Part shown: positions 1 to 64,000 of the stretch, piece after piece
How positions within the stretch are numbered: the stretch's first letter is position 1
Layout of the letters: each line of letters begins with the position of its first letter
From: a candidate division Zixibacteria bacterium HGW-Zixibacteria-1
GTDB lineage: Bacteria; Zixibacteria; MSB-5A5; GN15; PGXB01
NCBI GenBank assembly: GCA_002838945.1
Contig: PGXB01000003.1
Span: 1 to 64,000, forward strand
Length of the DNA stretch: 64,000 nucleotides
Reading direction: 5' to 3'
The notes under the pieces: generated by a model
What the model was told of the DNA's origin: nothing
The model's input: the letters and a program-made list of their open reading frames with translations, nothing else
Database searches by the model: none
Program-made: the position numbers and the translations under genes

Positions 1-84
1 TCGGCGCTGGGCTATCGCACGCCAAATCAAATGGCAGAAACCTATAACTTAACCACGAGGACTCTCTTAGAAAAGGCTTGCTAA
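1..84 (+). CDS. IS3-family transposase, C-terminal end (partial)
   Basis: Only the last 27 codons are inside the window, ending in TAA. The visible peptide contains LGYRTPNQMAE, which matches the 'HSALGYRTP' signature near the C terminus of the DDE integrase-type transposase (OrfB) of IS3-family elements. In the family this protein catalyses cut-and-paste/circle transposition in the cytoplasm. Ten bases after the stop the sequence reaches a plausible element end, and the interrupted gatB begins right beyond it. The catalytic DDE residues lie outside the window, so activity cannot be judged. Family assignment rests on one short but characteristic motif. Confidence 0.72.
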   Translation, partial: SALGYRTPNQMAETYNLTTRTLLEKAC

Positions 85-94
85 ATGGGGAGCA
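1..94 (+). mobile_element. Right end of an IS3-family insertion sequence
   Basis: The transposase reading frame stops ten bases before a terminus that reads CA at position 94. On the other strand this is TGCTCCCC (94 down to 87), which fits the TG...CA ends and C-rich inner terminus of IS3-family elements. Sequence homologous to gatB starts within a few bases. The left end and the target duplication are outside the window, so the exact boundary is inferred to within about 5 bases. Confidence 0.6.
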
Positions 95-400
95 TTACAT
101 CTGGTACCCTTTGGGCAGATCGGGATAGAAATAATTTTTCCGCGCGAACAGCGACTGACTTTTGACATCGCCGCCCACCGCCAGAATCATCATAATGGCG
201 TAATCGACCGCTTTCTGATTGAGCACCGGCAACGCCCCCGGCAGACCCAGACAAACCGGGCAGGTGAGGCTGTTCGGCGGGGCGCCATAGGCAACTTTGC
301 AGCCGCAGAATATTTTGGAGGCGGTATTCAATTGGGCATGCACCTCAAGCCCGATATTCACCTCAAAACCATCTATTGTTTTCGCATTAGCCATCATCAT
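95..400 (-). pseudogene. gatB: gatB 5' fragment, interrupted by the IS element
   Basis: The fragment encodes the first 101 residues of the B subunit of Asp-tRNA(Asn)/Glu-tRNA(Gln) amidotransferase, which normally runs to about 475 residues. The N terminus carries the family motif IGLEVHAQL, the zinc-site cysteines (FCGC and [12 protein letters not shown]) and ends at DLPKGYQM. Intact GatB continues GYQISQ, so the frame breaks exactly where the IS end begins and a TAA follows at once. The start overlaps the stop of the upstream hydrolase gene by one base (TAATG). GatB binds the mischarged tRNA and activates it, so this copy cannot be functional. The cell either has another gatB or the IS is present in only part of the population or assembly. 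Confidence 0.85.
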
Positions 401-1194
401 TATTCATTTTTGCATTCACATTTTTCAAGAAAATCAATAACAACCGCATTGAATTGATCGGGCGCCTCCATATTTACCATATGCCCCGCCTCTTTGATAA
501 TCTCAAGCTTTGCATGTTCTATCAAGCCGGAAAGCTGCTCGGCCAGTGGCCTGAAAAATATATCTCGCTGACCAACAACGACCAGGGTCGGAATTCTTAA
601 CCTATTACAAAGACTGATATCATCTCGCTTTATATATTTACCTTTCATCGGGTCGAGCCAGGGTGCCCCGCCGAAATCATTCATCATCTCTTCCATTTCT
701 TTCCGAAGATGCGTATGTTTCCTGTCATAATATGACAGAATCGACTCCATATATTGCCGTTTTGCTTCCACCACCCCTTTCTCCCTGGCCGGAGCCGCAA
801 AATCGCGAAATCTTTTTGGGGGCCGCCATCCGGCGGCAACTGTCGCGGCCAGGGTCAGCGAGAGAAGCTTTTCCTGATGATCGATGGCATAAGCCATTGC
901 ATCGCCGCCACCCATGGAAAATCCAAGCAAATGAAACCGATCAAAGCCAAGATGCCTCACCAGATTTTCAAGATCACTGGTTCTATCCTCGCGGGCATAA
1001 TTGGTCGAAGGAGCATCCGACAAGCCATGTCCCCGGGCATCCGAAATTATCACCGTATATTTTTCTGTAAAAGATTCAATTTGATACCGCCACATTCGCC
1101 GATCAAGCGAGAAACCATGCAACAGAACCAGCGGCTCTCCGCTTCCCGACATCTCATAGTAAATGCGAATATTTTCCGAGTTAAAGTATGGCAT
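400..1194 (-). CDS. Alpha/beta-fold hydrolase
   Basis: The 264-residue protein has the full alpha/beta hydrolase plan. An oxyanion motif LLHGFSLD lies near residue 24, the nucleophile elbow GFSMGG puts Ser93 in place, Asp211 sits in VVVGQRD and His238 in EAGHMV. No signal peptide is seen, so it is cytoplasmic. Substrate cannot be told from sequence; the closest general groups are small esterases and 3-oxoadipate enol-lactonase-like enzymes. It starts immediately after the gatA stop with no gap, and its own stop overlaps the gatB start, so it is translated within the glnA-gatA-gatB operon. Its place between two amidotransferase subunits is unusual. Confidence 0.85.
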
Positions 1195-2634
1195 TTATTC
1201 TCCGGTCATCCTTTCAATACATCGCCCGATCTGAAACAGCGACAGCTCATCAAACATGCCCGCCATAAGCTGAATCCCGACCGGACGCCCATCATTGACT
1301 TTTCCATACGGAATAGATATGGCCGGAATACCGGCCAGATTGGCCGGCACCGTGAAAATATCCGAAAGATACATATCCAGCGGATTATGTATCTTCTCCC
1401 CTATTTTGAAAGCAGCCGTCGGTGTTGTCGGAGTAAGGATCAAATCGACCTCATTAAAAGCTTCGGCAAAATCATTCCTTATCAGATTCCTTAACTGAGT
1501 AGCGCGGTTATAATACGCCTCACAACAACCGGCCGACAGAACATAGGTCCCCAGAATAATCCGCCGTTTGACTTCCCGCCCGAATCCCTCACTTCTGGTC
1601 CGGCACATCATTTCACCCGGCTCATCATCATTAATACGCAACCCATATCGGGCACCATCATACCGGGCAAGATTGGATGAAGCTTCGGCGTTGGCAATCA
1701 CATGATAAGTCGCAATGGCCAGGTTGATATGCGGCAGATCGATTTCGACAAGCTGATGCCCGTCATCAATTAATCTTGAAACGACCTGTTCGAATATATT
1801 TTCGATCTCCCTGTCGATTCCCTCTTTAAAAAATGACCGCGGCAAGCCGATCCGGAATTTTATGTCAACATCCAGATTGCCTGTTATGCCGGAGTAATCA
1901 TGTTTTGCGGAAGTGGCGTCATTCTCATCGAACCCGGCAATAACCGAAAAGAGCGCCGCAAGATCATCTATATTGCGAGCCATCGGCCCGATTTGATCCA
2001 TCGATGACGCAAAGGCCACCAGCCCATAACGCGAGACTGCCCCATAGGTCGGTTTCAGGCCATAAATACCACAAAATGCCGCCGGCTGACGGATCGAGCC
2101 GCCGGTGTCGGAGCCGAGCGCGACCGGAACCATGCCGGCCGCTACCGCTGCCGCCGAACCGCCCGATGAGCCGCCCGGTACCAGATTCTCGCCATGCGGA
2201 TTAAGCGTCGGGCCGAAATAGGAAGTCTCGTTGGAGGAACCCATCGCGAATTCATCCATATTGGCCTTACCGACAATAACGGCGCCGGCATCGACAAGCC
2301 GTTCGATACAGGTGGCATTAAAGGGTGGGATAAAATTTTCGAGAATTTTTGAGGCACAGGTGGTCGGATAATCGGTCAAACAGATATTATCTTTGATGGC
2401 GATCGGAACACCTGCAAGAAAGCCGGGGTTTTCACCCCGGCTGATTTTGCGGTCAATCTGTTCGGCCTGCTTCAGGGCGAGACTTTCGGTCGCCGTGATA
2501 AAGGCATTCAGCTTATGATTTTTTTCCTCGACAGCGGACAGCGCGGCGCGACATAGCTCAACGGCAGAAAATCTTTTCTTCTGCAATCCGTCGGTTATGT
2601 CTTTAGCAGCCGCTTGTCCATAGTCAGGCATCAT
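1195..2634 (-). CDS. gatA: Asp/Glu-tRNA amidotransferase subunit A
   Basis: GatA is the glutaminase subunit of GatCAB. It releases ammonia from glutamine so that GatB can amidate Glu-tRNA(Gln) or Asp-tRNA(Asn). The 479-residue protein is full length and carries the amidase-signature triad: Lys81 in GVPIAIKD, cis-Ser156 in PGGSSGGSA and nucleophile Ser180 in GSDTGGSIRQPA, with the spacing seen in characterised GatA. Its start overlaps the glnA stop as ATGA, so it is translationally coupled to glutamine synthetase, which makes its nitrogen donor. The start reads ATG ATG and the first is taken. No gatC is visible next to it; it may be elsewhere or absent. Confidence 0.95.
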   Translation of the reverse strand: MMPDYGQAAAKDITDGLQKKRFSAVELCRAALSAVEEKNHKLNAFITATESLALKQAEQIDRKISRGENPGFLAGVPIAIKDNICLTDYPTTCASKILENFIPPFNATCIERLVDAGAVIVGKANMDEFAMGSSNETSYFGPTLNPHGENLVPGGSSGGSAAAVAAGMVPVALGSDTGGSIRQPAAFCGIYGLKPTYGAVSRYGLVAFASSMDQIGPMARNIDDLAALFSVIAGFDENDATSAKHDYSGITGNLDVDIKFRIGLPRSFFKEGIDREIENIFEQVVSRLIDDGHQLVEIDLPHINLAIATYHVIANAEASSNLARYDGARYGLRINDDEPGEMMCRTRSEGFGREVKRRIILGTYVLSAGCCEAYYNRATQLRNLIRNDFAEAFNEVDLILTPTTPTAAFKIGEKIHNPLDMYLSDIFTVPANLAGIPAISIPYGKVNDGRPVGIQLMAGMFDELSLFQIGRCIERMTGE

Positions 2635-3956
2635 AAAAATGACAGATACTTGTCTAACTCATAATCGGTTACGCTGGCCCGATAGCCGTCCCACTCGACT
2701 TTTTTGTTGGCGATCAGGGCATCGAAAATATGATCGCCCAGTGTTTCACGAAGAAGCTTCGAATCCTTCATGGCCTTGATAGCGTTCTCCAGCGAATCGG
2801 GCAAGGCATCGATATTGAGCGCCTGGCGCTCTTTTTTGGTCATTGTGAAAATATTCTGCTCGATCGGATCGGGCAATTCATACTTGTTTTCAACACCGGC
2901 CAGTCCGGCGGCCAGCATTACTGCAAAGGCCAGGTACGGGTTGCAGGCCGGGTCGGGCGAGCGCAGTTCGATGCGCGTCGATTCGGCGTGCCCCGATTTG
3001 AACATCGGCACCCGGATCAGACTGGAGCGGTTGCGCGTTCCCCATGAAATATAAACCGGGGCTTCATAGCCGACCACCAGTCGCTTATAGGAGTTGACCC
3101 ACTGGTTGAGTATCAGGGCCATTTCCTTGACATGCTTAAGGATACCGGCCGTGAAATAACGTGCAAACTCGGACAGATTATATGGGTTTTTGCCGTCATA
3201 GAATATGTTGCGCCCTTCTTCGAATACCGACATATGGACATGCATACCGGAACCATTTTCGCCAAAAATCGGCTTGGGCATGAAGGAAGCGTGCACGTCG
3301 TTCTGCATGGCGACTTCCTTGACAACATACTTGTAAATCTGCACAAAATCGGCCATCACCAGCGCTTCCTGGTATTTCAGGTCTATTTCCTGCTGACTGG
3401 GGGCGACTTCATGATGCGAGCATTCCACCGGCACACCCATAAACTCCAGCGCGGCGCTGGTGTATTTACGCAGCTGCGTGCCCAGATCGGCCGGCCCGAA
3501 ATCGAAATAACCCGAACGGTCTATCGGCTCGGCCTCGGTTTCACTGGCAAAATAGAAATATTCCAGCTCCGGCCCGGTATAGAAAATACGTTTCTTCTTT
3601 TCCAGCTTGCTTAGTACCCGCCGCAACACCCAGCGCGGGTCGCCTTCATACGGAGTGCCGTCCGGGTTCTGAATATCGCAGAACATCATAGCTGTTTTCT
3701 GGCCGCCGTTTTCCCACGGCATAATCCGGAATGTCCGCAAATCGGGCACGGCGATCAGGTCAGATTCCTCTATCCGCACAAAACCCTCAATCGAGGAGCC
3801 ATCGAATCCCTGCCCGCGTTCAAGCACCGCTTCAACTTCCGAATTAGTAATCGCAATACCTTTCAACCGTCCCAGAATGTCGGTAAAATTCAGTCTGACA
3901 TAGTGAACTTCGGAATCACTGATAATCCTTAAAATATCCTCTTTGGACTTGGTCAC
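2631..3956 (-). CDS. glnA: Glutamine synthetase, type I
   Basis: The enzyme makes glutamine from glutamate, ammonia and ATP in the cytoplasm. At about 441 residues it fits the shorter GSI-alpha form. Visible signatures are the beta-grasp N domain (VRLNFTDILGRLKG), DGSSIEGF, the metal and ATP region NGSGMHVHMS, and the glutamate-binding SPDPACNPYLAF. The C terminus (DYELDKYLSFL) also resembles the alpha type. A TTG lies five codons upstream, but GGAGG overlaps it and is correctly spaced (8 bases) for the GTG used here. It heads the operon with gatA, hydrolase and gatB, which ties glutamine supply to tRNA amidation. An AT-rich promoter-like region precedes it. Confidence 0.95.
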   Translation of the reverse strand: MTKSKEDILRIISDSEVHYVRLNFTDILGRLKGIAITNSEVEAVLERGQGFDGSSIEGFVRIEESDLIAVPDLRTFRIMPWENGGQKTAMMFCDIQNPDGTPYEGDPRWVLRRVLSKLEKKKRIFYTGPELEYFYFASETEAEPIDRSGYFDFGPADLGTQLRKYTSAALEFMGVPVECSHHEVAPSQQEIDLKYQEALVMADFVQIYKYVVKEVAMQNDVHASFMPKPIFGENGSGMHVHMSVFEEGRNIFYDGKNPYNLSEFARYFTAGILKHVKEMALILNQWVNSYKRLVVGYEAPVYISWGTRNRSSLIRVPMFKSGHAESTRIELRSPDPACNPYLAFAVMLAAGLAGVENKYELPDPIEQNIFTMTKKERQALNIDALPDSLENAIKAMKDSKLLRETLGDHIFDALIANKKVEWDGYRASVTDYELDKYLSFL

Positions 3957-3998
3957 CGCAGCGCCCTCCAATTAAATTTTGAAAGAGGCAATTTATAA

Positions 3999-4028
3999 AT
4001 TATAACCCCCAACGCAATTTAAAAACAA
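3999..4028 (-). promoter_or_regulatory. Candidate sigma70-type promoter for glnA operon
   Basis: On the minus strand TTGTTT (4028-4023) is followed after 18 bases by a perfect TATAAT (4004-3999), about 40 bases before the glnA start. The -10 is strong and the -35 matches at four positions. The surroundings are AT-rich, so other start points are possible. Confidence 0.45.
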
Positions 4029-4234
4029 GAAAACAATTAAACGGATTTTTGGGGATTATATTTGATTAAATCTTCATTATTGCGAAGAATTATCAAAACC
4101 GGCAAAAAACACCTAAGGCACTTGGAGAAAATAGATTATCTTTACGGGTCGCTATAAACAGATGATGTCATTCCCGCCCGTCCCGGCGGATTAACTCTGG
4201 CGAGAATTCCCTTGCCTATCATAACCGCCCATTT

Positions 4235-4260
4235 GTCATTTCCGCGAAGGCGGAAATCCA
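4235..4260. repeat. REP-like short palindrome
   Basis: TTTCCGC (4239-4245) pairs perfectly with GCGGAAA (4250-4256) around a GAAG loop, within the phrase tcatttccgcgaaggcgg. Almost the same phrase is scattered between genes in many bacterial genomes as a REP/BIME-like sequence. A degenerate relative, tcattcccgcccgtcccggc, starts at 4168, so this may be a small cluster. Confidence 0.55.
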
Positions 4261-4266
4261 CTTTCC

Positions 4267-4352
4267 GATGTTTCGGCAGGTCCCGGTAGGGCAGAACCCG
4301 AAATCCCGCCAATGTGGGATGCAGTGGTTCTGCCAACACTTCCGACAACATC
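4267..4352. repeat. MITE-like imperfect palindrome (~86 bp)
   Basis: Three nested pairings share one centre. The outer arms are GATGTTTCGG (4267) against CCGACAACATC (ending 4352), the middle arms GGCAGAACC (4290-4298) against GGTTCTGCC (4326-4334), and the inner arms ATCCC (4303-4307) against GGGAT (4316-4320). It folds into one long interrupted hairpin. There is no transposase. A GC-rich tail with repeated GCCCCATC units follows to about 4400. Calling it an interspersed element is inference, because only one copy is visible here. Confidence 0.5.
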
Positions 4353-4526
4353 TATTTTTGTGGGCGGCCCGCCGCGGCGATGCCCCATCTGCCCCATCCA
4401 CAAAACAGGAGAATTATATATAATCCGATAAATTATCGACACCATTGCGAAGACTGTGTGTATAAAATATATCAATATAATGAAAATCATCTCAAGAGTC
4501 CGTTGTTGTCAATTTGGAGGGAAATA

Positions 4527-5567
4527 ATGAAAATTAAGTTGTTTCTGTCTCTTTTGTTTTTTATCTGTCCAATTGCCATTGGCCAGATCAATCAGACAAT
4601 TGTTTTTGATACTACAAGGTATCCGGCTTCAGGTTCTGATAAAGAACATTGGGATTTTGTGGGTACATTTGCGTTTAATTCTCTTCCCCAACCCTTGAAA
4701 AAGACTCTTGTCAATTTCGAATTGGAGGCAATTCGCGATGATGCAACGGATTGGCAAATAAGACTGTTAAATCATAACAATGTCGCAAGGATGCTCAGCG
4801 ATACTTTATTCAATTGGCCGGGTCCACATAAACGCGGCGACAAATATTCTGGTTATATAGAGTTTATCCCTCTAATGTCTGATAAGTGGACAATGGTCCT
4901 GACAAACAATTGTACAGGAAAAGTGCCCATCCCAGAAATGATGATTTATCATGGTATTTCCTTTCAATGGTGTCTAAACGAGGATGGCGAATTACTATAT
5001 CTGGATCAAATTGATTCGTGCCCATGGTGCTCCATTGCTAAAGCTGTCTTTATAACCCCTGACACATTACATATAATGCAATTTACTTATTTACGAGGTT
5101 CAGAATTATGTGATTATGACATATTTGTTACACCAATTCCGCATATTGATGACACTTCGACCATCATTTATGTCCTTCATGCAAATTCACTTGTCACTCC
5201 GTATTATGATATTGCGATTGGAACAAGTAGCGCTGATATTTCATACGAGCCATGTAATATAAATTATGTAATGTACCCTGGGGATAGTCTCATTATTCCA
5301 ATAAAATTCATCCCCAGACTAGCGCAGCAAATTTGCAGCATCAATCTCGATTTTAATGACCGCTCATCTAATAGCGACCGAAAATATGAACACCAAAGCA
5401 TTATCTGCGGTTTTATTTTTGACAATGATGGCAACCTGCGTTATTGCGGCGGTAGTAATTTTGGCCACGTTCCGGAAGATAAATATCCCAAGCTTCCCTA
5501 TCCGGAATGGTATCTTCAATATGATCGCAAGGATACCTCCGTTTATCTGAACAGGTGTGAGCATTGA
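4527..5567 (+). CDS. Secreted protein of unknown family, tandem paralogue A
   Basis: I do not recognise this 346-residue protein. It has a clear signal peptide (short basic start, hydrophobic run LFLSLLFFICPIAIG) with likely cleavage before QINQTIVFD, giving an N-terminal glutamine. The mature part looks all-beta and rich in Trp, Asp and Cys, with blocks NWPGPHKRGD, HGISFQWC, AVFITPDTLH, PIPHIDDTSTII and a C-terminal CGFIFDNDG..LRYCGG. About two thirds of positions match the next gene, including most cysteines. The ATG is chosen for GGAGG six bases upstream and the signal peptide; the frame stays open further 5' without support. Base composition is visibly more AT-rich than in the neighbours, which suggests separate acquisition. 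Confidence 0.8.
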   Translation: MKIKLFLSLLFFICPIAIGQINQTIVFDTTRYPASGSDKEHWDFVGTFAFNSLPQPLKKTLVNFELEAIRDDATDWQIRLLNHNNVARMLSDTLFNWPGPHKRGDKYSGYIEFIPLMSDKWTMVLTNNCTGKVPIPEMMIYHGISFQWCLNEDGELLYLDQIDSCPWCSIAKAVFITPDTLHIMQFTYLRGSELCDYDIFVTPIPHIDDTSTIIYVLHANSLVTPYYDIAIGTSSADISYEPCNINYVMYPGDSLIIPIKFIPRLAQQICSINLDFNDRSSNSDRKYEHQSIICGFIFDNDGNLRYCGGSNFGHVPEDKYPKLPYPEWYLQYDRKDTSVYLNRCEH

Positions 5568-5696
5568 GACCTGGGTGGCAACCGAATCTCCTGATAATTT
5601 TATATGGCACTTATTGGTATTATTTATGTATAAATAATATCGCTCAATGAAGATCTTTTTGAAGAAATTGGCCTGATTAACACTAAAGACTGACTC

Positions 5697-6743
5697 ATGC
5701 GAACTAATATTGCTTTATTTGTCTTTCTTTTTATTTGTTCAATGACCTTTGGGCAGATCAATCAGACAATTGTCTTTGATACAACAATCTATCACTTTTC
5801 ACCGCCTCCGCGATGGGCTTATGTCGGCACTTTTGAGTTCCAGTCTCTTCCTCAGCCATTAAAAACTACGAGAGTGAATTTTGAACTTGAGGCGGTTCGT
5901 GAAGATATTAATCAGGTTGAGGTCAGTAATTGGCAAATAAGGCTTTTAAATCATGATAATGTCGCAAGGGTGATAGGTGATACTTTGTTCAACTGGCCCG
6001 GTCCGCATAAACGCGGTGACAGATATTCCGGTTCTTTTGAATTCATTCCTCTGATGGCCGGCAGGTGGACAATGGTCCTGGCTAACAACTGTATCGGAAA
6101 AGTCCCTGTCCCGGATATGATGCTCAACCGGGGAATTTCCTTTCAATGGTGTATAGATGAAAATGGCGAGTTGCAATATTTAAACCAACTTGATATGGGC
6201 CCATCTTGTTCAGTATCTAGGGCTGTCTTCATAACGCCAGACACATTGCATTTCCCGCAATTTTCTGATAGACGGGGCTTGGAATTATGTGATTATGATA
6301 TGATTATTACCCCCATTCCTCATATCGATGACACCTCCACCATTATCTTTAATCTTCATGCGAATTCACATATTACTCCTCAATATGATATTGCGATAGG
6401 AACAAACAGTACAGATATATCTTTTGAATCAAAGAATATTAATTTTAATATACCGGCGGGGGATAATCTCGTCATCCCGGTAAAGTTTGTGCCGAGACTT
6501 GCGCGAGAGAGATGTAGTATAAACCTTGTTTTCAATGACCGCTCTTTGAACAGCGAGAGAAAATATCAACGCCAGAGCATTGCATGCGGATTTATATTTG
6601 ACGACGATGGCAAGCTTCGCTATTGTGGTGGGAATAATTTCGGCCACGTTTCAAAAGAGAAATATCCCAGACTTCCCTATCAGGACTGGCATCCCAAATT
6701 CGATCCCAAAGACACAACCGTTATTCTGCATAGATATGAGTGA
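5697..6743 (+). CDS. Secreted protein of unknown family, tandem paralogue B
   Basis: This 348-residue protein is a close paralogue of the preceding gene. After a signal peptide (ALFVFLFICSMTFG) it has the same mature start QINQTIVFDTT and the same conserved blocks LPQPLK, WQIRLLNH, LFNWPGPHKRGD, GISFQWC and FITPDTLH, plus the cysteine pair CGFIFDDDGKLRYCGG. Differences are spread along the length with a few short insertions near residues 30-75, so both copies seem to be under constraint. The intergenic 129 bases are AT-rich and have no terminator that I can see. No strong Shine-Dalgarno precedes the ATG. The domain does not match any family I know, and no catalytic motif stands out. Confidence 0.8.
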   Translation: MRTNIALFVFLFICSMTFGQINQTIVFDTTIYHFSPPPRWAYVGTFEFQSLPQPLKTTRVNFELEAVREDINQVEVSNWQIRLLNHDNVARVIGDTLFNWPGPHKRGDRYSGSFEFIPLMAGRWTMVLANNCIGKVPVPDMMLNRGISFQWCIDENGELQYLNQLDMGPSCSVSRAVFITPDTLHFPQFSDRRGLELCDYDMIITPIPHIDDTSTIIFNLHANSHITPQYDIAIGTNSTDISFESKNINFNIPAGDNLVIPVKFVPRLARERCSINLVFNDRSLNSERKYQRQSIACGFIFDDDGKLRYCGGNNFGHVSKEKYPRLPYQDWHPKFDPKDTTVILHRYE

Positions 6744-6882
6744 GCGCAGGTCGCGGTTCCGGGTGCATGAGCGCGGGCGAATAAGCGAGAAACCTGACAT
6801 TTCCGTAAAAATCTCAGGCATCCCGTAATGTTATCGGCGCCTTCTCAAACCAATTGGGCCGACTCGGCAAACAATAAAACCG

Positions 6883-7254
6883 TTAAGAAACCGAGGCTAC
6901 TTTATTGCCGATATGGTCATAAACTTTCTTCAGTTCCTTTTTAGGGCTGAACTCGACAAAGGCAGTATCTTCCTTCACCCAGACCGTATGCCCGGCGGGC
7001 CAGTAGAACATCTCACCCGCTTTACATACTTCTTCGTCACCATTGGAGTAACGGACGTGGATAGCTCCTTCAAGCATATAACCCCAATGCGGGCACTGGC
7101 ATTTATCACCCTGAAGTCCCTCGAGCAGAGGGGTGGCATCCGCGCCGGCTGCCAGTTTGACATAGGCCACCGCCATATCGTCCCATTCGGATACGCGAAA
7201 TGTGGCGACAGGTAATTTCAGAGCGACCGGTATTTCCTCTTTTTTTAATTTCAT
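6883..7254 (-). CDS. Small cupin-domain protein
   Basis: The 123-residue protein is a single cupin barrel. Residues about 54-80 (CPHWGYMLEGAIHVRY) form the first cupin motif and EMFYWPAGHTVWV the second. Only some of the usual His/Glu metal ligands are present, so metal binding is uncertain. There is no signal peptide. Such stand-alone cupins bind small molecules or metals and are often misnamed, so no function is given. It stands alone, convergent with the secreted paralogues and separated by about 220 bases from the gene upstream. Confidence 0.75.
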   Translation of the reverse strand: MKLKKEEIPVALKLPVATFRVSEWDDMAVAYVKLAAGADATPLLEGLQGDKCQCPHWGYMLEGAIHVRYSNGDEEVCKAGEMFYWPAGHTVWVKEDTAFVEFSPKKELKKVYDHIGNKVASVS

Positions 7255-7473
7255 GGCATTATTTTCCTTTTGCTGAGGTTTTCAACGCGAAGGCGCATAA
7301 TACAAATCTGCAACCTTCTCGATTTACAGTAATATGCAATCATGGGCCCGACGAATTAATTTCTCAAAGCAGACCCATCATCGTGGATATGTTACGTCCA
7401 CTATGTTGAAGTTGTTTGGGCGAATTACGAAATACAGCAGAATAAAATATCATGACTTGTAAAATGATCGATA
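7255..7473. other. Intergenic, nothing recognised
   Basis: About 220 moderately AT-rich bases between the cupin gene and the corC-like gene. I see no hairpin with a U-run, no RNA gene and no convincing promoter. Confidence 0.5.
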
Positions 7474-8748
7474 CTAATCGCCGGTGTCCCGTTTGACCCA
7501 CGCTTTGACCGAAATAATGCGCTGGCCCTCGGTCCGCTCGACTTCCAGCAGGATATCCTTCCAGCGCAGGACGGTCCCGGCGGTCGGCACCGAGCCGACC
7601 AGATCATAGATCAACCCGCCGACCGTTTCGAATTCGCCGAGGTCATAGTCGAGATCGAACTCTTCGGCCAGCTTCTCGATGGCCAGACCGGGATCGACGC
7701 GGATAGAATTGTCGGACAGGCGGATAATGGCTTCATTTTCGAAATCATGTTCGTCCTGAATCTCGCCGACGATCTCTTCGAGAATGTCCTCCAGCGTAAC
7801 CAATCCGGCCGTGCCGCCGAATTCATCGACAACAATCGCGATATGCACCTTGTTGGCCTTGAACTCGGCCAGGAGATCACTGATTTTCTTTTTCTCCGAG
7901 ACAAAGTGCGGCTCGCGCATGTAATTGGTGATATCGAATGTGGCGGTGCCGTTCGTGAAACCGGTAAAGAGATCCTTGACATAGAGGATACCGATGATGT
8001 TGTCGATGGTGTCGTCATAAACCGGATAGCGCGAGTAGCCGACATCGCGGGTCAGTGACCGGATATCATCGATACCGGTTTTTCGGTCGATGCCTTTAAT
8101 ATTCACGCGCGGCACCATCACCTCGCGCACTTCGGTGACATCGAGCTGAAATATCTGGCCGATCATCTCTTTTTCGTCTTCCTCGATCATCGACTCGGAG
8201 ACACCGGCCTGGTCGGCGAGGGTTTCGAGGGCCCGTTCGATAATATCTTCCTTCTGTTCGTCGGGAATCTTCTGATTCTTGTCATGAACAAAAATTTGGC
8301 CGTAAATCATGACGATCGGTTTGAAGAGAATATATATGCCGACATAAAGCGGCAAATATTTGACGATTTGCCGGTCACCCAGCCGGAGCACCCGGCGCCG
8401 CGGCAGGATTTCGAAGAATATCAAATAAAGCGCCCAGACCGTAACCAGGACAGCGGCATAAGTGACACTGACACGAAAATTAAACGTGTCTATGAAATAG
8501 TCGGCGGCGAGGATCGCCAGAAAGGTCAGCAAAAGGAGCGCCAATGACTTAAAGACAATGATCAACTGGATAGAAATTCGCGGCGACTCGAGAATCTCGG
8601 TCAGATGTTTTTTGCGAAAGTCGGACAATCGTTCGGCAACATGTTCGATGCGTTCCGGTTCGATATAGGCCACCGATGAGTACAAGGCAAGGACATAACC
8701 GATGTAAAAGATCAGACCCGCCATGAGGATATAAGCCGCAATAATCAT
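7474..8748 (-). CDS. CNNM/CorC-HlyC family membrane protein (DUF21-CBS)
   Basis: The 424-residue protein has an N-terminal DUF21 membrane domain with about four hydrophobic segments (residues 1-130). A CBS pair follows (VMVPRVNIKGID to roughly residue 335), then a C-terminal CorC_HlyC domain. Family members are magnesium/cobalt efflux-related proteins and, in Bacteroidetes, the gliding protein GldE. The ATG overlaps the ybeY stop as ATGA, so I prefer it to an in-frame start 35 codons upstream that would run deep into ybeY. Pairing with ybeY, phoH and an HD-7TM gene is a very common bacterial arrangement (ybeX/corC next to ybeY). Transport activity itself is inferred from family. Confidence 0.9.
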   Translation of the reverse strand: MIIAAYILMAGLIFYIGYVLALYSSVAYIEPERIEHVAERLSDFRKKHLTEILESPRISIQLIIVFKSLALLLLTFLAILAADYFIDTFNFRVSVTYAAVLVTVWALYLIFFEILPRRRVLRLGDRQIVKYLPLYVGIYILFKPIVMIYGQIFVHDKNQKIPDEQKEDIIERALETLADQAGVSESMIEEDEKEMIGQIFQLDVTEVREVMVPRVNIKGIDRKTGIDDIRSLTRDVGYSRYPVYDDTIDNIIGILYVKDLFTGFTNGTATFDITNYMREPHFVSEKKKISDLLAEFKANKVHIAIVVDEFGGTAGLVTLEDILEEIVGEIQDEHDFENEAIIRLSDNSIRVDPGLAIEKLAEEFDLDYDLGEFETVGGLIYDLVGSVPTAGTVLRWKDILLEVERTEGQRIISVKAWVKRDTGD

Positions 8749-9167
8749 CGGCTCATCCTCCCCAGATAATATTTCTCTGTCGCCTGCATAAGTTCGGCAT
8801 CGCGCTTTTTCATGTGGTCGTAGCCAAGCAGGTGCAGGAATCCATGACAGCAAAGATGCTGAATTTCGTCCCGGAAACTGACGCCGTCGTCGTCGGCATT
8901 TCGGGCGGCGGTGTCGGTGGAAATATAGATTTCGCCGAACACGGCATCCTCCCCCGGCTCATCATCGATATTGAATGACAGAACATCGGTCGCCCCCTTC
9001 TTCCCGCGAAAGTCCCGGTTGAGGACGGCCATGCGGCGGTCGCGGATGAAGACGAGATTGACCGTACTGTCCGGGGGTTCCTCGTCTTCTTCGATCATTT
9101 CGATCAATTTTATGATCGACTTGCGGGGAATGCGGCGGTTCGATTCTGATATGATATTTATCTGCAT
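8745..9167 (-). CDS. ybeY: Endoribonuclease YbeY (rRNA maturation factor)
   Basis: YbeY is a zinc-dependent endoribonuclease needed for 16S rRNA 3'-end maturation and ribosome quality control. The 140-residue protein has the family motif CHGFLHLLGYDH, which provides the three zinc histidines, and an upstream RGKKGATDVLSF block. Length is normal. Its start overlaps the upstream pgpH stop by one base (TAATG) and its stop overlaps the corC-like start, so all three are translationally coupled. Confidence 0.95.
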   Translation of the reverse strand: MQINIISESNRRIPRKSIIKLIEMIEEDEEPPDSTVNLVFIRDRRMAVLNRDFRGKKGATDVLSFNIDDEPGEDAVFGEIYISTDTAARNADDDGVSFRDEIQHLCCHGFLHLLGYDHMKKRDAELMQATEKYYLGRMSR

Positions 9168-11440
9168 TACTTTTTCTCATCCTTGTCGGGATACTCGATG
9201 CGGTGGTGGAAGGCGCCGATAAGGACCTGCGTGAATGATTCACGAATCATGGCCAGATCCTTCAACGTCAGCGGACATTCCTCGAGTTCACCCGATTGAA
9301 AACGGTCATTTATAATATTTTGCACCAGGTTCCTGATTCGTGCCGGTTTGGGATCGGTCAGGGTCCGGCTGGCGGCCTCGACCGAATCGGCCAGCATCAC
9401 GATGGCGGTTTCTCTTGTCTGTGGTTTCGGGCCGGGATAACGGAATTCATCTTCGGGCGGATTAGCTACCCCCATTTCTTTGGCTTTATTATAAAAATAG
9501 GTCATAATCATCGTCCCATGATGTTCCTCGATAAAATTGAGGACCTCATCGGGAATGTCGGCCTCTTCCCCGATCTGTCTTCCCTTCTTCAGGTGCGAGA
9601 CCAAAACAATGGCCGACATGGTCGGCGTAAGACTTTCATGTTTCGATTTTATACCCAGCTGGTTTTCGACGAAATATTCGGGGATTTCCATTTTCCCGAT
9701 ATCATGGTAATACGCGCCGACCCTGGCCAACAGCGGGTTGGCATCGATAGCCTTGGCGGCCGCCTCGACCAGGTTGCCGATCTGGAACGAATGATGAAAT
9801 GTCCCTGGTGCTTCCAGAGCGAGCCGTTTGAGAAGCGGATTATTAAGGTCGGACAACTCAAGCAGAGTGATATTAGTGGTGAAACCGAATAGTGATTCGA
9901 ATACGGGCAATATACCCATGGCCAGAAGCGGCGACAGGACGGCATTGGCCCAGCCGAAGCCAAGCAGGTTAAGTAATTTTTCTCCCTGCACCACCTTAAA
10001 GGATTCAAGGATAAAGATCATGGCCGTGTACGTGAGCAACAGATAAAGTACCGCTTTGAAGAAATCGGAGCGATGGCGGACCTTCTGAATGGAATAGCAG
10101 GATACCAGGCCGACGATAACGGCGATCAATGATATCGAAAAATTGAACCGCTGTAATATTCCGAGAAGCAGCGCCAGAATAAAGATATTAAAGGTGCCGA
10201 CCTCGGCATCGAAGAGGACGGTTATCAAAATGGCGAATATGGCCACCGGATACAGATAGATGGACAAGTCCCACCTCAGGCCGATAAAGTATATCAGGAT
10301 CAGCTCCAGACCATAAACGAAGAACAGGGCCAGCAATTTGGGGTTGGACATATAGATTTTCTGCTGGAAATAGTAAAGGTAGAGATATAGAGCGAGGAAA
10401 CAGGCGATGATAAGCAGAAATCGTACAACCGCGGGAATCAAGGGCGTCAGCCAGTTTTTCTCTTCGGACAAAGCTTTTTCCTGACGATACATCTCCTCCA
10501 GAATTTTTTCCTGTCTCGGGGTGACCTGGGATCCGGCGCGAACGATGACATCACCGACGGCAACAACCTCACTGGTATCGGAAATCTCATTCATGGCATT
10601 CAGACGGCGGGTGTTCATCTCTTCGATATTAACGGTCAGATTGGGAACAATAAAATCACGGCCGTATTCATAGTACTCATCGACATTGAAAGAGTCGATC
10701 AGGTAGCGATTGTTCAATGCCGCCAGGAGATTGACATAGGCCAGTGACAGATCCAGAAGCTTGTCACGAACCATGAATATTTCGCGATTTCCGATTCTCA
10801 CGATAACAGAACGGTTTTTTGCCTCCGGAAGGCCGCTTCGATCAGGCAGGACGCCGGTATAGTATATTTGATTTTTCAAGATATCTTCAATTATGGATTT
10901 AGTAAAATTAATGCTCTGATTTTTAAGAAGTTTTTCGAAGGTGGCCGGTCGAATCGATGGAAATTCCAGCATATAAGTCTGCTTTAACGAATCGACAATG
11001 GAGTCCAAGGTTTGGGGAGGCAGCCGTTGCGATTTCATCAGGGAATCGATGATTCCGGCAACTTGTCTTCCGCGACTCATAAAGCGGTCGAAATTCTGAA
11101 GCGTGGAATCGACTATAACGGTGTCACATTCAATAATGGTAGGAATGGCATTGGCGGCGGATTCCTTCTCCTCGCGCAATTCATCGCTCGTTTTAAGCAT
11201 CGTAAACTGTAACGGCGCTAAAATATCCTTTTGGGAGATTTCGCCTTTGCGAGGAAAGTCAAAGGGTCGGAGGAAATTTTCGACCGGATATAGAAAAGCG
11301 ATGGCGGCGGATACCAGCAGCACCATCAAATATTTATTTATTTTACTGCTGGTGCGCGTGGTCGGCAGCTGACGCGTTTCGGCCTTGACCTTCAGAAACC
11401 TTTTGATCAGTCTTTTTAATCTTATCAGGACTTTGTACAT
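9167..11440 (-). CDS. pgpH: 7TM-HD cyclic-di-AMP phosphodiesterase PgpH-like
   Basis: The 757-residue membrane protein has the 7TMR-HDED layout. One N-terminal helix (about 35-52) is followed by a large extracytoplasmic domain to about residue 320, seven transmembrane helices to about 510 and a cytoplasmic HD domain. The HD domain shows the metal motif with HHSFQIGNL, HDIGK at 579-583 and EEHHGTMI. Characterised members hydrolyse cyclic di-AMP to pApA. It sits between phoH and ybeY, the classic gene order. No diadenylate cyclase is in the window, so the substrate is assigned by family. Confidence 0.9.
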   Translation of the reverse strand: MYKVLIRLKRLIKRFLKVKAETRQLPTTRTSSKINKYLMVLLVSAAIAFLYPVENFLRPFDFPRKGEISQKDILAPLQFTMLKTSDELREEKESAANAIPTIIECDTVIVDSTLQNFDRFMSRGRQVAGIIDSLMKSQRLPPQTLDSIVDSLKQTYMLEFPSIRPATFEKLLKNQSINFTKSIIEDILKNQIYYTGVLPDRSGLPEAKNRSVIVRIGNREIFMVRDKLLDLSLAYVNLLAALNNRYLIDSFNVDEYYEYGRDFIVPNLTVNIEEMNTRRLNAMNEISDTSEVVAVGDVIVRAGSQVTPRQEKILEEMYRQEKALSEEKNWLTPLIPAVVRFLLIIACFLALYLYLYYFQQKIYMSNPKLLALFFVYGLELILIYFIGLRWDLSIYLYPVAIFAILITVLFDAEVGTFNIFILALLLGILQRFNFSISLIAVIVGLVSCYSIQKVRHRSDFFKAVLYLLLTYTAMIFILESFKVVQGEKLLNLLGFGWANAVLSPLLAMGILPVFESLFGFTTNITLLELSDLNNPLLKRLALEAPGTFHHSFQIGNLVEAAAKAIDANPLLARVGAYYHDIGKMEIPEYFVENQLGIKSKHESLTPTMSAIVLVSHLKKGRQIGEEADIPDEVLNFIEEHHGTMIMTYFYNKAKEMGVANPPEDEFRYPGPKPQTRETAIVMLADSVEAASRTLTDPKPARIRNLVQNIINDRFQSGELEECPLTLKDLAMIRESFTQVLIGAFHHRIEYPDKDEKK

Positions 11441-11460
11441 ATGTCCGGGGAGGTCCCTCT

Positions 11461-12441
11461 TTACCCCTTTCGACGTTTCTTCTCGTACTTTTCATAAGCA
11501 CGAATAATTTTCTGCACCAACGGATGGCGCACGACATCCTTGTCGGTTAAATATACAAATTCAATGCCGCTGACGTCCTTTAAAATTTTCTGAATGACGA
11601 CCAGGCCCGAGGATTTATTTTCGTCGAGATCGATCTGAGTAATATCTCCGGTAATAACGGCCTGGGAACCCTCGCCCAGGCGGGTCAGAAACATTTTCAT
11701 CTGCGCCGGGGTGGTATTCTGGGCCTCATCGAGAATGACAAAAGTATTATTCAATGTCCGCCCGCGCATAAAAGCGAGCGGGACAATTTCGATGATGCCG
11801 AGGTCGATCAGTTTCTTGATTTTCTCGGCCTGCATCATCTCATGGAGAGCGTCATAGACCGGCCTGAGATAAGGATCGACTTTGGCCCGGATATCCCCCG
11901 GAAGAAAACCCAGTGATTCGCCGGCCTCAACGGCCGGACGCACCAGGACAATTCGATTAACGCGTTTATTTTTGAGAGCGGCGACAGCGACAGCAACAGC
12001 CAGATAGGTTTTTCCGGTGCCGGCCGGGCCGATCGAAAAGACGATATCATTATCATTGATAGTGTTCAAGTAGAGTTTCTGCCCGACGGTTTTGGGGCGC
12101 ACCTCCCGTTTCAGATGGGCCAGCGTCTGGACATCATCAATTATCGAAGCTGGTCCCCCCTGACCTTCCCGGACCATTTCCATGGAGTAGTTAAGATATT
12201 GCTCGGTAATATAATTTCCATGGCGAACGCGTGTCACCAGATCCTCGATAAGATCGATGATTTGTCGGACTTCGTCCTGACCGCCTTCGACTATGATTTT
12301 ATTGCCGCGGGCGACAATGGATGCCACGAACGACTTTTCGATCATTCTCAAATAAATATCATTTTGGCCGAAGACCAAGCGAGGATCGATATCTTCGATC
12401 ATATATGTCTGTGATATTTTTTCCAACGATTTTGATTGCAT
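11461..12441 (-). CDS. PhoH-like ATPase
   Basis: The 326-residue cytoplasmic protein has a short KH-like N-terminal region (residues about 20-75) and a P-loop domain with Walker A GPAGTGKT at 138-145, Walker B VILDEAQN and a conserved TGD sensor. PhoH proteins are ATPases linked to RNA metabolism, often encoded with YbeY as here. The start follows an AAGG-containing leader. Twenty bases separate it from pgpH and it is probably in the same transcript. Confidence 0.92.
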   Translation of the reverse strand: MQSKSLEKISQTYMIEDIDPRLVFGQNDIYLRMIEKSFVASIVARGNKIIVEGGQDEVRQIIDLIEDLVTRVRHGNYITEQYLNYSMEMVREGQGGPASIIDDVQTLAHLKREVRPKTVGQKLYLNTINDNDIVFSIGPAGTGKTYLAVAVAVAALKNKRVNRIVLVRPAVEAGESLGFLPGDIRAKVDPYLRPVYDALHEMMQAEKIKKLIDLGIIEIVPLAFMRGRTLNNTFVILDEAQNTTPAQMKMFLTRLGEGSQAVITGDITQIDLDENKSSGLVVIQKILKDVSGIEFVYLTDKDVVRHPLVQKIIRAYEKYEKKRRKG

Positions 12442-12464
12442 CTCAAACCTTAATATAAGCCATT

Positions 12465-14279
12465 CTAAGATTTTTGCAAGCCCAACTCTTTGAGCTGTTC
12501 GGAATCGATATCGGACGGCGCGCCATCCATAAGCGACTGGGCGGTGGCCGTTTTGGGAAAGGCGATGACATCACGGATGCTGTCGGTCCCGGTCATCAGC
12601 GCAACAATCCTGTCCAGCCCGGCCGCGATACCGCCATGCGGCGGCGGGCCGTATTCCAGAGCGCGAAGAAGGAAACCGAACATTTTTTCGGCCCGCTCAT
12701 CGTTCATGCCCAGAATGTTCAATATTTTTTGCTGCATCTCGCGCCGATGATTACGAATACTTCCTGAGGCCAATTCGACCCCGTTCAACACCAGGTCATA
12801 CTGCTCGGCCCTTATTTTTCTGAGAGGGTGGTGGACGCTGCTGACCGGCAGGGTGGTTTCGGCCGCTTCGTTCAGATAATGCAGGTCCTCCTCAATCGGC
12901 AATGAGACAATATTATGCATCGCTTCCAGCCGCTGATGCTCTTCGTTATACTCGAATAACGGAAAATGCTGAACCCAGCAGAAACGCCAGCTGCCGCTGT
13001 CGATCAGCTTATGGGATCGGCCAAGATGCAGGCGAAGCTGGCCGAGAATCATCTCCGTTTTCAAGCGGGCATCGGAAATAATAAACACCGCATCGCCGGT
13101 ATGGGCATCGACTCTACGGAAGATATCCTCCTTGGCCGAGTCGCCGATGAATTTTAAAATGGGAGATTTATCGCCCTCTTCCTGGCGCAGGATATAAGCC
13201 AATCCGCCGGCTCCAAGTTTTTTCGCAAGCTCGGTCAACTCATCAATCTGTTTGCGGGAATAATTGCCGCCGCCTTTCAGGCAGATGGCTTTGACGACGC
13301 CGCCGTTTTTAACATTGTCCGAAAAAACCTTGAATTCAGTATTTCCGGCAATATCAGTAATATCATTAATTTCCATTCCAAAGCGAAGATCGGGCTTATC
13401 TATACCCCAGCGGTTCATAGCATCGGAATATTCATATTGCGGGAAAGGTGTCTCCAATTTGACGCCGAGCACTTTATCAAAAAGGTCGGTCATCATGCCT
13501 TCAACCACGGCGAAGATATCTTCCCTGGTGACAAAAGACATTTCGATATCGATCTGGGTATGTTCGGGCTGACGATCGGAGCGAAGGTCCTCATCACGCA
13601 GACACCGGGCAAGCTGGAAATATTTGTCGAATCCCGAAATCATAAGAATCTGTTTGAGCAATTGCGGCGATTGGGGCAAAGCATAAAATTTGCCCTTTTG
13701 CACCCGGCTGGGGACAACATAGTCGCGCGCACCCTCGGGAGTGGAGCGAATCAGGAGAGGGGTTTCGATTTCCAAAAATCCATTTGCCGAAAGGTAATTT
13801 CGGACGGTCATGGCGGCGCGGTGCCGGGTTTTTATTCTTTCCTGAAGCGGGCGGCGCCTTAAATCGAGGTAGCGGTATTCAAGGCGCAAAACTTCGCTGG
13901 CATCAACGTCATCGACAATTTCAAACGGCGGTGTCTTGGAATCCGAAAGCAGGGATATTTTGTCGGCCGCAACCTCGATTTGCCCGGTTTTCATTTTTTC
14001 ATTTTCGGTTCCGGAGGGACGGCGGTTAACGATACCTGAAGCCGATATGACAAATTCATGGCGCATTTTCGAGGCCGCTTCAAAAACAACCGCAGCGACT
14101 TTTTCGGGATTGAAGACAACCTGGGTAAGGCCGTAGCGGTCGCGAAGATCCAGGAAGAGCAATCCGCCAAGATTACGATACTCCTGGACCCAGCCGTTCA
14201 GAGTAACTTGCTCTCCGACATTTTCAATGGTTAATTGACCGCAGTTGTGAGTGCGCTTAAGGCTTTTGAACGAATACAA
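12465..14279 (-). CDS. aspS: Aspartyl-tRNA synthetase
   Basis: The 604-residue enzyme is a bacterial-type class II synthetase: an OB-fold anticodon-binding domain (1-110), a catalytic core with motif 2 RDEDLRSDRQPEHTQ, a GAD insertion (about 285-420) and motif 3 GIAAGLDRIVALM. It charges tRNA(Asp). Because a GatCAB system is partly present, it may be the non-discriminating form that also charges tRNA(Asn), but sequence alone does not decide this. The start is TTG, placed five bases after GGAG; no ATG is available nearby in frame with a better signal. It heads the phoH-pgpH-ybeY-corC run. Confidence 0.95.
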   Translation of the reverse strand: MYSFKSLKRTHNCGQLTIENVGEQVTLNGWVQEYRNLGGLLFLDLRDRYGLTQVVFNPEKVAAVVFEAASKMRHEFVISASGIVNRRPSGTENEKMKTGQIEVAADKISLLSDSKTPPFEIVDDVDASEVLRLEYRYLDLRRRPLQERIKTRHRAAMTVRNYLSANGFLEIETPLLIRSTPEGARDYVVPSRVQKGKFYALPQSPQLLKQILMISGFDKYFQLARCLRDEDLRSDRQPEHTQIDIEMSFVTREDIFAVVEGMMTDLFDKVLGVKLETPFPQYEYSDAMNRWGIDKPDLRFGMEINDITDIAGNTEFKVFSDNVKNGGVVKAICLKGGGNYSRKQIDELTELAKKLGAGGLAYILRQEEGDKSPILKFIGDSAKEDIFRRVDAHTGDAVFIISDARLKTEMILGQLRLHLGRSHKLIDSGSWRFCWVQHFPLFEYNEEHQRLEAMHNIVSLPIEEDLHYLNEAAETTLPVSSVHHPLRKIRAEQYDLVLNGVELASGSIRNHRREMQQKILNILGMNDERAEKMFGFLLRALEYGPPPHGGIAAGLDRIVALMTGTDSIRDVIAFPKTATAQSLMDGAPSDIDSEQLKELGLQKS

Positions 14280-14368
14280 TTAATCTCCAATAACTTTTTA
14301 TCGTTTCAATATTTAGTTCGGCAAATAAGCTGCCAATTTAAATATACAATGATTACGCTCAGCGGTCG

Positions 14369-14397
14369 AAATTAAGTAAACATAACCAAAATGTCAA
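14369..14397 (-). promoter_or_regulatory. Possible promoter for aspS run
   Basis: A perfect TTGACA (minus strand, 14397-14392) lies about 115 bases before the aspS start in an AT-rich leader. At 17 bases spacing the -10 is only TAATTT, so the call is weak. Confidence 0.3.
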
Positions 14398-14456
14398 TAG
14401 GAACAGAAATTATACGATTTTGTTATACGATTGGAAAAAAGGAGGCTAATATTGGC

Positions 14457-14484
14457 TTGACAAAAGCCGGGCATATAGTATAAT
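14457..14484 (+). promoter_or_regulatory. Strong sigma70-type promoter upstream of the IIA gene
   Basis: TTGACA (14457-14462) and TATAAT (14479-14484) are both perfect consensus boxes, separated by 16 bases. The predicted transcript start near 14491 leaves a 30-40 base leader. It fires away from aspS. Confidence 0.75.
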
Positions 14485-14526
14485 TGCTTCAAGTGTAACG
14501 GCTTAAGGCCGATATTTATATTGAAT

Positions 14527-15027
14527 ATGAATATATCGCGATTTTTATCAGAGGATTTGATTGACCTGAATTTTCAGGTCGATCTGGAAGAACCGTCAGA
14601 GGAAACTTCGACCGTCCGATGGCGCCAGCGCAATAAAGAACATATTCTGGCGGCGCTGGTTAAACTGATTGGTAATTCGGGCCGAACCGGCAATGATACA
14701 AAATTGCTGACTGATTTTATCAACCGGGAAAGAAAAGCGACAACCGGCATCGGTAACGGGATAGCCATTCCTCACATTCGGAGTATGCAGGCAAAGGAAT
14801 TTATTCTCGGCTTTGCCCGTAATGCCGACGGGTATGATTTTGATTCTCTGGACAAGCAGCCGACCCATATGTTTTTCATAATGGCGGCGCCGCCGTATGA
14901 CGACAATTTGTATCTTCGAGTTTTTAAAGCCCTCGCCGAAAGTCTTCAATATGAATCATTCCGTGAAGAATTGATGCAGGCTGAGAAACCTTTTGATATA
15001 ATTCGAGCTTTCAGAAGCGTTGAATAA
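14527..15027 (+). CDS. PTS IIA-domain (PtsN-like) protein
   Basis: The protein of about 166 residues is a stand-alone EIIA domain of the fructose/nitrogen type (PTS_EIIA_2). The phosphorylatable histidine is in GIAIPHIRS near residue 83, and the C-terminal FKALAESLQ..FREEL matches the family. No permease, HPr or enzyme I gene is nearby, so a regulatory role such as EIIA-Ntr is more likely than sugar transport. ATG is used; a TTG two codons upstream is an alternative, and neither has a good Shine-Dalgarno. It is a single-gene unit under a consensus promoter. Confidence 0.82.
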   Translation: MNISRFLSEDLIDLNFQVDLEEPSEETSTVRWRQRNKEHILAALVKLIGNSGRTGNDTKLLTDFINRERKATTGIGNGIAIPHIRSMQAKEFILGFARNADGYDFDSLDKQPTHMFFIMAAPPYDDNLYLRVFKALAESLQYESFREELMQAEKPFDIIRAFRSVE

Positions 15028-15037
15028 CCACCCGGTT

Positions 15038-15634
15038 TTACCGTTTATATTTTCCCATCAATTGTGTTGAGGCCAAAACATGGCCTTCCATTTTTTGGCT
15101 CAAAACTTCGGCGCTGATCCCTTTGCTGATCTGTTGCCGGTCAAAATCAAGAAGGATATCGAGCGCATAAAGCTTGAAGAAATAACGATGCGTCGATCCT
15201 CTGGGAGGACACGGCCCCCCATAACCAAACCGCCTGAAATCGTTGATACCCTGGGTTACTTTGACAGTGGAATCAGGTCCAATAACCGGCGAAATATCCC
15301 TGGAAATACCCTCAGGCAGTTCAGTTATACCCGGCGGCAAATTGAAAATGATCCAATGGACCCAGACACCCATCGGCGCATCAGGATCATCACAGATCAA
15401 AGCCAGCGATTTCGTTTTCTTTGGAACATTGGAAATTGACAATTGCGGGGAAATATCAACATTATCACAGGTGAACTTCCGGGGAATCATTTCCCCATCC
15501 TTGAATGCAGGACTGGATAGCTGCATTTGATCCTCCCCGTGCTTAGAGGACTTCACATTTTCATCCTGTATACTGTAAGCAGTCATATATGTAAAAATCA
15601 GAGACAATGATATAAAAAATACTCTGATTGTCAT
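15038..15634 (-). CDS. Exported PEBP / YbhB-family protein
   Basis: The 198-residue protein has a signal-peptide-like N terminus (RVFFISLSLIFTYMTAYS) and then the phosphatidylethanolamine-binding fold of the bacterial YbhB/YbcL type. Visible signatures are the ligand-site motif DDPDAPMGVWVHWI, the GPCPPRGSTHRYFF block and a conserved DNVDISPQL segment. Members bind small anionic ligands, and the bacterial role is not settled. GGGAG lies seven bases before the ATG. It is convergent with the IIA gene, only ten bases away. Confidence 0.88.
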   Translation of the reverse strand: MTIRVFFISLSLIFTYMTAYSIQDENVKSSKHGEDQMQLSSPAFKDGEMIPRKFTCDNVDISPQLSISNVPKKTKSLALICDDPDAPMGVWVHWIIFNLPPGITELPEGISRDISPVIGPDSTVKVTQGINDFRRFGYGGPCPPRGSTHRYFFKLYALDILLDFDRQQISKGISAEVLSQKMEGHVLASTQLMGKYKR

Positions 15635-15842
15635 TTTAGGGCTCCCTTATAAAGATACGGGAGGGTCCTTCCCTCCCATTTGATATTTTAATTAAGCTGA
15701 TTTATGATGAAATGTCAAGGACAAACGGATCCCGGACCTCCAAAATGGAGATACTTGATAAGATATACTACATCGAAATCTCAGACATACCTCGGCCAAT
15801 TCAATAAATTGTAAAACATAACAAAAGCGAATTGAATGGAGT
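15635..15842. other. Intergenic, nothing recognised
   Basis: About 200 AT-rich bases precede the PEBP gene. GGGAGGGTCCTTCCCTCCC near 15659-15677 is an interrupted palindrome just upstream of the PEBP start region, but it has no adjacent U-run. No gene is supported. Confidence 0.4.
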
Positions 15843-15872
15843 AAAAAGGCCGCCGGGATGAATCCGGCGGCC
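15843..15872 (-). terminator. Rho-independent terminator of the nfeD-slipin operon
   Basis: GGCCGCCGG (15848-15856) pairs perfectly with CCGGCGGCC (15864-15872) around a seven-base loop. On the minus strand the hairpin is followed directly by TTTTT, 25 bases after the slipin stop. Confidence 0.85.
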
Positions 15873-15896
15873 GCTGAATCTTCACTAAGATGCTGT

Positions 15897-16664
15897 TTAT
15901 TCTACCTTGTCACGCGGTTTTCCAAATGAGGCGAATGACTCCAATAGTTCAATCGGTATAGGGAAAACAATTGTTGAACCTTTATTTACAGAGATTTCGG
16001 TCAAAGTTTGCAACATACGCAGGATGATGGCCTGGGGAGCAGTGGCAATAACTTTGGCTGCTTCGGAAAGTTTTTGCGACGCCTGGAACTCACCCTCGGC
16101 ATGAATTACCTTGGAGCGCCGCTCACGTTCGGCCTCCGCCTGCCGTGCAATGGCGCGGGTCATCTCGGGCGGCAGATCGACATTCTTGACTTCGACCACG
16201 GAGACTTTGATTCCCCAGGGTTCGGTTTGATGATCAATAATTTTCTGGAGTTCCTGATTGATTTTTTCCCTGTTTGATAACAGCTCATCCAGATCCACCT
16301 GGCCCAATATGGAACGCAGGGTGGTCTGGGCTATCTGCGAAGTGGCCTCGAAGAAATTGGCCACGGCAACAATTGCCTTGTTGGGATCCATGACACGGAA
16401 ATAGAGCACGGCATTGACCTTGACGGAAACGTTGTCGCGGGTAATGACATCCTGCGGCGGGACGTCAAAAGTGATGGTGCGCAGATCGACCCGGGTCATA
16501 CGATCGACCAGCGGGATAAGCAGGATAATGCCGGGGCCCTTGGCGCCAATCAGACGGCCCAGGCGGAAAACGACACCCCGTTCATATTCTTTCAAAATCC
16601 TGATGGCATTGGTCAGGATGATAAGAGCCAAAAACAGGCCAACAACAATACTTGGTAAAGCCAT
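15897..16664 (-). CDS. Slipin / stomatin-like SPFH protein
   Basis: The 255-residue protein has one N-terminal membrane anchor (residues 5-22) followed by an SPFH domain ([13 protein letters not shown] onward) and a short helical C-terminal part with [13 protein letters not shown]. It belongs to the slipin group that accompanies NfeD-type membrane proteases, where it is thought to organise membrane microdomains and to be a protease substrate or partner. AAGGAAGGA precedes the ATG. The nfeD-like gene ends 19 bases upstream and the pair shares a terminator. Confidence 0.93.
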
Positions 16665-16683
16665 TTTAATCCTTCCTTTATAA

Positions 16684-18009
16684 TTAGATTTTTCTTCTGA
16701 CTTTCATTTTCAGGTTATTTACTTCGACAGCGATGACTTCTTCGCCTTCTTCGATTATTTCGTCAGCGAAAGCTTCCCACAATTCCCCGGCCAGATAGAC
16801 ATAGCCGGTTTTATCGATTTTTGTTTTAACGACTCCGGTGACCCCGATCAGGCCTTCGGCGCCGGTTGTCGGCCTGGCGACCCTTGCTTTATAGGCCAGT
16901 GTGAAGGCGAGAATGACAAAGGCGCCGACGACAATCGCCACGGTATAGATGATAGAGCGAGACACCTTCAGCTCCGGATCGGCGGTATCGACAAGCATCA
17001 GCCCGCCGATTATAATCGAGATTACTCCACCTATTGTCAATAAGCCATGACTCACGATTTTAATCTCCAGTATAAAAAGGATTATTGAAAATAATATTAA
17101 CAGAACCCCGGCATAATTGATGGGAAGGGTCCTCATTCCATAGAGCGCCAGAATAATACAGATTCCTCCGACGACACCGGGAAGAATCGCGCCGGGATTA
17201 TACAGCTCCAAAACAAGGCCCATGCTGCCCAGGGAAAACAAGATGAATACAATGTTGGGTGATGAGACAATGTCGAGCAATGACTGGATAAAACTTTTCT
17301 TGATCGGTATTTTTTCCGGGTTTGCGGTATGCACGACTTTTTTGCCGAGTATGGTGTTCACTTCGAAGCCATCGATTTTTTCAAGCAAATCATCGACATC
17401 GTCGGCAATCAGGTCGATGACATGTAGTTCGAGGGCTTCTTTGCTGGTGATAGAAACCGATTTACGGGCGGCATCCTCGGCCCATTCCGCATTGCGCCCA
17501 TGCCGTTCAGCCATCGCCTTCAGTGAGGCCACGGCATCGTTCATAACCTTTTCCATCATGACCGAATCCATTTCGCCCCCCATAGAGACAACATGAGCCG
17601 CGCCGATATTGGTTCCGGGGGCCATGGCCGCGATATGGGCAGCATATGTTATATATACCCCCGCCGAAGCGGCTTTGGCGCCGGAGGGCGATATATAAAC
17701 GGCGACCGGCACGGATGAATTCATCATCGCCTTTGTTATCGACCACATCGATTCATTGAAACCGCCCGGGGTATCCATGGTAATCAAAAGCAGGTCGGCC
17801 ATTTCATCTTCGACCATTTCGACAGCCTCGATAACACGGTCGGCGGTTACGGTTCCGATGGCGCCATCGATATTAAGGATATATACCAGCGATGATTCAG
17901 CCTGAGCCTTCATTTCATCGGTCGAATCAGGCGGCGGCATTTCATCCTGTGACGCAACCGGTAAAGCATATAAAAGGACAAGTAATATTATAAGACATTT
18001 TATTTTCAT
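16684..18009 (-). CDS. NfeD-family membrane-bound ClpP-class serine protease
   Basis: The 441-residue protein has a signal peptide ([15 protein letters not shown]) likely cut before QDEM. A ClpP-class protease domain (about 40-230) follows, with Ser115 in GAKAASAGV and candidate general base Lys154. Four to six transmembrane segments (about 235-370) and a C-terminal OB-fold NfeD domain come last. This is the long NfeD1b-like form that cleaves hydrophobic segments of its stomatin partner in Pyrococcus. ATG is chosen over the adjacent GTG because GGAGG is four bases away from it. Predicted mature N terminus is glutamine. Confidence 0.92.
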
Positions 18010-18254
18010 CACGCCTCCATCCGGAATTTATTTTAATAAGACCTTAATGCCCGGAAAATATTTACTAAGTCTGCCATAGATTTACGCGAACGGTTCGATT
18101 CCAGGCAACTCTTTCATCTTCTTCATATCAATTGTCTATACATAATGGTTAATTTTATAATGAAATCTGTCAGCACCCCATCGGTAACTGTATAGGCAAG
18201 TTAGCGCAGGCAGTATGAGAATGTCAAATAAAAGTTTTAATTGCCAGAGCGCCT
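18010..18254. other. Intergenic, nothing firm
   Basis: About 245 bases between the amidohydrolase and nfeD genes. A TTGACA on the minus strand (18227-18222) could belong to an nfeD promoter but the matching -10 is poor. A tRNA-like TTCGATTCC does not fold (see rejected items). Confidence 0.4.
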
Positions 18255-19850
18255 TTAGAAGGAAAGTCTCTTATCTTTTCTCAGGAAAACAGGTTTACCG
18301 TCAAAAAAAGTGGCCAGTATATTGACATTTTTAATCCGGGTTCGCGAAACCTTAAAAATATTATCCGTTAATACCACGAAATCCGCGAAGAATCCAGGGA
18401 GCAAACGACCCAACTCATTCTCGCGACTGACGGTATAAGCCGGGGCGGCGGTAAAACCATCGACGGCCTGCGCAACCGAGATTCTTTCCTCGGGATAAAA
18501 AACTTCTTTCCTGCCGGGCGCCTTTCTATTGACGGCGGCATCGATGCCGGCAATCGGATCAAGCACTTCAATCGGCGCATCCGATCCAAAAGTAAGAGGG
18601 ATACCCTGTTTGAGGAGGGTATTAAATATGAAGCAATTTTGTCCTCTTTTGCCCCAGTATTTCTCAATCAAACTGATATCCGAAGGGCAATGTGATGGCT
18701 GCATGGAAGCTACGGCTCCGAGCGATTTAAGGCGCTTGACGTCGGATCGGCGAATCATCTGCAAATGTTCGATGCGCCGTCTGATCCCGGGCAGTAGCGA
18801 TGGGGCCTGCTCATAGCAGTCAAGGACGTTGGACACGGCTTTATCGCCTATGGCATGAATGGCGGTCGGCAGGTTGAGCCCTGCGGCACCAATGATATGC
18901 TTTAGCAGGACTTCTTTTGGGTTGGTCTCGACGCCAAAATTTTCCTTCGAGCCCATATATTTTTGAAAACATAGAGCCGTCTGACTGCCCAGAGAACCGT
19001 CGCTAAATATTTTAATCCCTGAAATACGGAAATAGTCATTGCCATATCCGTACTTTATTCCGGCTTTTCGCAACTCCGGAATCATGGCGGCGGGAGGGTA
19101 ATAGCTGATTCTGAGGCCAAGCTTCTTTTCGCGCGAAAGCTTGTCAAAAAAACCAAGCGCATCGGGCCCATCGAAAGAATGAACACCGGTTACACCTTTG
19201 GCATAAGCCATCTTAAGGGCCTCATTGAATAGAGCGGGGCGTTTGGATGGAGCCGGGCCCTTATAAAGCTTGAACACGGGGAAATAAGCGGGAATCTCGC
19301 GCAGGATACCTGACGGTTCATGGCCGTCAAGACGATCGATGCGGCCGCCTTCCGGCTCGGGTGTTCGGGCATTGTAACCGGCCAGTTCCAGGGCGCGGGA
19401 ATTGACCCACATAACATGCTGGTCCTTGGAAAAGAAGGCCGCGGGACGGCCGCCGGTGACGTTGTCGAGCATGAATTTATCCGGCAGGACATATTTTTTC
19501 CAGCGGTCGGGAGAAAATCCTTCGCCGAAAACCCACTCATCCCGTCCCAGCTTTATGGCATGTTTCCTGATGGCTTCAAGCGTCTCTTCAATCGTCTTCA
19601 TGCCATCGAGTTTCACATTTCCCAGGGACATGGCCAGGAAATAGAAATGTGTATGCGAATCGGTAAACCCCGGAATAACGGTATGGCCCTTCAGGTCGTA
19701 CTTCTCAAATCCGGCAAAATCGGGATCGCTTTGAAGCTTTTTGCCGACGGCGACTATTTTATTTCCGGAGACAGCCATGGAATCGGCGGTTATATTTTCA
19801 CCGGCCTGAATATAGATAAGGCCGTTGAAGAATAGTTTATTCTTTTTCAA
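18255..19850 (-). CDS. YtcJ-like metal-dependent amidohydrolase
   Basis: The protein of about 531 residues belongs to the amidohydrolase_3/YtcJ family of zinc hydrolases. Visible features are the small beta-sandwich start, GHTVIPGFTDSHTHF with the HxH metal motif, later histidines in IHAIGDKAV and RIEHLQMI, and GSDAPIE near the end, where an Asp ligand is expected. Substrates in this family are mostly unknown. No signal peptide is seen. The start is taken as TTG because AAGGAG sits exactly six bases before it; upstream GTG/ATG codons in frame lack a signal. It overlaps the selB end by 14 bases. Confidence 0.88.
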   Translation of the reverse strand: MKKNKLFFNGLIYIQAGENITADSMAVSGNKIVAVGKKLQSDPDFAGFEKYDLKGHTVIPGFTDSHTHFYFLAMSLGNVKLDGMKTIEETLEAIRKHAIKLGRDEWVFGEGFSPDRWKKYVLPDKFMLDNVTGGRPAAFFSKDQHVMWVNSRALELAGYNARTPEPEGGRIDRLDGHEPSGILREIPAYFPVFKLYKGPAPSKRPALFNEALKMAYAKGVTGVHSFDGPDALGFFDKLSREKKLGLRISYYPPAAMIPELRKAGIKYGYGNDYFRISGIKIFSDGSLGSQTALCFQKYMGSKENFGVETNPKEVLLKHIIGAAGLNLPTAIHAIGDKAVSNVLDCYEQAPSLLPGIRRRIEHLQMIRRSDVKRLKSLGAVASMQPSHCPSDISLIEKYWGKRGQNCFIFNTLLKQGIPLTFGSDAPIEVLDPIAGIDAAVNRKAPGRKEVFYPEERISVAQAVDGFTAAPAYTVSRENELGRLLPGFFADFVVLTDNIFKVSRTRIKNVNILATFFDGKPVFLRKDKRLSF

Positions 19851-21729
19851 AATTTTCTCCTTTGATACGAACATCACCCTGCCGCTCGGTTATGCCCAGG
19901 CGATCGGTTTCCTCCAATATAGGCACGACAAACTTCCGGGAATTGCTGAGTTTTTCCCGCAGCACCCCGACCGAAACACTTTCACCGCTGTCAAGCATAC
20001 TTCGAATGATTTTAATAATTTCGTTCCAGCGATCGACATGAAAGACAAGCAACTGTCCAATTTTTACTACCTTCTCGGTATTAATGAGAAATTCCAGAGC
20101 TTCGCGACGCACAGCTTCCTTGCCAATCAATTCCTTCACCGTCGGTGGGGCATAGCCTCCCTTATACAACTCCATTTCTATCTTCTGAGCAGCCTGTTGA
20201 ACATCTCCCCTGACGTCTATGGATCGACCCGGCAAATCATATTTATTTTTCTTCTTAATCAGTTGTTTTTTCCCGCACATCAGATCCAGAATGGGTCCCA
20301 GATTTTGCGCCTTTTTCCCCGTTTTGGCGGAAATCAACTCGACCCCGATGCCGTCATAATGAGGATGGCTCTCGAAAATACTCTTGACGGCCGACAGCAC
20401 GAGATCAATACCGGGGGTTATTTCGGATATCAGGTAGTGCTTTCCGTCATGTTCGTCGATTCTTCTTTGACTGATCAATTTAGCCACGGCCTGATCGATT
20501 TCCAATTGCGAAAAATCGGCACTGATGAAATCGATGTTTTTATTAATAAAAATCGATTTTTTCAATTCGCTGTAAACGAGATTGTAAGGAGTCAGGTCCT
20601 CTCTGTCCTCAAGATACTGAAACTCCGGTATTTCGCGCCGTCGCGGGAACTTGTCCAGATGGTCAAGAATCATGCCGCCACCGACAGTGCTCTGGGGGGT
20701 CGGCAGGCGAAAGATAAAACGATCGCCGACAAAAGCCAGGACCGGTTCTTCCGGCCGGAAAAAAAGAAGGCCCTGCTGACCGGGGTGAATAATCGGATTA
20801 TGGGCCATCCTGATTTCTCCTTCGACCTCCGTCGTCCCGATAATCATCAGCAGCCTGCGGCCGGAATCGAGGCTGACAGGGGATTCGGGAATAACGGCGG
20901 TCGACAGCGCAAAAACATTACCATCCGGATAACTGCGGATTATATGGGGGGTTGAGATGACTCCCCCTCGATGCAGAAATTCCTTATCAAGGCCGGTCAG
21001 GCTGATCGAAGTCCGCTGGCCCGGTTCGGCCCGATCCATCTGTCGGCCGTGGGATTGAATAGTGCGCACTTTTCCGATTTTGCGCGCCGGGAAAATGCCG
21101 ACTTCATCGCCGACACCAAGTTTTCCTCCTCGAAGCGTCCCGGCCACTACTCCGCCCATGCCGGAAAGAACGAAAGAGCGATCGATGTATAACCTTGGTT
21201 TGCCGATATCCTCTCGTTCGATAATGCGATCGGCTAATTTAAGGATCTCATCCTTGAGATTATCGAAGCCTTCACCGGTAATCGCCGACAGCCGGACAAT
21301 CGGCGCATCCTGCAGAAAGGAACCGGCGACTTTTTCCCTGATATTCTCTTCCACCAAATCGAGCCAACTTGATTCGGCAAGATCGATCTTGTTAATGGCG
21401 ATAAGGCCGTACTTGATTCCAAGCAGTTTTGTGATTTGCAGATGTTCCTGGCTCTGCGGCATCCAGCCGTCATCGGCGGCCACAACCAGGATAACGGCAT
21501 CGATACCGCCGGCTCCGGCAATCATGTTCCGGACAAAGCGCTCATGACCGGGGACATCAATAATGCCGATACGGCGGCCGTCGGGGGTGTCATAATGAGC
21601 GAACCCGATGTCGATGGTCATGCCGCGTTCTTTTTCCTCGGGCAGGCGATCGGGATCGATCCCGGTGAGGCGGTTAATTATTGCGGATTTCCCGTGATCG
21701 ATATGTCCGGCGGTTCCGATTACAAACAT
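19837..21729 (-). CDS. selB: Selenocysteine-specific elongation factor
   Basis: SelB brings Sec-tRNA(Sec) to the ribosome at UGA codons marked by a SECIS hairpin. The 630-residue protein begins with an EF-Tu-like GTPase domain (GHIDHGKS at 8-15, DVPGHE and NKID), then two beta-barrel domains to about residue 340 and several winged-helix domains to the end that bind the SECIS RNA. Length is typical. The ATG lies one base after the selA stop, so the pair is translationally coupled. Confidence 0.95.
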   Translation of the reverse strand: MFVIGTAGHIDHGKSAIINRLTGIDPDRLPEEKERGMTIDIGFAHYDTPDGRRIGIIDVPGHERFVRNMIAGAGGIDAVILVVAADDGWMPQSQEHLQITKLLGIKYGLIAINKIDLAESSWLDLVEENIREKVAGSFLQDAPIVRLSAITGEGFDNLKDEILKLADRIIEREDIGKPRLYIDRSFVLSGMGGVVAGTLRGGKLGVGDEVGIFPARKIGKVRTIQSHGRQMDRAEPGQRTSISLTGLDKEFLHRGGVISTPHIIRSYPDGNVFALSTAVIPESPVSLDSGRRLLMIIGTTEVEGEIRMAHNPIIHPGQQGLLFFRPEEPVLAFVGDRFIFRLPTPQSTVGGGMILDHLDKFPRRREIPEFQYLEDREDLTPYNLVYSELKKSIFINKNIDFISADFSQLEIDQAVAKLISQRRIDEHDGKHYLISEITPGIDLVLSAVKSIFESHPHYDGIGVELISAKTGKKAQNLGPILDLMCGKKQLIKKKNKYDLPGRSIDVRGDVQQAAQKIEMELYKGGYAPPTVKELIGKEAVRREALEFLINTEKVVKIGQLLVFHVDRWNEIIKIIRSMLDSGESVSVGVLREKLSNSRKFVVPILEETDRLGITERQGDVRIKGENFEKE

Positions 21730-21730
21730 A

Positions 21731-23113
21731 TCAAATTCTGTCTGACAGACTTATTATGATTTTCACAAGTATTTCGGCATCTTCATCATCGACCGCTTTC
21801 AAATCAATCATGAAGCGGTTCTCGGAAATTCTTCCGATTACGGGCGGTTCGGTGCCGCGGAACATGGCCGCCAGTTTGCCTGGAGAAACCCGGCTGTTGA
21901 AAACCAGCGCCACTGATGGAAGCGGGACACCGGGCAGAGCACCGCCTCCCATTTCCCCCTGTGAGCCCTCGAGCGAAATCTTATCTCCAGCTCCGATTTT
22001 ATCCAGGAGGGTACGTCCCTTTTGATACAGCTCCGATTCACTTCTTGTCGCAAGCCGCCACAATTTTATGTTTTCTTTCCAGGTATTGTCCAGATAATAA
22101 CCAAGCATCTCTTCGACCGCCGAAAAGACGGTTTTATCCACGCGCATGGCGCGATAGACGGGATTTTTCCTGATCCGGTCAATCAACTCCTTTTTCCCGA
22201 CAATCAGGCCGGCCTGGAATCCGCCGAGCAGTTTGTCGCCGGAGAAACATGTCAGATCGGCATCATCACGCACGGAATTCTGAACGGTCGGTTCCTTGAT
22301 TCCGGCGATCTCAGTGGTATCGACCAGGACGCCGCTGCCAAGGTCATTGACGACCGGGACATTATGTTTTTTGCCGAGCGCAACGAGCGCCTTGATGTCG
22401 ATCTCTTCGGTGAAACCGGTAACGGCGAAATTACTTTTATGGACCTTCAGGATTAGAGCCGGGTTTGCTTCGAGCGCGTTTTTGTAATCATCAATGGTAG
22501 TGATATTGGACGTGCCGATTTCGATGATTCCGGCGCCTGATTTTCTGATGATGTCGGGTATGCGAAAACCGCCGCCGATCTGGACCAGCTCTCCGCGGGA
22601 TATGACAACTTTCCGGCGGTTGGCCAGGGTATTCAGAATAAGAAACAGGGCGGCCGCATTATTATTGACAATGGTGCCCGCCTCGGCCCCCGATATCAGC
22701 GACAGATATTTTTCGGCAAGGATGCCTCTCTTCCCGCGCTTTCCCGTGGCGACATCGAATTCGAGATTGCCGTAACCGGTGACATGATTCTTGATCTTAT
22801 CGAACAGGGTATCCGAAAGCGGTGCCCGGCCCAGATTCGTATGCACCATGATGCCGGCGCCGTTGATAACACGGCCGATTTTTTTCAATTTCATCAGCCT
22901 GATATTGTCAATGATAATATCCCGAAACCGGTCATAGCTTATCGGTTCGAAGCTTTCATCCAGATTCTGCTTGAAATTATCAATCGTCGTCCGAATGATT
23001 TCGACAATAAGCGGCCGGGCCAGTCCGGAAGCGGCTTCCAGGATGACTTTATCCGAAGCCATGATTTCGACGGCCGGAATATCGCGCTTCGATTTGATAA
23101 TATTTTCAGTCAT
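21731..23113 (-). CDS. selA: L-seryl-tRNA(Sec) selenium transferase
   Basis: SelA is the PLP enzyme that converts Ser-tRNA(Sec) to Sec-tRNA(Sec) using selenophosphate. The protein of about 460 residues is full length. It carries VHTNLGRAPL, NDLGSG, and the PLP lysine Lys294 in SGDKLLGGFQAG, one residue from its position in E. coli; the usual GGPQAG is GGFQAG here. The ATG one base after the cyclase stop gives the expected N terminus; a longer frame would overlap that gene by more than 100 bases. selC and selD are not in the window. Confidence 0.94.
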   Translation of the reverse strand: MTENIIKSKRDIPAVEIMASDKVILEAASGLARPLIVEIIRTTIDNFKQNLDESFEPISYDRFRDIIIDNIRLMKLKKIGRVINGAGIMVHTNLGRAPLSDTLFDKIKNHVTGYGNLEFDVATGKRGKRGILAEKYLSLISGAEAGTIVNNNAAALFLILNTLANRRKVVISRGELVQIGGGFRIPDIIRKSGAGIIEIGTSNITTIDDYKNALEANPALILKVHKSNFAVTGFTEEIDIKALVALGKKHNVPVVNDLGSGVLVDTTEIAGIKEPTVQNSVRDDADLTCFSGDKLLGGFQAGLIVGKKELIDRIRKNPVYRAMRVDKTVFSAVEEMLGYYLDNTWKENIKLWRLATRSESELYQKGRTLLDKIGAGDKISLEGSQGEMGGGALPGVPLPSVALVFNSRVSPGKLAAMFRGTEPPVIGRISENRFMIDLKAVDDEDAEILVKIIISLSDRI

Positions 23114-23114
23114 A

Positions 23115-24047
23115 TTATAATCTGTACAAAAGGTTGGCGACAACATTACCGACCGACTGAAGGGACTGCGGCGAACACTTGTCCGGAGTATCCTCGGTCG
23201 TATGCCAGTATTTATAGTCAAAATCAATAATGACTGCCGCCTGCAGTCTTATGGTCATAAAACTGAGATGATCGTCATGGATGGCATATCCGACGGAATC
23301 GACGAAGGCGGCCTCACCAAGATTGGCGGCGATTTTCCAAACCATATCAGTCACTTGAGATGAATATTTATTCGAAAACTCTTCCCTGTAAATTTTCAGA
23401 TCACGGTCGCCGATCATGTCGATGACCAGAGCAAAATGGTACTTGTCTTTGATATTTCTTTTAACCATTTCTTTGGCACCGAGGAAATATTCGTCCAGGC
23501 GTCCGGGCGGACCGTAATCCTCACCGTCCAGCAGCACGAGGTCGATACCGACACGCGGCCTCTGTACAGCAAACAGATTGGCCAGTTCCATCAGGACCGC
23601 CACTCCGGAAGCACCGTCATTGGCTCCATCTATCCAATTCTCGCGTTTGGTCGAATCGGGATCGTACTCCGCGCGCGGTCTGCTGTCGTAGTGCGCGGCC
23701 AATAAATATTTTTTTTGATCACCAGGGTCGGATCCTGCGAATGACGCTAAAACATTAATCATCTCAATCGGTTTTCCGGTTCTCTTGTCATTGTGCACGA
23801 ATTGCATGGTATTAATATCCGCACCCAGACTGTCAAAGAACTGCATCAGATATTCACGACATTTCCGGCTATTTTCACTGCCGGGTACACGCGGCCCGAA
23901 TGAAACCTGTTTCTCGATATATTGAAAGGCTCTCTCGCCGTTGAAACGAGGCGCCGACACCGTCGGTTTATCTCCGCATGCAATCAGAAGAAAAAAACAT
24001 ACGTCAAGGATAATATACGGTATAAAATAAAACTTCATTTTCTTCAT
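23115..24047 (-). CDS. Glutaminyl-peptide cyclotransferase (M28 fold) lipoprotein
   Basis: The protein of about 310 residues starts with a lipoprotein signal peptide (lipobox LIAC, Cys24) and should face the periplasm. Its M28-type domain matches animal-type glutaminyl cyclases motif for motif: HYDSR, Asp144 in DGANDGASG, Glu176-Asp177 in LLDGEDY, Asp210 in IDMIGD, Asp259 in HDDHLSF and His282 in YWHTTEDT. These align by eye with the catalytic and zinc residues of human QC. Such enzymes turn N-terminal glutamine into pyroglutamate. An aminopeptidase role is the alternative, but the DDH and WHTxED motifs favour cyclase. It sits between sprA and selA in one run. ATG is preferred to a TTG 12 codons upstream. 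Confidence 0.85.
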   Translation of the reverse strand: MKKMKFYFIPYIILDVCFFLLIACGDKPTVSAPRFNGERAFQYIEKQVSFGPRVPGSENSRKCREYLMQFFDSLGADINTMQFVHNDKRTGKPIEMINVLASFAGSDPGDQKKYLLAAHYDSRPRAEYDPDSTKRENWIDGANDGASGVAVLMELANLFAVQRPRVGIDLVLLDGEDYGPPGRLDEYFLGAKEMVKRNIKDKYHFALVIDMIGDRDLKIYREEFSNKYSSQVTDMVWKIAANLGEAAFVDSVGYAIHDDHLSFMTIRLQAAVIIDFDYKYWHTTEDTPDKCSPQSLQSVGNVVANLLYRL

Positions 24048-24092
24048 ATTATGAAAAGAATGTCGGGCGCTCAAAAAAGTCAATGAAATATT

Positions 24093-27000
24093 TTAGAATC
24101 GAATATCGACATAGATACGAAGTTCCCGGACATGCGACTTGCGGCTTTGCTGAACATTGTTGGTGTCCTGCCAGCGGGCGCTGACGCCGCCCTTGATTTG
24201 ATTGGAGAAAGTATATGATATGGTCGGTGTCACCATGAAATCCTTGTTTTCTCCGGCGGAGATCAGGGGGTTGTCGCCGGTCGATTCTTCTCTTTTTTGA
24301 GTACGGGTGGAAACTTCGAGAGAAATCGACATGGTCGACCGGAATTTCAAGCGTCCCAACAGCGGGAACCGGACGCCGGTCGGCCAGGAGAATGAATATT
24401 TTGTCGAGGCTGAGGAACCGGAATTTATACTGCGCTGTTTGCGAGTGACATTTCCCGTGCTGGAATTATAGGATGTGTTATCGCTGACGGAACGATTGGT
24501 GCGCACGTCAATGGTAAGTCCGCGAGTCACATCAAAGGTGAATGAAAGCAGCGGATTCTGGGAGACAGTAACCTCTTCCACCGTTTTGTAGCCGGTCGTC
24601 AGGTTGTAGGACTCCTTGGTACTTCTGGTATATTTGGTCCGGGGAGAGAATTTCCGGATAATGGGGTTCAGGAATTTGAAAGTGGTCATCTGGCTGATCG
24701 AAAAATTAAAATCGGGAAACGTGGTCGATATACTCTTCTGCGGATTGACCGCCTTTTTGATATCCCGATTAATAGTGCGGCTGAATGACACGCCGGTTTT
24801 CAGCCCTCCAAAAAGCTTTGTCCCCGAGCCGAGTGAATAGCTGGTTACTTTGGTCGAAACGGTCGATTGTCCGGCCGCCCCCGCTTCAGGATCTATCTTC
24901 GCCCCGATAGCATCCGTCAACCCGAATCTGAATTTCAGTTGGGCCCGTTCCAACAGCCCGATATATGAATAACGGTATGCTTCCTTGAAGTCATAGGTAA
25001 AGGGATCGATCCAGCCGGTCAGGAACCGCATCATCCACGCGGGCTTGTCCAAAACCTTCTTGATCACACTTCCCTTGGATTCCGGTTGGGCCACGGTTAC
25101 ACCTTGTTGGGTACGCTTGCGCGGGGTCGACCGGCGGGACGATGACTGTCCACCGAAAAGCTTTTGCAGATCGAAGGTACCGCCGACCCCGTAGGACTTG
25201 CTGGCCGACATGTTCCGGTTATCCTTAACTATAATAAAATCCTCGATATAAGACGCCGAATAATTGAATTTGTGTGTCAGGAAGCCGAAGAGGGTCGGAG
25301 AATAGTTGGCACTGAAGGCCTGGCTGTATTTCGTTTCACGCCCCAGCTTAAATTCTTTGGGATTGAAGCTGATTTTGACCAGATCGGGGTTCGATATATC
25401 CCGACGTGTGTCCATGCTGTAGCTGGCCGTGAGATTATCTGTAATTTTATAAGTCGTTTTAAAAGTGCCCGCAAAAGTTTTGGTAAGGCTATTTGTCAGA
25501 ATGCCATTGACATTCCGACTGATACGCAGATTGCGGTTGATATCGGAGGTCACGTTGAAGTTGGACGGGAAAACGTAAAACTTGGTCCCGCTGAGACGTT
25601 TTAGTACTGGCATCGGCTGCGTCCAGAAAAAGACCCTGAGACCGGGGACTTTGCCAATATTATATCCGTATGAAGAACCGACCCGGTAATTTTCACTCAT
25701 CGACATCGGCGCCGATGGTGAGATGCCATCGGAACGGTTATATGAGAAATTTGTCCGCAGGTTGTTCAGCAGGACGGTAAACAGAGGGTTCTTGGTTTTC
25801 TTGTTAAAATTTTCCGATGTCGAAAATGATTTGGATATATTTTCGGTCCTTTCTTCATACCGCAATTCTTCAGGAAGGATAATGTCGGAATTGTACTTAA
25901 GCCTGGGCGTCGAGATGTTTCGTGTATACCGGTAAGAAAAAGGAATATTGGCGCCCAGCGAGCGGGGCAGGAACTTGTCCAGTTTAAAATTGATGCCGTA
26001 GTTATAGGCATTGGTCGCTTTTCCGCTGCCCAGATTATCGGCTGAACCTCCCCTGGTCGAGCTTGATATTTTCCTGAAATAGGCGTTTTCATAATTGTAG
26101 CCGGCATTATACGTAAACAGATCGGCGACATTTCCGCTGAAAGTAATGCGGGCGGCTGTGCCGACATCATTCCTGACATCGGTCAGTCTCAATTCATCGA
26201 TCCAGAGGTCACCGCTTGTCAGGTTGTCGACTCTAAGCGGCACCACGCCAAAAGCCAGATATTTTATTTTTGTGATATTGGGCTTTCCGAAGACACGATA
26301 ATTGCTTCCATTGATGGTCGAATCAATATAATTCGTGTCAGGTTTATTGGCGCGCGCCCGTTCAAGAAATTCCTTCAGGCCGGTTATTTCATCGAAATTC
26401 ATACCGACATCGATCCAGCCTTTACTATCCAGCCACTGATTCGAATTGATTGCCGTTCTCAATTCATAGTAGTTCTGATTGTTTTGACCGACGCGGAATA
26501 GAAACATCAGGCTCGAGCCGTCGGCCAGTTCCTCGGGAGCCCTGACAAACATTTTCAGTGTCCCGTATCCCATCAGATTCGGCGTGTCAAAAAGAATCCT
26601 CTCGACCAGGCCGGTGTCGGCCGTTGCCGAATCATAGGCCCGGAAATTATCATAGGTCAGAAGCAGCGACTGCTCCGGTTCGATGATATCGGCGGTGATG
26701 TCATGGTATCCGGACACACCGGGAGGGGATGTGTAATAGGGATGATCGGGATCATTGTCCTGGGTACCTATAACGGCAACGCTGAAACGCTGCTGGGTGG
26801 AAGTATCAGCCGTAACGGCATAGCTTGGAATAATTGTGGTATCTTCCCAGTTGGGCGAAATAATTTCCGCGGAAGCGATCTGCAGGCTGTCTATTTTGCT
26901 GCCATCGGGCGATTCTATCCAGAAGCGGACAAATTCAATATTCGCCCAGACCGGGCTGCCGACGATAGCATCGAGAAGTAAAGAATCACGCAGCGGGATG

Positions 27001-30000
27001 CGGTAGGTGCCCCAGCCATATTCGTTGCGCGAAAACTGGACAAAAAACTTATCGAACTCGTCGGCCAGGTCTATGCTATATGAAAAATAGTTATTTCTTG
27101 TTTGTGCCGTCTGGTCGCGGTTGAAATCTTCAATATCGGGAAGTCCCAGGGTCCCGGGGTCAAGCCTGTTTTTTTCGGTTCCATTGATATATCGAATTTT
27201 ATAAGGATCGGTGTCCTTATAGTCCCAGTTATCGCCATGCGGGTCGGGATTGGTCTGGGCATCGTAACCGGGTTCGTCCAGGTCGGCCAAACCATCCAGC
27301 CCGATGTCTTCGCTGTCGTCAAGAACGCCGTTATTGATAACATCTTCGTCGTCAGTCTTGCCATTGCCGTTGATATCTTCGGAAATTTCACCGATATCAA
27401 CATGCAAAATACCCTTTCGTCCTTTTAAACGAAGTTCCAGCATGTCGGCGCGGCTCATATCGGTGGCACTGCCGACCAGACCACGCATAATGCCGGCCCA
27501 GGACATAGTCGGATCAACACCGGTCAGTGTGTCCGGAACATTACCGACACGACGGTCAAGTGTTCCCGGCTCAAAATACAACTGCAACACCTGGGTCGTA
27601 CTATTGCTGGCCGTAACATCCTTATTCCAGATCGTCCTGGTCGAAACCTGGTCATAAGGATTGTACCAGTTCATCCAGGCGCGATAATGCAAATCGTCCA
27701 AGGTGTAGGGCTTCGACGAATAGGACCAGGACTCTCTGTAAACGCTGAGAGAGTAAGAATCACGACTGCCCTCGAAATCATCGAGGTAGGCGACACCATC
27801 GACATTGGGATTCGGGTATGATTGGGCCAATTCGGCGGTAACGCCCAGATTGGATTCCTGCTCGGTGCTGAAAAACGGCAGAGCATTGGCGGCGGTGGTC
27901 AGGAAACTCGGCTGTACCTTAAAACTGACGTCGCCGTCCCAGACAAACATTTTTGAAGTTTCCTGTCCGATCTTCGGTTTGCGCTGGGTGGCCTTGTCCG
28001 ATTTGTACAAAATCGTACTGCCGAATTTAAGATTTGGGCTGTATTCATATTCACCACGAACGCCGAATAGAGTTTTTTTCTGAGCCTGGATAAAGGGTGA
28101 ATATTCGAAATCAATGGATAAATCATCATTCAAGTTGACATTATCCCCCAGCGTAACCCGGCCGAAGTCATAATTGATTGTATAATCCTCGCCTCTCTGG
28201 AGCACCACGCCGCCGGAGACAATTCGTTCCGAACCTTCGATAATATTTGGTTTGCCGAGGGTGATTTCGTTGGATTTGCTGACCGATGTAACCTCAATAT
28301 AATATTTACTGGCTTCTAAAGCATCTTTTGAAGCGCGTTTGGTGGTGTAAATTTCCGGAACGGTTTCCACGAGCGTGGTATCATTATCGGGCCGGGTAAT
28401 ATTAAACGGCTCGCGGCTGGGGAAAATAAGGAGACCCTGGGCCGCTATTATAATATCCGAATATACATCAACTATATTATCCGGCTTCCGATTGCCATTC
28501 TGGTCATACCGGTCCAAACCCAGAATGGTTACATACGGAACACCCGGTTCATTTTTATCAAGGTTATCTTCGCTTCCTTCGGTACCATTGGTCCCCTTGA
28601 ATATTTTGATTTCAAGTCCATCAAGATCCACGCCTCCGGAAAATGAGCCGATAGCGTAGACATTTCGCCAGGCGTATTGAAAGGTCTGCTGAGACTCAAT
28701 GGGGCTTCTGGCCTTAATCAGCTTCAAATGATAAGGCGGAGCTTCGATGGAGCCGACCGTATCCAGTGTTCCATTGATGCCTCCTCGTTGGACCACCATC
28801 CAGACGCCGATTTCGGCATCATAGGTCCCGGCATTGGGCTTGTCGAACATTATCCAAAAATCATTATTGTCGACATAGTATTCTTCCGGCGGGACTTCTT
28901 CAACCAGAATATTGTTGACGCTTTCGGTCCCTGCAAATTCGGTGGAATCAAAGGGATTGACATACATATTGGCGTCAGTACCCAGGGCATTATTGAGATT
29001 CGATGTGACCCTCCGATAGACCGCAATCTGCTGAATACTATCCCCGGCCGCAGGATCGAAATCAATTTTATCGAATTTGGTGGGATCGAGCCGTCCGAGA
29101 TCAAATATCTTGCCGTCAAGGTAAGCATAATCGCGAATATGCTGCTTGCGGGATGAGGCGCCGGCCGTGATGGTCGTTCGCTCGGTGGTACCTTTTTCCT
29201 GGCTGGCGATCGCAGTCATTTCCAGGCCCCCGACTTTCGCCGTTGTTTTTAAACCGAACAATCCTTTGATCCTGGTTGAATAACCAACAAACTGGGTGTT
29301 GGGAAGCGACAGGGTGGTATTGCCGGCCTCGATGGTCTGGATGATATCGTCTTCATCACCCTTGTAACGGATCATGATGCGGTTGGCCAGCGGAATATCT
29401 GTTTTGGAGTCCTGGGACACGGCAACGGTGATTTTGGAGCCAATGGTGCCGTTAATATCAAATCGAGAGACCTGCTCCATGTTGAGAGTCGGAAACTTAT
29501 TCTGGCGATAAGTTGCGGTGGAAGTGCGGTCATCCCATTGTGATCTTCCGGAAAGTGTAATTTGATGATAACCCGAAACTTTCAATCCGGCGCCGCCCTC
29601 GCCGAAGAGTGATTCCATCGCCTTGGACTTGATCGGGATATTGATAGCCAGCAGTCCTCCGGCTTTGTCTTTCTGATCCTTGGCCAGCGCCTTGGCCCTG
29701 GTTTCGCGCATATCATTTTTCAGATTCAGCCTGGTGCGGTATTCCATAAAGGCGTCGGCATCAACCGCCCGAGGCGTATAGTAATAGGAGTATTTGCCCT
29801 TTTTGTAGAAGGAACCGGTGAAAGTGATTGACTTCTGTTCATAACTGGAATGATCGACCTGGACATTGCCGACATACATTCTTTTCAGTTCAGGATATTC
29901 TTTCGGGGTTATCGAGGCCGAGAAGACGGATGTTTCTTTCGGATACGGCGAAATATAGGCGGGCGGGTATTGCAACTCCTGATAGAAACCGGGAGCGGCG

Positions 30001-30038
30001 GATACAATTCCACACGTGGTCAGAATGACCACCATCAA
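24093..30038 (-). CDS. sprA: SprA-family outer-membrane translocon protein
   Basis: The 1,981-residue protein resembles SprA (Sov), the giant beta-barrel pore of the Bacteroidetes type IX secretion system. Evidence is the length, a signal peptide (LLMVVILTTCGIVSA), and long runs of alternating polar/aromatic strands. Diagnostic blocks include FSGNVADLFTYNAGYNYE, and an acidic calcium-loop-like stretch around residues 880-960 with DINGNGKTDDED and DIGLDGLAD, typical of SprA. It is somewhat shorter than Flavobacterium SprA (about 2,400). The start is uncertain: TTG or the next ATG lacks a good Shine-Dalgarno, and codons upstream in frame (RRFSHLWL) look like a missing signal n-region without a usual start codon. 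murB precedes it and the glutaminyl cyclase follows. Confidence 0.85.
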   Translation of the reverse strand: MMVVILTTCGIVSAAPGFYQELQYPPAYISPYPKETSVFSASITPKEYPELKRMYVGNVQVDHSSYEQKSITFTGSFYKKGKYSYYYTPRAVDADAFMEYRTRLNLKNDMRETRAKALAKDQKDKAGGLLAINIPIKSKAMESLFGEGGAGLKVSGYHQITLSGRSQWDDRTSTATYRQNKFPTLNMEQVSRFDINGTIGSKITVAVSQDSKTDIPLANRIMIRYKGDEDDIIQTIEAGNTTLSLPNTQFVGYSTRIKGLFGLKTTAKVGGLEMTAIASQEKGTTERTTITAGASSRKQHIRDYAYLDGKIFDLGRLDPTKFDKIDFDPAAGDSIQQIAVYRRVTSNLNNALGTDANMYVNPFDSTEFAGTESVNNILVEEVPPEEYYVDNNDFWIMFDKPNAGTYDAEIGVWMVVQRGGINGTLDTVGSIEAPPYHLKLIKARSPIESQQTFQYAWRNVYAIGSFSGGVDLDGLEIKIFKGTNGTEGSEDNLDKNEPGVPYVTILGLDRYDQNGNRKPDNIVDVYSDIIIAAQGLLIFPSREPFNITRPDNDTTLVETVPEIYTTKRASKDALEASKYYIEVTSVSKSNEITLGKPNIIEGSERIVSGGVVLQRGEDYTINYDFGRVTLGDNVNLNDDLSIDFEYSPFIQAQKKTLFGVRGEYEYSPNLKFGSTILYKSDKATQRKPKIGQETSKMFVWDGDVSFKVQPSFLTTAANALPFFSTEQESNLGVTAELAQSYPNPNVDGVAYLDDFEGSRDSYSLSVYRESWSYSSKPYTLDDLHYRAWMNWYNPYDQVSTRTIWNKDVTASNSTTQVLQLYFEPGTLDRRVGNVPDTLTGVDPTMSWAGIMRGLVGSATDMSRADMLELRLKGRKGILHVDIGEISEDINGNGKTDDEDVINNGVLDDSEDIGLDGLADLDEPGYDAQTNPDPHGDNWDYKDTDPYKIRYINGTEKNRLDPGTLGLPDIEDFNRDQTAQTRNNYFSYSIDLADEFDKFFVQFSRNEYGWGTYRIPLRDSLLLDAIVGSPVWANIEFVRFWIESPDGSKIDSLQIASAEIISPNWEDTTIIPSYAVTADTSTQQRFSVAVIGTQDNDPDHPYYTSPPGVSGYHDITADIIEPEQSLLLTYDNFRAYDSATADTGLVERILFDTPNLMGYGTLKMFVRAPEELADGSSLMFLFRVGQNNQNYYELRTAINSNQWLDSKGWIDVGMNFDEITGLKEFLERARANKPDTNYIDSTINGSNYRVFGKPNITKIKYLAFGVVPLRVDNLTSGDLWIDELRLTDVRNDVGTAARITFSGNVADLFTYNAGYNYENAYFRKISSSTRGGSADNLGSGKATNAYNYGINFKLDKFLPRSLGANIPFSYRYTRNISTPRLKYNSDIILPEELRYEERTENISKSFSTSENFNKKTKNPLFTVLLNNLRTNFSYNRSDGISPSAPMSMSENYRVGSSYGYNIGKVPGLRVFFWTQPMPVLKRLSGTKFYVFPSNFNVTSDINRNLRISRNVNGILTNSLTKTFAGTFKTTYKITDNLTASYSMDTRRDISNPDLVKISFNPKEFKLGRETKYSQAFSANYSPTLFGFLTHKFNYSASYIEDFIIVKDNRNMSASKSYGVGGTFDLQKLFGGQSSSRRSTPRKRTQQGVTVAQPESKGSVIKKVLDKPAWMMRFLTGWIDPFTYDFKEAYRYSYIGLLERAQLKFRFGLTDAIGAKIDPEAGAAGQSTVSTKVTSYSLGSGTKLFGGLKTGVSFSRTINRDIKKAVNPQKSISTTFPDFNFSISQMTTFKFLNPIIRKFSPRTKYTRSTKESYNLTTGYKTVEEVTVSQNPLLSFTFDVTRGLTIDVRTNRSVSDNTSYNSSTGNVTRKQRSINSGSSASTKYSFSWPTGVRFPLLGRLKFRSTMSISLEVSTRTQKREESTGDNPLISAGENKDFMVTPTISYTFSNQIKGGVSARWQDTNNVQQSRKSHVRELRIYVDIRF

Positions 30039-30115
30039 CAGCCAGAGATGTGAAAACCTTCTAAACGTAGCACATACCGACTCTAGTCAGTTAATTTCAA
30101 TCCATTAAAAAGATG

Positions 30116-31072
30116 CTATACGCGTTCCTCCTCGAAATTGCCCAGCAGGATAACCTCCTCCTGTAGTTCGATGCCGAATTTCTGCCTGACCATACTTTTC
30201 ATCAAGTCAGCCAGCTTTTTAATATCATCGGAATGGGCCGAGCCATTATTAATCAAAATGTTGGCGTGGTTTTCAAAAACTCTGGCGCCTCCGCAGCGCA
30301 TTTCTTTAACTCCCACTTCTTCTAAAAGCTTACCGGCCGAAAGTTTCCCGAATTTCTGAGATTTATCAGGAATATTTTTAAAAAAGCAGCCGGCCGAGTG
30401 CAAACCGATGGGGAGTTTCTCGCGCCGCATGGTCATAATTTCATCGACTCTGCCCTTTATTTCCTCCGTATTGCATTCTTTTAGTGCAAACTTTGCCCTG
30501 GTTACAAACTCGGCGGTTTTTTTAAGTTTTGACCAGCGGTAAGCAAACTCAAAATACTCGGCCTTTTCTTCTCTTATATGCCCTTCTCTATCAACAACTT
30601 CGGCAGATATCAGGGTATTCCCGATCTCGCCGCCATAAGCACCGGCGTTGCCATAAATGGCGCCGCCAACTGTTCCCCATATACCAGAAGCAAATTCCAA
30701 GCCGGACAAGCCGTTCTGAGTAGCGTAATCGACCAGTCTCTGAAGCTCTTCACCGGCTCCGCAGATTATTTGGTTGTCAGACTTTTCCAGTCCATGGATC
30801 GAATTCTTAATTATCAAGCCGTCAAAGCCCGAATCCGAAACCAGGACATTGGAACCGCCGCCAAGCATAAAAATCGGCATTTTCAATCCGGATGCGACGG
30901 TCATCAGCCGGGATAATTCTTCTCCGGAAGAAACCTCGATAAATAACCTGGCATTTCCCCCGGTCCCGAAGGTATTCAGATCGGCAAGAGGTCTGTCGAC
31001 CACAATTCGATTGCCGAAGTGCTCCTTCAGTAAGGCATAAGTTTCTTCAAAATCCCAGCTATTATTCTTCAC
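30116..31072 (-). CDS. murB: UDP-N-acetylenolpyruvoylglucosamine reductase
   Basis: MurB reduces UDP-GlcNAc-enolpyruvate to UDP-MurNAc with NADPH and FAD in cytoplasmic peptidoglycan synthesis. The 318-residue protein shows the FAD-binding MLGGGSNVLVSD, YGNAGAYGG, and the catalytic serine motif SAGCFFKN, with a C-terminal domain and length of the type II (Gram-positive-like) form. The start is GTG, seven bases after AAGG. It lies between DUF1844 and sprA genes and may share their transcript. Confidence 0.95.
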   Translation of the reverse strand: MKNNSWDFEETYALLKEHFGNRIVVDRPLADLNTFGTGGNARLFIEVSSGEELSRLMTVASGLKMPIFMLGGGSNVLVSDSGFDGLIIKNSIHGLEKSDNQIICGAGEELQRLVDYATQNGLSGLEFASGIWGTVGGAIYGNAGAYGGEIGNTLISAEVVDREGHIREEKAEYFEFAYRWSKLKKTAEFVTRAKFALKECNTEEIKGRVDEIMTMRREKLPIGLHSAGCFFKNIPDKSQKFGKLSAGKLLEEVGVKEMRCGGARVFENHANILINNGSAHSDDIKKLADLMKSMVRQKFGIELQEEVILLGNFEEERV

Positions 31073-31180
31073 TATATTACCTTAATAATAATAAATGAAT
31101 AACCGGCAAAAAGCAAGTCAAAAGGGCATTTACACAATATATCATCAACCATATTACGATCGGAACCAGACTCAAAGGCA

Positions 31181-31552
31181 TCAGGATTTATTATCTTCTT
31201 CGTTTTCTGTATCCTGGCTCTTCCCCGAATCATTTTCCGATTTTTCTTCCATTTCATGCTTTTCTTCTGTTTTCTGACCGGCATCGCCCTTTTTTGTTTC
31301 ATCGACAAAATTCAATCTTAACTCAAACAGAACCCGATCGATTAAATCTTTTTCCTCATGGGTCAGGTTACCATCGGTTTTCTCGGCCAGCATGGCCAGC
31401 ATATCGATACTCAGGCGGGCCTGGTCGAGATTTTTTTCGACTTTACCCGAAAGCGGGGATGCAATTTTGCCCATTTGCTGCATCGAGGCCATTTGAAGCG
31501 ATACTACCAGATGAAAGAAATTGGCATCAATCTTTTTTTCCATATCGTTCAT
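31181..31552 (-). CDS. DUF1844 protein with acidic tail
   Basis: Residues about 8-85 match the DUF1844 family: an amphipathic FHLVVSLQMASMQQMGK helix, then LDQARLSIDMLAMLAEKT.GNL and a second helix with LIDRVLFELRLNFV. The last 35 residues are an acidic, lysine/glutamate-rich low-complexity tail. No signal peptide. Function of the family is unknown. It is separated by 74 bases from recG and 108 bases from murB. Confidence 0.85.
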   Translation of the reverse strand: MNDMEKKIDANFFHLVVSLQMASMQQMGKIASPLSGKVEKNLDQARLSIDMLAMLAEKTDGNLTHEEKDLIDRVLFELRLNFVDETKKGDAGQKTEEKHEMEEKSENDSGKSQDTENEEDNKS

Positions 31553-31626
31553 AATTTCCTCATTCTTTCATATCATCTATTAAAATTATATCCTCAGTGG
31601 CGGTAACAATCATACAATGTAATATT

Positions 31627-33711
31627 TTATCCGAATCTTGTCAGCGATTTTCTTCCGGCAAGTTTCTTTTGAAGGTATTCCAGTAATATTCGGTCATCGG
31701 CGTCCAAAACATGATCCACGGCCAGCAGCTTAATGATGATATCGCGCGCCATTGTCAGGAGTTCAGTATCGCGGGCCAGATTGGCGATTGTCAATTCGGG
31801 AAGGCCGTGCTGTCGGGTCCCGAAAAATTCGCCCGGCCCCCGCAGTTCCAGGTCGGCTTCGGCAATTTCGAAGCCATCAGTGGATGAAACAAACATCTCC
31901 AGCCGACGGCGGGCCAGATCACTGATAGGCGACGTGGCCACAGCGATAGCGGTGCCCTGCTGCCCGCCGCGCCCGACGCGGCCGCGCAACTGATGCAACT
32001 GCGACAAGCCGAATCGTTCGGCATGTTCGATAACCATGATATTGGCCGACGGGATGTCGATGCCGACTTCGATAACGGTTGTCGAAACCAGAATATCAAG
32101 CCGTTTATTTCGGAAGGCGGTGATGGCTTTCTCCCTCTGGGCGCTTTTCATACGTCCATGCACCAGGCCGACACGATATTCGGTAAAGATTTCACTTTTA
32201 AGCCGCTTATATTCATCCTCAGCCGCCTGCAGGTCGAGTTTCTCCGACTTTTCCACTAACGGATATATAAAGAAAATCTGCTCCTGTTCAGCGAGACGGG
32301 TTCTTAAATACTTATAAATTTCGGGTCTGGTGGAAGCACTCCGCCAGACCGTTTTGGTCGGTTTTCTTCCGGGTGGCATGGTTTTAATGGATGAGATATC
32401 CAGATCTCCGTAAAGTGTCAGGGCCAGAGTGCGCGGGATAGGCGTCGCCGTCATGACCAGCGTATCGGGGTGCTGACCTTTGCCGATCAATTTGCCTCGC
32501 TGCATGACACCAAAACGGTGTTGCTCATCGATAATTACCAATCCCAGATTTTGAAACTGAACTGACTCCGAGATGACGGCATGAGTTCCGAAGACAATCC
32601 GGCTTTGACCCGAGGCGACCGCTTCATTGGCTTCCCGCCGCTCGGCGGCTGTCATGGCGCCGATCATCAATGAGCAATTGAGCCCGATATCTTCAAGCGG
32701 TTTTCTCCAGTTTTGGTAGTGCTGCTCGGCGAGGAGTTCGGTCGGGGCCATGAAGGCGGTCTGCAGATCATTCTCGGCGGCATAGACCGAGGCCAGAAGC
32801 GCCACAACTGTCTTACCGCAACCGACATCACCCTGAAGCAGGCGATGCATCGGTCGATCGGACCGCAAATCGGCAAAAATCCTTTCGGTCGATTTACTCT
32901 GATCGGATGTGAGTTTAAACGGCAGCGCCCGGTAAAATCCTTTGACCATCTTCCTCGGCTCGTCATAGTTATGACTTTTGCTGACCTGATTTTTTTCCTT
33001 GCGGCTCTTCAGGATCAGGTACTGCAGATCCAGTAATTCATCGTAAGCCAGCCGGCGTCGGGAATTTTCGGCATCTTCCATTTTTTCAGGATAATGAACA
33101 AGACGGAGAGAATCGCCGAGGCGCGGCAGGCCGCTGCTTTGATGATATTTCTCGGGCAAATAATCTGAGATGTCGCCAATCATTTCAAGTGTTCGGCTGA
33201 CCATTTGCCGCATAGCTCTCCCGGTTATACCGGCCTTTTTCAGGGCGGCGGTAGATGGATAAACCGGCACGATACGTCCGGTGTGGATCAATTCGGCCGC
33301 CTCATCTTCGATACGCTCCACCTCCGGATGCACTATTTGCCGCTGTTGGAAATAGGTGACCTGTCCTGTCACCGAAAGAACGTCGCCTTTCTTAAACATC
33401 TTTTCCAGATACTTGTAACCGGCAAACCAGATCAGCGAGATATAACCGGAATCATCTCCAAGGACAACCTCAAGTCTTTTGCGGCGGCCCATCAAGATGC
33501 CCGAACCCATTACCTTCCCGATTACGGTCGCCGTCATATTGGCCTTGAGGGAATCGATGGGGACAATCATGGAACGGTCGATATAGCGCCGAGGGAGAAA
33601 ATACAGCAGATCCCGGAGACATTTTATTCCGACTCCGGCAAGAATGGCAGCCCTGCGGGGACCGACCCCCTTAAGATACTGCACTTCCGAATTGAGATTC
33701 ATATCCGGCAC
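31627..33711 (-). CDS. recG: ATP-dependent DNA helicase RecG
   Basis: RecG remodels stalled forks and Holliday junctions. The 694-residue protein has an N-terminal wedge/OB domain (about 1-240) and superfamily 2 helicase motifs: GDVGCGKT (Walker A), DEQHRFG (box II), MTATPIPRTLAL (box III) and QLRGRVGRG (motif VI). The first start in frame is GTG, and an ATG three codons later (33702) is equally possible; neither has a clear Shine-Dalgarno. TTGACA on the minus strand at 33746-33741 may belong to its promoter. Confidence 0.95.
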   Translation of the reverse strand: MPDMNLNSEVQYLKGVGPRRAAILAGVGIKCLRDLLYFLPRRYIDRSMIVPIDSLKANMTATVIGKVMGSGILMGRRKRLEVVLGDDSGYISLIWFAGYKYLEKMFKKGDVLSVTGQVTYFQQRQIVHPEVERIEDEAAELIHTGRIVPVYPSTAALKKAGITGRAMRQMVSRTLEMIGDISDYLPEKYHQSSGLPRLGDSLRLVHYPEKMEDAENSRRRLAYDELLDLQYLILKSRKEKNQVSKSHNYDEPRKMVKGFYRALPFKLTSDQSKSTERIFADLRSDRPMHRLLQGDVGCGKTVVALLASVYAAENDLQTAFMAPTELLAEQHYQNWRKPLEDIGLNCSLMIGAMTAAERREANEAVASGQSRIVFGTHAVISESVQFQNLGLVIIDEQHRFGVMQRGKLIGKGQHPDTLVMTATPIPRTLALTLYGDLDISSIKTMPPGRKPTKTVWRSASTRPEIYKYLRTRLAEQEQIFFIYPLVEKSEKLDLQAAEDEYKRLKSEIFTEYRVGLVHGRMKSAQREKAITAFRNKRLDILVSTTVIEVGIDIPSANIMVIEHAERFGLSQLHQLRGRVGRGGQQGTAIAVATSPISDLARRRLEMFVSSTDGFEIAEADLELRGPGEFFGTRQHGLPELTIANLARDTELLTMARDIIIKLLAVDHVLDADDRILLEYLQKKLAGRKSLTRFG

Positions 33712-33712
33712 T

Positions 33713-33740
33713 TTGTCAGATTAATTTTTGATGGTATAAT
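33713..33740 (+). promoter_or_regulatory. Possible promoter for the DUF3078 gene
   Basis: TTGTCA (33713-33718) and TATAAT (33735-33740) are separated by 16 bases on the plus strand, leaving a leader of about 140 bases before the DUF3078 start. The region also carries a minus-strand TTGACA for recG, so assignment is tentative. Confidence 0.35.
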
Positions 33741-33889
33741 TGTCAACAACATTCAACCCGGATTAACAGGATTAAATATTATTTAACATCCATGGAACAT
33801 TAAAGGATAAAAACTTGTTGATTTTCATCAATCCATGTAATTTGTTGGTAATATCCACATGTAAATACTAAAATTAACAGGAGGCAATA

Positions 33890-34780
33890 ATGAAAAGAAT
33901 CATTAATGGACTGATGATTATTGTATTTGTGTCTTTGCTCGCGGCTCCCGGAATTATGGCCGAGCCCTGGGAACAATCATTTAATCTGGGATTAAATGTG
34001 ACCCAATCTTCTTATTCCAATAGTTGGACCGGCGGTGAAGAGGGCAACGTGACCTGGGCGGCCGGAGCGGACGGGGTTTTCACCAAACAGATGAGTCCCA
34101 AATTTAAATTAAAAAATACCATTAAGTTGGCCTTCGGACAGACCATGACACAGGACAAGGAGACCAGGGACTGGTCCAGGCCTCAAAAATCGACCGACAA
34201 GATTGACCTGGAAGCACTGGGCCGGCTTACGCTTGATGCCTGGGTCGATCCCTATGTCGCTTTCCGGTTTGAGAGTCAATTTCTCGACGCTTCGGTGGAC
34301 ACCAACAAGCGATATATAAATCCGATGCTCCTGACCGAATCGGCCGGTATTGCCAAGACATTATTTAAGAAGGAAAAGGATGAGATTCTGAGCCGTCTTG
34401 GATTTGCCGTTAAGGAAAACATTAACAGGGGCGCGGTTTCCCCGACCGACCCGGCCAAAACCGAGACCATATCTTCGATGGATGGCGGTCTGGAATCAGT
34501 CTCTGATGTCAAAATGGTCCTGAACGACAAACTGGGATATGTCGGAAAGTTGTCTCTTTACAAGGCCTTCTTTTTCTCGAAGAAAAATGACTTTAAGGGT
34601 ACAGAAGCCGAGGATTATTGGAAAGCAGTTGATATTAACTGGGAAAATACAGTAACAGCCTCTATTTCAAAATATATCCAGGTGACATTTTATACGCAGC
34701 TTCTTTATGACAAGCAGATCAGCAAAAAGGGACGTCTCAAAGAGACTCTGGCGCTCGGCCTGACCTATAAATTATTGTAA
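33890..34780 (+). CDS. Exported DUF3078-like beta-barrel protein
   Basis: The 296-residue protein has a signal peptide ending APGIMA, then WEQSFNLGLNVTQSSYSNSW, the start of the DUF3078 family common in Bacteroidetes. The rest alternates aromatic and polar residues, repeats the pattern of long strand-turn-strand units, and ends with TLALGLTYKLL, an outer-membrane-barrel-like C terminus. It is probably an outer-membrane protein of unknown role. AGGAGG lies five bases before the ATG. It is followed after 85 bases by the serpin gene in the same direction. Confidence 0.8.
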   Translation: MKRIINGLMIIVFVSLLAAPGIMAEPWEQSFNLGLNVTQSSYSNSWTGGEEGNVTWAAGADGVFTKQMSPKFKLKNTIKLAFGQTMTQDKETRDWSRPQKSTDKIDLEALGRLTLDAWVDPYVAFRFESQFLDASVDTNKRYINPMLLTESAGIAKTLFKKEKDEILSRLGFAVKENINRGAVSPTDPAKTETISSMDGGLESVSDVKMVLNDKLGYVGKLSLYKAFFFSKKNDFKGTEAEDYWKAVDINWENTVTASISKYIQVTFYTQLLYDKQISKKGRLKETLALGLTYKLL

Positions 34781-34865
34781 AAATTTTAACGAAATTACCG
34801 GAAGAAAATGGTTTGAAGGCTGTATTCCAAACAGACTATCGAATCATTTTCTTTTGGAGGCAGAC

Positions 34866-36080
34866 ATGATTTCAAAAAAAACAGGTATTTTATTTCTGGC
34901 TTTGGTTATGGCGATAATAATGCCGATGGCCATTCTGGCCGGGGATGAAGGATCGGATCCTATGAGTAAATATGCACAGTCCAGCCAATTTTCGCTGGAT
35001 TTTTTTGGACAAATAATCAGTGAAGAAAGCGAGAAAAATATTTTCGTCTCCCCTTTAAGCGCCCGGCTGGCCATGGCTATGGCTTATAATGGCACCGGCG
35101 GCGGAACCAGAGAGGAAATGAAGGCGGCGCTTGGTTTTGGAGATATGAACGATGATGAGATTAATAATTATTTTCAGGAAATGAGCAATTCCCTGGAAAC
35201 GGCTGACCCCAAAGTAAAACTGAATATTGCCAATTCCCTGTGGCTGCTGGCCAATATGGATTTTAAGAAAAGTTTCTTCGACACGGTCACAAAATATTAT
35301 GAGGCGGAAGTCGCCCGGACCCAGGATGTTGGAGTTATCAATGATTGGGTGAGCAAAAATACCAATCAGAAAATAAAAAATATTGTCGATCGCATTGGGC
35401 CGAATGATATCATGCTGTTGATAAACGCCATTTATTTCAAAGGTGAGTGGAAATACAAATTTGATGATAAACTGACCCGCACCGACAATTTCTATCTGCT
35501 GAACTCGGAAATAAAAAAGATTCCATTAATGTCGCAATCCGGGAAATTCAAATATTTCGAGAATGAAGATTTCCAGTCAATTGTTCTGCCTTACGGCAAC
35601 GAGCGTTTGAGCATGCATATTTTTCTTCCACACAAAGACGGTACCGACTACAAGAGTTTCCTTGACAGTTTCAACTCCGACAACTGGAAACAGTGGAACA
35701 GGATGTACCGCATGATGGATGGCGATATTCTCCTACCCAAATTCAAACTTGAATATGAAAAACTGTTGAACGATGTTTTTATGAATATGGGAATCCACCA
35801 GGCCTTTAATCCTGAAGTGGCCGATTTCTCGAATCTGCTCGAGAATGCCCGCCCCGGTCTGGCCTGGATCAGTTATGTCAAACAAAAGGCGTTTGTCGAA
35901 GTTAACGAGGAAGGTACCGAAGCGGCCGCGGCAACGGCGGTAATGGTCATGACCAAAAGCATTTCTTCTAAACCGGAGCGATTTAAGATGGTCGTGGATC
36001 ACCCATTCGTCTGTGCCATTGTCGATGGACAAACCGGCGAGATTCTGTTTATTGGTTCAATAGTGGATCCGGGATTATAA
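34866..36080 (+). CDS. Secreted inhibitory-type serpin
   Basis: The 404-residue protein has a signal peptide (FLALVMAIIMPMAILA) and a complete serpin fold, including NIFVSPLSARLAMAMAYNG near residue 60 and a C-terminal HPFVCAIVDGQTGEILFIG. The reactive-centre hinge EEGTEAAAAT begins at Glu348 (P17) and is the inhibitory consensus. Counting as in alpha-1-antitrypsin gives P1 Lys364 and P1' Ser365, so a trypsin-like protease is the predicted target. Serpins trap serine proteases irreversibly. GGAGG lies five bases before the ATG; an upstream TTG overlaps that signal and is rejected. It may share a transcript with DUF3078. Confidence 0.93.
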   Translation: MISKKTGILFLALVMAIIMPMAILAGDEGSDPMSKYAQSSQFSLDFFGQIISEESEKNIFVSPLSARLAMAMAYNGTGGGTREEMKAALGFGDMNDDEINNYFQEMSNSLETADPKVKLNIANSLWLLANMDFKKSFFDTVTKYYEAEVARTQDVGVINDWVSKNTNQKIKNIVDRIGPNDIMLLINAIYFKGEWKYKFDDKLTRTDNFYLLNSEIKKIPLMSQSGKFKYFENEDFQSIVLPYGNERLSMHIFLPHKDGTDYKSFLDSFNSDNWKQWNRMYRMMDGDILLPKFKLEYEKLLNDVFMNMGIHQAFNPEVADFSNLLENARPGLAWISYVKQKAFVEVNEEGTEAAAATAVMVMTKSISSKPERFKMVVDHPFVCAIVDGQTGEILFIGSIVDPGL

Positions 36081-36082
36081 GT

Positions 36083-36112
36083 AAAAAATGCTGCCGTTAT
36101 TTGAGCGGCAGC
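36083..36112 (-). terminator. Terminator of the pyrRBC operon
   Basis: GCTGCCG (36090-36096) pairs with CGGCAGC (36106-36112). On the minus strand the hairpin runs into ATTTTTT, 25 bases after the pyrC stop. The same hairpin lies right behind the serpin stop but lacks a U-run in that direction. Confidence 0.8.
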
Positions 36113-36136
36113 ACTATAATCGCCAAATATTATTTC

Positions 36137-37453
36137 TTATTTCGCGGTATAAACCAACCTTCCGCCGAGAATAGTATGGGTCACTTTTGCGGTAAGTTTC
36201 CATCCGATAAACGGCGAATTCTGCGATTTGGAGTGGATATTCTCTTTCTTGAGGATCCATTTTCGGTCAGGATCAATGACCGTGATGTCAGCGACACAAC
36301 CTTTTTCGAGCGTTCCGCCGGGCAGACGGAGAATTCGGGCCGGGGCCTGAGTCATTTTCCTGATGGCATCGGCCCATGACAGGTAACCCTTGTCGATCAA
36401 CTGAGACTTGACCAGGCTGAGCGTGGTTTCGAGACCGATCATACCGGAAGGTGCCTGATCGAATTCCACATCCTTATCTTCTTCGGAATGCGGGGCATGA
36501 TCGGAGGCAATGCAATCGATGGTCCCGTCCACCAACCCCTTGATGACCGCATCGACATCTTTCCGGGTGCGAAGCGGCGGATTCACCTTCAGATTGGTGT
36601 TGAACTCCTTGCCGATTTCATCGTCGGTCAACGTGAAATGATGCGGGGCAGCTTCGGCAGTGACATTAACGCCCTCGAGTTTTGCCTGGCGGATGGCTTC
36701 GACGGCGCCGGCCGTCGAAACATGAGCAATGTGGAGCCGGCCGCCGACAAACTGGCAAAGTTTGATATCGCGCAGAACAGCAATCACCTCGCCGACCGCG
36801 GGGCGGCCCTTCATACCCAGCCGAGAGCCTTCAAAAGATTCATTCATGACCCCGCCGCCGCACAAGAACTCATCTTCGGCATGAGTAATGATGGGGATAT
36901 CAAACATCTGCGCATATTCGAGCGCCCGGCGCATGATTTCGGGATTCTGAACATAGTTACCATCATCCGAGACAGCGACGGCGCCGCCTTTGGCCAGGTC
37001 GCCGATTTCAGCCAGTTCGCCGCCCTTGAGGTCCTTGGTTATGGCCCCCACGACATAGACGCGGGCATCGGCTCCTTCGGCTCTGGACTGGACAAATCTG
37101 ACTGTCTCCTGATTGTCGATGGCGGGTGAGGTGTTTGGCATGCAACAAACCGCGGTGAAACCGCCGGCAGCGGCCGCCCGGCAGCCGGTGATAATGGTTT
37201 CCTTGCCTTCGAATCCGGGTTCTCTCAAATGCACATGCATATCAATCAAACCGGGACAGACAATTTTTCCTGAAGCATCAATAACATTTTCGGCCGGGAG
37301 CGAAGTGATTTCCTTCAGGGTAGCCTGCGTTTCTTTGGCAATCTTGGCGATTACGCCGTCTTTGACAAAAACATCGGCTTCCTTGACAAAACCCAGGGTA
37401 GGATCGATGACGCGGCCGCCCTTTATAACCAGATCATATTTTGCGCTTTTCAT
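36137..37453 (-). CDS. pyrC: Dihydroorotase
   Basis: The 438-residue enzyme cyclises carbamoyl-aspartate to dihydroorotate, the third step of pyrimidine synthesis. It is the class I type found with ATCase: zinc motif DMHVHLREPG, AAGGFTAVCCMPNTSP, later metal histidines in ITHAED and AHVSTAGA, and SDHAPHSEEDKD near residue 305. It begins one base after the pyrB stop. Some homologues are inactive partners of ATCase, but the catalytic motifs are intact here. Confidence 0.95.
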   Translation of the reverse strand: MKSAKYDLVIKGGRVIDPTLGFVKEADVFVKDGVIAKIAKETQATLKEITSLPAENVIDASGKIVCPGLIDMHVHLREPGFEGKETIITGCRAAAAGGFTAVCCMPNTSPAIDNQETVRFVQSRAEGADARVYVVGAITKDLKGGELAEIGDLAKGGAVAVSDDGNYVQNPEIMRRALEYAQMFDIPIITHAEDEFLCGGGVMNESFEGSRLGMKGRPAVGEVIAVLRDIKLCQFVGGRLHIAHVSTAGAVEAIRQAKLEGVNVTAEAAPHHFTLTDDEIGKEFNTNLKVNPPLRTRKDVDAVIKGLVDGTIDCIASDHAPHSEEDKDVEFDQAPSGMIGLETTLSLVKSQLIDKGYLSWADAIRKMTQAPARILRLPGGTLEKGCVADITVIDPDRKWILKKENIHSKSQNSPFIGWKLTAKVTHTILGGRLVYTAK

Positions 37454-37454
37454 A

Positions 37455-39007
<1,553 letters not shown>

Positions 39008-39108
39008 TTACGGTATAAATATTCGCAGTTACATCCCTGTTATATGAAATATTGATCTTATGGTTAATTGTCTCAGTGATATGTTCAAAAAGCGATGACA
39101 TATTTGTG

Positions 39109-39141
39109 CCTTTAGCCGCCTCGCAGGACGACTTTAAAAGG
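39109..39141 (-). promoter_or_regulatory. PyrR-binding loop in the pyr leader
   Basis: On the minus strand the leader contains TCCTGCGAGGC, matching the PyrR site consensus UCCNGNGAGGY. Around it the RNA pairs as in known binding loops: CCUUU with AAAGG at the base, AGUCG with CGGCU above, a bulged U, then CC-GG closing a UGCGA loop. It begins about 7 bases after the predicted transcript start and lies 110 bases before pyrR. I see no GC-rich hairpin with a U-run between the loop and pyrR, so control could act on translation or on a distant or weak terminator. Confidence 0.8.
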
Positions 39142-39154
39142 TTAAGTTGTATTG

Positions 39155-39182
39155 ATTATATGAATTATTGGCCGAGGGTCAA
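39155..39182 (-). promoter_or_regulatory. Promoter of the pyrRBC operon
   Basis: Minus strand TTGACC (39182-39177), 16 bases, TATAAT (39160-39155). Transcription should start near 39148, just before the PyrR-binding loop, which supports both assignments. Confidence 0.7.
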
Positions 39183-39258
39183 GAGTTTAATTATTAATTA
39201 AAGTAATTTGTTACATGGGTTATCCAATCGATTGAATTACAGGGGAATATAATAAGAA

Positions 39259-40833
39259 TCAAACATTGCCTAAAAGTGGGGAGCGGTCGAGAAATTTGAT
39301 CCGGCCGAAGACATCCTGCTGAAATGCTATCAAATCAGGCGTGGAGAGATAATCGGTGTAATCGGTATTATGGAAAAAATCCTCGCGAGTCTGAACCGTT
39401 TCGATTTTGCCTTTGCTCAAGGCAATAATTTCATCGGCAAGATCAAGGATAATGTCGCCAAAGTGCGAGATGATAATCATGCCGACACCGTCTTTCTTAA
39501 GCCTTGCAACCATACTTTTAAACTTTTCGATGCCCTGCCGGTCCAATCCGCAGGTCGGCTCATCGAAAAATATAAATTCCGGTTTGAGTGACAAGATGGT
39601 TCCAAAGGCGAGTTTTCTTTTCTCCCCGCCCGAAAGCGTAAAAGGATTACGGCCGGAATATTTATCTTTATCCAGACCGATCAGCGAATAGCATTGCCCG
39701 GCGATATGCTCAATGTTATCAAATCCCAGATTTTCAGCGCCGAAACGGATCTCTCTATCAACCGTCTCAAGGAAAAACTGCCGCTCCGGCTGCTGGAATG
39801 ATACGACCAGTTTTCCCGGCGAAGGAGCAAAACCTTCATAATTGATCCTTCCGGAATCGGGCTTGATGAGTCCGGCCAACAATTGAATCAAAGTCGTTTT
39901 GCCGCTGCCGGAAGGCCCCACCAGACCATATACCCGGCCGGATTCCAGCCTGAGATTGAGCCTGTCGAATAATTTATTATCCGGGCCGCTTTCATAACTG
40001 AAACTGACCGAATCCATTAATATCGCCGCGTTTCCCGCTGTAACTGAAACAGCTGTCGATGATTCAGCAATATTGGCGGAATCCGGCAACGACCCGGCGA
40101 CGACTTGATATTTTAGCGGGATATCGATTCCGAGAGAGTCAGGAGATGTTGTATTTCTGAAAATACGCTCGGGGGTATTATCGGCTTCAACACGACCATC
40201 TCCAAAGACAATCATTCTTTTATATAATTCAGCCTCTTCGGCATACTGCGTAATCCTCAGGACAGTAAGATCTTTTTTTTCGGCAAGGAGCAGATCGATC
40301 GCTTTATTGAGCAGTCGCTTGCCGGTCTGATCGAGATATGAGCCGGGCTCATCGAGAATAAGAATATCGGGCTCGGCAACCATAACCGCCGCAAGGGCCA
40401 GCCGCTGTTTCTCTCCGCCTGAAAGATCCGAAGTAAGCTTGTTGCGAAAATCGATCAGACCGAAAAATTGAAGCATTCTCTCAACCCGGCGGTGCATCTC
40501 ATCATACGGAATATTCATATTTTCAAGGGAAAATGCCACTTCGCGTTCGACCGTGGTTGAAACGAGTTGGTTGTCGGGATTTTGGAAAACCAGCCCCACT
40601 TTTTGCTTGAGTTTGCGGTTATCCTGTTCGACCGAAGGATCCAAACCATCGATTGAGATCGTACCCGAGGTCGGGCGAAGAATCCCATTGATCAACAGGG
40701 CCAGGGTGGTTTTACCGGAACCGTTGTTGCCGACAATGGCCACCTTCTCCCCCCTGGCAATATGGAGATTCAGGTTATTAAGAGCCGCCGATCCCCCGGG
40801 ATAAGCGAATGTTACATTTTCGAATCGAATCAT
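39259..40833 (-). CDS. Fused two-domain ECF-type ABC transporter ATPase
   Basis: The 524-residue protein carries two complete ABC ATPase domains of the CbiO/EcfA kind. Domain 1 (about 1-230) has GNNGSGKTT and LSGGEKQRLALA; domain 2 (about 265-500) has GPSGSGKTT, FQQPERQFFLETV and LSGGEKRKLAFG. Energy-coupling-factor importers for vitamins and metals use such pairs with an EcfT membrane protein and a substrate-binding S component. Neither is encoded beside it, so they must be elsewhere and the substrate is unknown. The start codon directly abuts a terminator-like hairpin. Confidence 0.9.
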   Translation of the reverse strand: MIRFENVTFAYPGGSAALNNLNLHIARGEKVAIVGNNGSGKTTLALLINGILRPTSGTISIDGLDPSVEQDNRKLKQKVGLVFQNPDNQLVSTTVEREVAFSLENMNIPYDEMHRRVERMLQFFGLIDFRNKLTSDLSGGEKQRLALAAVMVAEPDILILDEPGSYLDQTGKRLLNKAIDLLLAEKKDLTVLRITQYAEEAELYKRMIVFGDGRVEADNTPERIFRNTTSPDSLGIDIPLKYQVVAGSLPDSANIAESSTAVSVTAGNAAILMDSVSFSYESGPDNKLFDRLNLRLESGRVYGLVGPSGSGKTTLIQLLAGLIKPDSGRINYEGFAPSPGKLVVSFQQPERQFFLETVDREIRFGAENLGFDNIEHIAGQCYSLIGLDKDKYSGRNPFTLSGGEKRKLAFGTILSLKPEFIFFDEPTCGLDRQGIEKFKSMVARLKKDGVGMIIISHFGDIILDLADEIIALSKGKIETVQTREDFFHNTDYTDYLSTPDLIAFQQDVFGRIKFLDRSPLLGNV

Positions 40834-40836
40834 AAT

Positions 40837-40871
40837 AAAACCGCCGATGGCTTAGATAACACCATCGGCGG
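40837..40871 (-). terminator. Hairpin with U-run between gcvPB and the ECF ATPase
   Basis: CCGCCGATGG (40841-40850) pairs perfectly with CCATCGGCGG (40862-40871). On the minus strand TTTTATT follows and runs directly into the ATG of the ATPase gene. It looks like the terminator of the acc-gcv run, yet its 3' arm GGCGG also sits at Shine-Dalgarno distance from that ATG. Confidence 0.7.
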
Positions 40872-40893
40872 CAATAATCAAGGTAAATAAATT

Positions 40894-42342
40894 CTAACCC
40901 TTGTAGCAAATATCCAGTTCGCGCGCCGCTTTGACCTCATTGAGACGTCGGACAGGCGTCGTATGCGGAGCGGCATGCAGCATATCCGGATCGGTTTCGG
41001 CTTCTTTGGAGATGGCAATGAGCGTCTCTGCGAATTTTTCCAGGGTTTCTCTGGTTTCGGTTTCCGTCGGCTCAATCATAAAAGCCTCGGGAACAATAAG
41101 CGGGAAATAAACCGTAGGCGAATGGAAGCCATAATCCAACAGCCGTTTGGCGATATCGAGCGCCTTGACGCCCAATTTCTTCTGGCGGCTGCATGACATG
41201 ACAAATTCATGCTGGCAGGATGTCTCATACGGCATATCGAAATAATCCTTTAGCAGGAACCGAAGATAGTTGGCATTGATAATGGCATTTTCCGAGACTT
41301 CTCGCAGCCCATCGGCGCCCAGCGTTCGGATATATGCAAAGGCACGGACATCATTGGCGAAGTTGCCATAGAAAGTATGCAGTCTTCCGATCGACTTCGG
41401 CCGATCGAAATCCAGCGTCAGTTTTCCGTTGAGCTTAACCACCACCGGTAAGGGCAGGAATTGAGCCAGTTCCTCCGTTACGGCGACTGCTCCGGCGCCC
41501 GGGCCGCCGCCGCCATGAGGGGTCGAGAAAGTCTTGTGCAGGTTGAAATGCAGAATATCAAAACCGATCTTGCCGGGCTGATAAATTCCAAGCTGTGCAT
41601 TCAGGTTGGCGCCATCCATATAGAGGAGGGCGCCGGCGTCATGCAATATTCCCGCAATCTCTTTGACATTGGATTCAAAGAGACCGACGGTGTTCGGGTT
41701 GGTCAGCATCATGGCGGCGACATCTTCATTGACCGCCGCCTTGACCGCTTCCGGATCGATAATGCCGTTTTCATTCGATTTTACCTGCACGGTTTCATAA
41801 CCGGCCAGGGTCACCGAAGCGGGATTGGTGCCGTGGGCGGAATCGGGAATGAGTATTTTTTTCCTGGCGTTTCCCTTATCCTTGTGATAGGCCCGGATAA
41901 TCAACAGGCCGGCAAACTCGCCCTGGGCCCCGGCGGTCGGCTGAAGCGAGATGGCATCAAAACCGGATATTTCCTTCAGATATTCGCCCAGTTCATACAT
42001 AATATGAAGCGCACCGGAAGCGGTATAACAGGGCGCCATGGGGTGCAGCCCGGCAAATCCGGGCAACGAGGCGGCCTTGTCATTCATCTTCGGATTGTAC
42101 TTCATGGTGCATGAACCGAGCGGATAGAAGCCCTTGTCGATATGATGATTTTTCACCGACAGGCCGATATAGTGCCGCATTAATTCGCTCTCCGCAACTT
42201 CCGGCAGGGCGGCGTCTTCGCGGCGGCGGTACTTCGCGGGAATGAAACCGAGAAGTTTTTCCTCGGAATCGGATGTCTTCGGCATCGGGCATCCGACCAT
42301 CCCGGAGGATGATTTGTCGTATATAAGGACTTTATTGTTCAT
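40894..42342 (-). CDS. gcvPB: Glycine dehydrogenase (decarboxylating) subunit 2
   Basis: The 482-residue protein is the C-terminal half of the P-protein in organisms with a split enzyme. It holds the PLP lysine in HFNLHKTFSTPHGGGGPG, plus YPLGSCTMKYNPK and DSAHGTNPAS. With GcvPA it decarboxylates glycine and loads aminomethyl on GcvH. The partner gcvPA is upstream in the same run but separated by two unrelated genes. No gcvT is seen in the window. Confidence 0.95.
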   Translation of the reverse strand: MNNKVLIYDKSSSGMVGCPMPKTSDSEEKLLGFIPAKYRRREDAALPEVAESELMRHYIGLSVKNHHIDKGFYPLGSCTMKYNPKMNDKAASLPGFAGLHPMAPCYTASGALHIMYELGEYLKEISGFDAISLQPTAGAQGEFAGLLIIRAYHKDKGNARKKILIPDSAHGTNPASVTLAGYETVQVKSNENGIIDPEAVKAAVNEDVAAMMLTNPNTVGLFESNVKEIAGILHDAGALLYMDGANLNAQLGIYQPGKIGFDILHFNLHKTFSTPHGGGGPGAGAVAVTEELAQFLPLPVVVKLNGKLTLDFDRPKSIGRLHTFYGNFANDVRAFAYIRTLGADGLREVSENAIINANYLRFLLKDYFDMPYETSCQHEFVMSCSRQKKLGVKALDIAKRLLDYGFHSPTVYFPLIVPEAFMIEPTETETRETLEKFAETLIAISKEAETDPDMLHAAPHTTPVRRLNEVKAARELDICYKG

Positions 42343-42363
42343 GTTACATTTGAACCCGACTGA

Positions 42364-43257
42364 TCAACCCTCCTCGGGCGGAGGCGGGTTTTTCAGCTTC
42401 TCTATTGTTTCCTTTATTCTTGTGGAATCCTCGTAATTGGGATAATTCTTCAAGAATGTTTCATAATGATTGATGGCGGCGGTAGTGTCGCCCTTTTTGC
42501 GAAGAGCGTAACCCAGCCAGAGTTCACCGTCAATGGCCGATTCGCTGCCGTTATATTTCTTAATGACTTTTTTAAACTGTGCGATGGCATCATCATACAA
42601 CTTGTCGCGCATCAATATGCCGCCGATACTAAGCATGGCATCGGGAGTTTTGCCCTCGGCGTTGTCAGGATCGGCATCGATGACTTGCCGGTAATATTTC
42701 ATGGCCATATCATACATGCCGCGGCTTTCGTATTTCTCTGCAATTATGGCATTGACCTCGACAGTGGCGTTGGTATCGGCCATGCGGAGATAATCGGCCA
42801 GCGTTCCGACATCATTAAGATAGTTATTGACAGTTTCAATGAACTCTTCGGCCGGCAGGAAGCCGCCGATGCGCTCGATTTCGGTCCCATCGCTTTCGGT
42901 TATGACCAGGGTCGGATAGCCGGGGATGATATATTTCTGAGCGGTGAGAGTATCCACTTCGGCATTAATTTTGGCAAAGACCATTGATTTCGACATCTCA
43001 ATGACGGCCGAGTCGGAATATGTGAAAGAATCAAGACGTTTGCACCAGACACACCAGTCGGTATAGAAGTCGATGATAATTTTCTGGTTTTTCGCCTGAG
43101 CCGTCTCAAGGGCGGTTGCATAATCGGTCACGAAATTGATCTCGTTGGGGCTGACGACGGCATCCTCAGCCTTTTTGGCACAGCCGATCATAATCGACAG
43201 AACGACGGCGATGAATAATGTCGTAATTGTCAAAGCTAATTTGATACCCTTGCGCAT
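42364..43257 (-). CDS. Thioredoxin-fold lipoprotein with TPR repeats
   Basis: The 297-residue protein has a lipoprotein signal (about residues 8-26, lipobox IMIGC), a thioredoxin-like domain (about 45-150) with active site DWCVWCKR and cis-proline GYPT, then three TPR-like helical repeats (about 165-290). It should be periplasmic and act in disulphide reduction or as an assembly factor, similar to DsbD-like/DUF255-style thioredoxins. It sits between gcvPA and gcvPB, where a thiol protein has no known role. Confidence 0.85.
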   Translation of the reverse strand: MRKGIKLALTITTLFIAVVLSIMIGCAKKAEDAVVSPNEINFVTDYATALETAQAKNQKIIIDFYTDWCVWCKRLDSFTYSDSAVIEMSKSMVFAKINAEVDTLTAQKYIIPGYPTLVITESDGTEIERIGGFLPAEEFIETVNNYLNDVGTLADYLRMADTNATVEVNAIIAEKYESRGMYDMAMKYYRQVIDADPDNAEGKTPDAMLSIGGILMRDKLYDDAIAQFKKVIKKYNGSESAIDGELWLGYALRKKGDTTAAINHYETFLKNYPNYEDSTRIKETIEKLKNPPPPEEG

Positions 43258-43290
43258 ATTGTCTCCTATTGTCTTGACGGTTCTTGTATC

Positions 43291-43650
43291 CTATTCTTTC
43301 TTTTCAGCTTTTTCCCAGCCGTCGCCGAGGATCATAGTCAAAATGTTTTCCGCCTCCTCGCGTAATTCCGAGGGGACGTGCACCTGGAACTTGCCGACAC
43401 CTTTTCCGGTCACCGAGGGCAGATTCAGACCGACCTGTCCGAAGAAACCCGATTCCGAGATAATTACGGCCGGGATGTCGTACGAAACAAGCGTTTCCCT
43501 GGCGTAATCAGCGGCGGTTTTCTCATTAATATAGGCAATCAATTCATAGCCGCCCCTATCTTCCTCATCGCCGTTGAATTCGTGGCCGCAATTGGGACAG
43601 GCGGTCAGGTCGGCATCGAAAGACTCATCACATTTTGGACAGTACGGCAT
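43291..43650 (-). CDS. Zinc-ribbon plus DUF2007-like protein
   Basis: The protein of about 119 residues begins MPYCPKCDESF with a second CPNCGHEF pair, a four-cysteine zinc ribbon, followed by a signal-transducer-like domain (YELIAYINEKTAADYARETL) resembling DUF2007. No function is known. The chosen ATG lies inside the gcvPA end (23 base overlap) with GGGGGA upstream; a longer frame starting 24 codons earlier reads into gcvPA and does not look like the family. Location suggests co-expression with the glycine cleavage genes. Confidence 0.75.
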   Translation of the reverse strand: MPYCPKCDESFDADLTACPNCGHEFNGDEEDRGGYELIAYINEKTAADYARETLVSYDIPAVIISESGFFGQVGLNLPSVTGKGVGKFQVHVPSELREEAENILTMILGDGWEKAEKKE

Positions 43651-44989
43651 CGGTAGAGAATTCCCCCAAAGCTGCGCCAAGTGCCTCGATTTCCCGGTCG
43701 GTTCGTTTCTCGGTAAGAGCAATCAAAAGAGCATAATCCATATCGGGATAAAACCGGCCAAGATTGACGCCGGGCAGGATGGCTTTCTTGTCGATAACTT
43801 TTTCTATCAGTTCTTTGGCCGGAACCGGTGTTCTGACCACAAATTCGCGCACAAAATCGCCCTTGAAATATGGTTCAAACGACCGCAGACCGAAAAGCTG
43901 TTCGGCCGCACGGTGCGCTTTTTCCATCGAGAGCAGGGCCACCTGCTTCAGTCCCTGCTTTCCCATCAGCGACATATAAACAGTCGCCATGGTGGCACAC
44001 AGGGCCTGGTTGGTGCAGATATTCGAAGTCGCCTTCTCCCGCCGTATATGCTGTTCGCGGGTCTGAAGCGTCAGGACAAATCCGGGATGGCCGTCTTCAT
44101 CCTCGGTCCTCGCCACCAAACGTCCCGGCATAAAGCGGACCAGCTCCTGTTTGACTGCGAAGAAGCCCAGAAGCGGGCCGCCGAAATTAAGCGGGATCCC
44201 CAGCGGCTGTCCTTCGCCGACGGCGATATCGGCTCCGCAATCGGCCGGCGTTTTAAGCACGGCTGCGGCGATCGGATCGACGACCGTGACAAAATAGCCG
44301 CCGACCTTGTGAATTATCTCCGCTCCGATTTCGATATCCTCGATAATTCCGAAAAAATTCGGCTGGGCCAGAATGACGCAGGCGGTGTTGTCATCGACAG
44401 CATCTTCGAGTCGATTAAAATCGGTTTCGCCGTCCCGGTACGGAATAATCACGATATCAATATCGCGCCCGGACAGATACGTCCTTATAACATCCCGAAA
44501 AAGAGGATTGACCGTATCCGAGATGACTATTTTGGAACGGCGTGTCTTCCCCAGCGACAACGAGGCCGCTTCGGCGGCCGCCGAAGCACCGTCGTACATC
44601 GAGGCATTGGCCGCATCCATGCCGGTCAGCCGGCAGATGTGGCTCTGAAATTCATAAATAACCTGAAGCGTCCCCTGCGCCACTTCGGCCTGATAAGGCG
44701 TATAGGCGGTGACAAATTCGGGACGTCCGGTAATGGTCTCCACAGCGGCCGGTATGAAATGATCATAAACTCCGCCACCGGCAAAAATCGTCAGGCCGCT
44801 CCTATTATCTCCTGAAATCCGCTCGATTTCCCGCATCAGCTCCATTTCCGGGAGCGGTTTGGGAAGATCGAGTGATGATTTCATTTGAAGATTTTCGGGG
44901 ATTGGCCTGAGGAGATCATCTATTTTACCGACGCCTATTTTTGCGAGCATTCGGCGCCGGTCATCATCAGTATTGGGTATGTATGACAT
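43628..44989 (-). CDS. gcvPA: Glycine dehydrogenase (decarboxylating) subunit 1
   Basis: The protein of about 453 residues is the N-terminal half of the split P-protein, with YIPNTDDDRRRML at the start and SMYDGASAAAEAA, DPIAAAVLK and GGPLLGFFA later. It forms the alpha2beta2 enzyme with GcvPB. The ATG at the family-typical MSYIPNTD is preferred to a TTG eight codons upstream inside gcvH. Confidence 0.95.
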   Translation of the reverse strand: MSYIPNTDDDRRRMLAKIGVGKIDDLLRPIPENLQMKSSLDLPKPLPEMELMREIERISGDNRSGLTIFAGGGVYDHFIPAAVETITGRPEFVTAYTPYQAEVAQGTLQVIYEFQSHICRLTGMDAANASMYDGASAAAEAASLSLGKTRRSKIVISDTVNPLFRDVIRTYLSGRDIDIVIIPYRDGETDFNRLEDAVDDNTACVILAQPNFFGIIEDIEIGAEIIHKVGGYFVTVVDPIAAAVLKTPADCGADIAVGEGQPLGIPLNFGGPLLGFFAVKQELVRFMPGRLVARTEDEDGHPGFVLTLQTREQHIRREKATSNICTNQALCATMATVYMSLMGKQGLKQVALLSMEKAHRAAEQLFGLRSFEPYFKGDFVREFVVRTPVPAKELIEKVIDKKAILPGVNLGRFYPDMDYALLIALTEKRTDREIEALGAALGEFSTDAVLSKM

Positions 44990-45005
44990 GTTGAAATAAT
45001 GAATC

Positions 45006-45383
45006 CTATTCAACCAATTTTTTGTAACTGTCTGCCGTCAGCAGACGATTCACTTCCTCCATATTGCTGATTTCAAGCTTAATCATCCAACCTCCCCCAA
45101 ACGGCTCACGGTTAATAATCATCGGGTCATCCTCCAATTTGGGATTGACCGCAACGACTTTGCCTGAAACCGGCGAAAAGAGATCGGAGACAGCCTTGAC
45201 CGCTTCGATGGTCCCAAAGGGCTGCATAGCCTTGACAATGGTACCTTCGGCGGGAAGTTCCACAAAAACTATATCACCCAGCTCTCCCTGGGCATATTCG
45301 GTTATTCCTACAGTTGCGGTATTGCCTTCGATTTTCAACCATTCGTGTTCTTTAGTATATCTCAGTCCGGCAGGAATATCCAA
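45006..45383 (-). CDS. gcvH: Glycine cleavage system H protein
   Basis: The 125-residue carrier has the lipoyl-lysine motif GTIEAVKAVSDLFSP near residue 60 and the N-terminal GLRYTKEHEWLK. The lipoyl arm shuttles the aminomethyl group between P-, T- and L-proteins. The start is TTG, six bases after GGAGG. It follows accC by 36 bases and precedes gcvPA. Confidence 0.95.
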   Translation of the reverse strand: MDIPAGLRYTKEHEWLKIEGNTATVGITEYAQGELGDIVFVELPAEGTIVKAMQPFGTIEAVKAVSDLFSPVSGKVVAVNPKLEDDPMIINREPFGGGWMIKLEISNMEEVNRLLTADSYKKLVE

Positions 45384-45419
45384 GTGTCACCTCCAAGTCC
45401 TATTTGTTTTATAAATCCA

Positions 45420-46796
45420 TTATGGGTTAATTGATTTGGCGGATTTCTCCGCCTCCTGCTCTCCCAATTTTTGAATAAATCCGGTATCAAAATTGCCGGC
45501 AATAAAATCGGGGTGGCTCAAAATCTTTTTGTGATAGTCGATTGTGGTCGGGATACCCTCGACAATAAATTCCTCAAGGGCAAACCTCATTTTATCAATG
45601 GCCTTCTGGCGATTCTCCGCCCTGACAATCAACTTGGCAATCATGGAATCATAGTAGGGCGGAATGACATATTTGGCATAGGCAGCGGTATCGACTCTGA
45701 CACCGCGGCCGCCGGGAACATGAAAGGATGTAATCTGACCGGGGGCGGGACGGAAGCCCTTTTCGGGGTCTTCGGCGTTGATACGGCATTCAATCGAGTG
45801 GCGTTTCAGGATAATATCTTCCTGACGCATTCCCAGTTTTTCGCCTGAAGCAACCATTATTTGTTCACGAACGAGGTCATTGTCGGTAGCTTCTTCGGTT
45901 ACAGGATGCTCCACCTGGATACGAGTGTTCATTTCCATGAAATAGAAATTGCGGTCCTTATCAACCAGAAATTCCATGGTTCCGGCGCCAAGATAATTGA
46001 TGGTGGACGCACCTCTGACGGCGGTGCGACCCATCAGGGCCCGCAGTTCCGGGGTAACGATCGGCGAGGGACATTCCTCGATCAGCTTCTGGTGTCTTCT
46101 TTGAATGGAGCAGTCTCTTTCGCCATAGTGAATAATATTACCGAAGGAATCCCCCATAAGTTGTATTTCCACGTGATGAGGCTCTTCAATTACTTTTTCG
46201 ATATAGACATCTGGATTACCGAAAGCCGACTCACCTTCGTTACGGGCCATCTGGAAACCGGTTTCCAATTCGGAATTATCGCGGCATAACCGCATCCCTT
46301 TGCCGCCGCCACCGGCGACAGCCTTGATTAAAACCGGATAACCAAGTTCGACGGCAATTGATCGCGCTTCCTCGATGGTTCCGACGACACCTTCCGAGCC
46401 CGGAATGACCGGAATGCCGGCATCGCGCATCACCTGCTTGGCCACACCCTTGTCGCCCATTTTACGGATCATTTCAGGTGTCGGTCCTATAAATGATATG
46501 CCGCAGGATTCGCATATTTCGGCAAAAGCGGCATTTTCGGCAAGGAAACCGTAGCCCGGATGTATAGCATCGGCGTTGGTCACTTCGGCGGCCGATATGA
46601 TCCTTTTCGGGTCAAGGTAACTGTTCGCAGCCAGAGGCGGACCGATACAGACGTCCTCATCCGCAAACCGGACATGAAGAGAATCCCGGTCGGCTTCACT
46701 GTAAACAGCCACAGTCTTGATGCCCAACTCGCGACAGGACCTGATGACCCGCAGGGCAATTTCGCCACGATTGGCTATTAAAACTTTCTTAAACAA
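45420..46796 (-). CDS. accC: Acetyl-CoA carboxylase biotin carboxylase subunit
   Basis: AccC carboxylates biotin on AccB with ATP and bicarbonate, the first half of malonyl-CoA synthesis. The 458-residue protein has [13 protein letters not shown], the ATP lid GGGGKGMR and [14 protein letters not shown] with catalytic residues intact. The start is TTG after AGGA. accB lies upstream but pilT intervenes, which is unusual because accB and accC are normally adjacent. Confidence 0.95.
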
Positions 46797-46821
46797 TGAT
46801 TTTCCTATCTTTCAAAAAATG

Positions 46822-47961
46822 CTAAAACTTATTGAATTCCGATTTCTGCTCGGCCGGCTCGCCAGTCTCTTTCCCTTCCCAGCGATCGGCGGCGCCGGTA
46901 ATACCCTTGACGCGCAGATCGAAATCATCCGCATTGGTGCACTGACTCATGGCCTCTTCGAACGAAATCAAACCATTCCGATACAGTTTCATAATTGACT
47001 GATCGAACGACATCATGCCGTATTGCTGCCCGCCCTGCTCGATTAAATCAAGAATCTCAGGGGTTTTGTCCTGATCGAGAATATACTCTCGAACCGCCGC
47101 CGTGTTGATCATGATTTCCAGCGCCGGAACCCGTCCGGGCATATCGGATCGGCTTAACAGCCTCTGGCACACAATGGCTTTAAGGGTGCCGGCCAGAAGA
47201 AGCCGAATCTGCTGGTGCTGATGCGGCGGGAAAAATGAGATAATACGCGAAATCGTTTCGACCGCATTGAGCGTATGAAGTGTCGTAAGAACCAGGTGGC
47301 CGGTATCGGCGGCGGTCAGGGCAATCGACATGGTATCGATATCACGAATTTCACCGATCATAATGATGTCCGGGTCCTGGCGTAATGAATGCCGCAGGGC
47401 CGAGGCAAATGACTCGGTATCGGCCCCCACTTCGCGCTGGCCTATAATACATTGCTTGTCGCGGTAAATATATTCGATCGGATCCTCGACCGTCAGGATA
47501 TTATCGACCCGATTCGAGTTCATATGTTCGATCATGGCCGCCAGGGTGGTCGATTTGCCGGAGCCGGTGGTTCCGGTAACGACAATCAAACCGCGTTCTT
47601 CGTGAGAGAGACGCTTGATTGTTTCCGGCAAGTTCAATTCCTCAAAAATAGGAATTCGTGTATTGACCGCACGGATGGCGATACCCGTAGTCCCGCGCTG
47701 ACGAAACAGATTTATCCTGAACCGCCCCAGCTTGGCCACCGACAGCGCCAGATCCATTTCATTTTTCTTGCGAAACCGTTCCAGTTGCTGTTCGGACAAA
47801 ATCTGCCCGACTATATTCTCCATAACATCAATGGTAATCGGATCGGTAGCGATAGGTTCAAGAATACCGTTAACTCGAAGGTGCGGCCGAATTCCGACGC
47901 GAAGGTGCAAATCGGATGCCGCACGATTGAGCATTTCTACCAGCATTTGTTTGAGCTTCAT
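46822..47961 (-). CDS. pilT: PilT/PilU-type pilus retraction ATPase
   Basis: The 379-residue secretion ATPase has an N-terminal PAS-like domain (SDLHLRVGIRPHLRVNG), Walker A GTTGSGKST, DPIEYIY, the Asp box GEIRDIDT, Walker B LRQDPDIIMI and the His box LTTLHT. PilT depolymerises type IV pili and drives twitching. No other pilus gene is within 15 kb. It sits between accB and accC with gaps of only about 25-30 bases. Confidence 0.93.
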   Translation of the reverse strand: MKLKQMLVEMLNRAASDLHLRVGIRPHLRVNGILEPIATDPITIDVMENIVGQILSEQQLERFRKKNEMDLALSVAKLGRFRINLFRQRGTTGIAIRAVNTRIPIFEELNLPETIKRLSHEERGLIVVTGTTGSGKSTTLAAMIEHMNSNRVDNILTVEDPIEYIYRDKQCIIGQREVGADTESFASALRHSLRQDPDIIMIGEIRDIDTMSIALTAADTGHLVLTTLHTLNAVETISRIISFFPPHQHQQIRLLLAGTLKAIVCQRLLSRSDMPGRVPALEIMINTAAVREYILDQDKTPEILDLIEQGGQQYGMMSFDQSIMKLYRNGLISFEEAMSQCTNADDFDLRVKGITGAADRWEGKETGEPAEQKSEFNKF

Positions 47962-47990
47962 GGCACAATCCCCTGAATGAAAAAAAACTT

Positions 47991-48476
47991 TTAACTTTCC
48001 GGATCAATCAGGAAAAGGACCTGGCCAAACTCAACCGGTTGAGCATTTTCGATCATAATCCTGGCGACCCGGCCGGCCACCTCGGATTCGATCTCATTCA
48101 TCAGTTTCATGGCTTCGACAATACAAACCACCTGGCCCACTCCAATTCTCTGATTGAGAGTCACATATGGCTGGGCATCGGGCGCCGGAGCGGTGTAATA
48201 CGTGCCAACCATAGGCGACTTAATCTCTACATACTTCTTTTCGGCATCTATCGCCGCCGAATCCACATTAGAGATTGCCGGCGCGGGCGGTGGGGCGGAT
48301 TGTGCCGGTGGAGACGTGGGAATCGCTTGAACCGTCAAAGGCTGGTCGGAACGCCCGTTATCGCCGACCAGGCGGCGCGTAATACGGATTTTCCTTCCCC
48401 AGCTCGAGACCTCAAGCTGATCGATTTTTGAATCTTCAACCAGCTTTATTAATTTCTTAATCGTTTTTTCATTCAT
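47991..48476 (-). CDS. accB: Biotin carboxyl carrier protein
   Basis: The 161-residue protein has an N-terminal helical region, a Pro/Ala linker (residues about 48-70) and a C-terminal biotinyl domain with VEAMKLMNEIE, where the lysine is biotinylated. The thumb loop PMVGTYYTAPAPDAQPYV is present, as in canonical AccB. It delivers carboxyl groups to the AccAD transferase. Confidence 0.95.
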   Translation of the reverse strand: MNEKTIKKLIKLVEDSKIDQLEVSSWGRKIRITRRLVGDNGRSDQPLTVQAIPTSPPAQSAPPPAPAISNVDSAAIDAEKKYVEIKSPMVGTYYTAPAPDAQPYVTLNQRIGVGQVVCIVEAMKLMNEIESEVAGRVARIMIENAQPVEFGQVLFLIDPES

Positions 48477-48523
48477 AATAAACCCTCTCCAGGATTATGA
48501 CCCGAAAAGATAACATATAAAAA

Positions 48524-49597
48524 CTATAGCTCCAACAATTTTTTTGGAGCTTTGTTCATTACACGAGCCCCTTTATTCGTGACCAGAACATCATCTTCAA
48601 TGCGGACCCCGCCCCAGTCGGCAATATAAATACCGGGTTCGACAGTGACGATCATGCCGGTCTTCATAGAATCGATGCTTTTCGGCCCAAGTGACGGCTG
48701 GACATGGACATAAATGCCTATTCCATGACCGGTTCCATGGCCGAAATTCTTCTTAAAACCGGCTCGGTCGATGATATTTCTGGCGGCCGCATCAATCATT
48801 TTTCCGTCAGCTCCCGGCCTAATCTTCTTTATGGCAGCGAGTTGTGCCTTTAGAACCAGATTATATATCCTTTTCTGACGGCTGGTTGCCTTACCCATTA
48901 CGATTGTCCGTGTAATATCTGATACGTAACCATTGTAACTTGCGCCAAAATCAAAGGTTACAAAATCACCAGGGGCGATTTTCTTCTTCGAAGCAACCCC
49001 GTGAGGGTAAGCTGAGCGATAACCGGAAGCGACAATAGTGTCGAAAGCTGGTTTGTCGGCCCCAAGCATTTTCATCTGGTATTCCAGTTCGGCACAGACT
49101 TCCAGCTCCCGCAGGCCGGGCTTGATATAACCCAGAATTCTGTCGAAAGCGATGTCGGCGATGTCGACCGCCTTCTGGATAAGTTCAATCTCCCCTTTAT
49201 CTTTGATGGTCGAGAGAAAGTCCACTGCGGCCTTAGTCGAAACCAGAAGAGCGCCACCAAGGCTTTCGCGAAGCGTGTCAAGCTGGCTGCATAACAGGTA
49301 ATCGGCCTCATAGCCATAGCGAATATTTTTGCCTTGAAATTGCTTCAATTCCTTCAGTTCGGTCAGTGGCTGGCCCTTCGTTAAGACTACCCGGGCTCCC
49401 TTTACTTCTTTTTTGGCTGCTTCAAAAAAACGGCTGTCGCACAAAATATGGGCATTCTTTTGGGTGATTATCAAAAGTCCGGTGTCGCCGGTAAAACCGC
49501 AAAGATATCTTATATTGGCCATACGGCTGACCACAAAACCGTCCAGATTTTCAGCTTTCATCATTTTCTGGAATTTTTGAATCCGTTCACGATACAT
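48524..49597 (-). CDS. Xaa-Pro aminopeptidase-like M24 peptidase
   Basis: The 357-residue protein has a creatinase N domain (1-125) and an M24B pita-bread domain. Metal ligands are visible as Asp in FDFGASYNGYVSD and ISDITRT, His in GHGTGHGIG, and Glu in VEPGIY and RIEDDV. It removes an N-terminal residue before proline or cleaves Xaa-Pro dipeptides. The position just upstream of accB is common in Firmicutes and other bacteria, where this gene often precedes efp and accB; no efp is seen here. Confidence 0.92.
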   Translation of the reverse strand: MYRERIQKFQKMMKAENLDGFVVSRMANIRYLCGFTGDTGLLIITQKNAHILCDSRFFEAAKKEVKGARVVLTKGQPLTELKELKQFQGKNIRYGYEADYLLCSQLDTLRESLGGALLVSTKAAVDFLSTIKDKGEIELIQKAVDIADIAFDRILGYIKPGLRELEVCAELEYQMKMLGADKPAFDTIVASGYRSAYPHGVASKKKIAPGDFVTFDFGASYNGYVSDITRTIVMGKATSRQKRIYNLVLKAQLAAIKKIRPGADGKMIDAAARNIIDRAGFKKNFGHGTGHGIGIYVHVQPSLGPKSIDSMKTGMIVTVEPGIYIADWGGVRIEDDVLVTNKGARVMNKAPKKLLEL

Positions 49598-49610
49598 ATT
49601 ACTTTCTTCC

Positions 49611-50228
49611 TTACTTTTTTATAGACTGCTGCGTTTTTTCTATTTTTTCAAGTAATTGCGGATTGCCGTTCTTTTCCGCAAGTTCCTGGAATATTTGCAG
49701 GGCCAGTCGGGGGTGCCCTTGTTTTAAAAGAAGATCACCGAGTGTTTCGGTTTTAAATGGCAATTCCCGCAGAGGGAGTTCCTTAATATCAGTAATATCA
49801 GTTTCTTCCGTTTTTTTCTTCAAGACCAGGACCCTGGTCAATTCTACGGCCTTGGATTTGTCGAAATTGACCGGAGAGCTCAGGGCGTTGGTATTGGGTT
49901 CGATTTCGATAATTTTTGAGTAATACGCAAAGGCAGTAGTTTCCTCCCCGGCCTTGAATTTCAAATCACCCAGGTATTTGAGGGCGACAAGATTGTCCGG
50001 GTCGTATTGCAGAATTTTATAGAACTGCTCCTCGGCCGCTTCATATTGCCCCGTATGATATAAGGATCGGGCATAAACAATTCGGCCGGATAGAATTTCG
50101 GGATATTCTTTCAGGCGAATCATGCAAAGTTCAATTGCCCGCGCGTACTTCTTCTCCAGGAAATATTCCATGGCGAGCGCCGGCCAATAGCCCTTTGAGG
50201 CCAGATCCGACAATAAATTAACGGTCAT
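49611..50228 (-). CDS. TPR-repeat protein
   Basis: The 205-residue protein has at least three TPR motifs (about residues 15-45, 50-83 and 84-117, the last with LVALKYLGDLKFKAG) and a partial one near 165-195 after a charged linker. No signal peptide. TPRs mediate protein-protein contact; partner unknown. It starts the run that continues into the aminopeptidase 13 bases later. Confidence 0.75.
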   Translation of the reverse strand: MTVNLLSDLASKGYWPALAMEYFLEKKYARAIELCMIRLKEYPEILSGRIVYARSLYHTGQYEAAEEQFYKILQYDPDNLVALKYLGDLKFKAGEETTAFAYYSKIIEIEPNTNALSSPVNFDKSKAVELTRVLVLKKKTEETDITDIKELPLRELPFKTETLGDLLLKQGHPRLALQIFQELAEKNGNPQLLEKIEKTQQSIKK

Positions 50229-50314
50229 AAAGCATTATACCTAAAATAATACATAAAGTTAAGGATATTTAGCGGCAAAGTTTAAGTCAAGGGATCATTC
50301 GACTGAACGTTAGT

Positions 50315-52648
50315 CTAAATCCAGTCGAACCAATCCCAGAACTCGGTGCGTATGGTGCGGAAGAATTTTCGATATATATGTTCGCTGATTTTCCTCTTGC
50401 CGCAATATATATTGGCCACGCCGGTCATTCCCGGCTTCAATACATGCCCTTCATTGGGGACACGGCATGACACTTTGAATATTCTGTCTCCCCTGTTATT
50501 CAAATAAATTTTGGTGCCGATTCGATATACGGTTCCATAAAATGATAATGACGGATAGCCGCGCGCTTTGAATTTCACTTTCTGGTCCAGCGCGATATCG
50601 GCCAGTTCCTTTTCCGAAAGGGTAATCTCGGCATCAAGCGTATCCAGATTAGCGATCTCGCAGGCTACTTCGCCGGTATCGACACTGATAACTGTACCGT
50701 TGATGGGCGATTTTATTTCATAGAAATCACGTTGCCGTTTGTGAAAATCGATCTTGCTTTGCAGTTGTTCAATTTCGGCTTCTTTGGCCCTGATTTCCTC
50801 CGGTCGTGCGCCCGCCAGCAGAAGGTCAAGTTCATTTTTGGCCGCCCGCACTTTGGCCGCCTGGACGACCGAATCGGTCCGGGAATCTTCCCAATCCTGA
50901 ACAGAGATGACTTTCTTATTCAGCATCTCATTCTTTCGCGTCAGATTTCTCGTGGACAACTCCAACTGGGCTTCCAGTCCCTGCAGCGTGTTCCTGGCCT
51001 GGGCAATTGATTCCGGCCGCGCGCCAAGTTTGAGAATCTGAAGTTCCTCCCGGGCCTGGTTCAACTGCGCCGAATATTCTTCGATAAAGCGTGATGTCTC
51101 GCTGTTGGCCAGACGTGCGATGACCTGATTTTCGGCGACATCATCGCCGATAGTGACCAGCGGGATAAGGCTGGTGGTGCTGTAGTCCCCTCCGAAAACC
51201 GACACCTGCCGCTGATTTTCGGCATTGGGCTGATCGGCGTTATAACGGATCAACTGGGCATAACCGATGTTGTCATATTTCAGAAGAAGCGAATGGCGCG
51301 GATTTACAACCAGTTCGCCTTTGACCCTTAGTTCTATTTTTACAAAAACGGATAACAGGATCAAAAGAGCGACGATAATTACTGTTATCGAAAGAGTTTT
51401 CTTTCTTCTGAGAAATCCTGTTTTCGACTTAACCAAACCGGCCATTCCTTTGGCTGTGTCCGCTATTATATTTCTGAACAAAAACACCATTATGGCGGCA
51501 AAAATCAAGAATCCGGTGCCGCCCAGTTCGGATACCAAAAACCTTTCTACCACCAGAAAAAAGTATCCGAGAACAAAAAGTATATAAATAAAAGACAAAA
51601 TTCCATAGTAAAAATAAATTCTTTTTTCTCTTTCCGGGATATTGGCCAGGCCCTCATCGCGCGGATAGAACAATTTTTTTATTTCCGCCCGCCAGTACAT
51701 TTTGGCCTTGAGTCGCAGATTGGGGATTTCCAGCCAGTCGCTGAGCAGGTAATAACCGTCATAGCGGAGAAGCGGATTGAAATTAAAAAGAGTCGATATC
51801 CCGGTAAACGAAAGCACCGCCAGGGCGACTTTGTTCAACAAAATATCCTGCTGGGTGACCCGCCAGACCAGCACCGCTACGGCCCAGATAAAAATTTGAA
51901 AGAATCCGCCTGAAAAAGAAACCAGCAGACGTTTATACTTTTCCGGGAACAGCCAGGCATCGGAGACATTGCAATAAAAGGCGGGCTGAAAATAAATAAG
52001 CAGAAAACCGATCTCGCGCACTTCCCCGCCATAATACTTGCAGGTCAGACCATGCGCGAATTCATGCATTAAGATCACCACAAATGATGATAAATACAGA
52101 ATAACTATTCCCTGGACATTAAGCAGCCCGACGAAGCCGTCGGCCATGGCACGAAGGTTATTCATCGTGATAAAGAAGGCAAAACCGATCAGAAGCGTGG
52201 CCAAAACAATAAATTTGCGCGTCATCAGCCACCGCACTTTTTCGATCAGCCGGTCGAAGATATTGCCCGGATTGAAAGCCTTGACCTTGATGAAGACCAG
52301 TCTTCCAAGAGTGGTTCGGTGTTTTTCGGCGGAAGCTTCTTTCTGCTTTTTGAGAAGTTCCTTGCGCGTCAAATCGTTATCGAGAAAGCAGAGATCCTGC
52401 ATCTGCCCGGCGAAAGCCTCAAGTTCGGCCGGTTCGAGATCGGTTTCAAATTTGGCCTTAAAGGCGGTGGCGATATCTTCAAGTCCGGTTTTGCCGTCAA
52501 AGCTTTTTATAATAAAATATTCCGGTCCGCCAACCTTGAAGAACTGGGCGGTAATGGGGTCCTTGATAACATAATGGAAAGAGCCGTCCTTCTGGGGGAT
52601 TTTCTGGATAATCAGATCATCGCGAATTTTAGGCGGCTTGTTTTCCAT
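50315..52648 (-). CDS. PqqD-like / site-2 protease (M50) / HlyD-adaptor fusion
   Basis: The 777-residue protein joins three parts. Residues 1-95 resemble a PqqD-type winged helix (FHYVIKDPITAQFFKVG). Residues about 145-445 form a multi-pass M50 zinc protease with HEFAH at 195-199 and the second motif NFNPLLRYDGYYLLSDW. Residues about 445-777 form a periplasmic HlyD/MFP adaptor: a biotinyl-lipoyl half (LRVKGELVV), a coiled coil (about 530-670), and KSPINGTVISV. Related fusions occur near RiPP and peptide-export genes, where PqqD-like domains bind leader peptides. No precursor, radical SAM or ABC exporter gene is visible here, so that role is inference. Confidence 0.85.
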   Translation of the reverse strand: MENKPPKIRDDLIIQKIPQKDGSFHYVIKDPITAQFFKVGGPEYFIIKSFDGKTGLEDIATAFKAKFETDLEPAELEAFAGQMQDLCFLDNDLTRKELLKKQKEASAEKHRTTLGRLVFIKVKAFNPGNIFDRLIEKVRWLMTRKFIVLATLLIGFAFFITMNNLRAMADGFVGLLNVQGIVILYLSSFVVILMHEFAHGLTCKYYGGEVREIGFLLIYFQPAFYCNVSDAWLFPEKYKRLLVSFSGGFFQIFIWAVAVLVWRVTQQDILLNKVALAVLSFTGISTLFNFNPLLRYDGYYLLSDWLEIPNLRLKAKMYWRAEIKKLFYPRDEGLANIPEREKRIYFYYGILSFIYILFVLGYFFLVVERFLVSELGGTGFLIFAAIMVFLFRNIIADTAKGMAGLVKSKTGFLRRKKTLSITVIIVALLILLSVFVKIELRVKGELVVNPRHSLLLKYDNIGYAQLIRYNADQPNAENQRQVSVFGGDYSTTSLIPLVTIGDDVAENQVIARLANSETSRFIEEYSAQLNQAREELQILKLGARPESIAQARNTLQGLEAQLELSTRNLTRKNEMLNKKVISVQDWEDSRTDSVVQAAKVRAAKNELDLLLAGARPEEIRAKEAEIEQLQSKIDFHKRQRDFYEIKSPINGTVISVDTGEVACEIANLDTLDAEITLSEKELADIALDQKVKFKARGYPSLSFYGTVYRIGTKIYLNNRGDRIFKVSCRVPNEGHVLKPGMTGVANIYCGKRKISEHIYRKFFRTIRTEFWDWFDWI

Positions 52649-52755
52649 AACTGATTATGCTTCCTGCAAAACTTTAATATAATGGATTAAGATAAGATTA
52701 GTCAAAGAGAAACATGTCTTCAGCAGAGGCCGTTTCAGACACAATTTTGTCAGAA

Positions 52756-52965
52756 TTAGAATGTCTTATTATACAAATAAATCATCAGTACCATGAAGAT
52801 GATGCCGGTATAAACACCGAGCATGTAGGATGACCGCCAGAACGGCACTCTCTTTTTGCTCTTCGGCAATTTCAATAATGAGCCGCAATGCTTACAGAGA
52901 ATCGCTCCGGGAGTGATTTCTTCGTTGCAATACGGGCAGATCGATAATTTACTCGAAACGCTCAT
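52756..52965 (-). CDS. Small zinc-ribbon membrane protein
   Basis: The 69-residue protein has a four-cysteine ribbon (CPYC and CKHC, residues 11-34) followed by a basic stretch and one transmembrane helix (about 50-66, MLGVYTGIIFMVLMIYLY). It has the layout of small membrane-tethered zinc ribbons of unknown function. It precedes the M50 fusion gene by 107 bases on the same strand and may be cotranscribed. Confidence 0.7.
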   Translation of the reverse strand: MSVSSKLSICPYCNEEITPGAILCKHCGSLLKLPKSKKRVPFWRSSYMLGVYTGIIFMVLMIYLYNKTF

Positions 52966-53159
52966 AGGTCAAGAATGATATTTTTTAATAGGGTTTGGCA
53001 ACAGAAAAATCACCTCCCGCCCAATTCTGCCAAATCGGAGCGACAAATCACCGGTAGTCGAAAATGGAGGTTTTATCACCTCGGGCCGGACATAGAATGA
53101 CAGAATTTCATTCCTAATCTACCCTACTTATAGGGATTTTGACCATTTTGGAGGCAACA

Positions 53160-55130
53160 TTGAAAACTCTTAAGATTTCACCGCGCTTTAAAAATGTACG
53201 GTTTCGGCCATCCGCTTTTTCGGTTTTGGTCCGGTTGGCACTGGGAATCGGCACCGGCCCGAGACGACTAATCTATCTTTGCCGGCAGAAGGCGGATCAA
53301 ATTACCGCCGGTTGGTTTCTTGCAATAATTTCTTTTTTGGGAGGCAGCCTTTTCATGAAGCGATTTAATAAGATTTCGGCGTTGGTCGTGACGGCGGCCG
53401 GGATATGCTGGCTGATCGTCGCCATTCCTCAAATAGGACGATCTGAATCGACAGCGGGATCCGCCGAATATGCCCAAACCAGGGGTTCATCGGAGACAGA
53501 CACAAATAATCGCGCAGTTCTATTTGCCGAGTTTACCAAAATAACGGAGGGAATTCAGGTTAATGACTGCGCCAGTTCGGCTGGGATTGCCTGGATAGAT
53601 TATGACAATGACAATTATCCAGATCTCTATGTAACCAATATTGTCTATCCGGCCGGACAGCAGAATTTCCTCTATCATAATAACGGAGGCGAGTCTTTCA
53701 CCAAAATAACCGACCAGATAATAACATCGCCCTACGATTATTCGCGAACCAGCACCTGGGGCGATTACGACAATGACGGCCTGATCGATGCCTTTGTCTC
53801 CAACTGGCCGGCCCAGGTGAATTATTTATACCATAATGAGGGTGGCGCGACATTTTCGAGAGTAACTTCAGGCGTAATAGTCACCGAAATCAAATGGTCC
53901 ACGGCAGCGGCCTGGGCCGATTATGATAATGACGGCGACCTTGACATTATTGTCTCAAATTACGGAACCAACTCCCTATTCCGAAACGACAATGGCACTT
54001 TTAATAAAGTGACTACCGGGGAAATCGCCACCGATAATTATAATACTTATGGCGTGTCGTGGGCCGATTATGATAATGACAATGACCAGGATCTTTTCAT
54101 CGCCGTGCCCGGTGAGGACAATCCGAACAATTTTAACAGGCTATTTAAAAATCTTGGCGACGGAACATTCGAGAGAATATTGGCCGGCAATATTGTCAAC
54201 GATACAGGAACATCATTTGGCGGGAGCTGGGGCGATTATGATAATGACGGCGACCTTGATCTTTTCGTGACGAAAGTATGCCCGAATGATGCGGGAAATA
54301 ATTTCCTGTATGCCAACAATGGCGATGGGACCTTTACAAGAGTCACCGAAGGCGTGGTTGTCACTGACGGCGGCTATTCGTTTGGAAGCTTCTGGGGGGA
54401 TTTTGACAATGATGGTGATCTCGATCTCTTCGTGGCCAATTATACATGGAACGGAGAAAGCAGAGATTATCTTTATGAAAATATCGGCGGCGGTGAATTT
54501 GCTAAGGTCATTGAAGGTGATATCGTGAATGATACCGGCAGTTCCTATGGCGCCGCCTGCGCCGATTACGACCGTGACGGCGACCTTGATCTTTTTATTG
54601 CCAAGTGCACAAATGGAAACGAGAACAACGCTCTTTATGCTAATAATGGAAATGAAAACAACTGGCTGAATCTAAAATGTGTGGGGTCACTTTCCAATCG
54701 GTCGGCAATCGGGACGAAAGTGCGGGCGAAGGCGGTTATTGGCGGCGAGGAAATCTGGCAAATGCGCGAGATTTCCAGCCAGACCGGATATTGCGGACAA
54801 AATGAACTTAATGTGCATTTCGGCTTTGGTGATGCCATGGTTATAGACACGCTGAAAATTGAATGGCCGAGCGGCATAAGTCAATATCTCTATGGTGTCG
54901 GCGTAAATCAGTTTATGACGGTCACCGAACCGCTTTGCGGCGACATTGACGGCGGAGGCACGATCAATATTCTGGATATTACATTCCTTATCAACTACAT
55001 ATACAAGGGCGGGCAGGTTCCCCAGAATTTGTCAGTATGCGATGCCGACGGCAGCAGTATTATAAATATTCTCGATGTGACTTACCTGATTAAATACCTC
55101 TATAAGGGCGGCGCCTCGCCCGTGTGCTGA
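53160..55130 (+). CDS. VCBS/FG-GAP - ASPIC/UnbV - dockerin protein
   Basis: This exported protein has seven beta-propeller repeats of the DYDNDGDLDLFV type with calcium loops. An ASPIC/UnbV domain follows (SNRSAIGTKVRAKAVIGGEE), then a C-terminal type I dockerin with two calcium loops (GDIDGGGTINILD and DADGSSIINILDV). It is likely a surface or cell-associated binding protein; a dockerin here need not mean a cellulosome. Two starts compete. TTG 53160 has GGAGG five bases away but gives a 65-residue basic extension. ATG 53355 (591 residues, GGGAGG ten bases upstream) begins the signal peptide KRFNKISALVVTAAGICW and is biologically more sensible. Confidence 0.85.
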   Translation: MKTLKISPRFKNVRFRPSAFSVLVRLALGIGTGPRRLIYLCRQKADQITAGWFLAIISFLGGSLFMKRFNKISALVVTAAGICWLIVAIPQIGRSESTAGSAEYAQTRGSSETDTNNRAVLFAEFTKITEGIQVNDCASSAGIAWIDYDNDNYPDLYVTNIVYPAGQQNFLYHNNGGESFTKITDQIITSPYDYSRTSTWGDYDNDGLIDAFVSNWPAQVNYLYHNEGGATFSRVTSGVIVTEIKWSTAAAWADYDNDGDLDIIVSNYGTNSLFRNDNGTFNKVTTGEIATDNYNTYGVSWADYDNDNDQDLFIAVPGEDNPNNFNRLFKNLGDGTFERILAGNIVNDTGTSFGGSWGDYDNDGDLDLFVTKVCPNDAGNNFLYANNGDGTFTRVTEGVVVTDGGYSFGSFWGDFDNDGDLDLFVANYTWNGESRDYLYENIGGGEFAKVIEGDIVNDTGSSYGAACADYDRDGDLDLFIAKCTNGNENNALYANNGNENNWLNLKCVGSLSNRSAIGTKVRAKAVIGGEEIWQMREISSQTGYCGQNELNVHFGFGDAMVIDTLKIEWPSGISQYLYGVGVNQFMTVTEPLCGDIDGGGTINILDITFLINYIYKGGQVPQNLSVCDADGSSIINILDVTYLIKYLYKGGASPVC

Positions 55131-55144
55131 TAGACCTCAATAAT

Positions 55145-55170
55145 AAAGGCGGGTTTGAAACCCGCCTTTT
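55145..55170. terminator. Bidirectional terminator between dockerin and GH57 genes
   Basis: AAAGGCGGGT pairs with ACCCGCCTTT around a short TTGAA loop, 15 bases after the dockerin-gene stop and 44 bases after the GH57 stop on the other strand. A- and T-runs flank both sides, so it can serve both convergent genes. Confidence 0.88.
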
Positions 55171-55213
55171 ATTAATCATTTCCACCGATCGGGGAAATGG
55201 GATAAAATAATTG

Positions 55214-56950
55214 CTACACCGGGTATTCGACTCGGGCGAACCACTCCAGTTCGATCTCCGGAAAGAGCGAATCGCGACGGCTGCAGTCGCCGAAAAATTC
55301 CCAGTCACCGGTTGACGGTTCCTCTCCCCTGATCTTCTTATCCGCCATCTCGGCCAGTCTTTTGAAATCGGAGTAATGATTCGACAGGCGAAGTTCGGCA
55401 TAATCGCGGGCCGACCAGGTCGAGATCAGGAATTGCCAGTCGGAAGCCGACATCAGCATCAATTCACGGGCTGCCTGTTTCATTATATCCACGATTTCAT
55501 TGGCAATATCATTCTTGTGAGTAAAATAATACTGAGCCAACTCGCACATTTTCTTCTCGGATTCATAAATGCGCCGCCAGGTCCACTCATTTTCCTCATT
55601 CAGCCAGATGTAATGGTTGCCGCCCTCGCCCCAGGAACCCTCCGGTATGGAGATAATTTCGGTCGGCTTGACGCGGTCGTAATGTTCGCCCAAAAAAGTC
55701 AGTTCAACGTCGGGATCGGCCGAGACCTTCCTGATAACTTCCTTGAGAAAATGCGGCCCCTCGAACCACCAGTGCCCGAACAGCTCGGCATCAAACGGCG
55801 CCATCAATATTCCGGCCTGCTTATGTTCTTTGTAATGGTTCACCAGAATACCGTGAACCTTGTCGGCGAAATGGCCGGAGTTTTCCGGAATGCGCGCAAT
55901 AGCGCCGCCGAGATCGTATTCCACTTTGTCGGCCAAATCTGATTTGGCGGAGGTTACCGCCCAGTAGCGAAGCCCGCCGGGAAACCGCTTCTTATGGAAA
56001 TCGAGGTAATGCCCGTCGCCGGGATAACCGTGCTCTCCTGACCAGACCAGCAATCCGGTTTCGGGGTCGCGTGTGAAAATAGCGACCGGTTTTTTGCCCT
56101 CGGCGGCCGAGCTGACCAGATAGACATCGCGCGGCGTTTTATCGACATCCACCTCACGCGGCTTATACTGCTCTTCGAAACGTCCCCACAGCCTTTTGAG
56201 GGCCTCAAATCGATCGAGATAAACGCCGATCGATTTGCCGCCTTTGAGAAGGGCCGAATCGACAATAAAATAGTCGAGTCCGTTTTCGGAGAGGAATTCA
56301 TCGGAGCCTTTGCGCGGATAAGCTTCCGTAGATCCATCGATCGGGACCGGCGGAGCCCAGTTATAGCGCGGCCGATAGGCGCATTCGGGCAGCCAGATAC
56401 CCCGGGGTTCGCGCCCGAAATGTTTCCGATAGTTTTTGACCGCCATCTTGGTCTGGGCCTGCAGCGATTCATCACGCGAAAGCAGCGGATAATACCCATG
56501 AGTCGCACCGCAGGTCATAATTTCGAGATAGCCAGCGTCCTGGAGCTTCCTGAATTCGCCTAAAATGTTGTGCCCGATGGCGTTGAATCGGGCCAGAGTA
56601 TCGCCATAAAATTTCTCCCAGAAATGGGCAATTTTAAGCATTCCGGGCTGGCTGTATTTATGAAATTCTTCCTCATCATGCTGTGCCGCTTTGATTTTCT
56701 GTTGCAGGTAATTGACAAATTCGCTCTTGAATGACTCATCGGCCAACTGCTCGCACAAAACAGGCGAAATGTCGAATGTGAGTTTCGGTCTGGCTCCTTC
56801 ACCAATAAGTTCATTCATTATCCTGATGAGCGGCATGTAGGTTTCCGCGGCCGCTTCGGAGAGCCAATCCATGCCGTGCGGCCAGCGTCCATGCGCGATC
56901 ACATAAGGAAGATGATTATGCAATACAAAGGCAAAATAACCCTTAGTCAT
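55214..56950 (-). CDS. GH57 1,4-alpha-glucan branching enzyme-like protein
   Basis: The protein of about 578 residues belongs to glycoside hydrolase family 57, branching-enzyme/DUF1957 type. It starts GYFAFVLHNHLPYV with the HNHLPY motif; catalytic nucleophile Glu189 lies in WLPECAYRP and general acid Asp387 in MAPFDAELFGHWWFEG. The spacing is close to that of the Thermococcus enzyme. It would introduce alpha-1,6 branches into glycogen, in the cytoplasm. The ATG overlaps the DUF3467 stop by eight bases; a longer frame would overlap by 80. Confidence 0.9.
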   Translation of the reverse strand: MTKGYFAFVLHNHLPYVIAHGRWPHGMDWLSEAAAETYMPLIRIMNELIGEGARPKLTFDISPVLCEQLADESFKSEFVNYLQQKIKAAQHDEEEFHKYSQPGMLKIAHFWEKFYGDTLARFNAIGHNILGEFRKLQDAGYLEIMTCGATHGYYPLLSRDESLQAQTKMAVKNYRKHFGREPRGIWLPECAYRPRYNWAPPVPIDGSTEAYPRKGSDEFLSENGLDYFIVDSALLKGGKSIGVYLDRFEALKRLWGRFEEQYKPREVDVDKTPRDVYLVSSAAEGKKPVAIFTRDPETGLLVWSGEHGYPGDGHYLDFHKKRFPGGLRYWAVTSAKSDLADKVEYDLGGAIARIPENSGHFADKVHGILVNHYKEHKQAGILMAPFDAELFGHWWFEGPHFLKEVIRKVSADPDVELTFLGEHYDRVKPTEIISIPEGSWGEGGNHYIWLNEENEWTWRRIYESEKKMCELAQYYFTHKNDIANEIVDIMKQAARELMLMSASDWQFLISTWSARDYAELRLSNHYSDFKRLAEMADKKIRGEEPSTGDWEFFGDCSRRDSLFPEIELEWFARVEYPV

Positions 56951-57275
56951 TCTTGTTTTCTCCACTTGAGATTGAGGATTCAAATCCGATATTTTTTCCA
57001 TGAAGAGCGTCCGGCCCGCCATGAACCTTAATTTCGCCGAACTGCTTTTCGAATTTAGCCAGGTTTTCAGTCAGGGTTTTGTTCATCATTTTAGCGTGGG
57101 CCGGCGTCATAATCACTCTCGATTGAACCTTGGCTTTGGGCATTCCCGGCATTATCCGAATAAAATCGAAGATAATCTCGGTCGGCGAATGGCCAATCAT
57201 AACCATATTGGCATAAGTTCCTTCGGCTTCCTTCTCGCCGAGTTCGATATTTATGCGTTGTTGTTTTAAATCCAT
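56943..57275 (-). CDS. DUF3467 protein
   Basis: The 110-residue protein matches DUF3467: INIELGEKEAEGTYANMV, then ADIEF-like HSPTEIIFDFIRI, PAHAKMMNKTLTENL and a short polar tail. Members are small, cytoplasmic and of unknown function. AGGAG lies upstream of the ATG, and the GH57 gene is translationally coupled behind it. Confidence 0.88.
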   Translation of the reverse strand: MDLKQQRINIELGEKEAEGTYANMVMIGHSPTEIIFDFIRIMPGMPKAKVQSRVIMTPAHAKMMNKTLTENLAKFEKQFGEIKVHGGPDALHGKNIGFESSISSGENKND

Positions 57276-57361
57276 GTTTACTCCTCAATTAAACTTGTAA
57301 GACGTCAAATCTTTTTATATATTGGCAAAAATTTTTAACAACCTAATACGGGTTTCGTCAT

Positions 57362-58375
57362 ATGCCAATAAAGATTGACAGAATTGATAAGATAACAGCA
57401 AATATAGGAAAAGCAAAGATTTTAATTCTTGGCGATATAATGCTTGACGAATATCTCCACGGGCAGGTCAACCGGATTTCTCCTGAAGCGCCGGTCCCGG
57501 TGGTGGAAATTATTACCGAATCGCTCAGCCTAGGCGGCGCGGCCAATGTGGCCAACAATATTGCGGCGCTTGGCAATGAGCCGTTTTTGATCGGGACGGT
57601 GGGCCAGGATGATGCCTCGGTCAAACTCTCGCAACTGCTCAAGGAAAAAGGCATTTCCAGGGATTTTCTGATCAATGACGAGAATCGCCGGACAACCATT
57701 AAAACCCGAATCATTGCACATTCGCAGCAAGTGGTGAGGGCCGATCGCGAGGACGCGGTCGAAGTTTCGGCCGAAGTCGAGGAGCGTATATTCAACAAAT
57801 TTAACTCGATTATCGACGAAATGAACGGCGTGATAATTTCAGACTATGGCAAGGGGGTATTAACCGCTTCACTATTGGAAAAGGTAATTCCAATCTGTCG
57901 TGAGAAAAATATATTTATCGGCGTCGATCCGAAAGAGAGTCATTTTTTCAGATATAAAAAGGTCTCGGTCGTGACGCCGAATCATCATGAGGCCGGATTC
58001 GTGGCCGGACGAAGAATAAAAAACGATGCCGATTTGCGGCAGGTCGGTAAATATCTTCTCGAAAAGCTGGATTCCGATTCCGTCCTGATCACACGTGGCG
58101 AAAAAGGCATGGCCCTGTTCAGCAAAGGCGGGGATATTGATTATTTCCCGACGGTGGCGAAAAAAGTTTATGATGTCACCGGGGCGGGAGATACGGTTGT
58201 GGCCGCCTTTGTCGCGGCAGTCGCCGCCGGAGCCAGTCTGAATGAAGCGACCGAAATAGCTAATTGTGCCGCCGGAATCGTGGTCGGTGAGGTCGGCACG
58301 GCCACTGTCTCGAATGTTGTTCTGACCAGAGAATTAAAACACAATTTTGCCAATGGCGATGATTTCGCGGGATAA
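57362..58375 (+). CDS. hldA: D-glycero-beta-D-manno-heptose-7-phosphate kinase
   Basis: The 337-residue PfkB-family kinase matches the N-terminal half of E. coli HldE: ILGDIMLDEYLHG, ISPEAPVPVVE, LGGAANVANNIAALG and the catalytic GAGDTVVAAF near the end. It phosphorylates heptose 7-phosphate at C1 in ADP-heptose synthesis for LPS core. The adenylyltransferase half is a separate gene two positions downstream. Confidence 0.94.
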   Translation: MPIKIDRIDKITANIGKAKILILGDIMLDEYLHGQVNRISPEAPVPVVEIITESLSLGGAANVANNIAALGNEPFLIGTVGQDDASVKLSQLLKEKGISRDFLINDENRRTTIKTRIIAHSQQVVRADREDAVEVSAEVEERIFNKFNSIIDEMNGVIISDYGKGVLTASLLEKVIPICREKNIFIGVDPKESHFFRYKKVSVVTPNHHEAGFVAGRRIKNDADLRQVGKYLLEKLDSDSVLITRGEKGMALFSKGGDIDYFPTVAKKVYDVTGAGDTVVAAFVAAVAAGASLNEATEIANCAAGIVVGEVGTATVSNVVLTRELKHNFANGDDFAG

Positions 58376-58380
58376 ATTAT

Positions 58381-58821
58381 ATGAATGATTCAGTCAAAAA
58401 TTTCGTCGCATCAAAAAATATTGCAATTTTTGGCGTTTCGCCGTCGGGCAAGAAGTTCGGCAACGCCGTATATAAGACCCTTCGAACCAATGGCTACAAA
58501 GTCATGGCGGTGCATCCGACCGCCGAAACAATTGAGGGCGACAAAGTTTTTACCGGAATATCCACGCTTCCCAACAAGGCAGAAGCCGCCTTTATTTGCC
58601 TGAAGCCGGACAAGGCTGAATCGATAATGGATGATATTATTAATAGCGGAATTAAAAAGGTGTGGTTCCAGCAGGGCGCCGATTTCAGCCGATTGGTCGA
58701 AAAGGCGAAGACAGCCGGATTGGATGTAGTCAGCGGGAAATGTATCATGATGTATGCCGAGCCGGTCGCGGGGGTGCATGCCTTCCATCGCTGGTTATGG
58801 AAGCTGTTCGGGAAGTATTAG
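58381..58821 (+). CDS. CoA-binding domain protein (YccU-like)
   Basis: The 146-residue protein is a single Rossmann-fold CoA-binding domain: NIAIFGVSPSGKKFGNAVY near residue 14, VMAVHPTAETIEG, and VWFQQGADFSRL. Length and order fit the YccU group. It begins 5 bases after hldA. Its role in heptose synthesis is not obvious. Confidence 0.88.
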   Translation: MNDSVKNFVASKNIAIFGVSPSGKKFGNAVYKTLRTNGYKVMAVHPTAETIEGDKVFTGISTLPNKAEAAFICLKPDKAESIMDDIINSGIKKVWFQQGADFSRLVEKAKTAGLDVVSGKCIMMYAEPVAGVHAFHRWLWKLFGKY

Positions 58822-58828
58822 GCTGGTA

Positions 58829-58895
58829 GGTCGAAATCCCTTGCCTGAGACCCGAAGGGTCGAAGGTCCCGAGCATAGCGAGGGAGGTTTCGACA
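58829..58895. repeat. Interspersed palindromic repeat (~65 bp)
   Basis: Outer arms GTCGAAATCCC (58830-58840) and the inverse of GTCGAAACC (58886-58894) enclose two small hairpins, GACCC/GGGTC (58849-58861) and TCCC/GGGA (58867-58885). The three-stem layout is like interspersed intergenic repeats with GGGATTTCGAC ends that occur in many genomes. It sits just before the hldC gene. Confidence 0.65.
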
Positions 58896-58931
58896 TTTTA
58901 AGTGAGTATTCAATTAGATGGACACTTTACT

Positions 58932-59423
58932 ATGTCGAAAAAAATATTTAAAACCGCATCTTCACCGGATACGAAAAAATTAATCAAAAATCTCCGGCGC
59001 TCGAAGAAGAAAATAGTCTTCACCAACGGGGTCTTCGATATCATGCATTTCGGGCATATCGATTATCTCAGGAAGGCGAAGGCGCTCGGTGATATTCTTA
59101 TAGTCGGGCTCAACACCGACAGCTCGGTCAAAAAGTTCAAATCCAAAGAGCGGCCGGTGCAGAATCAAAGTGACCGGGCCGCGATTTTGACGGCTCTCGA
59201 AGCAGTCGATTATGTCATCATGTTTTCCGAAGAAACCCCGGAGAAACTGATACAGATGGTCAGGCCGGATGTGCTGGTGAAAGGCGCCGACTATAAAATA
59301 TCGGAAATTGTCGGGGCCGCTTTCGTGAAATCATACGGCGGCAAAGTCAAAAGAATTAAGCTGGCCAGAGGGCGCTCAACGACCGCGATAATTAAAAAAA
59401 TAAAGCAGATGAAGAATATCTGA
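58932..59423 (+). CDS. hldC: D-glycero-beta-D-manno-heptose 1-phosphate adenylyltransferase
   Basis: The protein of about 163 residues is the C-terminal half of HldE: VFTNGVFDIMHFGHIDYL with the nucleotidyltransferase HxGH, LIVGLNTDSSVK and RPDVLVKGADY. It makes ADP-heptose. The ATG gives the expected start; a GTG ten codons earlier lies in the repeat-derived leader. No clear Shine-Dalgarno is seen. Confidence 0.94.
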   Translation: MSKKIFKTASSPDTKKLIKNLRRSKKKIVFTNGVFDIMHFGHIDYLRKAKALGDILIVGLNTDSSVKKFKSKERPVQNQSDRAAILTALEAVDYVIMFSEETPEKLIQMVRPDVLVKGADYKISEIVGAAFVKSYGGKVKRIKLARGRSTTAIIKKIKQMKNI

Positions 59424-59425
59424 TT

Positions 59426-59629
59426 ATGATTCAGGCATCCGATACCGTGGAGGATCTTCTTAAAATATATCCCGAAATAGATGCCTATTTGATTCGCCGG
59501 GGTATTCGCTGTGTCGTCTGCGGCGAGCCGGTCTGGAGTACGATCGGCGAGTTGATCGAGAACAAGGGGCTTGATGTTGACGAAATGATATCGGAACTGA
59601 ATGATAAATTCGCCGGCGATCAAAAATAA
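59426..59629 (+). CDS. DUF1858-domain small protein
   Basis: The 67-residue protein is a DUF1858-type helical domain (TVEDLLKIYPEIDAYLIRRG), with a CVVCG cysteine pair near residue 29 and a TIGELIE helix. Such domains are annotated as hybrid-cluster-associated redox disulphide domains. It starts two bases after hldC and its 3' end overlaps the convergent secreted gene by ten bases. Confidence 0.8.
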   Translation: MIQASDTVEDLLKIYPEIDAYLIRRGIRCVVCGEPVWSTIGELIENKGLDVDEMISELNDKFAGDQK

Positions 59630-60783
59630 TGCAATCTTTCAACCTCAGCTCTTTTTTGATTTCCCAAAAAGGCCCAGATAAATCTTAGAGAAATCGCCTC
59701 TCCCGCCAGCGCATCGCCCGCGCCGTTTTCAAAATTGGTATGAATGATTCTCAATTGCACCGAAAGATATCTGGTTTCAAAAGGATCATAAAAATACTTT
59801 AACCCGATACCGCCGTTGATATTTATGGCTCTCAGCCAGGTGCTGGAGTTTTTGTTGGAAAGTTTGCGGGCCTGAAGAGTCTCATAGCCGATGCCGCCCA
59901 GAAGATCAAATTGATACCGGTTTTTTTTAACAAGCCCATATCCCGGCTCGAGGCCGATATAAAAATCATAAAATGAATTCGACCCTGCAACCGCGCCGCC
60001 GAAATCGACCAGATAGGATTCTTTTGAATTGACGAATCCGAATAATATGGCCAGATCGCAAAATGCCCGCACTTTCTTTACACTCATTCCGATTCCCACC
60101 TGCGGATGGGTCCCGAAGAAATCATAATTGCCGACGCCCTGCCAGACACCGGCCAGGCCGTACAGGCTCCCGAGCGGGCTGGTCAGAATATTTTTGGCCC
60201 GTGTATGATATTCGCGGGTTATTTTTGATTCGGGGTATTTCCGGTTTCTGAGGGCATCAAAAAAATACGCGGTATCGCCGGTATATAACCGGCAAATAAG
60301 ATATTCTATATTGGTGCTGTCGATATTCATGACACATGAATCGGCGATTCGATGCGTAAGGCTGTCAAATCTGGTATATTTATCAATGTCTTCCTGCGTG
60401 ATGGTATATTCAGAAAAATATAGCGAGGAAGAAACCGGCGGCCAGAATTGATATCTCTTGTTGGAATTATACAATAAATAATCCAGCAGGGTGCTGTCAT
60501 AATTATTTTCATCGAATTGATTCTGAACAATATCTGACAGGATTTTCATCCGATAAACCGGTTCTGCTGCGTTACAAAAACCGGTCACAAAATCGACCAT
60601 GGCATAAATCGAATCGAAGTTCCCGGAATCATAATACTTGATAAATTTATCGAAAGAATTAAATTCAATCAGGATGCAGGGAGGTTTATTGTCGCGATTT
60701 TGTGCAGAGTCATCTTTGATTTGAGCATTTACGGAAATAATAAAGGAAAAGAAAATAAAAAGTAAACCGGGCAAATATTTCAT
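59620..60783 (-). CDS. Secreted protein of unknown function, barrel-like C terminus
   Basis: I do not recognise this protein of about 387 residues. It has a signal peptide (YLPGLLFIFFSFIISVNA) likely cut before QIKDD, an N-terminal half (about 25-215) rich in Asp, Tyr and Ser with helical character, and a C-terminal half with Gly/aromatic strand-turn patterns (GSLYGLAGVWQGVGNYDF onward). This may be a small outer-membrane beta-barrel, and the last residues are polar. The ATG is preferred to in-frame GTGs just upstream. Confidence 0.75.
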   Translation of the reverse strand: MKYLPGLLFIFFSFIISVNAQIKDDSAQNRDNKPPCILIEFNSFDKFIKYYDSGNFDSIYAMVDFVTGFCNAAEPVYRMKILSDIVQNQFDENNYDSTLLDYLLYNSNKRYQFWPPVSSSLYFSEYTITQEDIDKYTRFDSLTHRIADSCVMNIDSTNIEYLICRLYTGDTAYFFDALRNRKYPESKITREYHTRAKNILTSPLGSLYGLAGVWQGVGNYDFFGTHPQVGIGMSVKKVRAFCDLAILFGFVNSKESYLVDFGGAVAGSNSFYDFYIGLEPGYGLVKKNRYQFDLLGGIGYETLQARKLSNKNSSTWLRAININGGIGLKYFYDPFETRYLSVQLRIIHTNFENGAGDALAGEAISLRFIWAFLGNQKRAEVERLHYF

Positions 60784-60850
60784 CGCTGCCACCACTGTTT
60801 TATAAAATGTAAAATTCTTTCTAAGAATAATCGATACGACGACCTCCTAT

Positions 60851-61429
60851 CTAAAATTTCCGGCTTCCCCTTTGAGTGATAGGCACGCCCTTTTTACACA
60901 ACGGGCAGTCATCCGGTTCCCAGGCATCGGCCGAGACCGTGGCCAGCGGCTTGAAAGGATAATCGAATTTAACCTTGCCGCCGGAACGGTCGAGAAATTC
61001 GCCAATACCGACAATATTTGCCTTGTATTTATTGACCAGCTCGATAACTTCGAAAATCGATGTGCCGGTGGTCAGGACATCATCGACAATCAAAACCCTG
61101 GTTCCCTCCTCGATAAAGAAACCGCGCTTGAAGACTCTCCCCTTGCCGTCCTCGGCTGCTTCGGCATAGATGGAATCGACACCAAGATGCTTGGCAACTT
61201 CATAGGCGATGATAATTCCGCCGGTGGTCGGGCCGACCACTAATTCGACATTATCCTTCTCGAAACTTTTGGCCATTTCGATGCATACTTTTTCGCACAT
61301 GCGCGGCTGTCTGAGGATATTAAATTTTTCATAATAAACATCGCTGTGTTTGCCGGAGGTAAGTTTGAAATGTCCTTCCAGCAGGGCGTTTGATTCTCTG
61401 AAGATATCGAGAATATTGGTCTGGCTCAT
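60851..61429 (-). CDS. pyrE: Orotate phosphoribosyltransferase
   Basis: PyrE joins orotate and PRPP in pyrimidine synthesis. The protein of about 192 residues has FKLTSGKHSDVYYEKF, GPTTGGIIIAYEVAK and the PRPP motif VLIVDDVLTTGTS. A C-terminal DDCPLCKKGVP cysteine pair is found in the long archaeal/bacterial group. Its ATG follows the acpS stop by one base. It is 22 kb away from the pyrRBC operon and its leader has no PyrR loop that I can see. Confidence 0.94.
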   Translation of the reverse strand: MSQTNILDIFRESNALLEGHFKLTSGKHSDVYYEKFNILRQPRMCEKVCIEMAKSFEKDNVELVVGPTTGGIIIAYEVAKHLGVDSIYAEAAEDGKGRVFKRGFFIEEGTRVLIVDDVLTTGTSIFEVIELVNKYKANIVGIGEFLDRSGGKVKFDYPFKPLATVSADAWEPDDCPLCKKGVPITQRGSRKF

Positions 61430-61430
61430 T

Positions 61431-61802
61431 TTAGTCTCCGGTAATGATAGCCACGGCGGCGGCCATTTTTCTTTCATGAGTAATAGATACTTTTACTTCT
61501 TTATCAAGAATTCTTTCACGGACGTTATCTTCAAGATGCACATATGGTTTACCATACAGGTCATTTAAAATCTGGATATCGCGAAGATGCACGCCGGAGT
61601 CCAGAAAAGTACCCAGCGCCTTCATGACGGCTTCCTTGGCGGCAAAACGTCCAGCCAGGAACTGTACTTTATTTTGCTTTTCCCGATAGAGAATACGTTC
61701 TTCTTCTCCCAGGACGCGTCTGGCGAACCTTTCCCCCCATTGGCCAAGCGCCTTCCGGACGCGGTCGATTTCAATCAAGTCAATTCCAACCGAGTAGATC
61801 AT
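61431..61802 (-). CDS. acpS: Holo-[acyl-carrier-protein] synthase
   Basis: AcpS moves phosphopantetheine from CoA to the serine of ACP. The protein of about 123 residues has GIDLIEIDRVRKA, the catalytic FAAKEAVMKALG and VSITHERKMAAAV. AGGGAG lies upstream of the ATG. Confidence 0.95.
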   Translation of the reverse strand: MIYSVGIDLIEIDRVRKALGQWGERFARRVLGEEERILYREKQNKVQFLAGRFAAKEAVMKALGTFLDSGVHLRDIQILNDLYGKPYVHLEDNVRERILDKEVKVSITHERKMAAAVAIITGD

Positions 61803-61841
61803 AGTCAAGAAACACTCCCTAATTTCCGATTCAGTTAATAG

Positions 61842-61870
61842 ATAATAATCAATTATATTTTTTTTAGCAA
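61842..61870 (-). promoter_or_regulatory. Candidate promoter for acpS-pyrE
   Basis: Minus strand TTGCTA (61870-61865), 17 bases, TATTAT (61847-61842), in a very A/T-rich stretch. Both boxes deviate from consensus and AT bias makes chance matches likely. Confidence 0.35.
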
Positions 61871-62136
61871 CTGAATGAAAAAATAGATTGCGGTAAGATT
61901 AATTTTCGTATACTATATGTTAGTATTGTTGGAGAGAGGAAGATTTGAAAAATCTCTAACAACTCATTAATGAAGGTCGTCTCTTCTCGGCTGCGCCGAC
62001 GCCGTGACCCACCTTAATGGATGGTAGCGAAGGCAAAATGACGGAAGTGGCTGTAAAAACCCTTTACCGTAAGGGAATGAGGAGTTTTTTCAAACAATTT
62101 ACTCTCTCCAATTTTTATGTACTGAAAAAAATCGAA
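61871..62136. other. Intergenic, no supported gene
   Basis: The stretch holds small hairpins (AGATTT/AAATCT near 61941, CCCTT/AAGGG at 62060-62075) and a GC-richer block at 61975-62040 unlike its flanks, possibly a degraded repeat. A short open frame across the end has no start signal and I do not accept it. Confidence 0.4.
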
Positions 62137-62763
62137 TCAGATCCGGGGGGCGGACTGAAGAATCGGCTGGACCTCGGCATCGGTGATCGACCGGCGCGTC
62201 AGCATGAAATAACATTCATACCCGCTTGAAATAAAATACAACCGGCGCGGTTCGATTTCGACCAACCCGCTTTCCCGTTTGCCTCCGGGAAGCTCAGAGA
62301 AAATATTCAGAACTTCATGCAGATTTTTAAGCACGGCTGAGAATCTTTTATTGAATGCTTCGGATACCTGCGGGTCAAGAAAACATCCTTCATTATCAAT
62401 CCGAAAAACCCGCTCGACGCCGTTGATGCCGGCCAGGGATTCATAAACTGATGCCGTCGTCGGAGGCGCGGCTTTGGTCGCCTTGAAAGTAATATCATCC
62501 GAATAATCTTTACTTTGAATAACCTTAATCACCTCAAGGTGCTGTTTGCGAAGCATCGATTCGACTTTGGTTTTTTGCTCAAAAGTATCGATGGGTGAAT
62601 GAAGGTCCTGCTGAATCTTGTGGATCACCTGGCCGCCGGAAATAACCGACGTGGTCAGCCTCGGATTGGGCCGGTAAGCATATTCCGTCTGTATCTGTAT
62701 TTCCTTCGTACTCTTGACAATACGAGAGGTTCTTCCGGCCGGTATATAATCTGCTTGTGCCAT
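62137..62763 (-). CDS. Hypothetical protein, possibly Roadblock/LC7-like C-terminal domain
   Basis: The 208-residue protein has no signal peptide. Residues 1-95 are polar with no match that I recognise. Residues about 105-205 alternate helix and strand (YESLAGINGVERVFRIDNEG, then LPGGKRESGLVEIE and RRLYFISSGYECYFML), which resembles the Roadblock/LC7 or longin-like fold of small regulators, but this is weak. It follows nrdJ by 61 bases on the same strand across a GC hairpin. Confidence 0.6.
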   Translation of the reverse strand: MAQADYIPAGRTSRIVKSTKEIQIQTEYAYRPNPRLTTSVISGGQVIHKIQQDLHSPIDTFEQKTKVESMLRKQHLEVIKVIQSKDYSDDITFKATKAAPPTTASVYESLAGINGVERVFRIDNEGCFLDPQVSEAFNKRFSAVLKNLHEVLNIFSELPGGKRESGLVEIEPRRLYFISSGYECYFMLTRRSITDAEVQPILQSAPRI

Positions 62764-62778
62764 AAATCAAAATAACTC

Positions 62779-62807
62779 CGGAGGAGGCAATAGTTATACC
62801 TCCTCCG
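62779..62807 (-). terminator. Hairpin between nrdJ and the hypothetical gene
   Basis: CGGAGGAGG and CCTCCTCCG form a nine-base stem with an 11-base loop. On the minus strand it is followed by GAGTTATTTTG, a poor U-run, so it may be a weak terminator or a structure near the next gene's Shine-Dalgarno. Confidence 0.45.
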
Positions 62808-62824
62808 AAATTATATCGGCACAA

Positions 62825-64000
62825 TCAGCATTTTGAATAACCACAGGATCGACAAAGAATGCATCCCGCTTCGTGCTCTATTCGGCCGCCGCAATCGGGA
62901 CAGAATTCCGAAGAGATGTCCAAGTCGCGCTTAATTTCTTTTCCATCACCGAAATGAGTGTGCAAAACATGCGCAATAGCATCAGGAATTGAAGAAATCA
63001 GAGCGCCGTTTCCGAAAACGGGTGTCGAACCTCCGATGCCTTTCAATTGCTTGATAACCATTTCAACCGGCACCCCGGAGCGGAAGGCCAGTGAGATCAG
63101 GCGACAGATGGCTTCGGTATCCGCCATGGTGGAATATCCCGACTTTCCGATCTGGGCAAACACTTCAAACGGTTTGCCCTCAAGAATATTGACGGTCACA
63201 TATAGATTACCGTAACCGGTTTTGATTTTTTCGGTTATGCCGGGCAAGGTCTGCGGGCGATCCTTGACATTTTTCTGCAGACCGATTTTAAGGTCGGCTT
63301 GGGCGCTGCCCGGATCGGTCGTGGCTCCCGTCGAAAGAACCTGTTCGGCGCGGCTGCCATCCCGATAGATAGTGATTCCTTTGCAGCCAAGTTTGTACGC
63401 CAGCAAGTAAGCATCCTCGACATTCTTTAAATTGGCTTCACCGGGCAGATTGATGGTTTTGGAAACGGCATTATCGGTGTGTTTCTGGAAGGCCGCCTGC
63501 ATGCGGACATGCCACTCCGGCGTAACGTCATGCGTGGTCACGAATACCTTCCGGACATCTTCCGGAATTTCCTCGATATTGGCGATGGAATTATTTTTCG
63601 AGATTTCTTCCATCAGTTCCTGCGAATAGAATCCGCGCGCCTTTGCGACCCGCTCGAAAATCGGATTGACTTCAAGCATACGGGTTTTGTCCATGACCGT
63701 TCGTACATAGGAAACGGCGAACAACGGCTCGATTCCGGAAGAGCAGCCGGCAATGATAGAAATGGTTCCGGTGGGAGCGATGGTGGTCACGGTCGAATTG
63801 CGCATTTTCGGGCCATTGCCGTCTTTGTAAAAGAAGGATTTGGACCAATTGGGAAAAACACCGCGGCGCTCGGCTGCTTTTTGAGATTCATCATGACCGA
63901 CCTTATTTATTCTTGACATCACTTTTTCGGCCAGGTTAAGCGCCTCCTGGGTATTGTACGGGATACCAAGAAGGATCAGCATGTCGGCCCAGCCCATGAC
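62825..64000 (-). CDS. nrdJ: B12-dependent (class II) ribonucleotide reductase, 3' part
   Basis: About 391 C-terminal residues are in the window; the gene continues past the edge. The fragment contains STVTTIAPTGTISIIAGCSSG, the end of the catalytic barrel with the phosphate-binding PTGTIS, then INLPGEA, a TSCPD domain (YVTVNILEGKPFEVFAQIG) and a C-terminal zinc ribbon with CPDCGGRI..CILCRSCGYSKC. Class II enzymes reduce ribonucleotides with adenosylcobalamin and need no oxygen, which suits an anaerobe or facultative organism. The terminal cysteines likely take part in re-reduction. Confidence 0.93.
   Translation of the reverse strand, partial: VMGWADMLILLGIPYNTQEALNLAEKVMSRINKVGHDESQKAAERRGVFPNWSKSFFYKDGNGPKMRNSTVTTIAPTGTISIIAGCSSGIEPLFAVSYVRTVMDKTRMLEVNPIFERVAKARGFYSQELMEEISKNNSIANIEEIPEDVRKVFVTTHDVTPEWHVRMQAAFQKHTDNAVSKTINLPGEANLKNVEDAYLLAYKLGCKGITIYRDGSRAEQVLSTGATTDPGSAQADLKIGLQKNVKDRPQTLPGITEKIKTGYGNLYVTVNILEGKPFEVFAQIGKSGYSTMADTEAICRLISLAFRSGVPVEMVIKQLKGIGGSTPVFGNGALISSIPDAIAHVLHTHFGDGKEIKRDLDISSEFCPDCGGRIEHEAGCILCRSCGYSKC

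Follow-up and report, generated by a model that had tools for sequence, protein, structure and literature searches.

A glutaminyl cyclase-type gene next to sprA and a partial Q-rule in Zixibacteria

Introduction

Does a predicted glutaminyl cyclase (QC) gene lying beside the gene of the outer-membrane translocon SprA mark a Q-rule outside Bacteroidetes, and is such a rule tied to the translocon? The locus is found in a 64,000-nucleotide stretch of DNA (hereafter the window) from contig 3 of the 82 contigs in a 3.83 Mb metagenome-assembled genome (MAG) of Candidatus Zixiibacteriota. The first-pass annotation of the window had proposed that the same Q-rule as in Bacteroidetes may operate in this lineage, coupled to the export pore gene. 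According to published work (PMC10653852), the Q-rule is found only in Bacteroidetes. The Q-values reported for them range from above 48% to 77%, with a mean of 71% (Bochtler et al. 2018, PMC5837995). Two QC lineages, animal-type and plant-type, occur in Bacteroidota (PMC5837995).

Results and discussion

Identity of the QC protein

The QC gene (23115..24047, minus strand; ATG at 24047, stop at 23115) encodes a protein of 310 amino acids with the lipobox FFLLIAC^GDK, in which LIAC occupies residues 21–24 by inspection and Cys24 is the predicted lipidated residue. Pfam gave M28 only (E = 2.4e-31), and the closest NCBIfam match was an aminopeptidase, far under its cut-off. These matches, together with the independence of the Gln bias from the gene (see below), would fit a non-cyclase M28 aminopeptidase to which the excess of N-terminal Gln is unrelated. 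However, the protein was much nearer to proven QCs in both sequence and structure. Among PDB sequences, the nearest solved chain was Tannerella forsythia QC (6qro, E = 1.5e-52), and the best matches were all bacteroidal or bacterial QCs (6qro, 3tc8, 3gux, 4fuu, 7d1b, 6qql). Bacteroidal QCs matched at E values of 1e-38 to 1e-52, while the first aminopeptidase, 2ek8, appeared at 7e-12. The AlphaFold model (pLDDT 92) aligned with the bacteroidal type II QCs PgQC (6qql), TfQC (6qro), and BtQC (4fuu/7d1d) with Z scores of 42–44 and rmsd of 1.5–1.7. M28 aminopeptidases (2ek8, 1cp7, 6hc6) have the same fold but reached a Z score of only 32 in the same VIA comparison. The best 13 rows of a Foldseek search with the model were either QCs or bacteroidal entries for which a QC role has been proposed.

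The residues that separate the two families pointed the same way. QCs are marked by the zinc ligands D149, D183, and H299, by a Gly or Ser following the first of these Asp residues, and by a Trp preceding the His (Taudte et al., PMC7948796), whereas aminopeptidases have a two-metal site, Asn or Asp after the bridging Asp, and Tyr in place of the Trp (PMC7948796). In the Zixibacteria protein, D144, D177, and H282 align with the single-zinc ligands PgD149, PgD183, and PgH299 and are putative zinc ligands, and both QC-type signatures, D144-G145 and W281-H282, were found. The predicted acid/base pair consists of E176 (HsE201) and D210 (HsD248); bacteroidal QCs normally carry an Asp at the E202 position (PMC5837995). 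Across 26 homologues, H119, D144, E176, D210, W281, and H282 were invariant, and every ligand, acid/base, and signature residue other than D177 was at least nearly so. No residue could be aligned to PgF294 because the segment there is shorter (IDFDYKYWH), with F276 and Y278 nearby. The segment IIDFDYKYWHT before the W-H motif was common to all 26 homologues except L035, which has DFNYPYWH.

The Zixibacteria protein therefore resembles the bacteroidal type II QCs in fold, lipoprotein anchor, zinc ligands, acid/base residues, and D-G and W-H signatures. It differs from them in being ~30–36% identical, in the shorter segment before W-H, and in the location of its gene beside sprA. Type II QCs were already known outside Bacteroidota, from Fimbriiglobus ruber (7d1b) and Acidobacteriales (7d18); the Planctomycetota QC loci examined had no sprA neighbour, unlike the Zixibacteria QC. 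Judged from its sequence, the gene at 23115–24047 encodes a glutaminyl-cyclase-type lipoprotein carrying all alignable catalytic and QC-diagnostic residues, which bears out the earlier description of a lipoprotein with animal-type QC motifs. The D-G signature, the Trp before the ligand His, the bacteroidal E-D pair, and the lipoprotein nature make the aminopeptidase reading very improbable. The protein would be expected to have cyclase activity and to reside in the periplasm.

The sprA–QC pair is conserved across phyla

The first-pass annotation had placed the QC beside a SprA gene, and this held in the window and well beyond it. The sprA/sov-like outer-membrane translocon gene (24093..30038, minus strand; TIGR04189, E = 1.2e-185) lies directly upstream of the QC gene and ends 45 bp before it. 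The minus-strand gene order in the window was murB, sprA, QC, selA, selB. The murB-like gene (30116..31072), assigned by similarity in related loci, is conserved upstream of sprA in Zixibacteria. Downstream of QC are selA (21731..23113) and then selB (19837..21729), both on the minus strand; the listed selA open reading frame (ORF) starts at 23227 and overlaps QC, while its homologous part begins at about codon 39. In nearly all Zixibacteria loci examined, selA and selB directly followed the pair.

By coordinates, QC immediately followed sprA in 64 of the 68 Zixibacteria genomes checked, and at 41 of 55 QC loci sprA ended 35–230 bp ahead of the aligned QC start on the same strand. The pair was also found in Calditrichota, KSB1, and two unclassified MAGs. 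The full order murB-sprA-QC-selA-selB was conserved within Zixibacteria, and other phyla retained just sprA-QC, which makes mere local gene order a less likely source of the adjacency. Since the outer neighbours differ among phyla (murB/selA in Zixibacteria; LptF/LptG and prmA, exbB, or ppx elsewhere), the sprA-QC pair itself is conserved. The QC tree mostly tracked organism groups, and adjacency to sprA was clustered on it (5 changes versus 8.8 when shuffled). Together, these results point to an old pair that several phyla of the FCB neighbourhood have conserved, and they favour a selected pair, with an inherited old order as the less likely reading. In a fixed-word search of open-licence papers, we found none naming both SprA and glutaminyl cyclase.

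Same-strand adjacency with a short gap in these groups, amid varying outer neighbours, would also be expected of a dedicated module in which the QC caps proteins that meet or pass SprA, with pyroglutamate and the pore working together. Several loci argue against it. In G027, murB-sprA-selA-selB was intact and QC was cleanly absent between sprA and selA, and the QC loci examined in Bacteroidota and Kryptoniota had no sprA beside them.

In a Cloacimonadota MAG (L058, 7798–10828), recG lies directly before QC, and in Zixibacteria recG is a few genes upstream of sprA-QC; the Cloacimonadota arrangement may have been left behind when sprA was lost from an ancestral order recG-(murB-sprA)-QC. The Zixibacterium genome G040 had no QC, and its best match to SprA (E 3e-6) was not full-length.

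Gln-starting exported proteins in the window

Four exported proteins in the window had been predicted to expose Gln at +1. Their N-termini were as described, and only three of them are independent cases, since the first two are tandem paralogues. These two (4527..5567, plus strand, PIAIG^QINQ; and 5697..6743, plus strand, MTFG^QINQ) have the N-termini MKIKLFLSLLFFICPIAIG^QINQ and MRTNIALFVFLFICSMTFG^QINQ, respectively, and both begin GQINQTIVFDTT after the predicted cut. The third is an NfeD/ClpP-class membrane protease (16684..18012, minus strand, PVAS^QDEM; 20 residues before the cut), and the fourth (59620..60795, minus strand, SVNA^QIKD) has the N-terminus MKYLPGLLFIFFSFIISVNA^QIKD. Our signal-peptide model independently called three of the four; the 4527 gene was uncalled because its long upstream ORF extension exceeds the limit of the model. 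With two non-Gln signal peptidase I (SPI) substrates called by the model (33890 and 34854), the window had Gln in four of six, a share that exceeds the genome-wide 21% in part by chance. The window also holds a large exported protein (53139–55130) that contains DYDNDGDLDLF-type repeats and, at its C-terminus, a dockerin-like repeat (GDIDGGGTINILDITFLINYIYKGG).

A partial Q-rule in Zixibacteria

To count +1 residues, we used a home-made mixture model with four classes (SPI, lipoprotein, N-terminal anchor, none) that never scored the +1 residue, and the +1 distribution was then estimated by expectation maximization (EM). The sample from the source genome covered 800 kb plus the window, ~22% of the genome. 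Gln was the commonest +1 residue, found in 23 of 108 SPI substrates (21%; EM 24%, 90% interval 17–28). This was far above the background Gln frequency of 2.9% (binomial p = 7e-14), above positions +2 to +9 of the same proteins (5.7%, p = 3.5e-8), and above Escherichia coli K-12 (Fisher p = 0.0013), where a 450 kb control gave 2 of 59 (3%; EM 4.9%, background 4.7%). Three other QC-bearing Zixibacteria gave 14 of 58. A Bacteroidales MAG control reached 63%, which fits the published mean of 71%, and Bacteroidota under the same model gave 21 of 35 (60%).

We also compared, across whole genomes, DNA patterns of signal-peptide starts with Gln at +1 and at +2. The +2 control is conservative because part of its matches are true +1 sites. 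Zixibacteria had 3552 matches at +1 versus 2410 at +2, with an excess in 104 of 118 genomes (p = 1.6e-18); the source genome itself showed a weak excess (54 versus 47). Per Mb, the excess was ~10–18 in Bacteroidota-type genomes and Kryptoniota, ~10 in KSB1, 1.2 in Planctomycetota, and −3.2 in a Cloacimonadota genome. In an Abditibacteriota MAG with QC (G128, L057), the counts were 80 versus 35, and many matches were type IV pilin-like starts.

The Gln+1 excess in Zixibacteria is therefore real and intermediate between E. coli and Bacteroidota, amounting to a partial Q-rule. The excess over background that the first-pass annotation had anticipated was thus seen. The "same Q-rule" as in Bacteroidetes was unsupported, since the Q-value of ~21–24% lies under the 48% mark. 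The two systems nonetheless share a predicted periplasmic QC lipoprotein and enrichment of Gln right after SPI sites. In Calditrichota and KSB1 (G118, G121, G122), ~43–50% of predicted SPI substrates had Gln at +1 (9 of 21 in the pooled count), close to Bacteroidota, which runs contrary to an exclusively Bacteroidetes Q-rule.

The Gln bias outlives the QC gene

We found the QC in 96 of the 118 Zixibacteria genomes, including 66 of the 78 high-quality ones; the gene was missing from scattered families. Plant-type QC (PF05096) occurred in seven genomes, three of which had no animal-type gene (G022, G059, G097; loci L082, L084, L085), a non-orthologous replacement as in Bacteroidota, where animal-type and plant-type QCs likewise substitute for each other in some genomes. 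Nineteen genomes with neither QC type, some of them drafts, were available for comparison. When the genomes without QC were searched with a profile, the only hits were weak M28 ones, most of them in ORFs of ~500–1100 codons, plus a few fragments; two of these genomes (G112, G075) had possible QC fragments at contig ends.

In four genomes with neither QC type, Gln stood at +1 in 8 of 33 SPI substrates, above E. coli (p = 0.0036) and no different from QC-bearing relatives (p = 0.82). The pattern excess per Mb agreed, at 3.37 in the 96 genomes with animal-type QC versus 3.14 in the 19 lacking both types (p = 0.73). Given this equal excess, a requirement of Gln+1 for the sprA-linked QC was not supported. 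The QC is thus dispensable for upkeep of the bias, which persists in gene-less relatives, a further difference from the Bacteroidetes Q-rule.

The equal excess with and without QC, and the scattered absence of the gene, could mean that the excess is an inherited FCB signal-peptide habit or a signal peptidase preference, maintained with no selection exerted by QC, and that the QC is now dispensable in Zixibacteria. We regard this as a serious possibility, albeit one that we lean against. The retention of the gene in most genomes, the high-quality ones included, implies that selection acts on the QC; a lag between gene and bias could reflect repeated recent losses, and other enzymes may substitute for the QC.

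No sign that Gln marks type IX cargo

SprA (TIGR04189) was above cut-off in 113 of 118 genomes, and type IX sorting tails were present throughout Zixibacteria, in keeping with a module joining QC and pore. The source genome had 44 matches to the type A sorting domain TIGR04183 (all those scored; best E 2.3e-12). GldM had no match in 60 genomes, and the same search matched no control genome either. A fixed-word search of open-licence papers found none that connected Zixibacteria to type IX secretion.

In the source-genome sample, TIGR04183 was found on 0 of 21 Gln+1 proteins versus 11 of 83 others (p = 0.11). Gln as a mark of type IX cargo was thereby rejected as a candidate, the difference being in the reverse direction and not significant. 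The Gln+1 set matched BamA/TamA-like, TPR, and surface-repeat families. The absence of sorting tails on the sampled Gln+1 proteins is in keeping with the results of Bochtler et al. (2018, PMC5837995), who saw no role for pyroglutamate in type IX sorting. Given the equal Gln+1 frequency without the QC and the lack of sorting tails on Gln proteins, the proposed coupling of the Q-rule to the export pore was unsupported, and we consider a dedicated sprA-QC module unlikely.

Proposed role and implications

The most probable explanation is that a periplasmic QC caps those exported proteins, a minority, that begin with Gln, in a partial Q-rule whose bias is independent of the gene. The gene product would be a type II glutaminyl cyclase that binds a single zinc ion and sits in the periplasm, anchored to a membrane. 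Cleavage by SPI would expose an N-terminal Gln on the exported protein, the QC would turn it into pyroglutamate, and the pyroglutamate should shield the protein end against aminopeptidase attack. This would apply to about a fifth to a quarter of the SPI substrates of Zixibacteria.

A broader view is that sprA and QC form a conserved module outside Bacteroidota that caps proteins of the SprA pathway, perhaps partners rather than cargo, and that the Bacteroidetes Q-rule is the extreme of an older partial FCB rule. The frequency of Gln+1 does rise from ~21–24% in Zixibacteria through ~43–50% in Calditrichota and KSB1 to 60% and more in Bacteroidota, and we hold this view as a speculative one, with the odds against it.

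What is new here is that sprA and QC form a conserved pair and that the Gln+1 bias persists where the QC gene has gone. An excess that outlasts the gene is a warning against inferring QC activity from Gln+1 counts alone. The graded excess, together with a sprA-tied QC in Zixibacteria, Calditrichota, and KSB1, suggests a stepwise origin of the Q-rule, and the sprA-QC lineages allow tests of that origin and of the long-suspected link to type IX secretion.
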